A stretch of DNA of 36,933 bases from Clostridia bacterium (GTDB lineage Bacteria; Bacillota; Clostridia; Christensenellales; Borkfalkiaceae): positions 1 through 36,933 of the forward strand of contig JAJQAK010000179.1 of the NCBI GenBank assembly GCA_021203845.1, in the 5' to 3' direction. This document shows, piece after piece, positions 1 through 36,933 of the stretch; within the stretch, counting starts at the first letter, position 1, and the number at the start of each line of letters is the position of its first letter. The translations under genes and the position numbers were made by a program. Below the pieces are notes generated by a model. It ran no database searches. It was not told the DNA's origin and saw nothing but the letters and a program-made list of their open reading frames with translations.

Positions 1-105
1 CACAATATCTTGTATACTTTAGCCCAAATGAGTTATTAAGCACTCACTAAAATATGAATATTTTGGCTCACGCACGCGCTTAGACGAAGAACCGGGGCCT
101 CTACG

Positions 106-1689
106 TCATTTGACTGCTTTTCTTATGACGCACGTATGGTCTTTCGTCTTGTCGTCGTAGTTAATCCCGACGAGTATGACGTCGCCGTGGTAATTGGGCA
201 TGAAGTTGTAGTATTCTTTTTCTTCTATCTGTGCGAGGGCTCCTTCCGCCGATTTGTCGATTTTGAGTTCCACGACCATAGGGGGATAGACAGGGTTTTC
301 GCTGTTTTTGGGGATGTATCCCACGTCGGCGAATCCGTCTCCCGCGGGGAGCTCGAGGTAGTCGTTGTAATACTCTTCCGCGACGAGGTATGCGAACTGC
401 ACGGCGCACTTCAGGGAAAGTTCACGGTTATAATCGCGCACCGCAGTACGTCTCTGATGGATTTTGTGGAAATAGCTCGCGACTTTCTTCGCGTCGGCCG
501 CGAGCGTTGCCTCAAAGACTTTTTCCGAATCGATTCTCGTCTCGTCGTAGCTTCCGAGACCTATCCGCAGCAAAGAGCTTTTGAACTGCTCTTTTAACTC
601 GAGGTTGGGAATCCTCACGGTCTTCGTGAGGGAGTCGTACGAAAGGTATCCGAGATGTATGAGAAGCGTCAACACGTCGTCACGACAATCGAACGTCACC
701 ATGTCGTTTGTAAACCCCGAGATGTCGACGCCGACGGATTTCCCTTCCATGAGCCCCGACAGCACGTCCTGCACGCCGTACGTATTTGTCCTGATGTACA
801 CCTCGAGCGCACGATACGTCTCGGTGGCGGTCCAGTAGCCTTTCATAGGAAGGTCGGGATTCGCACGCATTGCCTGTCCCACGGAATACGGGTTATATAT
901 ATCCATGCCGTCGACGGTGTAGCCGTTGTACCATTTCTTAATTTCGGCTTCCAGCTTTTTGTTGCCCCCGCATAGCTTTTTTACCTCCTTCACGGTGAAG
1001 CCCATATATTCCTGGACTGGGTCGGCTCCGGTCATGGAGATTTCTTTGAACATATTGAGTGCGGAATGCTCCCCGTACTTTCTTATGGGAAGAATCCCCG
1101 TCATATATGCGAGAGAGACATAGGCGCGGTTTTTGAAAAGGTCTTTTAAAAATTGAAGATAGAGCTCCTGACTCCTTGTATCATCTTTCCTCTCTCTGAG
1201 CGGACAGTCCCACTCGTCGATTATAAACACAAAGCCTTTATGAGTTTTTTTATAAATCTTCTCGAGCATGGGGATAAGCTTTCTCTTACGGAAAAACATG
1301 AATCTGTGTTCTGCTCTGAGTTCGTGAACCAGTTCCTCATTCAGTTCAGCAAGCCCTGTTTCTGCATCAACATCTTTTTTTATAATTTGCGCGATGTCGA
1401 AATATATCACATTGTATTTGTTGAGATGGGTGTCAAACGACGGAAGTTTTGAGGCGGAAAGCCCCTCGAAAAGGTCACGAGAATCGCACCCGCGGCTGTA
1501 ATACGCTTTGAGCATGTCCGCTGCGTATGATTTTCCGAACCTTCTCGGACGGGACACGCATATGTATTTGTCGTCCTCCGATTCGATGCACTCGTTTGTG
1601 TACTCAATAAGTCCGCTTTTGTCGACATAAAATTTGTTTTTTAGATGGCCACGGAACATTGTGTTGTCCGGATTAAGATATGTTCCCAT
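106..1689 (-). CDS. AAA-ATPase-like / PD-(D/E)XK nuclease superfamily protein
   Basis: ORF 106..1710. N-terminal FYVDKSGLIEY...SRPRRFGKSYAADML (AAA-ATPase_like P-loop region) and C-terminal DGFADVGY...MVVELKIDKSAEGALAQIEEKEYY (D...ExK nuclease-like). AAGGAGGAAGAA precedes the ATG at 1689, which is preferred over 1710. Confidence 0.85.
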   Translation of the reverse strand: MGTYLNPDNTMFRGHLKNKFYVDKSGLIEYTNECIESEDDKYICVSRPRRFGKSYAADMLKAYYSRGCDSRDLFEGLSASKLPSFDTHLNKYNVIYFDIAQIIKKDVDAETGLAELNEELVHELRAEHRFMFFRKRKLIPMLEKIYKKTHKGFVFIIDEWDCPLRERKDDTRSQELYLQFLKDLFKNRAYVSLAYMTGILPIRKYGEHSALNMFKEISMTGADPVQEYMGFTVKEVKKLCGGNKKLEAEIKKWYNGYTVDGMDIYNPYSVGQAMRANPDLPMKGYWTATETYRALEVYIRTNTYGVQDVLSGLMEGKSVGVDISGFTNDMVTFDCRDDVLTLLIHLGYLSYDSLTKTVRIPNLELKEQFKSSLLRIGLGSYDETRIDSEKVFEATLAADAKKVASYFHKIHQRRTAVRDYNRELSLKCAVQFAYLVAEEYYNDYLELPAGDGFADVGYIPKNSENPVYPPMVVELKIDKSAEGALAQIEEKEYYNFMPNYHGDVILVGINYDDKTKDHTCVIRKAVK

Positions 1690-1765
1690 TTCTTCCTCCT
1701 TAATTCTCATGTATCATATCACACCGTACCGGAAAATGCAATATCGGCGTATGCTTTGCCTGGGA

Positions 1766-2233
1766 CTAACCGCTAATCTTTGCTGAAAAGTTCTTCCATA
1801 GAAAATCCGCAAGGCCCTCGCAGCCATCTTCAATCTCTTCGTACGCCCTCTCAAAGTCCCGAGTGTACCACGGGTCATCTATGTCGCCACCGCCGGGTCT
1901 GAAATCTCCGAGCTTTCTCACTTTACGCGAATTTTTCCCCTCCGCTATCCGGAGGACGTCCCTATAGTTATACGAGTCCATGACGAGGATGAAGTCCGCC
2001 GAGGCGACATCTTTTTTTGTTACAAGGGTGCTTTTGTGGTAAAAATCGTATCCGTGTCTTTTGAGAACCGAGGCCGCGGGAGCGTAGACGGGACTCCCTT
2101 CCTGGCTTTTGAGCGTCCCCCTGGACGTGACATTAACGTTCATACCGCGTTCCATGCATATACGTTTAAAGACGGCCTCCGCCATGGGAGACCGGCATAT
2201 GTTTCCGAGACATACAAAACAAACGGAGAGCAC
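1766..2233 (-). CDS. low-molecular-weight protein tyrosine phosphatase
   Basis: N-terminal VCFVCLGNICRSPMAEAVF (CX5R(S) P-loop) and C-terminal DDPWYTRDFERAYEEI. GTG start. Confidence 0.93.
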   Translation of the reverse strand: MLSVCFVCLGNICRSPMAEAVFKRICMERGMNVNVTSRGTLKSQEGSPVYAPAASVLKRHGYDFYHKSTLVTKKDVASADFILVMDSYNYRDVLRIAEGKNSRKVRKLGDFRPGGGDIDDPWYTRDFERAYEEIEDGCEGLADFLWKNFSAKISG

Positions 2234-2236
2234 TCT

Positions 2237-2821
2237 TTACTCCCCTCTCTTGCGCTTCGCCATGGAAAACTCCGTGGGCACATAGTTTTCCAGATAATCG
2301 AGGCACTCGTCGATATCGTGGAAATATCTGTAAAGGTCCTTGCAGTCGGCGGTTATAAACTTCTTCTCGGTCACCGACCTCATGAATCTCTCGAGGTCGT
2401 TGTAGTACTCGTCAATGTTGAAGATGACTATGGCCTTGTTGTGCCTGCCGAGCTGTTTGAGAGTCAGAACCTCGTAGAACTCCTCGAACGTGCCAACGCC
2501 GCCGGGAACGACGAGAAAAGCGTCCGCATCCTCCTCCATGAGATATTTTCTTTCAGACATGGTCTCGGTGTATGTGAGCAGATCGCAGTCGAGATAAAGC
2601 TGCTCTACGTCCTCGTTGCGGAAAAACGTGGGAACTATACCGTGTATATACCCGCCTTCGCGTGCGACGCCTCTTGCAACCGCACCCATGAGTCCGGTGG
2701 ATCCCGCTCCGAAGACGAGCGAGTGTCCGCGTCGTGCCATCTCCTCACCGAGCTTCTCCACTTCCTTGACGTACTTTTCGTCTATATTGGCACTGGCCGC
2801 GCCAAATACGCATATCTTCAT
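2237..2821 (-). CDS. LOG family (TIGR00730-type) nucleotide/cytokinin-riboside 5'-monophosphate phosphoribohydrolase-like protein
   Basis: VFGAGSTGLMGAVARG and PGGVGTFEEFYEVLTLKQLG signature motifs. Confidence 0.92.
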   Translation of the reverse strand: MKICVFGAASANIDEKYVKEVEKLGEEMARRGHSLVFGAGSTGLMGAVARGVAREGGYIHGIVPTFFRNEDVEQLYLDCDLLTYTETMSERKYLMEEDADAFLVVPGGVGTFEEFYEVLTLKQLGRHNKAIVIFNIDEYYNDLERFMRSVTEKKFITADCKDLYRYFHDIDECLDYLENYVPTEFSMAKRKRGE

Positions 2822-2837
2822 GATTTACCCCTTCTTA

Positions 2838-3668
2838 TCATGTTTCCGGCTTTTCGCCTTCTTTTTTGTAGAACTCGAGCTTTTTCTCAAAGTCCGCGTA
2901 TCTTTCCACCGCGGGAGGGAATCCTTGGTCGGAGGACATCTTGAGAAGAGCTATGGCGGATTCCGTGTCCCTTATCTTTTCGCAGTTGGTGAGGCAGAAC
3001 GCGAGATAGTACTGTGCCTCGGCGTTTCCCTGCTTCGCGGCGGGATAAAACCATTTGGACGCCGCCTCAAGGTCTGTTTCCACTCCATCGCCGAAGAACA
3101 GAGCCCTGCCCATCGCAATGAAGGCGGGGACGTATCCTTTGTCCGCGGCCTGTCTTATAAGTTTCCTGCCCTCTTCCACGTTCTTTTCCGCGCCGTCTCC
3201 TCTTACTATACAGTCGCCAAGCGCATACAGAGCAGATGCCTCACCCTTTTCCGCGGCCTTCCCGTAAAGCTCCACGGCTTTTTGAGGGTCCTTATCGACT
3301 CCCTGTCCCTTCGCGTAGCACTGGCCGAGAGCACCGAGGGCGGGTACATATTCCTCGTCAGCGGCTTTCTGAAACCATTTTACGGCCCCTTCCAAATCGA
3401 TCTCGCACCCCTGTCCGTTATAAAGACAGCTTCCGAGCGCGAACATGGCCTCCTCGCAGCCGCCCTCGGCGGCCTTTTGGAACCATTTAAGCGCAATCGC
3501 TAAGTCGCGGCTGCAGCCGTGTCCCGAATAGTAGCAATACCCGAAGTTCAGCATCCCGAGAACGTCACCTTTGTCCGCGCCCTTTTTGAACCACTTGTAC
3601 GCGTTCTTGCTGTCTCTGACGCTGAGGCACTCCTTGCCCTTTTTTACTTCCCTTGAGAACTCTCTCAT
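2838..3668 (-). CDS. Sel1-repeat (SLR) protein
   Basis: Repeated A..WF.KAA..G...A...LG.CY..G.G...D...A pattern. Start codon overlaps the upstream stop (TAATG). Confidence 0.9.
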   Translation of the reverse strand: MREFSREVKKGKECLSVRDSKNAYKWFKKGADKGDVLGMLNFGYCYYSGHGCSRDLAIALKWFQKAAEGGCEEAMFALGSCLYNGQGCEIDLEGAVKWFQKAADEEYVPALGALGQCYAKGQGVDKDPQKAVELYGKAAEKGEASALYALGDCIVRGDGAEKNVEEGRKLIRQAADKGYVPAFIAMGRALFFGDGVETDLEAASKWFYPAAKQGNAEAQYYLAFCLTNCEKIRDTESAIALLKMSSDQGFPPAVERYADFEKKLEFYKKEGEKPET

Positions 3669-4369
3669 TATTTTCTAAGTTTTCCGTATTTCACGGCGTG
3701 GTAGTCGTAAATCTCTTCGACGAACTTTTCGAGCTCGTCAAGATTCTTCTTCCTGCTTCCTATAAGAGGTACGAGCTTTATGAGAAACTCGTAGTCCTTG
3801 TTTCTCAGGTCCTCAAAAAGAAGGTCTTTGCTCTTGGACGTAAGAAGCGAGTTTATGGTGCCCCTCATATCGTCCGTCTGGGAGATGTAGTACATTTTCT
3901 TCGTCTTGTTGTAAAGAACTATGACGCCCTCTCTCTTTTTCCCGCCGGGTTTGTACTCCATGAGAAACCTTTCCGGAGAGAATCCGTCGTTGTCGATGTA
4001 AACGCCCCTTCCGGTCGAAAGCTTGTACTCGTCCTGTGCGTCGTCCTCGAGCTTGATGGAAACGATGTTTCCCTTCTTGTCGTAGTCCCCGAAAATCCGC
4101 ACGGTACCACCGCTGTGCGCCACGGAGTACCATTTCCAGATTGCCCTGTTTCCCTCGTCTTTTTTGGGCTTGCCTAGAGAATTTATTGCGTCGGTCAAAG
4201 TGAGCGGATCGCTACCCGGGGTGTTGAGACGGGTTTCGAGCTCGCTCTTAAGTGCGGCGAACTTTGCCTTCATCTTCTTGTTGTGGAGATAAAAGTATAC
4301 GACGGATATGACGGTCGCGATTGCAAGCGCACCGATGACTCCTATGAACACATATGCTGTCGTACTCAC
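3668..4369 (-). CDS. hypothetical protein with single N-terminal transmembrane helix
   Basis: MSTTAYVFIGVIGALAIATVISVVYFYL N-terminal TM helix followed by a soluble domain. Translationally coupled to the downstream Sel1 gene. Confidence 0.75.
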   Translation of the reverse strand: MSTTAYVFIGVIGALAIATVISVVYFYLHNKKMKAKFAALKSELETRLNTPGSDPLTLTDAINSLGKPKKDEGNRAIWKWYSVAHSGGTVRIFGDYDKKGNIVSIKLEDDAQDEYKLSTGRGVYIDNDGFSPERFLMEYKPGGKKREGVIVLYNKTKKMYYISQTDDMRGTINSLLTSKSKDLLFEDLRNKDYEFLIKLVPLIGSRKKNLDELEKFVEEIYDYHAVKYGKLRK

Positions 4370-4416
4370 TTGTAATATGCTCCCTTGACGAAATTTCGAT
4401 ATTCTCTCTTACAAAA

Positions 4417-4422
4417 ATTATA
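4417..4422 (-). promoter_or_regulatory. putative -10 element (TATAAT, TGG-extended) for gene 3668..4369
   Basis: Minus strand reads TTGTTT-16nt-TATAAT about 48 nt upstream of the ATG. Confidence 0.55.
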
Positions 4423-4516
4423 CCACGGTAACGAGAAAAAACAAAGTCAAATCATAGCTAATGCCGGCATACGCGTCCGCACACGCCGGCATATCGGTTT
4501 TATTGAAAAGAAAAGT

Positions 4517-5719
4517 TTACATGCCGAAGTCTATGTCGGGATTTGTTTCGGCGTATTCCGATTCCTCAACAATCTCTTCTTCGGCAACGGCTTCTTTATT
4601 GAGTCTCCTCTTCTGATCCCATGCAATAATTCCGAGCACATATCCGACTTCCATAACGCTGCAGCCTATGATGAGAATTGTGTAGAACACGTCAGCATTG
4701 TTCGCGGCAGAGTTAGCGGCTATGTAACCATCATCTGCAACGGCCCAGAGACAACCGAAAACGCAGAGAACCGCGGTGAGAGCCATGGCGGCGATGATAT
4801 CAGCAAGTTTAAGGTTCCTCTTGTCGGGCTCGCCGAAAGACTCCAATGTCCCACAGACGAACTTGCAGGAAATTATGAGCGTGAGGAACTCGAAGATGAA
4901 CGCAACGGCGTAATATATGTACGGAGTCCACATATTGTCCCATGCCTCGCCGTGAGCGAACGCAGTAATGGCAACGGTTTCGTCGGACTTGTAGCCCACC
5001 GTCGCACCGGAAAGGCACCATACAGACGCGAGGACGAGGATTAGGGCCAGTATGGAGCAGGCAATCTGACCTCCGTCGCCGGTTTTTCTCTTAAGATCGA
5101 AGTTAGAAATGAGTCCGAGGCAGTAGCATATGCCAATGAAGATTCCGCCGCCGGCAAGGCCACACACGGTGTAGTTGTTGAGATCGAAAATATAGTAGGC
5201 GCCGTCAATCTTTGCGCTGTCGTGGAAAAGCGACCTGAGAAGTATAACGAACCCGAAATACAGGAAATACGTTATGAGCATACTCTTGACGCATTTTTGA
5301 ACCTTCTCTTCATGTCTGACGCCCTTCGCATATCTGACAATGGTCGTAATGGCCCGAACCACCATAGTTACCCAAAGGCCAGCGACTATGAGAGTTCCAA
5401 AGAAATCGTAATCGACTATCGCGTCGTACTCGATGTTGCCTTTGCAAAGATCAGTGACAATATCTACAAAGTAGTCGCCAAAAAGTTTGCCGCTCTCACC
5501 GATGAAACCGACAAAAAGAGACATCGCGACAATTATGACAACGCCGATGAACCCGAAGGTAATTCCTACGATGCCCACCTTGTGCTGGAACGACCGAGGT
5601 GTCTTGGTCTTGACCTCGCCGTCTTCTGTCTCCTGACCTGCCTCCTCGTACGCGAGAACGGCGTCGTCCTCAAACGGAGTGTCGATAGGATCTTCGTATT
5701 TTGTTTTTTTAGCTGACAT
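4517..5719 (-). CDS. polytopic integral membrane protein, function unknown
   Basis: Several hydrophobic segments (e.g. VGIVGITFGFIGVVIIVAMSLFVGFI). GGAGGAACAC precedes the ATG at 5719 (MSAKKTKYED). Confidence 0.75.
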   Translation of the reverse strand: MSAKKTKYEDPIDTPFEDDAVLAYEEAGQETEDGEVKTKTPRSFQHKVGIVGITFGFIGVVIIVAMSLFVGFIGESGKLFGDYFVDIVTDLCKGNIEYDAIVDYDFFGTLIVAGLWVTMVVRAITTIVRYAKGVRHEEKVQKCVKSMLITYFLYFGFVILLRSLFHDSAKIDGAYYIFDLNNYTVCGLAGGGIFIGICYCLGLISNFDLKRKTGDGGQIACSILALILVLASVWCLSGATVGYKSDETVAITAFAHGEAWDNMWTPYIYYAVAFIFEFLTLIISCKFVCGTLESFGEPDKRNLKLADIIAAMALTAVLCVFGCLWAVADDGYIAANSAANNADVFYTILIIGCSVMEVGYVLGIIAWDQKRRLNKEAVAEEEIVEESEYAETNPDIDFGM

Positions 5720-5814
5720 GTGTTCCTCCGTGTAGAACAAATGGAAAGTTTCTTTTATGAATATCTGAAGATATAAACGTCTTTACGACGTGAATATACA
5801 CATATACACAAAAT

Positions 5815-5843
5815 ATAATATCATAGCGACAAAAATGCGTCAA
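5815..5843 (-). promoter_or_regulatory. putative sigma-70-type promoter for gene 4517..5719
   Basis: Minus strand TTGACG - 17 nt - TATTAT. Confidence 0.6.
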
Positions 5844-6097
5844 TATCAAATTTATATATAATCACGCTTACTTATGACTTTTTTTGAAAAAAACCGATAT
5901 TTTTGTGAAAACAGTCTTTAAATCGTTTATCTCGGACACAAAGAAAACCTATTGCAACCCGAGTATATTCCGTCATGGGCCGTCCGCACGGCACAGCATA
6001 GAAATGCAGCGCATTCGAAAAGAAAACATCTTCTGCCAAGGCCATAGGCGTGCAAATGGCGAAATCGCACACACATATACCCGCACAAACTGCGGAA

Positions 6098-6125
6098 AAA
6101 GGCGAGGGAATATGCCCACGCCTTT
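6098..6125 (-). terminator. intrinsic terminator, possibly bidirectional
   Basis: Minus strand AAAGGCG-T-GGG-CATATT-CCC-T-CGCCTTTTTCC, a stem followed by a T-run, just after the stop of gene 6176..7567. The plus strand also has a T-rich tail. Confidence 0.7.
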
Positions 6126-6175
6126 CGTTTTTATGTTTCGTTTTTCTGTGCCGCCTCAGATGAAACCAAAAGGGA

Positions 6176-7567
6176 TTATTCCGTCACCCCGGGAACCTCT
6201 GTAACGACATAGTATCCGCTGTCCTCGTCGGAAACGGCCTTGTATCCCTCCGCGAGATAAGCCCCGGGGTCCGCGGTGAACAAACCGCCCGCAATCGCAA
6301 AAGTGAAATCAGGCATGTTTCTACCCACGGAAGAATAATCCTCAGAAACAGCCATGTAGAGTTCGCCTATAAACGTCCCGTCACAAACCGTAACGCTCAC
6401 AGTGTTGTCTGCAATCTCCGTCCCGACTTTGACGGTCGAAGTATAAGGGAATACGGACAAAGCGTATCCGTACGACGTAGCCCCGCTCGAGTTATAAGCA
6501 TGGGAAGGCGATCCCGTCGCCGTGCATTCAAAGGTGCCGTCGTATATCACGGTTGTCCCGCCTCTGACCTCCAATGGAGTGGATCCGATAATCGCACCGC
6601 CGTACACGTTCAAAGTCCCATTCGCTATATAAATCGTGGGGAAAGGTTTTCCCGTCGTTCCTTCGTACACATCGGCTCCAGTCAAAGTACCACCATATAT
6701 GTTTATAACTGAGCTTTCCTGGTTTGTCGTTCCGAGCGTGCATATCACGGAGTCATTCGTGCAGCTGAGGTTTCCGTCGTACACGTTGAGCATCTGCACG
6801 GCACCCGTCTGGTAATCGCTGTGCCCATAGTTCCCGTCTCCGCAAAGAACTATCCCCTTGTTCTCTCCATGTATGTCCCCGCCTTCCACGTTGACGGTCG
6901 TGCCGTCGCCGCCGAGCCAGAGCGCAAAGTAATCGGAATCTATCGCGCCATCCTCAATCGTGACGGTCGCTCCGTTCTCGGCCTTGATGCCTATGGAGTT
7001 GCTCTCTATGGTTCCGCTCTTCACGATTACGGTGCCCTCCGTGTATATCGCAGCGGCGTTGTCGGTACTCCCGCCTCCGTCATATGCGTTCTCTATCGTA
7101 CCTTCGCCGGTCACGGTGAGAGTGGCGCCCTTCTCCACGGAAACAGTCGCTGAGTCCTTTTCCGCGGTTTCGCTCGTAAGGCTGTTCCCGCCAAGATCCA
7201 GCGTGACGTCCCCGGACGATATCTCAAGGGATTTTGCAACTTCCAAGTCAACGCCGAGTTTTATGCTGTCGCCGAGCTCAAGCACTGCGGCAATCTGTTC
7301 TTCGTCGGAAACCACGTACGTGATATCGGCAGAACCCTCCATGCCTTCCTCGAGCTCATCGCCACAGCCGGTACATACCGTCTTCCATTCGCCGTCGACG
7401 AACGTCGACTCGTAAGTGTGCTCATGTTTCGTCGAACTCTCCCCAAATTTGGGAACGGACTCGACAGTTGTCGCACTGTCGCAGGCCACGCCGAAGATGC
7501 ACGCAAAGGCGAAAACGGCCATAAACGCAACAGCGAATATGCTTATGATTTTTTTAGATTTTTTCAT
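6176..7567 (-). CDS. predicted lipoprotein with beta-helix-like repeats
   Basis: MKKSKKIISIFAVAFMAVFAFACIFGVAC signal and lipobox. Repeated short hydrophobic/Gly rungs (VTIEDGAIDSDYFALWLGGDGTTVNVEGGDIHG...). HEHTYESTFVDGEWKTVCTGCG linker. The ATG at 7567 is preferred over the 7606 extension. Confidence 0.78.
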   Translation of the reverse strand: MKKSKKIISIFAVAFMAVFAFACIFGVACDSATTVESVPKFGESSTKHEHTYESTFVDGEWKTVCTGCGDELEEGMEGSADITYVVSDEEQIAAVLELGDSIKLGVDLEVAKSLEISSGDVTLDLGGNSLTSETAEKDSATVSVEKGATLTVTGEGTIENAYDGGGSTDNAAAIYTEGTVIVKSGTIESNSIGIKAENGATVTIEDGAIDSDYFALWLGGDGTTVNVEGGDIHGENKGIVLCGDGNYGHSDYQTGAVQMLNVYDGNLSCTNDSVICTLGTTNQESSVINIYGGTLTGADVYEGTTGKPFPTIYIANGTLNVYGGAIIGSTPLEVRGGTTVIYDGTFECTATGSPSHAYNSSGATSYGYALSVFPYTSTVKVGTEIADNTVSVTVCDGTFIGELYMAVSEDYSSVGRNMPDFTFAIAGGLFTADPGAYLAEGYKAVSDEDSGYYVVTEVPGVTE

Positions 7568-7638
7568 TATATTCTCCGTACAGCCCGCCTCCGAAAAGTC
7601 TCCCATGTCGGCAGCGGAAATGTTTTGATTCTTAATTT

Positions 7639-7667
7639 ATTATAACCAAATATATGGGGTTTAGCAA
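7639..7667 (-). promoter_or_regulatory. putative promoter for lipoprotein gene 6176..7567
   Basis: Minus strand TTGCTA - 17 nt - TATAAT. Confidence 0.6.
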
Positions 7668-7996
7668 ACATTCTGGAAACGCATCCGCAAAAAACCCCGA
7701 TACGCACGAGTTGACCCAAATCAAGATAAAACGTACAAAAAACATTACCGTCCGAGAAACGTATCATGCGGAGCCGCAAAGCATAAAACAAAAAGATAAT
7801 TCTACATAAAAAATGGCTATACATCAGGGTATTGACTAAATCCGAAATCATGGTATCATAAATAAGAATTATGCACTGTGTATGCATTTTATTGTATATG
7901 TGGGTGAAATACTGCATAAATTGGTTAATATTAACTGTTTTATACATTTTTTATTCACCTTATATGACGCACACTCTTAATTCATTGGTTCTGAGT

Positions 7997-8030
7997 TATG
8001 GGCCGACAGGAGCAATCCTGCCGGCCCATA
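7997..8030 (-). terminator. strong hairpin downstream of aspS, probable terminator
   Basis: TATGGGCCGACAGGA-GCAA-TCCTGCCGGCCCATA: 15-nt arms with one mismatch, 33 nt after the aspS stop. The U-tract is weak on the minus strand and better on the plus strand. Confidence 0.55.
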
Positions 8031-8063
8031 CATTTTCTTCAAAAAAAGATTTCAACGCAGGCG

Positions 8064-9401
8064 TTACGGTGTGACACGGTTTATGTCCCTGGGAAACATG
8101 GCCGCGAGTCTGACGTTTTTAAACCCGAGAAGATGCATCGTAAGGCGCTCGAGCCCTAATCCGAGTCCGCCGTGAGGGGGCGCTCCGTATTTATGGAGCA
8201 TGAGATATGTCTCGAACTCATCGGGATTCATGCCTAGACGCTTCATCTTCTCCACCTGCTCGCCGTAGTCGTGTATACGCTGGCCTCCGGACGTTATCTC
8301 TATTCCTCGGAAAAGAAGGTCGAAGGAAAGCGTGACTTCGGGGTCATCGGGGTCATCCATGGTGTAGAAGGGACGCTTGCTCGTGAGAAAATGCGTAACG
8401 AAAAGGAAGTCGGAACCGTACTGCTGTTTCGCCCATTTGCCGAGGAATGCCTCCTCGTCCGGTTCGAAGTCGTGCATGTCCGTTATGCTCTTGAGTTTTT
8501 TGACGCACATCGCCTTGGCGTCCTTGAACCTTATGCAGGGAATGGAGTCTATCTCGGGGATGTCGGCGCTCAAGAGAGCCACCTCTGGAGCGTACTTTTC
8601 CTTAAGAAGGCTCATGATATACTTGAGTACACCCGTCTCCATCTCCATGATGTCGTAAAAGCTGTCTATAAAGCCCATCTCGAAGTCCATGGATATGTAC
8701 TCGTTGAGATGTCTCGACGTGTCGTGGTGTTCCGCACGGAAGACGGGGCCTATCTCGAAGACCCTTTCAAAAACCGGTATCAGGGTCTGCTTGTAAAGCT
8801 GCGGGCTCTGGGCGAGAAAGACGGTCTTGCCGAAATAGTCAAGTTTGAAAACGTTAGTCCCCCCTTCCGCGCCCGCGAAGTTTATTTTGGGCGTGTGCAC
8901 CTCGGTGAAATTCTGCGACGTGAGATACTCGCGGAACCCCCTCTGTATGCCTTCCTGTATTTTGAATATCGCCCTCTCCTTGGGGTTTCTGAGCGTCACG
9001 GGACGGTTGTCGAGATTGACGGCAAGCTCCGCGTTTATCTGTTTTTTGTTTATTACGACGGGCACTATGTCCGCGGGACGGGACAGTATCTCAATCCCGG
9101 TTATCTGCAGCTCGTATCTTTCGCTCCCATCCCTCGTCTCGCTCGGGACGACCTTGCCAGTGACCTTGGCGCCCGCCTGTTCGACGACTTCGTCCGACAT
9201 ACGGTAATCGGAAAACTCGGGGGAATACACGCATTGAACGACCTCTCTCGCCGTGCGTATCAGCACGAACGCGAAACCCGTCATGTCTCGGATATTGTGT
9301 ATGACGCCCTTTATGCTCACAATCTCCCCAACGTGCTCTCTGAACTCGCCGTAGGATATGCAGTCCGTCACGATTTCGCCCGTAATTTTTTCTCTGTCCA
9401 T
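8064..9401 (-). CDS. aspS: aspartyl-tRNA synthetase, archaeal-type, probably non-discriminating
   Basis: Class II motifs FRAEHHDTSRHLNEYISMDFEM and GLGLGLERLTMHLLGFKNVRLAAMFPRDINRVTP. About 445 aa with no bacterial GAD-domain insertion. Confidence 0.93.
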   Translation of the reverse strand: MDREKITGEIVTDCISYGEFREHVGEIVSIKGVIHNIRDMTGFAFVLIRTAREVVQCVYSPEFSDYRMSDEVVEQAGAKVTGKVVPSETRDGSERYELQITGIEILSRPADIVPVVINKKQINAELAVNLDNRPVTLRNPKERAIFKIQEGIQRGFREYLTSQNFTEVHTPKINFAGAEGGTNVFKLDYFGKTVFLAQSPQLYKQTLIPVFERVFEIGPVFRAEHHDTSRHLNEYISMDFEMGFIDSFYDIMEMETGVLKYIMSLLKEKYAPEVALLSADIPEIDSIPCIRFKDAKAMCVKKLKSITDMHDFEPDEEAFLGKWAKQQYGSDFLFVTHFLTSKRPFYTMDDPDDPEVTLSFDLLFRGIEITSGGQRIHDYGEQVEKMKRLGMNPDEFETYLMLHKYGAPPHGGLGLGLERLTMHLLGFKNVRLAAMFPRDINRVTP

Positions 9402-9477
9402 ATTCAGCCTCACAAATTGTTATCGCCGCATCCTCGGATGCGCAAATAATGCCGGATGGCAGCCGCAAATGCGGCGT

Positions 9478-10161
9478 TCAAATCATGGTTTTTATCTTTT
9501 CCTCTATAAGCGGCATGTAGAACCGCCTGTATCCCTCGTCGTTGGGGTGAGTGCAGTCGCCTCTCCCCCAGCCGTACGTGTCGTTCGTGTACAGATCGCG
9601 CATTTCGGGGTCAAACGTGTCAAGTCCGCTGTCCGCGTAAATGTCAACGAAATCCACGTCCCGGCTGCGACATATGTCGAGAGCCATTTCGCCGTACTCG
9701 CACTGGGCTTTCTCCTCGCGCCTTCCCATCCTGTGGTTTCTCATGTATAAAAGCCGGGCGTCCGGGAAAAATGTTTTAAGGGCGTACACTATTGCGTCAA
9801 AACAGACGGAAAAGGAATCGGTCTTCGCCACCTCAAAGATATCGACGGGCTTTTTCTCGGACACAAACTCACCGAGAGGCACGTCGAAATGTTCTCCGTC
9901 CGTCATGTAGCAGTCGTTGGTCATGCCGTCGAAAAGCACGACGTCGGGCCTCACTCCGTCCGTAATCGCCTTGCGGACCTGTTCCACTATCCAGCTGCGA
10001 CCTTCGTAATATCCGGTTCTCGCGCCGCCCACGCAGTATTTGAGAATGTCAGCGCCCAAATCGTCGCGAAGATACTCCCCGGGGCCGTAGTCGCCGTTAC
10101 CACTCCCGTACATAATGCTGTCGCCGATAAGAAGGACGGTCCTGCCTTTCAAAGCGCACAT
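9478..10161 (-). CDS. SGNH/GDSL-type hydrolase
   Basis: VLLIGDSIMYGSGNG (block I), DGMTNDC and WGRGDCTHPNDEGYRRF (C-terminal DxxH). The ATG at 10161 has GAGGCT upstream, as does aspS. Confidence 0.85.
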   Translation of the reverse strand: MCALKGRTVLLIGDSIMYGSGNGDYGPGEYLRDDLGADILKYCVGGARTGYYEGRSWIVEQVRKAITDGVRPDVVLFDGMTNDCYMTDGEHFDVPLGEFVSEKKPVDIFEVAKTDSFSVCFDAIVYALKTFFPDARLLYMRNHRMGRREEKAQCEYGEMALDICRSRDVDFVDIYADSGLDTFDPEMRDLYTNDTYGWGRGDCTHPNDEGYRRFYMPLIEEKIKTMI

Positions 10162-10224
10162 ATAAAGCCTCACAAAAAACACAAGCAAATTTTACGCCGC
10201 TTTGGGCGCGTATGTCAAACCGTG

Positions 10225-10719
10225 TCACCCCGTCTGGAGTCTTCCATCGCTATCACCGTATCCGTAGGGAATTATATTCATGCGGTGCGGCGAGCATATT
10301 ATGGCGCTACCCGTGTCCGTTATGGGGTCCATATAGTAACACTCCTTGTGGCTGGAGCAGTCGGCCTCTATGACGTCAACGGAAAGCTCCTCCTTGTCTA
10401 CAAAGATTACGTTGCAGTCCTCGTACGGACTTTCCTCGTCCACGAAAAACCTTATCGTGAGGGACGTGTTCGTTTCTTCCTCGACAATCACGTGTGCGGG
10501 GTCGCACTCCAAAATCTCAAAGTCGGAAAAATCGTAGTCGAAGACTATGTCGCTTTTGTAGTACACGTAGAAGCCCGCGAGGGCGTCCTTGGAACGGGTG
10601 AGAAAGACGGCCAGAAACAAAGCGACGACGGCGAGGACAATAAGGACGTATATCACGATGTCCCAGATCTTGAACCCCTTGTCCTTCTTTTTTATCTGAT
10701 CTATCTTCTTAATCGACAT
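10225..10719 (-). CDS. NusG domain II-containing membrane-anchored protein
   Basis: N-terminal TM helix, then a C-terminal ADCSSHKECYYMDPITDTGSAIICSPHRMNIIPYG NusG_II-like signature. Overlaps the apbE stop. Confidence 0.75.
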   Translation of the reverse strand: MSIKKIDQIKKKDKGFKIWDIVIYVLIVLAVVALFLAVFLTRSKDALAGFYVYYKSDIVFDYDFSDFEILECDPAHVIVEEETNTSLTIRFFVDEESPYEDCNVIFVDKEELSVDVIEADCSSHKECYYMDPITDTGSAIICSPHRMNIIPYGYGDSDGRLQTG

Positions 10720-11884
10720 AGGTTTCCAAAACTATGTTCCCGTCAGCGTCCACCGTGCAGCCGAGAGAGTAAGCAGGGTTTGTTATCGTGAAATACACGG
10801 GGTCGTTGCAGATGACGAAGTATCCGTTCGCGCCCTCGTACACGAACACGACCTTGGAATCTTTGAGATTCGCGTTTATAAAGTCGACAGCGCTTTCAAG
10901 GCCCATGGCCATTATCGCCGTTGTGTACGCGTCTATAAGCGCGGCGTCCCCGCCGATTATGGTGCAGGCTATTATACCGGTCTGCACAGGGCTCCCCGTA
11001 GCGGGGTCGATGACGTGACAGTACCTTGTGCCTTCGTACTCGAAATACTGCTCGTAGTCCCCGCTGGAAGAGAGGCACACATCGTTTATTTTAGACTCGA
11101 GATAAGTGCCGTAACCCCTTGGGTCGGTGAAATCTAAATACCACTCTCCGTCCTTTTCCGAGGCACACTTTTTTACGGCGATGGAACTCGACCCGAAGAC
11201 GAAACTGCCGTAATCGTATCCGTATTCGCCGAACATGTCGTACACGACCTTCGTCGCGTATCCCTTGCCTATGCCTCCGAGATCTATCTTGAGCGAGTAT
11301 TCCGTCCCTTCCACCTCTACGGTTTTGAGAGGCTTCACGGCATAATATCCGCCTATCTTTTTGCATATTTCTATGTCGGCAAAGGCCTCGGAAAGCTCCC
11401 GGAAGGCATTTACGTACTCTTCGTCCGGAAGCGAATCGTCTCTGTCGTACGGCATGGAGTCCTTCGTAAGCCTCGGCGCGAAACCGTAAAGGTCCGCGCT
11501 GTAATATACGCCGGGGTTGTATGCACCGTCTGTCGCCTCGTACGCGTCCATGGCGAACGAGAGGACATCGTAAGTAATCTCGTCGATTTCGACCGTGTCG
11601 CCCGGCTCAGCCTCGTTGAACGCGTTTACAAAGGACGTCTCCACCGACGCGCTAATGGAGTCCTCTATCGCGAGAACCTCGGCCTCGGCCGTACGGCAGA
11701 AATCGTATGCGGCATCTTCCTTTTCTTCGGTCGAAAAGTCTCCGGACACGCAAATAGTCCCCCATGTGTCCATGGCGTACATGTAATAATAAAGGTCGGT
11801 ATTGTTTGAACAACCCGCGAGCGCGACGCTGCAGAGTGCGACGGCGGCAGCAACCGGAACCGCCAAGAATTTTCCGTGTCTCAT
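10709..11884 (-). CDS. apbE: ApbE-type FAD:protein FMN transferase, lipoprotein
   Basis: Lipobox VALAGCSNN; DLGGIGKGYATKVVYD; VFGSSSIAVKK; HVIDPATGSPVQTGIIACTIIGGDAALIDAYTTAIMAMG. Confidence 0.92.
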   Translation of the reverse strand: MRHGKFLAVPVAAAVALCSVALAGCSNNTDLYYYMYAMDTWGTICVSGDFSTEEKEDAAYDFCRTAEAEVLAIEDSISASVETSFVNAFNEAEPGDTVEIDEITYDVLSFAMDAYEATDGAYNPGVYYSADLYGFAPRLTKDSMPYDRDDSLPDEEYVNAFRELSEAFADIEICKKIGGYYAVKPLKTVEVEGTEYSLKIDLGGIGKGYATKVVYDMFGEYGYDYGSFVFGSSSIAVKKCASEKDGEWYLDFTDPRGYGTYLESKINDVCLSSSGDYEQYFEYEGTRYCHVIDPATGSPVQTGIIACTIIGGDAALIDAYTTAIMAMGLESAVDFINANLKDSKVVFVYEGANGYFVICNDPVYFTITNPAYSLGCTVDADGNIVLETYVD

Positions 11885-11895
11885 GATGTGTGCCG

Positions 11896-12831
11896 TCAGA
11901 CGATGTCCTCCACCATCTTGGTAAGTTCTTCCGTGTTTTTAACGGTGAACAGTTCTTTCCTAATTTTCGCGGAATCCCTCTGTCCCTTCGTATAGAAAGC
12001 GACCATTTTTCGCATGAAGACGCACGCGAATCTCTCGCCGAAAGCCTCCCTCGTGTCCTCAATCTGTTTAAGTATGTCAGTCTTTTTGTCGTAAGGCGTG
12101 CCCGTGATGTCCGCGAATATCCATGGGTCGTACATCGCGCCTCTCGCCACCATGACGCCGTCCGCGCCTGTCTCGGAAAGAAGATATTCCGCGTCATCTT
12201 TCGTGAAAACCCCGCCGTTCGCGATGACGGGGATCGAAACGGCATCCTTTGCTTTACGGATTTCGTCGAAGTTCACGGGTCCCGCGTACATCTTGTCCCT
12301 CGTCCTTCCGTGCACCGTTACGAGTGACGCGCCGCTATCTTCGCACATCTTCGCGAAATCGGCGGTTACGATATAGTTTTCCGAAAGCCCTGTTCTGAAC
12401 TTCACGGTGACAATCTTTCCCGCGGAGACGACGGCCTTTATAATCTTTGACGCGAGCGGAAGGTCCGAAAGAAGCGCGCTGCCCTCGCCGTTTTTGTATA
12501 TCTTGGGCACGGGGCAGCCCATGTTTATGTCTATCACGGGAAAACGGGAAAGATGCTCACTTTCCGCGGCCCTTTTCATGAACTCGGGGTCCGACCCGAA
12601 GATCTGGCACGCGTTTATCCCCTCATAGGCGGGGTCTATTTCCAAAAGCTCCGCGGTCTTTTCGCTGCCAAAGCATAGGCCTTTGGCGGACACCATCTCC
12701 GTGAATGTGAGGCCCGCGCCCAAATCGTAACACATCCTTCTGAAAACCGAGTTGGTGTAGCCCGCGAGCGGCGCGAGGAATATGTTGTTTTTGGTCTCCT
12801 CTTTTCCGAGCCTTATTCTATTTAACGTCAT
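11896..12831 (-). CDS. dus: tRNA-dihydrouridine synthase
   Basis: APLAGYTNSVFRRM; DINMGCPVPKI; VKFRTG; VHGRTRDKMYAGP; VIANGGV; GVMVARGAMYDPWIF. Confidence 0.95.
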   Translation of the reverse strand: MTLNRIRLGKEETKNNIFLAPLAGYTNSVFRRMCYDLGAGLTFTEMVSAKGLCFGSEKTAELLEIDPAYEGINACQIFGSDPEFMKRAAESEHLSRFPVIDINMGCPVPKIYKNGEGSALLSDLPLASKIIKAVVSAGKIVTVKFRTGLSENYIVTADFAKMCEDSGASLVTVHGRTRDKMYAGPVNFDEIRKAKDAVSIPVIANGGVFTKDDAEYLLSETGADGVMVARGAMYDPWIFADITGTPYDKKTDILKQIEDTREAFGERFACVFMRKMVAFYTKGQRDSAKIRKELFTVKNTEELTKMVEDIV

Positions 12832-14230
12832 CCGACTTCGCCCTGTACCAGTAAAAATCCAGCTCGAGCTCGTTCAAATCGTTCATCTTCTTCCCGTCGG
12901 CGGTGACGAGCTTTTCGCACTTTTCAAACCTTTCCGTGAACTTGTCGCATGCCGCGGCGAGTACCTCCTCGCAGTCGACGCCCGCGAGTCTGCATGTGTT
13001 CACCGCGGAAAAAAGAACGTCCCCCGCCTCTTCGGCTATTCGCACGGAATCCTCGTCCACCTGGGCCTGTATCATCTCGTTTATCTCGTCTGTCATGCGC
13101 TCCGCGGCGGACACGGACGACGAAAAGTCCATCCCCGACTTCGCGGCGCGTTTCTGGATTTTCTGCGCGCGCATGACGGCGGGCAGACTTATGGAAACAG
13201 CTTTGACGGAGTCGGCGTACGTCTCGAAGGCCTTCTCCTCCGCCTTGTTTTTGTCCCAGACGCCGAGTGCCTCATCCTCGCTTCCCGCCTTGTCGGTGCC
13301 GAATATGTGCGAATGCCGGAATATGAGCTTTTTGACGAGGTCGGTTATCATGTCGCCGTTGGAAAATCCGCCCGACTCCTCCTTCATGACCGCGTGGAAG
13401 GCAGCCTGCAAAAGTACGTCCCCCGCCTCCTCGAGCATGGCGTCGTCGTCATCTCGGTTTATGGCGTCCACGAGCTCGTACGCCTCCTCTATAGTGTTCT
13501 TCTTTATGGAGTCGTTGGTCTGCGCTCTGTCCCAGGGACATCCGCCGGGAGCGCGGAGAAGTTTCACTATATGCACAAGGTCTTCGTAGTCGTAGCGCTG
13601 CTTTTTGAAAAAATCCTTTTCGTCCACCGCCACGGCGCAGTCTATCCCGTACGGGGCCTGCCTGTCTATCTCGTAAATCTTTATATCCTGCGTTTTCCCG
13701 CCCTTTATGAACGTGCACGTTTCCTCTTCCCCGAAAAGCTCTGTGAGCCTTTCCTTGGTAAGTTCTGCCGCCCTGGGATCGTCTATGTCGTAGACGACGC
13801 ACGCCGTTGAAGGGCGGAGTGTCTCGACGTCGTACGCGGAGCACGAGGTCACGACGGAAGACCGGATCTTGGCGAGGGTCCTAAACTTCTGCGTCTTTGA
13901 CACCCCCTCGAAGACCGTGACGTCTTTGCATTTGGAAAGGATTACCCTGCACGCCTCGTCGTCCGATACGCATCCGTCCACGCAGTACACGACGGGACAG
14001 GTTTTGCTCTCGGAAATGACTTTCTGAGCGAGGTTTCTGTTCAAAGTGTCGAAGTTTCTGCTCGACTCGAACACAGCGTCCAGCGTCTCCACGTCGTAGC
14101 CGCGGAGCGCCTCATATGCGCACATCCTCTCCGATCGCGCGATTATCTTTTTGGCCCCGTCAAGCGCATTTTTTGCGCCGCAGGACATGTCACCGACCTC
14201 GGTCCCGAGGCCGACGAGCGTTATGTTCAT
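12818..14230 (-). CDS. mazG: MazG-family nucleoside triphosphate pyrophosphohydrolase with N-terminal tetrapyrrole-methylase-like domain (YabN type)
   Basis: MNITLVGLG N-terminus; LRAPGGCPWDRAQTNDSIKKNTIEEAYELVDAI...EEAGDVLLQAAFHAV and a second MazG half. RBS GGAGG upstream of the ATG at 14230. Overlaps dus by 14 nt. Confidence 0.93.
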   Translation of the reverse strand: MNITLVGLGTEVGDMSCGAKNALDGAKKIIARSERMCAYEALRGYDVETLDAVFESSRNFDTLNRNLAQKVISESKTCPVVYCVDGCVSDDEACRVILSKCKDVTVFEGVSKTQKFRTLAKIRSSVVTSCSAYDVETLRPSTACVVYDIDDPRAAELTKERLTELFGEEETCTFIKGGKTQDIKIYEIDRQAPYGIDCAVAVDEKDFFKKQRYDYEDLVHIVKLLRAPGGCPWDRAQTNDSIKKNTIEEAYELVDAINRDDDDAMLEEAGDVLLQAAFHAVMKEESGGFSNGDMITDLVKKLIFRHSHIFGTDKAGSEDEALGVWDKNKAEEKAFETYADSVKAVSISLPAVMRAQKIQKRAAKSGMDFSSSVSAAERMTDEINEMIQAQVDEDSVRIAEEAGDVLFSAVNTCRLAGVDCEEVLAAACDKFTERFEKCEKLVTADGKKMNDLNELELDFYWYRAKSDDVK

Positions 14231-14261
14231 GATGTTTTCCTCCGCAGTCTTAACGAATAAT

Positions 14262-14290
14262 AATATAGCAAAACGCGACGGATATTTCAA
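14262..14290 (-). promoter_or_regulatory. putative sigma-70-type promoter for the mazG-dus-apbE-NusG_II-SGNH-aspS operon
   Basis: Minus strand TTGAAA - 17 nt - TATATT, with a TGC-extended -10. Confidence 0.65.
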
Positions 14291-14362
14291 CACATTTTGA
14301 CCGTCCCCGCCTGCCGAAAGAGGGATTGCGTCTGCGCATTATTTTTAACCGACGGGAAACAT

Positions 14363-14390
14363 AAAAAAGACCGGGCCGACCGATCTTTTT
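14363..14390 (-). terminator. intrinsic terminator closing the LRR/DUF1292-like cassette
   Basis: Minus strand RNA AAAAAGAUCGG-UCGGC-CCGGUCUUUUUU: 11-bp stem with one U.G wobble plus a U-tract, downstream of the stop at 14478. Confidence 0.75.
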
Positions 14391-14477
14391 CGTATCCGCA
14401 CCAAGCGCTACTCCCGTCTTCCGATGTATTCGTGGCGGTGCGTCTCCCAGCGGACATAAAAGCATTCCAAAAACGTT

Positions 14478-15221
14478 TCACTTACGGCGAGTGCTCTCGT
14501 ACTCGTCCATGATTTGTTTTTCGAGTTTGTCGTCGTACAGAAGGTCCATCCCCCAGACGTTAAGCATGTCGATTTTAAAAACCTCCGGACCGGGATTGTC
14601 CTTCGCTTTGGGCAACACAGCCTCCAGAACGCCGTAATATCTCCCGTCTCTGTAGATGATCGCGAGACGCCTGTAAACCAATTCCATGCCGTTATAATCA
14701 ATCTTAAGTTTGTCACCCGTGACCGGGTCGAGAAGCTCTTTGAGAAAATCCTGGTCGCAAAAATCGCTGTACGCGGAACCGAGCTCGTCCATAACGGAGT
14801 CCGCTACTTCGTCGTCGGTTTCAACGGCGAAATACTCGGAACCGTCGCCGTCGAAGCACAGACGAAAGACCACGACATCTTCTTCCTCGAAGTTCACGAA
14901 TCGCGTGAGAGGTTCAAAGACACAGTAATTCGTCCCGTCTTTTTCGGTCTTCAGAAGAAGCCGAAACACGAAATACCTGCCGAGGCCGTCTCTCAAAAGA
15001 AGCGGCATGTCCTCCACCACGTCCACGTCGTCCATCTTATGAATGCCCTCAAGTTCGCCGTCCCCGTCCACGTCTTCAACGTCTCCGTATATCCACTCGG
15101 CGTCCCGGCTGTGTTTGTCGATATACTCGGAAAGCTTTATGCCGTCCGTGGCCGTGAAGCGCTGGTCTTCAAAAGTTTTGTCGTACAAAAGTTTTTTTGA
15201 AAGTTTGAGATCAAGTCTCAT
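14478..15221 (-). CDS. DUF1292-like repeat protein (two units), cytosolic
   Basis: LLYDKTFEDQRFTATDGIKLSEYID resembles LVYDDFFEKSTFVPSNGKNIYELL in the giant paralogs. Two D/N-G-x5-F/Y-R-L...YYCVFEPL / YYGVLEAV units in the DUF1292 style. RBS GGGGGGAAGG. Confidence 0.65.
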   Translation of the reverse strand: MRLDLKLSKKLLYDKTFEDQRFTATDGIKLSEYIDKHSRDAEWIYGDVEDVDGDGELEGIHKMDDVDVVEDMPLLLRDGLGRYFVFRLLLKTEKDGTNYCVFEPLTRFVNFEEEDVVVFRLCFDGDGSEYFAVETDDEVADSVMDELGSAYSDFCDQDFLKELLDPVTGDKLKIDYNGMELVYRRLAIIYRDGRYYGVLEAVLPKAKDNPGPEVFKIDMLNVWGMDLLYDDKLEKQIMDEYESTRRK

Positions 15222-15294
15222 ATCCTTCCCCCCTCTGTTTGCCCGAAAGGCGTGGGCTTATTCAGATACGCGGCGGCTCCGCCGCGGACATACG

Positions 15295-16890
15295 CTACCA
15301 GATTTCGACGTCGCCGTCCTCGTCGTAATGCCAAAAGTTTCCCTCTTTCTTCGGGAGTTTCTCGCTGTAATAATATGCGGGTGCATCGAAGAACGGGTCG
15401 TTTCCTCTCGCGCCTATTCCTATCTGGTACATGCCCCTCTTCCCGCCTTTGTAAAATATCGCCTTTAACCTGTCGCAGCCGTAAAACGCAAAGTGCTCTA
15501 TCTTGTCGAGATATTTGGGGATGACGATGTACTCAAGATTCTTGCACCCATAAAACGTCTCGGCGCATATAGTGTAAACGCTGTCGGGAATCATTATGAA
15601 TTTCAAAGATTCACAGTGCGCGAACATGTCGTCGAATATCTCGTCGAGATTTTCTGGGAGAGTGACAGATTCCAGCGACGAGCACCCATGGAATACGCGG
15701 CAACCGAGATTGTCGACGTTGTCGGGTATACATACTGACTTAAGGGAATCGCAGGAGGCGAACGCTGCCTCATCTATGTATTCGAGACTGTCTGGAAAAG
15801 AAACGCTTTCCAAAGATGAACATCCGTAAAAAGCTTCCGAGCCTATGTAAGTAACACCTTCGGGAATTACAACCCTCGTCACTTTGTCGAGATAGCGAAA
15901 CGCATGGTCGGCGATTTCCGTGAGACCGTCGATTGTCGGAAGCACGAGCTCGGTCCTATCTCCCCTGTATCCGAGACACATGCGTTTGTCACCATTCACA
16001 TACACGACGTATCCGTCCTCCGTCACGGACAGACCGCTTTCTTCTCCTTCCGATATGACGGCACGAAGAGACCCGCCTATGCCTCCGTTCTCGTAGTTGC
16101 GTACCTTTTCGATGTTCATGGAAGAGAGGTTACGGACTTCGACAAGCTTTTCGCAGCCGCAGAACGCCATTTTACCGATGGTCTTCATGCCGGCGGGAAT
16201 CGTGACAGACGTGAGCTCGTCATAGAACGCGAAGGCATACGCCTTAACCTCGGTCACTCCCTCCGGGATGACGAGGTCGTAGAGCGGTTTTCCGCTCACG
16301 AACATCTTTCTGGCGCAAAATACGGGGTTGGAGTAATTACCCTGAAAATCTATTTCCAGCCATGCCGAGATATCGTCGACAAAAAGATTGTCGAACACCG
16401 TACAACCACGGAAGGCGTCCTCCCCGATCTTTACGACGCTGGAAGGAATGTGCACGCTTTTAAGAAACGTGATTCCGCAAAAGGCAAATTTTTTAATCTC
16501 CTCCGTGCCTTCCGGTATATCGAGGTCGGTGACCTGCTTGCCCTCGACGTAAAGAGACGCGTATACGTGCGTCAGCGTGTTGTGTCCTAAGGGATTGGCG
16601 TACCTGTTCGCAAAATCTATCGCGAGCCAAGCATCAAGCCCCGGCGTCTCGACTCTTTCTATATAGTCGCAGCCGGAAAACGCGTCCTCCTCCATGAATC
16701 TTATGCTGGAAGGTACGGTCACGCATCTGAGATCTTTCGCCTTCGTGAACGCGTTCTTTCCTATGCCCACGACCGGCATGTCGCCGTGTTCCGAAGGAAT
16801 CGCCACCTCGTCCCCTTCCAGGGCGTCCGTGACTCCCGCGACAATCCATCCGTCGTCGCTTTTTCTGAATCTCAACGCAGACCTTGCCAT
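15295..16890 (-). CDS. BspA-type leucine-rich repeat (LRR_5) protein, no signal peptide
   Basis: Many I...AF.GC..L..V.IP..V..I repeats; C-terminal YYYSEKLPKKEGNFWHYDEDGDVEIW. The ATG at 16890 (MARSALRF) sits 1 nt after the upstream stop; the longer ORF to 17088 reads into the upstream gene. Confidence 0.9.
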   Translation of the reverse strand: MARSALRFRKSDDGWIVAGVTDALEGDEVAIPSEHGDMPVVGIGKNAFTKAKDLRCVTVPSSIRFMEEDAFSGCDYIERVETPGLDAWLAIDFANRYANPLGHNTLTHVYASLYVEGKQVTDLDIPEGTEEIKKFAFCGITFLKSVHIPSSVVKIGEDAFRGCTVFDNLFVDDISAWLEIDFQGNYSNPVFCARKMFVSGKPLYDLVIPEGVTEVKAYAFAFYDELTSVTIPAGMKTIGKMAFCGCEKLVEVRNLSSMNIEKVRNYENGGIGGSLRAVISEGEESGLSVTEDGYVVYVNGDKRMCLGYRGDRTELVLPTIDGLTEIADHAFRYLDKVTRVVIPEGVTYIGSEAFYGCSSLESVSFPDSLEYIDEAAFASCDSLKSVCIPDNVDNLGCRVFHGCSSLESVTLPENLDEIFDDMFAHCESLKFIMIPDSVYTICAETFYGCKNLEYIVIPKYLDKIEHFAFYGCDRLKAIFYKGGKRGMYQIGIGARGNDPFFDAPAYYYSEKLPKKEGNFWHYDEDGDVEIW

Positions 16891-16891
16891 G

Positions 16892-18634
16892 TCACCACGC
16901 CTCTCTCCAAATGACCGGATTCCCCTTTGCGTCGTAATGCCAGAACTTCCCCTTCCCGGTGGGTTTCGTCTTTCTGAAAAAGTATATCTCAGCGCGGTGA
17001 ATCGCCTCATTGACCCTTTCGATTTCGGTTTTGTGCCAGGAAGACTCTGTCCCTTCGTAAAAAATTCTCTTAAGGTCGTCGCAGTCACAGAAAATCTCCT
17101 TACCGATGTACTGCAACGACTTGGGCAGAATTACTTCTTTGAGGTCGGTCAAACGGAACGCGCACTCGTCCATATAAACAAGCTCTTTGGAAAGTCTCAC
17201 GTGTTCCAGATCGAAACAACCGGAGAAGGCAAATTTTTCTATGTATCCGACTCCCGGGATGTCCGCCACCGTCATCAAATCGTTGCGGTTGAACGCGAAC
17301 TCTCCGATTTTTTTGACGTTTTCCGAAAGCCTTATCTCATCGAGACAGCACCTGTAAAAAGCGCAGATGCCTATGGATGTTACTTTCTCCGGAATGTTTA
17401 TGTGCTCGAGGCTTGAGCACCAGCAGAAAGCGCAATCACCTATGGCAGTGGTGCTTTCCGGCAGAACTATTTTTTTTATGTTTGCACAGTATTCAAACGC
17501 GCCGTTGAATATCTGTCCGCCGCGTATCACCACGGTACGGAGTTCAGGCGGAATGAAGTATGTATGGAAAAAATACGAATCGTCGATGTCTTCCTCTCTG
17601 ATGCCGGACCTTATGAGACTTTCTCTTATTTCGTCCTCATCGTCGTGATAACCCGGAGCACAGCACTGCGACGCGACGTCGTCAGACTTTTCTTCCTCTC
17701 CGAAGATGTATCCAAAAAGCGTCTCCTCGCAAGGTTTTTCCGCTATACGACCGCCAACGAATGGCAGATACATGGTTTCAATCGATATGCACCCTGCAAA
17801 GGCCCCTTTGCCTATGAACCGCACCGTCTCGGGAACGATGACGTGACAAATCTCCGAACGGTTTCTGAACGCGTGCTCGGCGATTCCCAAAACCGGAAGG
17901 CCTTTGTTCCGTGCCGGTATGCGCAGGAACTCATCCTTATTGGCACCCTTACCCGTCACGACGTATCCGCCTTCCGTTTCGGCGTACCTGAGTCCATTGC
18001 TCTCGGGAACCGCATTGCAATCAAACTCCGGATCGAAATTGACACGGAAATTGTAGTTGAGCGAGTCCGTAAACCGTTTGAGAGGAGACAGATGTTCGTT
18101 GAATCTCCACTCCGCGCCAAATCCATGTGGATATCTGTGGCTTCCCGGGTTGATGTCCGGAAGAATGACCACCCCTTCTTCCGAATCATCGTCCTCGTCG
18201 TAATAATATTTCACGGTGAACTCAACCATATCGGGACCGCTGTATTTGCGCGCGGCTTTGAAAATTTCATTTCCCGCATCGATTGACATAATTTGCCAGT
18301 CCCGGGGAGTTCCTCCGTAAATGATTTCGGCGAGAGAGGAACATCCGTAGAACACGAACGGGCCAATACGCCCGACTCCGTTTCCGACGACCACCGTACT
18401 GAGATTTACACACGACTCGAATGCGCTCTCCCCGACGTATCTCACGCTTCCCGGTATATCGACGGATTCGATGTCAGTACAGCTCTCAAAGGCACTCGCG
18501 CAAATCCCCACAACTGGCATGCCACGGTATTTGGGAGGAATAACGATGCAGATATCCCTGCACGTACCGATTCCTGTGACTATGTATCCTTCCTCAGTTT
18601 TCTCAAACTTAAGACCCTTGCTTTCTCCAAGCAT
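16892..18634 (-). CDS. BspA-type LRR_5 protein, no signal peptide
   Basis: LRR_5 repeats; C-terminal FFRKTKPTGKGKFWHYDAKGNPVIW; RBS GGAGG upstream. Confidence 0.9.
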   Translation of the reverse strand: MLGESKGLKFEKTEEGYIVTGIGTCRDICIVIPPKYRGMPVVGICASAFESCTDIESVDIPGSVRYVGESAFESCVNLSTVVVGNGVGRIGPFVFYGCSSLAEIIYGGTPRDWQIMSIDAGNEIFKAARKYSGPDMVEFTVKYYYDEDDDSEEGVVILPDINPGSHRYPHGFGAEWRFNEHLSPLKRFTDSLNYNFRVNFDPEFDCNAVPESNGLRYAETEGGYVVTGKGANKDEFLRIPARNKGLPVLGIAEHAFRNRSEICHVIVPETVRFIGKGAFAGCISIETMYLPFVGGRIAEKPCEETLFGYIFGEEEKSDDVASQCCAPGYHDDEDEIRESLIRSGIREEDIDDSYFFHTYFIPPELRTVVIRGGQIFNGAFEYCANIKKIVLPESTTAIGDCAFCWCSSLEHINIPEKVTSIGICAFYRCCLDEIRLSENVKKIGEFAFNRNDLMTVADIPGVGYIEKFAFSGCFDLEHVRLSKELVYMDECAFRLTDLKEVILPKSLQYIGKEIFCDCDDLKRIFYEGTESSWHKTEIERVNEAIHRAEIYFFRKTKPTGKGKFWHYDAKGNPVIWREAW

Positions 18635-18656
18635 GTCATGAAGCCTCCGTTTTATC

Positions 18657-21600
18657 TCAGTCCCAAATTACGGGATTCCGTTCATCATCGTAATGCCAGA
18701 AATTTCCGGGCATTTCCGGTCTTTCTTCGCTGTAAAAATAAACCGTTGCGGACAAAAACGACACGTTGCCCTCTTTTGTTACATGCGCATCGCTTAATTC
18801 CTTTTTCCAGTCCCTTTCCGTGGAAGGGAAAAACACGGATTTAAGATTCCGGCACGATTTAAAAGCGCCGGACTTGATTTCCCAAAAGTAACGGGGTAAG
18901 ACAACGTACTCCAGTGCGGTGCATCCGCTGAATATGTTCGTGGGTATGGTGATAAGACATTCTCCGAAGGCGAAGGACCGAAGCGTCTTACAACCCTCGA
19001 AAGCGGAAACTCCGAGGTTAAACCTGACGACGTCATCCGGGATTTTGAAGTCTGTGAGTCCGCTCGATGTAAACGCGTAATCGCCGATATACAACAAAGT
19101 GGACGGAAGACTCACATCAGAAAGATTTGCGCATCCGCTGAACGCCTCCTCGTCTATGAACGAGACGCCCGCTGGGATTGTGACAGAAGTTATGTCCGTG
19201 CGGTCCTTGAACGCCGACGGACCTACAGCCGCGACCGTGAGTCCGTTGTATCTGCACGGCAACACAAGATTTTTATTCGTGCATCCGCCCAATCCCGCGA
19301 CCACGCAACACTTTCCGAATCTCTGATATTCCAGTCCGTGTGCCAAATTTTCGTCCTCCGCGTCCCCGAGTAGGACATCTTCTTGGGGAAGGTTCACGAC
19401 TGGGTCGAAGGGATATTTAATCATGCCGCCGTCCGACTGCTTTCCGGAAGCAGTAGGACCTTTCTGCACCCCCGTCCACTTGGTGGGTTTGAACTTTTCC
19501 GAGTAGTGCCAGCGGCCCTTCACGGGACTGGGACGCTCCTCGCTGTAAGAAAAGAAACGGCTGTCGTCAAAAAGACACGCATTGCCCTCTAAAGCCGTGT
19601 CGATTCTTCTCCACCGGGATGCGTTGCCCTTGTAAAAAATCGAAACGTAATCACAGGCGCTGAAAGCGTTCTTTGCTATTTTCACGCAGGTGTCGGGAAT
19701 CACTATGCCCGCAAGCGACGTGCACCTGGCAAAAGTTCTCTCCTCTATCACGGAAACGTCGCTTAAGATTGTCACGTTCTTAAGACGGTAGCAACCGTAA
19801 AATGCCCCGTCTCCTATTATGTCGACCCCCTTTGAAATCACGATGTTCTCAAGGGTTTTGTCGTCTTCAAACGCACCGCTAGAGACGGCTACCACCTTCT
19901 CTCCTCTGTACGTCGGTGGAATGACTATGTTCTTTTCTTCGCAGTCCCCCCTGCCAAGCACGGCGTATCCGCCGTGAGTTACCATGTAATCTAAGCCGTA
20001 TGTCGGAAGATAGGCATTGGACACATAAGCAGAGTAGTCCAAAGCGGGCTCCTTGTACGCTCTCCATTTGGTGCGGTACGACGAATAGCTGTTGCTTTGA
20101 TAATGCCAGAATTTTCCGGGTTTCGTGGGTTTTTCCTTGCTGTAAAAGAGAAGCTCCGCTCCAAGCAGATTTTCGTTCCCCTTCTTTTCAATCCTTATTT
20201 TACTCCATTCCTCTTCCGTACCCTTGTAGTAAACCACCACGATTCCGGAACAGCCTTCAAAGGCGCCCTCATCTATCGAAACCATGCTCACTGGAATGAC
20301 CACGCTGCTGATTTGTTTGCAGTTCAAAAAGGCGTGCCTTCCTATTGATTCGAGATCGTCCGGGAATTCGCACCAGAAATAAGCGGGACAATCCGCGAAC
20401 GTATTCTCCTCTATTCTTGCCAAAGAGTCGAACTCGACCCGCCCGAGATTCGGAGAGCCCTCAAAGGCCCCGGCGCCTACAGACTTCACAGAACCGGGGA
20501 CATGGGCGAATCTTATGGGGCATTTCGCGAACGCAGACTTTTCAATCCCGACCACGGGCTTCCCTTCGAATTCGGAAGGAACGCCGACGTTCGACGCCCT
20601 GCACCCGCCGATTCCCGTAACGACGAACCCATCTTCGATTGATTTGAAATCCATAACGCACGGAACGTCCTCTTCCGACGCGTCGCCGCATCTCATGAAA
20701 TTTTCGTGGCGTATGAAGCTGTATTTCTTCTCCTCCCATTCCATGTAACCGTGGCAGTAAGATTCGGCATAACTGTTGAGGTAAGTGCACGCGGGAAAAT
20801 CCGCCGAGTCGAGGTTTATTCTCACAGTCCCGCACTTGGGGCAGACATCGCCGGAGTAATGAGTATGGCACTTGGGACACGTAAAATTCATCACCACGGT
20901 GCTGTTTTTCCTGCCTTTGCCGGACACCCTCTGCATCTCGTATTCCCCCACAATGTCGATGACGATATCCTTGTCAAATTCCACGTCAAGCACACCGTGC
21001 GGTTCTTTGCCGACACTGAACGCATAGACGGCGTCCTCCATGAATCCGCGGCCAGTGGAAAGAGCGCGAAGAACCGCGTAGATTTTCCCCGGTCGGTCAT
21101 TTGCGATGTACTCGAGCATAAATCTGCACATGTCCCCTCCTTTCTGTTTGAAGAAGACGGGACGGTCGTACAAACTATGTTTAACTATCTCCTCAGCGCG
21201 CGGATAGTCCAGAAAAACCTTGTCGTCTCTCTCGAAAATCTCGTATATGCCGTCGACGATCTTGTCGTACACGTCACTTCTCGTCTCCACGGTCAGAACG
21301 GGGGAGAAGAAGTCGGTGTCGTTGACACAGAACAGAATCTCTGTGTCGTCGTCGCACCCTTTGATTTTCGTCACGGGGTTGAGAAGCGCGTAAAGCGTGT
21401 AACCGTACGAAGTGACCGCCTCTATGCTGAAACTTATCTTTCTTCCGGCGTCATCAATGAGAACAAGCGGTTTACTTTTTTCGACGGAGCTTACGAGGAG
21501 AAGTTCGTATATATTTTTCCCGTTCGAGGGAACGAATGTAGACTTTTCGAAAAAATCGTCGTAGACGAGTTCCGCCGAAGCAAGATGCCGGTTTCCTTCT

Positions 21601-22256
21601 CTTTTCCACTTAAGTTGCGACTCTTTGCGGTATTTCCCCCTGATGATGCTTTGGTATTTGTAGTCCGGCACCTCGAAGGACTGGGGACTCATTTTTTCAT
21701 CGTATCTGTAGACGATTTTCTCGTTCTTCTTGAACACGTCAAAACAGTCGAGCGGCTCGAAAATAACGTAAAGGTCTTCGCCTATGTACATCGATGCGAG
21801 TTTCCTGAAATGTACTTCTCTGTCGTTGTCGAAGGAAAGATTTATCGTGTCGTGATTGTCCGGGTCCTCGAGCCTGGACTTCAAACTGCTCGTTCTGTCG
21901 ATGTGTTTCTCGAATTCCCGAGAAAAAACGTCTTTCAGCTCCGCCGCCAATTTTTTGTTCTTCACCGCATGCATCGAAGGCGGATTCGTATTTTTGTCCG
22001 CCTCGAAGACGACCGTGTCGCCCTCCTTTAATCCCTGTACCGGAATAAGAGGCAGAAGATAGGCGTAAAGATGTCCGTCTGAAGTCATTGTGGAAAGTCT
22101 CAAAAACGGAACTTCCTTTCCTCGCGAATCTTTGACCAGGAAGGCATTGTCGCTGGGCCTTTGAATCAGCATATCGCAAATGTCTTTTTTACCAATCGAT
22201 GTGAACGTCTCATTCATGAGCTGATAATCGAAATAAAAGCCGTTAGAATCCGCCAT
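18657..22256 (-). CDS. giant protein: DUF1292-like repeats, zinc ribbon, three LRR_5 blocks (paralog 1)
   Basis: 1199 aa. N-terminal ~460 aa with about four DUF1292-like units; FTCPKCHTHYSGDVCPKCG; three LRR_5 blocks each ending in a WHY...W module. AAGGAGGAAAC-ATG. No signal peptide. Confidence 0.88.
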   Translation of the reverse strand: MADSNGFYFDYQLMNETFTSIGKKDICDMLIQRPSDNAFLVKDSRGKEVPFLRLSTMTSDGHLYAYLLPLIPVQGLKEGDTVVFEADKNTNPPSMHAVKNKKLAAELKDVFSREFEKHIDRTSSLKSRLEDPDNHDTINLSFDNDREVHFRKLASMYIGEDLYVIFEPLDCFDVFKKNEKIVYRYDEKMSPQSFEVPDYKYQSIIRGKYRKESQLKWKREGNRHLASAELVYDDFFEKSTFVPSNGKNIYELLLVSSVEKSKPLVLIDDAGRKISFSIEAVTSYGYTLYALLNPVTKIKGCDDDTEILFCVNDTDFFSPVLTVETRSDVYDKIVDGIYEIFERDDKVFLDYPRAEEIVKHSLYDRPVFFKQKGGDMCRFMLEYIANDRPGKIYAVLRALSTGRGFMEDAVYAFSVGKEPHGVLDVEFDKDIVIDIVGEYEMQRVSGKGRKNSTVVMNFTCPKCHTHYSGDVCPKCGTVRINLDSADFPACTYLNSYAESYCHGYMEWEEKKYSFIRHENFMRCGDASEEDVPCVMDFKSIEDGFVVTGIGGCRASNVGVPSEFEGKPVVGIEKSAFAKCPIRFAHVPGSVKSVGAGAFEGSPNLGRVEFDSLARIEENTFADCPAYFWCEFPDDLESIGRHAFLNCKQISSVVIPVSMVSIDEGAFEGCSGIVVVYYKGTEEEWSKIRIEKKGNENLLGAELLFYSKEKPTKPGKFWHYQSNSYSSYRTKWRAYKEPALDYSAYVSNAYLPTYGLDYMVTHGGYAVLGRGDCEEKNIVIPPTYRGEKVVAVSSGAFEDDKTLENIVISKGVDIIGDGAFYGCYRLKNVTILSDVSVIEERTFARCTSLAGIVIPDTCVKIAKNAFSACDYVSIFYKGNASRWRRIDTALEGNACLFDDSRFFSYSEERPSPVKGRWHYSEKFKPTKWTGVQKGPTASGKQSDGGMIKYPFDPVVNLPQEDVLLGDAEDENLAHGLEYQRFGKCCVVAGLGGCTNKNLVLPCRYNGLTVAAVGPSAFKDRTDITSVTIPAGVSFIDEEAFSGCANLSDVSLPSTLLYIGDYAFTSSGLTDFKIPDDVVRFNLGVSAFEGCKTLRSFAFGECLITIPTNIFSGCTALEYVVLPRYFWEIKSGAFKSCRNLKSVFFPSTERDWKKELSDAHVTKEGNVSFLSATVYFYSEERPEMPGNFWHYDDERNPVIWD

Positions 22257-22306
22257 GTTTCCTCCTTATAAAAATTCCCGAAGGCACCTTCGCCCTGCGT
22301 TATGTC

Positions 22307-25300
22307 TCACTTGTCCCAGATTACGGGATTCCGTTCGTCATCGTAATGCCAGAAATTCCCAGGCCTTTCCGGTCTTTCCTCGCTGTAAAAATACATCGTT
22401 GCGTTCCAGAAGTCCTCGTTCCCTTTCTGCGCCAACTCGGCATATTTATATTCCCTTTTCCATTCCTTTTCCGTCGAGGGGTAGAACACCGCTCTAAGCG
22501 ATCTGCACGTCTCAAAGGCACAAGGGCTGAGTTTGCGGAAATAATGCGGGAATATGACATACTCGAGTGCGGTGCATCTGCGAAACGCGTACTTAGGGAT
22601 ATCGAACATTCTTTCCCCAAAGACCACCGATTTGAGTTTTCTGCAGCTTTCAAAGGCGGAAACGCCGAAATAATGCCACATGTTTTCCGGCAGGTCAACG
22701 CTTTCCAAAGCACACGACGAGAACGCGAATTTTCCGATTCTCTCGACGGAGTCCGGTATGTCCGCGCTGACAAGCCCCGTACAGCCCTCAAAGGCCTCGT
22801 CGTCCACGCTTGTGACGTTGTCGGGAATCTCGACGGAGGTTATGTCCGTGCGGCCTTTGAACACTGCGGGCCCAATTGCCGCGATGTAAAGGCCATTGTA
22901 CATGGTCGGAAGGATGAGATTTTTCTTAAGGTCCGTGCACGATCCGAGCCCGGCTACGGCACAATATTTTCCGAGTCTCTGATATTCGAGCCCGTGCGGC
23001 AGATTTTCTTCTTCCGCAGTCCCGAAGATTACCTCCTCACGCGGAAGGTTCACGGCCGGATTGAACGGGTATTTTATCACACCGACTTCCGACTGTTTTC
23101 CGGAAGCAGCGGGCCCCTTCTGCGCACCCGTCCATTTGGACGGCTTGAACTTCTCCGTAAAGTGCCAGTGCCCCTTTATCGGGGAGGGACGCTCCTCGCT
23201 GTAAAAAAAGAGATTGCTGTCGTAGAAAAGACATTCGTTGCTCTCCGGTTCGATATCGATCTCTTTCCACTTCTCCGCATCACCCGTAAAATATATCACG
23301 GCGTCGTCGCAGTCGCTGAAGGCGTGCTCTCCTATTTTCTTGCAGGTATCCGGAATGACCACGCTCGCGAGCGAGAAACTGTTACCGAAAGTCCAGTCCT
23401 CTATCTCAGATATATCGCTCAAAATTATCACGTTCTTTAAGTCGGAGCAGTAGTTAAATGCCCCTGCGCCTATCTTGTTCACGCCCTTTGAAATCACGAC
23501 GTTTTTCAGTATGTCATCCTTCTCAAAGGCGCAGTTCGAAACAGCAACGACCCTCTCACCCTTATAATACGAAGGAATGACAATGTTCTTATCCTCGCAT
23601 TCCTCCCTTCCGACGACCATATATCCTCCGATGGTCTTTTCATACTTCAAGCCGTAGCTCGGAAGATAGTCGTTGGAGACGAATGCCGAGTAGTCCGTCG
23701 CGGGATCCCTGTACGCTCGCCATTTGATGCGGCATGAGGATTTTTCGTCCATGAAGTGCCAGAACGACCCCGGCCTCGTGGGTTTCTCCTTACTGAAATA
23801 CAGAACATCCGCACGAAACAGTGTGGCGTTGCCTTTTTCGTCTATACGAATTTTACACCATTCATCCTCTTTCCCATTATAATATACTGTTTCAAGTTTT
23901 TCACATCCGTCGAAAGCACCATCTTCTATGGTTGTCATGCTCTCCGGAATCTGTATGCTATTAATTGCGGAACATCCAAAAAACGCGTTCCTTCCTATCG
24001 TCTTAATACCCTCCGGAAGATCAGAGTTCCGAAGAGACTTGCAATTCATGAACATACCTTCCTCTATTTTGTCCACTGTGGCGTCAGACTCAAACTGATT
24101 TAAGCTTTGACACCCCTCGAACGCTAAAGCACCGATGAACTTCACGCTGTCAGGGACATGGACGGAACAAATGCGACTTTTCGCAAACGCAGACTTTTCT
24201 ATCCCTATCACGGGCTTCCCGTTGTATACGGAAGGTATACCGATTTTATCTGCCTTGCACCCTCCGATCCCCGCAACGACGTAACCGTCGCCACTGAGTC
24301 TGAAGTTCAAAACACACGGTGTCTCTGTTTGCGGCTCCACGCCACACCTGGTGTAGTAAGAAAAATATCTGTAACTGAATTTTTCCAACTCAAACGACAT
24401 ATATTCCCGGCAAATCGAAGCCGAATATCGGTCAAGATAAATACACGCGGGGTAATCCACCGAACCAAGATTTCTTCTTGTCGCCCCACACTTGGGGCAA
24501 ACATCCCCTGAGTATTCGGTAAAGCATTTGGGACAGAGAAAATCCAATCTGCCGACCGCAAATTTCTCGGACTCGTCACCATAATCTCCGTTCTCATTGG
24601 CGGAATCTTCTTCCTCGTCGAAAACGGCGTTATATTCATCCATAAACTCGTTTATGCTTTTGTCATCGGTTTCCAGATTAAGGTCGCCGAAATTGTTTCT
24701 GCCAAGTTTCTTCATGCAGAACACATACTCCTCATCTTCTTCAAACGTGCGGGTTGAAGACAAGGCGGCAAGAACCGCGTAAAGTTTTTTCGGATGGTCT
24801 TCCGTATTGTATAAAACGACAAATCTGCAGTATTCATCATCGTTGTTTTTGTAAAAGACGGGAAACTCGTCTTCAAGTCCGTTAAGCAGGATTTCTTCCG
24901 ACGGCGGATAGTTTAAGAGAATTTCTTCGTCGTCGTCAAACATATCATACACGTCGTCGAGAATCTCGTCATATATTGCCTTGTTTGTTTCCACCTGTAG
25001 CACGGGGGAAAAGTAGTCGTAATCGTTGACCTGAAAAAGAATCTCCGTATCCTTGTCACACCCTTTGATTTCCGTTATCGGATTCAACACGACATACAGA
25101 TAAAGATGGCAAGGCGCAACCGCCTCGATTCTGAAAGTTATTTTCCTTCCGGCTTCATCCCTTAGGACAAGCGGTTTTTTTAGCCCGTCCAGGTCCGTAA
25201 GAAGCAAATCGTAGATGTTTTCGCCGTCTGCGGGAATAAACGTGGTTTCTTCAAAAAAATCGTCATAAACAATCTGCTTTCCGCCTTGACCTATGAGACG

Positions 25301-25960
25301 ATTCTTCCTGGACTCGAGAACCTTTTCATTCAAATATTTGTCCATCACAAGATTCTGCATCTTTTGTGTAGGCACCTGGAGTGATGGCGGCATAATCTTG
25401 TCGTTGCAAAAATAAACAAACTTTGCGTTGTTTTTAAACAATTCCAGATGGTCCATGGGTTCCAGCACCACGTAAAGTTCGCCGCCTATGCATTCCGCGG
25501 CAAGTTTTTTGAACTTGACGCTTGTCTTTGGCTTCACGAAGATGGGCACCGGCTCATGGTTGTCCATATCGGCAAGCCACGCTCTGAAATTATTCATCTT
25601 ATATTCCTGATTATCGAGTGCCTGTTCAAAAGCTTCCATGACCTCATCAGTTATTTTTTTGTCCTTTACAACATGCATCGTGGACGGGGACTCAGTTCCG
25701 TCGACTTCGACGACCACCGGCTCTCTCTTTCTTAAACCCTGTATATCGATTAACGGAAGAATAAGGGAATAGAGTTTATCGTCGGCGAACATAGTAATGA
25801 GTTTTACAAACGGCACATTCTTTCCCCGTGTGTCCACGGTCTCGAAAGATATATCATTAAACCTGTCGGACAGTATTGTATAAACATCTTTTTCTCCGAT
25901 CGCCCTGAATGTCTCGTTCATCAGCTGATAGTCGAAATATAAATCGTCATTTTTCCCCAT
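22307..25960 (-). CDS. giant protein: DUF1292-like repeats, zinc ribbon, three LRR_5 blocks (paralog 2)
   Basis: 1217 aa. Same architecture; FLCPKCFTEYSGDVCPKCG; C-terminal FYSEERPERPGNFWHYDDERNPVIWDK. Confidence 0.88.
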   Translation of the reverse strand: MGKNDDLYFDYQLMNETFRAIGEKDVYTILSDRFNDISFETVDTRGKNVPFVKLITMFADDKLYSLILPLIDIQGLRKREPVVVEVDGTESPSTMHVVKDKKITDEVMEAFEQALDNQEYKMNNFRAWLADMDNHEPVPIFVKPKTSVKFKKLAAECIGGELYVVLEPMDHLELFKNNAKFVYFCNDKIMPPSLQVPTQKMQNLVMDKYLNEKVLESRKNRLIGQGGKQIVYDDFFEETTFIPADGENIYDLLLTDLDGLKKPLVLRDEAGRKITFRIEAVAPCHLYLYVVLNPITEIKGCDKDTEILFQVNDYDYFSPVLQVETNKAIYDEILDDVYDMFDDDEEILLNYPPSEEILLNGLEDEFPVFYKNNDDEYCRFVVLYNTEDHPKKLYAVLAALSSTRTFEEDEEYVFCMKKLGRNNFGDLNLETDDKSINEFMDEYNAVFDEEEDSANENGDYGDESEKFAVGRLDFLCPKCFTEYSGDVCPKCGATRRNLGSVDYPACIYLDRYSASICREYMSFELEKFSYRYFSYYTRCGVEPQTETPCVLNFRLSGDGYVVAGIGGCKADKIGIPSVYNGKPVIGIEKSAFAKSRICSVHVPDSVKFIGALAFEGCQSLNQFESDATVDKIEEGMFMNCKSLRNSDLPEGIKTIGRNAFFGCSAINSIQIPESMTTIEDGAFDGCEKLETVYYNGKEDEWCKIRIDEKGNATLFRADVLYFSKEKPTRPGSFWHFMDEKSSCRIKWRAYRDPATDYSAFVSNDYLPSYGLKYEKTIGGYMVVGREECEDKNIVIPSYYKGERVVAVSNCAFEKDDILKNVVISKGVNKIGAGAFNYCSDLKNVIILSDISEIEDWTFGNSFSLASVVIPDTCKKIGEHAFSDCDDAVIYFTGDAEKWKEIDIEPESNECLFYDSNLFFYSEERPSPIKGHWHFTEKFKPSKWTGAQKGPAASGKQSEVGVIKYPFNPAVNLPREEVIFGTAEEENLPHGLEYQRLGKYCAVAGLGSCTDLKKNLILPTMYNGLYIAAIGPAVFKGRTDITSVEIPDNVTSVDDEAFEGCTGLVSADIPDSVERIGKFAFSSCALESVDLPENMWHYFGVSAFESCRKLKSVVFGERMFDIPKYAFRRCTALEYVIFPHYFRKLSPCAFETCRSLRAVFYPSTEKEWKREYKYAELAQKGNEDFWNATMYFYSEERPERPGNFWHYDDERNPVIWDK

Positions 25961-26033
25961 ATCCTCTCCTTCTAAAAAAACGCAATAAACGCTTCATCAC
26001 ACCGTACATCAGAAGTATACATTCCGGTTTGTA

Positions 26034-29000
26034 TCATTTGTCCCATGTCACGGGTTTTCCGTCATCGCCGTAATGCCAAAAATTTCCGGGCGTTTCCGGC
26101 CTTATTCCGCTGTATACATACATCGTGGCATTGAGAAAGCTCCTGTTCCCCGTTTCATCCACGTCAAGCATGAATTTCTCGTGTTCCTTCGCAGATAAGG
26201 GTATGAAAACAGCCTTGAGCGAATTGCACCCCTCGAACGCACACGCTCCTACACCGTGGCAGAGACTAGGCAGAACGACGTATTCCAAAGAAGCGCAACC
26301 GGAAAAGGCGCGTAAGGAAATGGCCGTAATCCGTTCTCCCAAGTCCGCCGAAAAGAGTTTTTTACAGTTTTCAAAAGCGGAAACTCCTATCTTCTCCACA
26401 GAGGCGGGCAACTCGATTTCGCAAAGACCGTCGCACCCGCTGAACGCCTCGTCGTCTATTGCCGTGACGCCATCGGGAATCGAGACAAACTTCATGTCCG
26501 TACGACCTTTGAACGCAGCGATTCCGATTTTTGTGACGTTGAGGCCGTTATACATGGAAGGCAAAACAACGTTTTCAAGGTCCGTGCACGAGCCCGTCCC
26601 AGCGACCGCGCAGCATTTTCCGAGTCTCTGATATTCGAGCCCGTGCGCAAGTTTTTCTTCCTCCGCTTCCCCGAACAAAACTTCCTCCCTCGGAAGGTTT
26701 ACGGCCGGGTCGAACGGATACTTTATCACGCCGTCGGTGTCACCGGTGCCCTTCCACCTGACGGGCTTGAATTTCTCGGTGTAATGCCAGTGCCGTTTTA
26801 CCGGCTTTGCCCTCTCCTCGCTGTAAAAGTACACGCAGTCATCGTCTGAAAGCAGTTCGTTGTCATCTCTGTCTATATCCACGCCGTTCCAAAGAGTCCT
26901 GTCTCCTTTGAAAAATATCGCAGGATCGTAACAGCAGTCAAAAACGTGTTTCCCCATCTCTTTGCAACTGCCGGGAATCACGACGCTTACGATGTCCCCA
27001 CATTCGCAAAACGTCTCATCCTCAATCTTTTTCACGTCTCCCAAAATGACGGCCGTTTTGAGATTTTTGCAACCCCGGAACGCCGATGCGCCTATTTTGC
27101 CGACGCCCTCCGGCACGACGATGTTTCTTATGACGGCGTCGTTCTTGAACGCGCCATTTCCCAACGCTATGACTTTTTTCCCGAGATGCGTCCCGGGGAT
27201 GACAATGTCCTTTTCCTCGCAGTCGCCCCTCCCGGTGACGACATATCCGTCTTCCGTTTCCTCGTATTCGAGGCCGTAGGTCGGAAGATAGTCGTTGGAA
27301 GAAAACGCTCTGCAATCCTTCGCAGGTTCACTGCACGCCTTCCATTTGATACGGCACGAACCGTTTTCATTGCTGTAGTGCCAAAATTTCCCGGGTCTTA
27401 AGGGGTTATCCCTGCTGTAAAAGAGAATCTCCGCACAGTTCAGCGCGTCGTTCCCTCCGGCGTCCTTTTCGACTTTCGCCCAATCCTCCTCATCGCCACA
27501 ATAATAAACGGAGCCAAGCGTTCGGCAGTCTTTGAACGCACCTTCCTCGACGGAAACCACGCTCACGGGAATTTTAATTTCTTTTATCGACTCGCATCCC
27601 AAAAACGCGAAACTTCCCAAAGCTTCAAGTCCGTTCGGCAATTCGACAGACGAGAGCTTCGGACAGTATGCAAAAGTCCTCTCCTCTATTTCGGATAGGG
27701 GCGAAACGAAACGGACGTATTCCAGGCGCGGACATCCCTCGAATGCCGAGGCTCCAACGAACTTCACGCTCCCGGGGACACGAACGTATTTTAACGGGCT
27801 TTTCGCGAACGCCGACTTTTCTATCCCGACCACGGGCTTTCCTTCGTGTTCGGAAGGAATTCCCAGGTATTCCGCTATGCACGTGCCGATTCCGGTAACA
27901 ACGAAACCCTCATCGGAAAGCGCGAACTCCAGCCCGCACGGCATGTCTGAATACGGCTCCCCGCCGCATCTAAAGAAATCCGGAAAGTTTTTGCCGTCGG
28001 ATTTCTCCGCCTTCCACGCCACGTAATTTTGGCAGCAGGCCTCCGAATATTCGCTGAGATACACGCACGATGGATACTCCGCCGAGTCGGTGTTCTTTCT
28101 TTGTGCCCCGCACTTCGGACATACGTCCCCGCGGAACTTTGTCAGGCATTCCGTGCATCTGAAAACCGGCTCCGTCCTCTTCCCGCCGTACGCGACATCG
28201 AACGGACTCGCGCCGTTTGCGAGGGCGGCATCGCACTTCTTCTTTATCTTATTTATCGTTTTCCTGTCGAATTCTGGTTCCAGGTCGCAAAAAAGCGTAT
28301 CCGTGAAATCGTCGAGACAGAAGACATATTTGTTGTTTTTTATGTACGGGAAAGACGAAGACATCGCAGTGAACACGGCGTAAACCTCATCCGGCCGGTC
28401 CCAGTCCACGAACACCGGTCTGAATCTGTAGTAAAAGCCGTCAAACCCCATGCAGAAAACGGGGAATCCCTTCATTTCGTCGCAAAGAATGTCTTCCAGG
28501 GAAGGATATTCCAGAAGAATTTCCTCCTCGTCGTCAAATATATCGTAAACGGCATCGAAGATTTCGTCGCATATCCGCTCGTCCGTCTCGACTCTGAGAA
28601 CACGGCCATGCAGTTCGTCATCGACAAAGAAAAGAATCTCCGTGTCCGCATCGCAGCCTTCTATCTCGGTGACGGGACAAAGTACCGCGTAAAGCAGGAA
28701 ATCATACCCATATACCGCCTCTATTCTGAATGTGATGTCTCTGCCTTTTTCGTCTCTTAGCGTGACGGGGGTTTTGAAATCTTCCGCCTCTCCGAGAAGA
28801 ACGTCGTATATGTCTTCACCCTCCACGGAAACATAGGACGACTTCTCGAAAAAATCGTCGTACACGATTTTGCCGGGGGCTGCGGCGCGACCCTCCGTCT
28901 TCTTTTTTTCAAGCGTTTTGCGATATTCCGCCAGAATATCCTCGCACACTTCTTTTTTTGCAGGCTCAAACTGCGGAGGAGACACGCCGTCGTCGCACCT

Positions 29001-29549
29001 GTACACGAACTCAGCGTCCTTATCGAATAGTTCGAGATGGTCCATCGGTTCCAAAATCGCATAGACGTCTGTACCCCTCTCGATGACGGCTAGTCTTTTG
29101 AAGGCCACGCTAACGTCCGGCCTGACCATGAGACGCAAAGGCTCGTCGTCGTCCAAATCTTTTAGCCACTCTCTGAAGTTGTCGAAAACATACTCCTGAT
29201 AGTCCATGCCGTCCGAAACGGTCTTCGCTACGCTGTCGGCAATCAAATCGTCCGTCACGGCGCGCATGGTGAACGGAACCGCGGTCCGGTCGATTTCAAA
29301 AAGAACCTCGCTTCCCTCCTTTCTTCCCCGAATCCTCTCCAGAGGGACAAGATACGCATAAAAACCCTCTTCGCTGTCCAGCACGGTCATGCCACTGAAC
29401 GAAAGAATTCTCCCCTTCGTGTCTCTCACAATGATGGGTTTGTGATTGAATCTCTCCGATATGAGCGATTCCGCGTCCCTCATTTCGACCGAGGTGAACG
29501 TCTCGTTCATGAGGCTGTATTCTGAATATGCGTCGTCCGTTTTTGCCAT
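26034..29549 (-). CDS. giant protein: DUF1292-like repeats, zinc ribbon, three LRR_5 blocks (paralog 3)
   Basis: 1171 aa. Same architecture; FRCTECLTKFRGDVCPKCG; C-terminal YSGIRPETPGNFWHYGDDGKPVTWDK. Confidence 0.88.
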   Translation of the reverse strand: MAKTDDAYSEYSLMNETFTSVEMRDAESLISERFNHKPIIVRDTKGRILSFSGMTVLDSEEGFYAYLVPLERIRGRKEGSEVLFEIDRTAVPFTMRAVTDDLIADSVAKTVSDGMDYQEYVFDNFREWLKDLDDDEPLRLMVRPDVSVAFKRLAVIERGTDVYAILEPMDHLELFDKDAEFVYRCDDGVSPPQFEPAKKEVCEDILAEYRKTLEKKKTEGRAAAPGKIVYDDFFEKSSYVSVEGEDIYDVLLGEAEDFKTPVTLRDEKGRDITFRIEAVYGYDFLLYAVLCPVTEIEGCDADTEILFFVDDELHGRVLRVETDERICDEIFDAVYDIFDDEEEILLEYPSLEDILCDEMKGFPVFCMGFDGFYYRFRPVFVDWDRPDEVYAVFTAMSSSFPYIKNNKYVFCLDDFTDTLFCDLEPEFDRKTINKIKKKCDAALANGASPFDVAYGGKRTEPVFRCTECLTKFRGDVCPKCGAQRKNTDSAEYPSCVYLSEYSEACCQNYVAWKAEKSDGKNFPDFFRCGGEPYSDMPCGLEFALSDEGFVVTGIGTCIAEYLGIPSEHEGKPVVGIEKSAFAKSPLKYVRVPGSVKFVGASAFEGCPRLEYVRFVSPLSEIEERTFAYCPKLSSVELPNGLEALGSFAFLGCESIKEIKIPVSVVSVEEGAFKDCRTLGSVYYCGDEEDWAKVEKDAGGNDALNCAEILFYSRDNPLRPGKFWHYSNENGSCRIKWKACSEPAKDCRAFSSNDYLPTYGLEYEETEDGYVVTGRGDCEEKDIVIPGTHLGKKVIALGNGAFKNDAVIRNIVVPEGVGKIGASAFRGCKNLKTAVILGDVKKIEDETFCECGDIVSVVIPGSCKEMGKHVFDCCYDPAIFFKGDRTLWNGVDIDRDDNELLSDDDCVYFYSEERAKPVKRHWHYTEKFKPVRWKGTGDTDGVIKYPFDPAVNLPREEVLFGEAEEEKLAHGLEYQRLGKCCAVAGTGSCTDLENVVLPSMYNGLNVTKIGIAAFKGRTDMKFVSIPDGVTAIDDEAFSGCDGLCEIELPASVEKIGVSAFENCKKLFSADLGERITAISLRAFSGCASLEYVVLPSLCHGVGACAFEGCNSLKAVFIPLSAKEHEKFMLDVDETGNRSFLNATMYVYSGIRPETPGNFWHYGDDGKPVTWDK

Positions 29550-29568
29550 GTTCCGTCCTTACTCTCTT

Positions 29569-30447
29569 TTATCCCGTCTCTCCGTCCGAAGGCCTGCGTG
29601 CACCAGGTAGGGCACCCCACACGACGTCTGTGCCTTCGTCCGCCCACCTCTTCTGCCAGCCCGAAGGGGGCACGGGAGCCTCGGCGTACACCGTCTCAAG
29701 CGGCGTCCCGGAAAAAGCCCCCGTCGCAATTTTCGCGACCGTGAGCGGAAGATAAATCTCCCTGAGAGAGTCGCACTTCGCGAACGCCTCTTTTTCTATG
29801 TTTTCGACGACCCCGGAAAGCACGAAGTCCTCCAAAGATTTGCACGCATAAAACGTCCTCGCGTGCACCCTTCTGCAACGCGCGGGAACAACGATTTTGT
29901 TGAGTGACGAACACCCTTTGAACGCCGCGTTCCCGATGTATTCGACAGACTTGGGAAGCTCTATTTCAGAAAGTTTTTCGCATCCCTCGAACGCAGAATT
30001 TTCTATGTATCTCACGCTGTCCGGAACGATAACCGACTCGAGCGACGAGCAACCAAAGAAAAGCTCCTCGCTCACGACGTTCACTCCGCGGCGCAGTTTG
30101 AAGGACTTCAAAGAGGAGCACCCTTTGAACGCCCCCATGCCGAGGGCATCCACTCTCGATTCCGGCACTATGACTTCGGAAAGATTCGTACACCCCGCGA
30201 AAGCGAAGTTTCCTATAGCGGAGACGCTGACAGGTATTACGACGGTTTTAAGCGCCCTGCAGCCTTTGAACGCATCCTTTCCTATCTCGGTCACATACGA
30301 CGGTATGACAACCGACTCGTCCTTCTTTCCCGTATATCTGACGAGGACTCCCTCCTCCACGCGGCATCTGTCGGCGAACGTTTCTCCGTCGTCTTTGATT
30401 TTTGCTCTCGCCGCCTCAGCCTGCGCTTTCATCTCGTCCGCATCCAT
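29569..30447 (-). CDS. BspA-type LRR_5 protein, no signal peptide
   Basis: LRR_5 repeats from VVIPSYVTEIGKDAFKGC onward. GGGGAGGAAAGC-ATG supports the start at 30447 (MDADEMKAQ). Confidence 0.87.
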   Translation of the reverse strand: MDADEMKAQAEAARAKIKDDGETFADRCRVEEGVLVRYTGKKDESVVIPSYVTEIGKDAFKGCRALKTVVIPVSVSAIGNFAFAGCTNLSEVIVPESRVDALGMGAFKGCSSLKSFKLRRGVNVVSEELFFGCSSLESVIVPDSVRYIENSAFEGCEKLSEIELPKSVEYIGNAAFKGCSSLNKIVVPARCRRVHARTFYACKSLEDFVLSGVVENIEKEAFAKCDSLREIYLPLTVAKIATGAFSGTPLETVYAEAPVPPSGWQKRWADEGTDVVWGALPGARRPSDGETG

Positions 30448-30530
30448 GCTTTCCTCCCCGTGTCGTTTTTGCGCCGAGCCGACCTTCCGGTCGACATCCT
30501 CCGCACATCGTTTTACTGCTTTATTTTCCG

Positions 30531-30848
30531 CTAACCGGTTTCGCCGCCACATTTACTGAGCCAATTGGAGACGTTTCCCTTGCACATATTATGTTTGCGG
30601 GCAATCTCCCGTACGCTTAAACCAGATTCGTATTCCGCTATGGCCTCCGCCTTGGTTTCCTCGGAGTACCTTATGCGTTTGGGGTCAATCGTATATGTCT
30701 TTTTGTAGTCAAGACACATGCATCTTTGGGAGCCAGAGGCGGTTTTTCCGTGACGAATTTGACCATCTGTACTGCCGCAGAACGGGCAGATCTTACCGGA
30801 AATTTGTCTCGCTGTTTTTATGCTTTCTTTCTGACCGGAGTCGGTCAC
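30531..30848 (-). CDS. InsA-like zinc-finger/HTH protein (IS1-type transposase accessory ORF), orphan
   Basis: ICPFCGSTDGQIRHGKTASGSQRCMCLDYKKTYTIDP + YSEETKAEAIAEYESGLSVREIARKHNMCKGNVSNWL. GTG start overlaps the upstream stop. No DDE transposase ORF adjacent. Confidence 0.7.
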   Translation of the reverse strand: MTDSGQKESIKTARQISGKICPFCGSTDGQIRHGKTASGSQRCMCLDYKKTYTIDPKRIRYSEETKAEAIAEYESGLSVREIARKHNMCKGNVSNWLSKCGGETG

Positions 30849-31143
30849 AGGGAATTGTGCTCGTCCTCTCCGCTTTTTTTGAGCCAGTACGCCACGTTCC
30901 CCTTGTTCATGCCGTATCTGCGGGCGACCTCCCGCGCACTGTCGCCGAATTCGTATTCCCTGACGGCGTCTGCCTTGGTTTCTTCGGAGTACCTCTTGAA
31001 CTTGGGGTCAATCGTATACGTCTTTTTGCAGTCTAGACACAAGCATCTTTGGGACCCCGATGCGTTTTTGCCGCGACGGATCTGGTTTTCCACGCTACCA
31101 CAGTACAGGCAGATCTGCCGGGAATAAGTTTCGCTGTTTTCAT
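30845..31143 (-). pseudogene. second InsA-like zinc-finger/HTH ORF, 1-nt frameshift near its 5' end
   Basis: ATG at 31143 gives MKTAKLIPGR, aligning to IKTARQISGK of the neighbour. Homology then continues one frame away as ICLYCGSVENQIRRGKNASGSQRCLCLDCKKTY. The ORF caller began this frame at the GTG at 31093, inside the zinc finger. Confidence 0.7.
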
Positions 31144-31149
31144 GACTAC

Positions 31150-31155
31150 ATTATA
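31150..31155 (-). promoter_or_regulatory. extended -10 promoter (TGCTATAAT) upstream of the InsA-like pair
   Basis: Minus strand CCGTGCTATAATGTAGTCATG; the -10 ends 6 nt before the ATG. No good -35. Confidence 0.5.
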
Positions 31156-31325
31156 GCACGGAACCAAAGACCGAGAAAAGACCAAAAACACGCATTTGGC
31201 TCGCCGAAACGGCCGGTTCAGTCAAAATTCAGAAAAGGGAGGCGGCAAAAACGTGTCGCATCCCTTAACGCTAAAATCATATTTCCAATTGTATGTTGTG
31301 TGCGTTTCCGTTCCCGCGCATTGTC

Positions 31326-31910
31326 TTATTCCAAAGCTCCCGCATAGAGCATGGCACCGTTCATGGAGATAGGAATATTCAAAAAACCTTCAAAGACGCT
31401 GTAAGTTATGGCAAAAGAAAGCGCCAGCGCATAAACTTCGCCGTTCCCGTCCCGAACGGGTCTGATTTTAAGAGGTTCGTCGTTGGTCACGTCCTCGTTG
31501 TCGTCGAGTCTCATGACGTAGTCGTCCTCCGTGGCCTCCCACGTGCCTGTCATCTCCGTTTCGTACGAGGAAAAGTCGAGATCAAGAGGATTGTTCGGTA
31601 TTTCCACAAGAATGCCCTTTATCGCAAGTGAAAGGGACCCGCCTATTCCTTCGTCTTCCCTCTCTTCCTCTTCTATGGTCAGTTCGACGCCCGCCTTGGC
31701 CTCGGTTATTCCGTAGATGTCGGTCTCAGCGACAATAGCGGGGTTGGACCAAACGCCTATTATGGCGTAAGGATCAAACTCCTCCTCAACTTCGTTTTCA
31801 ACTTCGTTTTCATCTTCCTCTCCGCCGCTGCAGGCGAAAAGGAACCCGCACGTCAGTGCCATGACGGCGATGAGAATTATCGTCCAAAAGTACATGAATT
31901 TACGCTTCAT
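31326..31910 (-). CDS. small predicted lipoprotein
   Basis: MKRKFMYFWTIILIAVMALTCGFLFACSGGEEDENEVENEVEEEFD: signal, lipobox, acidic linker. Confidence 0.75.
   Translation of the reverse strand: MKRKFMYFWTIILIAVMALTCGFLFACSGGEEDENEVENEVEEEFDPYAIIGVWSNPAIVAETDIYGITEAKAGVELTIEEEEREDEGIGGSLSLAIKGILVEIPNNPLDLDFSSYETEMTGTWEATEDDYVMRLDDNEDVTNDEPLKIRPVRDGNGEVYALALSFAITYSVFEGFLNIPISMNGAMLYAGALE
31788..31811 (-). repeat. perfect 12-bp tandem duplication inside lipoprotein linker
   Basis: aacttcgttttc x2, encoding the ENEVENEV linker. Confidence 0.9.
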
Positions 31911-31966
31911 AACAATGTAATCTCCTCAAACGTTTACCGGGCCGAAAGGTTCCGAGACCATAAATG

Positions 31967-34435
31967 TCAAATATCGTAAACCGAGACGACTATGCAAAAT
32001 CCCACGCCTTCCCCCCCGCGAAAATCCATGCGGTAGTACACGCAGAGCTCACCATCGTCCGAGTTCATGGAAACAGTTTCAGTCTCACCCAAAGCGGCGT
32101 ATCCGTTGTCGCGAAGGTCCGCGGGTGCGAAGAAATTTTTGTATCGGTTGTCCACAGCGAACAATGTGCCGTTGTTCGTGGAAAAGACGAGAGGAAGCGG
32201 CTGCATGGACTTCAGGCCTACGCCGCTCTCGAAATAGTTCACACACGCGGCGTTGTAAAGGGACACGTCTCCGCCGAAGTCGTCCAGCGTCTCAATGTGG
32301 CTTCCGTCTTCGTCCTGCGTGAGGTTAGACTCATTGAACACATACGGAACGTTGTCCCCGGTGCAAAAATACATGTTAAGCCTATTCGCTCCCCATGCAA
32401 AATCGTCCGTGTCGTGCTGGAGCGACTTGAGATTTATCTTGCCGTCTTCGTTGAGAACGGTTTTCGTGGGATTTCCGTCCTGGTCCACACTGCATCTCTG
32501 GATGAGCATATCGAAAAGTTCTATGTACGTGGCTATGGCCGTCGCGTTGGAGCTCACGAACCACGCCTCGGCACCCGAGATGAAGCTCTCGAGCGGCGTT
32601 TCGTCGTCGAAGGAGACTCCGCACTGGTAGTATCCGCCGAACTGCTCCGTGCCCCGTTCCTCGGTCTCGCTCATCTGGAAAACGGCGGGTCCGCTGAAAC
32701 GCCTGAAGTCGGACTCCGTCACCTCGTTGCGGGCGGCCCTCGATATCCTCATGGCGCTGAAATAACAGTCGTACACTTTGGTGTGGGTTATCGTGAGATT
32801 GACGTACTTATCGTCCGAGTCCTCCGCCCTGAAACCGTACAGGAACTTTCTCGCGTGACAGTTGTCGACGATGGTCTTGGACGTGAGAGAATCTATGAAG
32901 CAGTAGCTCCCCGCCTCCTTGCCGTCGACGTCGCTATCGTCTATGCTGTTGCCTATGCCTCCGAGATTTTGAAAGGTCGCCACGGGTCTCGTGTCGGGGT
33001 CGATGTTTTTGTCTACTTTCCCCTGCACGGCGAAAAGCGAAAGTCTTCCCCCTCTGTAGACGTCGGTCTTGCTCTCCTTGTAGTGGCCGAACTCCCCGTT
33101 CGTGTCGATATAGGTCATGGCCCATTTGAGCCCTGAGCAGTCGACCGTGAAGAGGTTCCCGCCCAATGTGAAGTCGTCATTCTCCAGGTATTTCTGATAG
33201 AGGTTGACTCCGTCGCGCATGGAACCTATCATCTCGTCGTAGTTACAGCTGTACCATTTCGCCTCGGACTCGGTAATCATGAAGTCTTCCGGAACGTCGT
33301 CCGCCGTGATACTGATGTCGCAGTGAAGGTATATGCCGTTCACCGGAGAAAGGTCGTCATAGCCTTTTCCTCCGAGAAATTTCGCCCAGATTTCGTCCGT
33401 ATATTTCGTCACGGGCGTCTCGGTCGCCTCGTCCCAGAAAAAGTCGGCAAGCTGTTGGTTATAGTCGCCGTCTATCACGTACTCCTTCCTGTTAAAGTCG
33501 GAGCTCGTAATGTTCATCATGCCGAGGTCGAGTGCGGAGTAGACGTTCCAGCCGTCGCCCACGGTAACGTACATGGAATATCCGGAAAGAGGTTCGTTGT
33601 TGTAGTTGTACTCAAATCCCTCGGGTGCGGAAATGTCGACAAGGAACGTCTTGCCAACGGCGGCTTCCGAGAAATCTATCCCGAAGCCGTCGACACCGTC
33701 TAGGTAGTCGGTTATGTCGAGATTGGTCTTTTCCCCGTCTTCATCCGCGAGGGTCACGGTGAGCTCCATTCCGTAGTCGGAGAACGTCCCCATGGACCCT
33801 GTCCTCCGGTCCATGACGTTTAGCACGGGTTTGAACACGAACTCGTTGTCGTCGCCGACGAAGTATTCGTCCGCGGGTGCGTAGAACTTGTCCTCGTCCT
33901 CGGTGTTTTTCCCGGATGTCGCCTCTTTCGACCTCGTGTCAAAAGACTCCTTAAGCCTAGGCTCCTCGTAGGAAAAGACGGAGAGTTCGGAGACGTAGTT
34001 TTCTCCCACCGTCACCGTCTGCCAGTCTCTGCTGTAGCCTTTCTTTATTATCGCCCTCCCGGAGGGAATGCTGAAGGAAATCTTATAGTCGCCCGCCGCG
34101 ATTTTTCCGCCGGCCCTGACCTCGTCATAAAGACCGTCAGTGTTGAGAATGAACTCCGTGTCACTCGCGGCCTGTCTGTCGGAAATGTCGTATTCTTTGT
34201 TTTTGAGAATCTCCGTGCTCCCGTCGTCATACGTTACGGTGAGTGTCACGGCATCGAAATCTATCGTGCTCGTCGGAAGATAATATATGTCGAGGTTGTT
34301 AAGAGAAACCCCTTCGATTTTCCTGTCCTTTTTCCCGCTGCATCCGTAAAGGAACCTCGTACAGCCGAAAATAAAGAAAAGTGCGATTCCGAGTGCTATC
34401 AGTGCGAACACGGCAGATTTCGTGGCTCTCTTCAT
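31967..34435 (-). CDS. large predicted lipoprotein/secreted protein with Ig-like N-terminal region and possible beta-helix
   Basis: MKRATKSAVFALIALGIALFFIFGCTRFLYGCSGKK; DAVTLTVTYDDGSTEILKNKEYDIS (bacterial Ig-like pattern); VNLTITHTKVYDCYFSAMRISRAARNEVTESDFRRFSGPAVF (parallel beta-helix-like). Confidence 0.7.
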   Translation of the reverse strand: MKRATKSAVFALIALGIALFFIFGCTRFLYGCSGKKDRKIEGVSLNNLDIYYLPTSTIDFDAVTLTVTYDDGSTEILKNKEYDISDRQAASDTEFILNTDGLYDEVRAGGKIAAGDYKISFSIPSGRAIIKKGYSRDWQTVTVGENYVSELSVFSYEEPRLKESFDTRSKEATSGKNTEDEDKFYAPADEYFVGDDNEFVFKPVLNVMDRRTGSMGTFSDYGMELTVTLADEDGEKTNLDITDYLDGVDGFGIDFSEAAVGKTFLVDISAPEGFEYNYNNEPLSGYSMYVTVGDGWNVYSALDLGMMNITSSDFNRKEYVIDGDYNQQLADFFWDEATETPVTKYTDEIWAKFLGGKGYDDLSPVNGIYLHCDISITADDVPEDFMITESEAKWYSCNYDEMIGSMRDGVNLYQKYLENDDFTLGGNLFTVDCSGLKWAMTYIDTNGEFGHYKESKTDVYRGGRLSLFAVQGKVDKNIDPDTRPVATFQNLGGIGNSIDDSDVDGKEAGSYCFIDSLTSKTIVDNCHARKFLYGFRAEDSDDKYVNLTITHTKVYDCYFSAMRISRAARNEVTESDFRRFSGPAVFQMSETEERGTEQFGGYYQCGVSFDDETPLESFISGAEAWFVSSNATAIATYIELFDMLIQRCSVDQDGNPTKTVLNEDGKINLKSLQHDTDDFAWGANRLNMYFCTGDNVPYVFNESNLTQDEDGSHIETLDDFGGDVSLYNAACVNYFESGVGLKSMQPLPLVFSTNNGTLFAVDNRYKNFFAPADLRDNGYAALGETETVSMNSDDGELCVYYRMDFRGGEGVGFCIVVSVYDI

Positions 34436-34478
34436 AAAATCTCTTCTCCTCGATTCGATAAAAACTCTTGACCTTATT

Positions 34479-34508
34479 ATTATACAATATTCACAAATTG
34501 ACGGTCAA
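34479..34508 (-). promoter_or_regulatory. putative sigma-70-type promoter for the two-lipoprotein operon
   Basis: Minus strand TTGACC - 18 nt - TATAAT; GAGGAGAAG RBS follows. Confidence 0.65.
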
Positions 34509-34673
34509 ACCAAACATTCGCCACGAAATTGTCCGACGGGGTGAAACAAGTGAAAGCTTTGCGAAATTTTAAACAACGATTATTTTTTCGTCCAGAAATC
34601 AGGTAATTCTCCGATAAAAAAACCGCCGTCTCCGCACACGAACAAGGAACGTATCCGCCACTTAAAAAATCGG

Positions 34674-34696
34674 CCGGGGCGACCGTTCCGCTCCGG
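34674..34696 (-). terminator. putative intrinsic terminator of the Sel1 gene
   Basis: Minus strand CCGG-A-GCG-GAACGGT-CGC-C-CCGG followed by CCGATTTTTT. Confidence 0.5.
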
Positions 34697-34726
34697 TGTC
34701 TCAATGAAAAGGCCGGATTCTATAAG

Positions 34727-35503
34727 TCAGTTCGTCTTTTCGTTCGCGTTCACTTCTCCGATGTTTTTCTCCGTATGAGAGAGGTATTTTACGGCGTCCG
34801 CGTCACCGGCCTCGGCGGCCCTCTTCATCCATTTCATGCCGTCCTCGTGGTTTTCTTCCACGCCCTCGCCGGAAAGGAGGCATTTGGCATACATAGTCAT
34901 TGACGAGGCAATTCCCTGCTCCGCGGCCTTTCTGAACCACTTCACGGCCTCCGCGGGGTTTTTGACGACGTGCTCCCCTTTATAGTACCAGAGTCCGACG
35001 AAACTTTGCGACACGGCATGGCCGTTTTCCGCAGCGCGTCTCACCCATCTCGCGCACTCCTCGATATCCTTTTTGACACCCGTCCCCGCCTGATAGCACA
35101 GTGCGAGAGCGTACTGCGAAGGGGCGTGACCCTGCTCCGCCGCTCTTCTGAAAAGCTTCACGGCCTCCTCATAGTTCTGCTCGACTCCGCGGCCGTCTTC
35201 ATAACAGACACCGAGTTCGTGTTCCGCGGGGAGAAATCCCTGTCCCGCGGCCTTCCACAGCCACTCCGCGGCTTTTCTCGGATTCACGTCCGTCCCAACG
35301 CCTTTCATGTAACACTGCGCGAGGTTGTACTGCGCGGATGCGTTCCCCTGTCTGGCGGCAACCTTGTAGAGTTTTAAGGCCTCCTCCGCGTCCGCTTTCA
35401 CTCCGCGTCCTTCCTCATATCTTTTTCCGAGCGCGTTCTGCGCTCCAGCGTCGCCGCGGTCGGCGGCATCCTTAAGCTTTGTGATTTCCTCACTGACACA
35501 CAT
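34727..35503 (-). CDS. Sel1-repeat (SLR) protein
   Basis: ALKLYKVAARQGNASAQYNLAQCYMKGVGTDVNPRKAAEWLWKAAGQG... tandem Sel1 repeats. Confidence 0.92.
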   Translation of the reverse strand: MCVSEEITKLKDAADRGDAGAQNALGKRYEEGRGVKADAEEALKLYKVAARQGNASAQYNLAQCYMKGVGTDVNPRKAAEWLWKAAGQGFLPAEHELGVCYEDGRGVEQNYEEAVKLFRRAAEQGHAPSQYALALCYQAGTGVKKDIEECARWVRRAAENGHAVSQSFVGLWYYKGEHVVKNPAEAVKWFRKAAEQGIASSMTMYAKCLLSGEGVEENHEDGMKWMKRAAEAGDADAVKYLSHTEKNIGEVNANEKTN

Positions 35504-35797
35504 AATTCATCCCGTTCTCACTTTAAGCTTTGCGTTTGAAATTTTTTTTTGCCCGTGCGGGTTTCTCCCGAATCGGGGCAATCCGCGCATTCGCCGTCAT
35601 CCGCATGCCGAATCCCGGAAACAGTCCCGAATTGGTGTCCGTAAAGTTCCGACGGCGGTTCGAAATAAGATTGCAGCACTTTTCTCCGTATATTATACGT
35701 TGTGGTCAAAATAATTTCCACTGTTTTTTGACGTACGCGCAAGATTTCTTGAGGACATACGGACGACGCGCGACACCCACGCCGTGCAGATTCAGAA

Positions 35798-36490
35798 TCA
35801 CTTTCTCCCGAACACCGGATAGTCGAAATACACCTCGCCGGGGATTTCACCCAGGACGCCGTCCGTCTTAACTGCCATGCGGTACTTAATCGGACCTTCC
35901 GTGCGTCCAAAGAGATTTCCGGCATCCCCCGCGTCTTCCGTCATCGTGAGGTCAATGACCGTGCCCGCACACCTCGAAGCGAGTCCCCCGCGGGACGTGT
36001 GCGAGAAGATCACACTGCAGTCCAGCGCTTCGCAGAGCCTGTCAAGCTCGGAGGAGAGCACGTCCATGTCCGCGGTATTTCCCTCGTCCCCCGGAACAAA
36101 ATGCCAGACGGGGTCTATCATGACGCACCCGAAGCCTCGCTCGCCCGACTCTATGAGTTTCGTCACGAGCTCGTCTATAGGGACGTACCTTCCCTTCGTA
36201 TTGAGAAGGGTGAAACCGCTGTCCGCGTCGCAGATGAGTCCCAGAGTCTTCCCCATCTCGAAGATTCTCGTCTCTAGGGGCTTTTTGAGGGTTTCCGCGT
36301 TTATGTAAAGAACCCCCGCCTTTTCCATGGGATAGCCGAGAAATTCGGCCCCCTGGGAAAGGCACATTCCAAGTTGCAGCATAAAAAAAGACTTGCCGAC
36401 GCTCTTTCCTCCCACGACCGCGGTCTTGGCGCCCTTGCGGATTATTCCCTCCCAGGGGTTGTAACCGGAAGGCAGCAGTTCGTTTATCAT
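35798..36490 (-). CDS. RepA/RadA-like (AAA_25-type) P-loop ATPase
   Basis: Walker A VVGGKSVGKSFFMLQLG; AGVLYINAE; Walker B-like GCVMIDPVWHF; VIFSHTSRGG. Confidence 0.78.
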   Translation of the reverse strand: MINELLPSGYNPWEGIIRKGAKTAVVGGKSVGKSFFMLQLGMCLSQGAEFLGYPMEKAGVLYINAETLKKPLETRIFEMGKTLGLICDADSGFTLLNTKGRYVPIDELVTKLIESGERGFGCVMIDPVWHFVPGDEGNTADMDVLSSELDRLCEALDCSVIFSHTSRGGLASRCAGTVIDLTMTEDAGDAGNLFGRTEGPIKYRMAVKTDGVLGEIPGEVYFDYPVFGRK

Positions 36491-36562
36491 GTTATCGTCT
36501 CCTTATTATGAGATGTGCTCCGTGGTTTCCAAAAACCACTTTGCTTTATCGCCAGATAATGT

Positions 36563-36933
36563 CTACTCCAAAGGAATCTCTCCCTCAGCGGATACCTTTC
36601 TCACGTCTTTCCCGCCCTCACTTTCGACGAGAATCGCGAGCGCCTCTTTGTCGTAAAACGATATGCCGTATTTGAGTATGCGCGAATGGGTCTTCGTCAA
36701 ATCTCTCGCATATTCCCTTTTTTCTATCTGTTCGAGAGCGTCTTCCGCGGACTCCGTCATGAGCCTTTTCTTCGTCTCCCTGTACTCTTCCGCCGTCATT
36801 TTGTCGGTCTTGGTCCTGTCCAGTTTCCCGCAGTATTTGAACTCCATGACTATGCACGGGCGGGAATCTTTTCTCGGACCGAGTCCGTACCCGAAGGTCT
36901 CCACGGTTATGTCGGCGAATCCGTCCCCGTACT
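36563..36933 (-). CDS. C-terminal part of PD-(D/E)XK nuclease superfamily protein, truncated by the window edge
   Basis: Frame stays open to the window end (GDGFADITVETFGYG...IVMEFKYCGKL...AEDALEQIEKREYA), matching the C-terminus of gene 106..1689 (DGFADVGY...VVELK...AEGALAQIEEKEYY). Confidence 0.75.
   Translation of the reverse strand, partial: YGDGFADITVETFGYGLGPRKDSRPCIVMEFKYCGKLDRTKTDKMTAEEYRETKKRLMTESAEDALEQIEKREYARDLTKTHSRILKYGISFYDKEALAILVESEGGKDVRKVSAEGEIPLE

Follow-up and report, generated by a model that had tools for sequence, protein, structure and literature searches.

Why should a bacterium carry, side by side on one strand, three genes whose very large products join DUF1292-like units, a zinc ribbon and LRR_5 blocks, and where in the cell would such products work? 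The window analysed here, a stretch of 36,933 nucleotides from a clostridial genome of the Borkfalkiaceae, had been annotated initially as holding three such adjacent genes of a single layout, and the open reading frames bear this out, since paralogs A, B and C align end to end with 48-52% identity at a repeat spacing of about 3.6 kb. They belong to a longer array (Table 1), read in the order G, C, B, A, E, F, D with short gaps. Gene G may in truth start further downstream within its ORF than called, because that ORF overlaps a transposase fragment. Adjoining the array head, positions 30531-31124 of the window hold a 255-nt sequence twice in tandem, the copies being 73% alike; a short transposase fragment of the InsA-like zinc-ribbon/HTH type overlaps the first copy. 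Positions 35798-36490 encode an AAA_25 protein resembling a phage primase/helicase (phrog_2597, E 1.7e-31), perhaps the remnant of an integrated element. Two other proteins of the window have a lipoprotein-like signal and no Pfam match, one of 822 aa (31967-34435) and one of 476 aa (6176-7606), the latter reading like a repeat-rich beta-helix.

Table 1. Genes of the array, in reading direction, and parts of paralog B (positions in the window).
Feature	Position	Strand	Length	Description and evidence
Gene G	29569..30552	-	327 aa	Short LRR_5 protein, array head
Paralog C	26034..29549	-	1171 aa	Four DUF1292-like units, zinc ribbon, three LRR_5 blocks; first of the three paralogs
Paralog B	22307..25960	-	1217 aa	Layout as in paralogs A and C
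Paralog A	18657..22256	-	1199 aa	Layout as in paralogs B and C
Gene E	16892..18634	-	580 aa	Leaderless LRR_5 protein, next after paralog A
Gene F	15295..16890	-	~531 aa from ATG at 16890	Leaderless LRR_5 protein
Gene D	14478..15221	-	247 aa	Standalone two-unit DUF1292-like protein, array end
B, unit 1 and short preamble	25601..25924	-		Internal repeat, hhalign, AF2
B, unit 2	25286..25606	-		Internal repeat, hhalign, AF2
B, preamble and unit 3	24902..25279	-		hhalign; AF2 pLDDT 85.9, pTM 0.79
B, unit 4 (degenerate)	24596..24901	-	Residues ~354-455	hhalign 73.8%; strand/helix order in AF2
B, C4 zinc ribbon CPKC-x8-CPKC	24488..24535	-	Residues 476-491	Paralog alignment
B, three LRR_5 blocks	22307..24310	-		Each ends in FYSxExPxxPGxFWHY-type cap

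The N-terminal halves had been read as about four DUF1292-like units, and this reading holds at the level of profiles and predicted folds. When the three halves are aligned, three off-diagonals of internal repeats reach scores of 34-45, whereas the highest score among 100 column shuffles is 13. In hhalign comparisons with a profile of 27 standalone-relative sequences from other genomes, units 1, 2, 3 and 4 reached 98.0, 97.9, 99.3 and 73.8% (E 2e-13, 6e-13, 5e-20 and 3e-5), and the zinc region had no match to the same profile. An alignment of 42 sequences, both units and standalone relatives, draws on this genome together with further genomes of its order, and 30 of the 42 match Pfam PF06949; two standalone relatives tested match PRK13678 (YrzB) models, below cut-off. 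Plain Pfam, in contrast, scored paralogs A and C at 21.6 and 13.5 bits, under the curated DUF1292 cut-off of 24 bits, and gave nothing for B, so that the question could not have been decided by an HMM search only. The AF2 model of unit 3 of B displays a beta5-alpha fold, and in the model of residues 1-545 (mean pLDDT 75.5) the order of five strands plus a helix returns four times over. On profile evidence, units 1 to 3 are homologues of DUF1292/UPF0473 (YrzB; PF06949, NCBIfam PRK13678), with which they have the sequence pattern and the predicted beta5-alpha fold in common; unit 4 is weak in sequence, yet takes on the same topology in the model. Foldseek searches of the PDB with a single unit and with residues 1-545 returned best E values of 0.6 and 0.0045, and these matches were dropped as structural relatives because all listed TM-scores were below 0.4. 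No solved structure resembling the predicted DUF1292 fold was found in the PDB searches, and the DUF1292 part had no match in PHROGs.

DUF1292 is a widespread protein of Firmicutes, hardly mentioned in the open-licence literature that was searched. Ordinarily it consists of one unit of about 75-100 aa and sits beside ruvX, whereas each paralog holds two pairs of units within about 1200 aa and lies away from ruvX. The strongest repeat offset in the N-terminal half is 225 residues, the preambles of the two pairs are similar (YFDYQLMNETF and VYDDFFEETTF), and pair 1 matches pair 2 with an E of 2e-9 in profile comparison; units 1-2 and units 3-4 are two copies of one pair. By the same approach, pair 1 matches a standalone 219-aa gene on contig C117 at 99.7% over 206 columns, and gene D, likewise a pair, matches those of the paralogs at 94-95% by hhalign and passes Pfam DUF1292 with 24.7 bits against the cut-off of 24. 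Judged by these comparisons, the building block proper is a protein of two units and about 220 aa, duplicated in the paralogs and also standing alone in the same genome. A canonical single-unit DUF1292 adjoins ruvX on contig C160, and small divergent DUF1292-like clusters occur on two further contigs, C117 (L021:2499-4066, minus strand) and C91 (L023:522-1725, plus strand). Each cluster comprises three adjacent small genes. Over both clusters, most of the genes resemble DUF1292 in profile comparison and at least two have no Pfam score; together they represent a lineage-specific expansion of DUF1292. With canonical, clustered, free-pair and fused double-pair genes all present, the genome holds the ingredients of the fusion, and from them we infer that a pair arose first, was duplicated, then fused and finally triplicated. 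The description "expanded by duplication" given at first is accordingly right as to the tandem duplication, but understates the doubling of the pair, its joining to a zinc-ribbon/LRR_5 gene and the triplication.

Behind the units, a zinc ribbon is strictly placed in all three paralogs as first noted, except that five residues, and not six, precede GDV. The ribbon begins at residue 460 of paralog A and residue 465 of paralog C, and its two CxxC knuckles, spaced C-x2-C-x8-C-x2-C, are invariant in the paralogs and in relatives encoded on contigs C143 and C2; Y/F-P-x-C follows. No curated zinc-ribbon family scored above cut-off, the best being DZR with 12.7-13.9 bits against 27.3, and the AF2 model has a block pLDDT of 34-66 at the predicted ribbon. 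The three LRR_5 blocks are confirmed as three strong stretches per protein of BspA-type LRR_5 (PF13306; 224-257 bits, cut-off 27.7), and solved structures of related repeats, e.g. 4fs7, 4gt6 and 6mlx, are matched by another LRR_5 protein of this genome, encoded on contig C46. That the paralogs have the architecture and composition described here we regard as close to certain.

This C-terminal half has relatives of its own. The genes on C143 and C2 start straight with the ribbon, and both the ribbon and the LRR start align with those of the paralogs; the nearest sister genome, G043 (MazG 82% identical), has a gene of the same ribbon-first type without DUF1292, LYKCRNCKTLYLGRFCPECG...YPICC. These leaderless proteins display the same kind of ribbon, the Y/F-P-x-C, the LRR start and the type of cap found in the paralogs, but begin at the ribbon where the paralogs carry DUF1292 upstream. 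Using a hydrophobicity rule in place of SignalP, 27 of the 31 LRR_5 ORFs in this genome (two of the 27 being cut at the 5' end) lack an N-terminal hydrophobic segment, as do 11 of the sister's 16; that signals are picked up by the rule is clear from the remaining four and five ORFs, respectively, which score positive. For this genome, the assumption of LRR_5 proteins being secreted as a rule therefore fails. Because leaderless LRR_5 proteins, many of them beginning with a zinc ribbon, prevail both here and in the sister, the zinc-ribbon/LRR_5 half is a pre-existing, probably cytosolic family to which DUF1292 is the new addition. We make no claim for an order-wide cytosolic form: a zinc-ribbon/LRR model matched 218 of 396 genomes of the order, mostly through its LRR part, and the loci and relatives inspected in those genomes were mostly lipoproteins. 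In several of these lipoproteins (L106-L123) a CxxC..CxxC motif precedes related LRR_5 blocks, so a zinc-ribbon-like motif before LRR_5 exists in exported proteins too.

As to location, no N-terminal hydrophobic segment, TM segment or LPxTG was found in A, B or C by the hydrophobicity rule and motif search, in agreement with the initial annotation, and no signal peptide can hide upstream because the open frames run merely 3-11 codons past the listed ORFs. This supports, short of proof, the intracellular placement proposed at first. DUF1292 and zinc ribbons are, moreover, cytosolic-type domains, and the exported LRR_5 and other extracellular proteins of the genome bear clear signals, all of which speaks against the reading that the paralogs, although lacking a classical signal, are exported and act like BspA at the surface or towards the host. 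Blocks of LRR_5 with FWHY-type caps do occur in proteins of this genome with lipoprotein-like signals, and BspA-like proteins, which differ from the paralogs in having neither the N-terminal DUF1292 units and ribbon nor the lack of export signal and anchor, are treated in the literature as secreted or located at the surface (PMC2843621), but overall we consider such a role improbable. Cysteine content was dropped as an argument on location, exported LRR_5 proteins of this genome being about as rich as leaderless ones. Non-classical export of the paralogs may occur and limits the argument; even so, we consider a cytosolic location quite likely.

In a further group of proteins LRR_5 is combined with TIR, a domain of intracellular action in characterised cases. 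The C46 gene (L102:830-2329, plus strand) encodes a protein of 499 aa without leader, composed of a C4 motif at the N terminus, a helical part, a TIR_2 domain (34.0 bits against a cut-off of 28) and LRR_5, and has relatives in G043 (L265:339-1847), 70% identical, and in G087 (L270:1501-3234). Like the paralogs, these three proteins are leaderless, with a predicted N-terminal zinc-binding motif and C-terminal LRR_5; unlike them, they carry a helical part and TIR in place of DUF1292, and a single LRR_5 block. The zinc-ribbon/helical/TIR front is also joined to a UvrD-type helicase in this genome (C50, L272:3-1880, minus strand) and to a second TIR in G466 (L271:1015-2547, minus strand), so that, to judge from domain order, these proteins are a modular TIR family with varying C-terminal parts. 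By analogy, the paralogs could be cytosolic recognition proteins of defence or surveillance, in which LRR_5 would sense a phage or other foreign protein and the DUF1292 part would relay the signal. The presence of zinc-ribbon/TIR/LRR_5 proteins in this genome and in two congeners, the exchange of LRR_5 for a helicase or second TIR in other family members, the divergence of tandem paralogs close to transposase and phage-primase-like remnants, and an array position that varies between species are all consistent with this. However, Pfam finds no effector domain in A, B or C and no signalling domain such as TIR or NACHT, which sets them apart from TIR/LRR or NLR-type proteins; PADLOC had no match for A or C and marginal ones only for the TIR/LRR_5 protein, and a signalling role of DUF1292 is not established. 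Surveillance is thus unlikely, and we rank it below a scaffold or binding role because the paralogs carry no effector domain. Bolder still, leaderless zinc-ribbon/LRR_5 proteins with exchangeable N-terminal modules (DUF1292 pairs or helical-TIR) might be intracellular bacterial LRR sensors with a layout like that of eukaryotic LRR immune receptors, DUF1292 serving as one of the adaptor modules, a speculation to which we give little credence.

The full fusion was seen in this species only: an N-terminal model found it nowhere else in 93 genomes of the genus, 396 of the order, 391 of the class and, through named records, seven near relatives, these being mostly drafts in which absence is not proof of absence. 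Elsewhere the matches of the model are for the most part single units, carried by proteins of about 100-170 aa. Two exact-pattern scans with the N-terminal alignment, over genome and viral collections, gave no match, nor was there one in phage and plasmid records. The host itself, an uncultured gut species, has an AsnRS about 82% identical to that of Candidatus Coproplasma species, the closest record among the genomes found with this protein being a MAG at 91%. MazG-Dus is conserved in sister species, and in their readable regions the array was not seen upstream of MazG, the G043 contig beginning 1.9 kb upstream of that gene; a fusion concealed by contig breaks in G043 was rejected, as its three DUF1292-like genes measure 105-174 aa with complete frames. 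Confinement to one species among the sampled genomes, absence of the array from that site in congeners and the transposase fragments abutting it would all suit a recently expanded array of little or no dedicated function, drifting or serving as a stock of sequence for recombination with other LRR_5 genes. Yet none of the three frames, each some 1200 codons long, is interrupted, and only one identical run of at least 25 nt (33 nt) is shared between paralogs, so that there is little to indicate recent gene conversion. Moreover, substitutions between A and B fall at codon positions 1, 2 and 3 at 0.31, 0.27 and 0.56, and because third positions dominate, the paralogs look like selected coding genes; an array of little or no dedicated function is accordingly improbable. 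In the open-licence papers searched, neither the domain combination, nor the pair-of-pairs organisation, nor the leaderless LRR_5 context is described. The idea of an undescribed family fits the fusion, found in one species: the domains are known, and their combination is new, built on a wider leaderless LRR_5 group.

Taken together, we favour, with a probability of roughly 0.5, the explanation that a duplicated two-unit protein of YrzB/UPF0473 type was fused upstream of a leaderless zinc-ribbon/LRR_5 family member, that the fusion was then triplicated in tandem, and that the paralogs would remain in the cytosol as multivalent binding proteins. A recognition or scaffold function, as proposed from the outset, is what we infer, since the function of DUF1292 is not established and its predicted fold has no solved match. 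Target proteins would be bound by the LRR_5 solenoids, which would differ in specificity as the paralogs diverged, and the zinc ribbon would act as a structural joint. We know of no binding partner of DUF1292, but the four units could dock to the cytosolic partner of the ordinary single-unit protein, or to each other. For this multivalent scaffold or binding mechanism as such, our confidence is tentative and somewhat short of even.

Contrary to the usual assumption that LRR_5 marks a surface protein, many LRR_5 proteins of this lineage, the TIR-linked ones included, are probably cytosolic. A lineage in which DUF1292 is multiplied and coupled to a binding solenoid may, furthermore, offer a handle on what DUF1292 binds.
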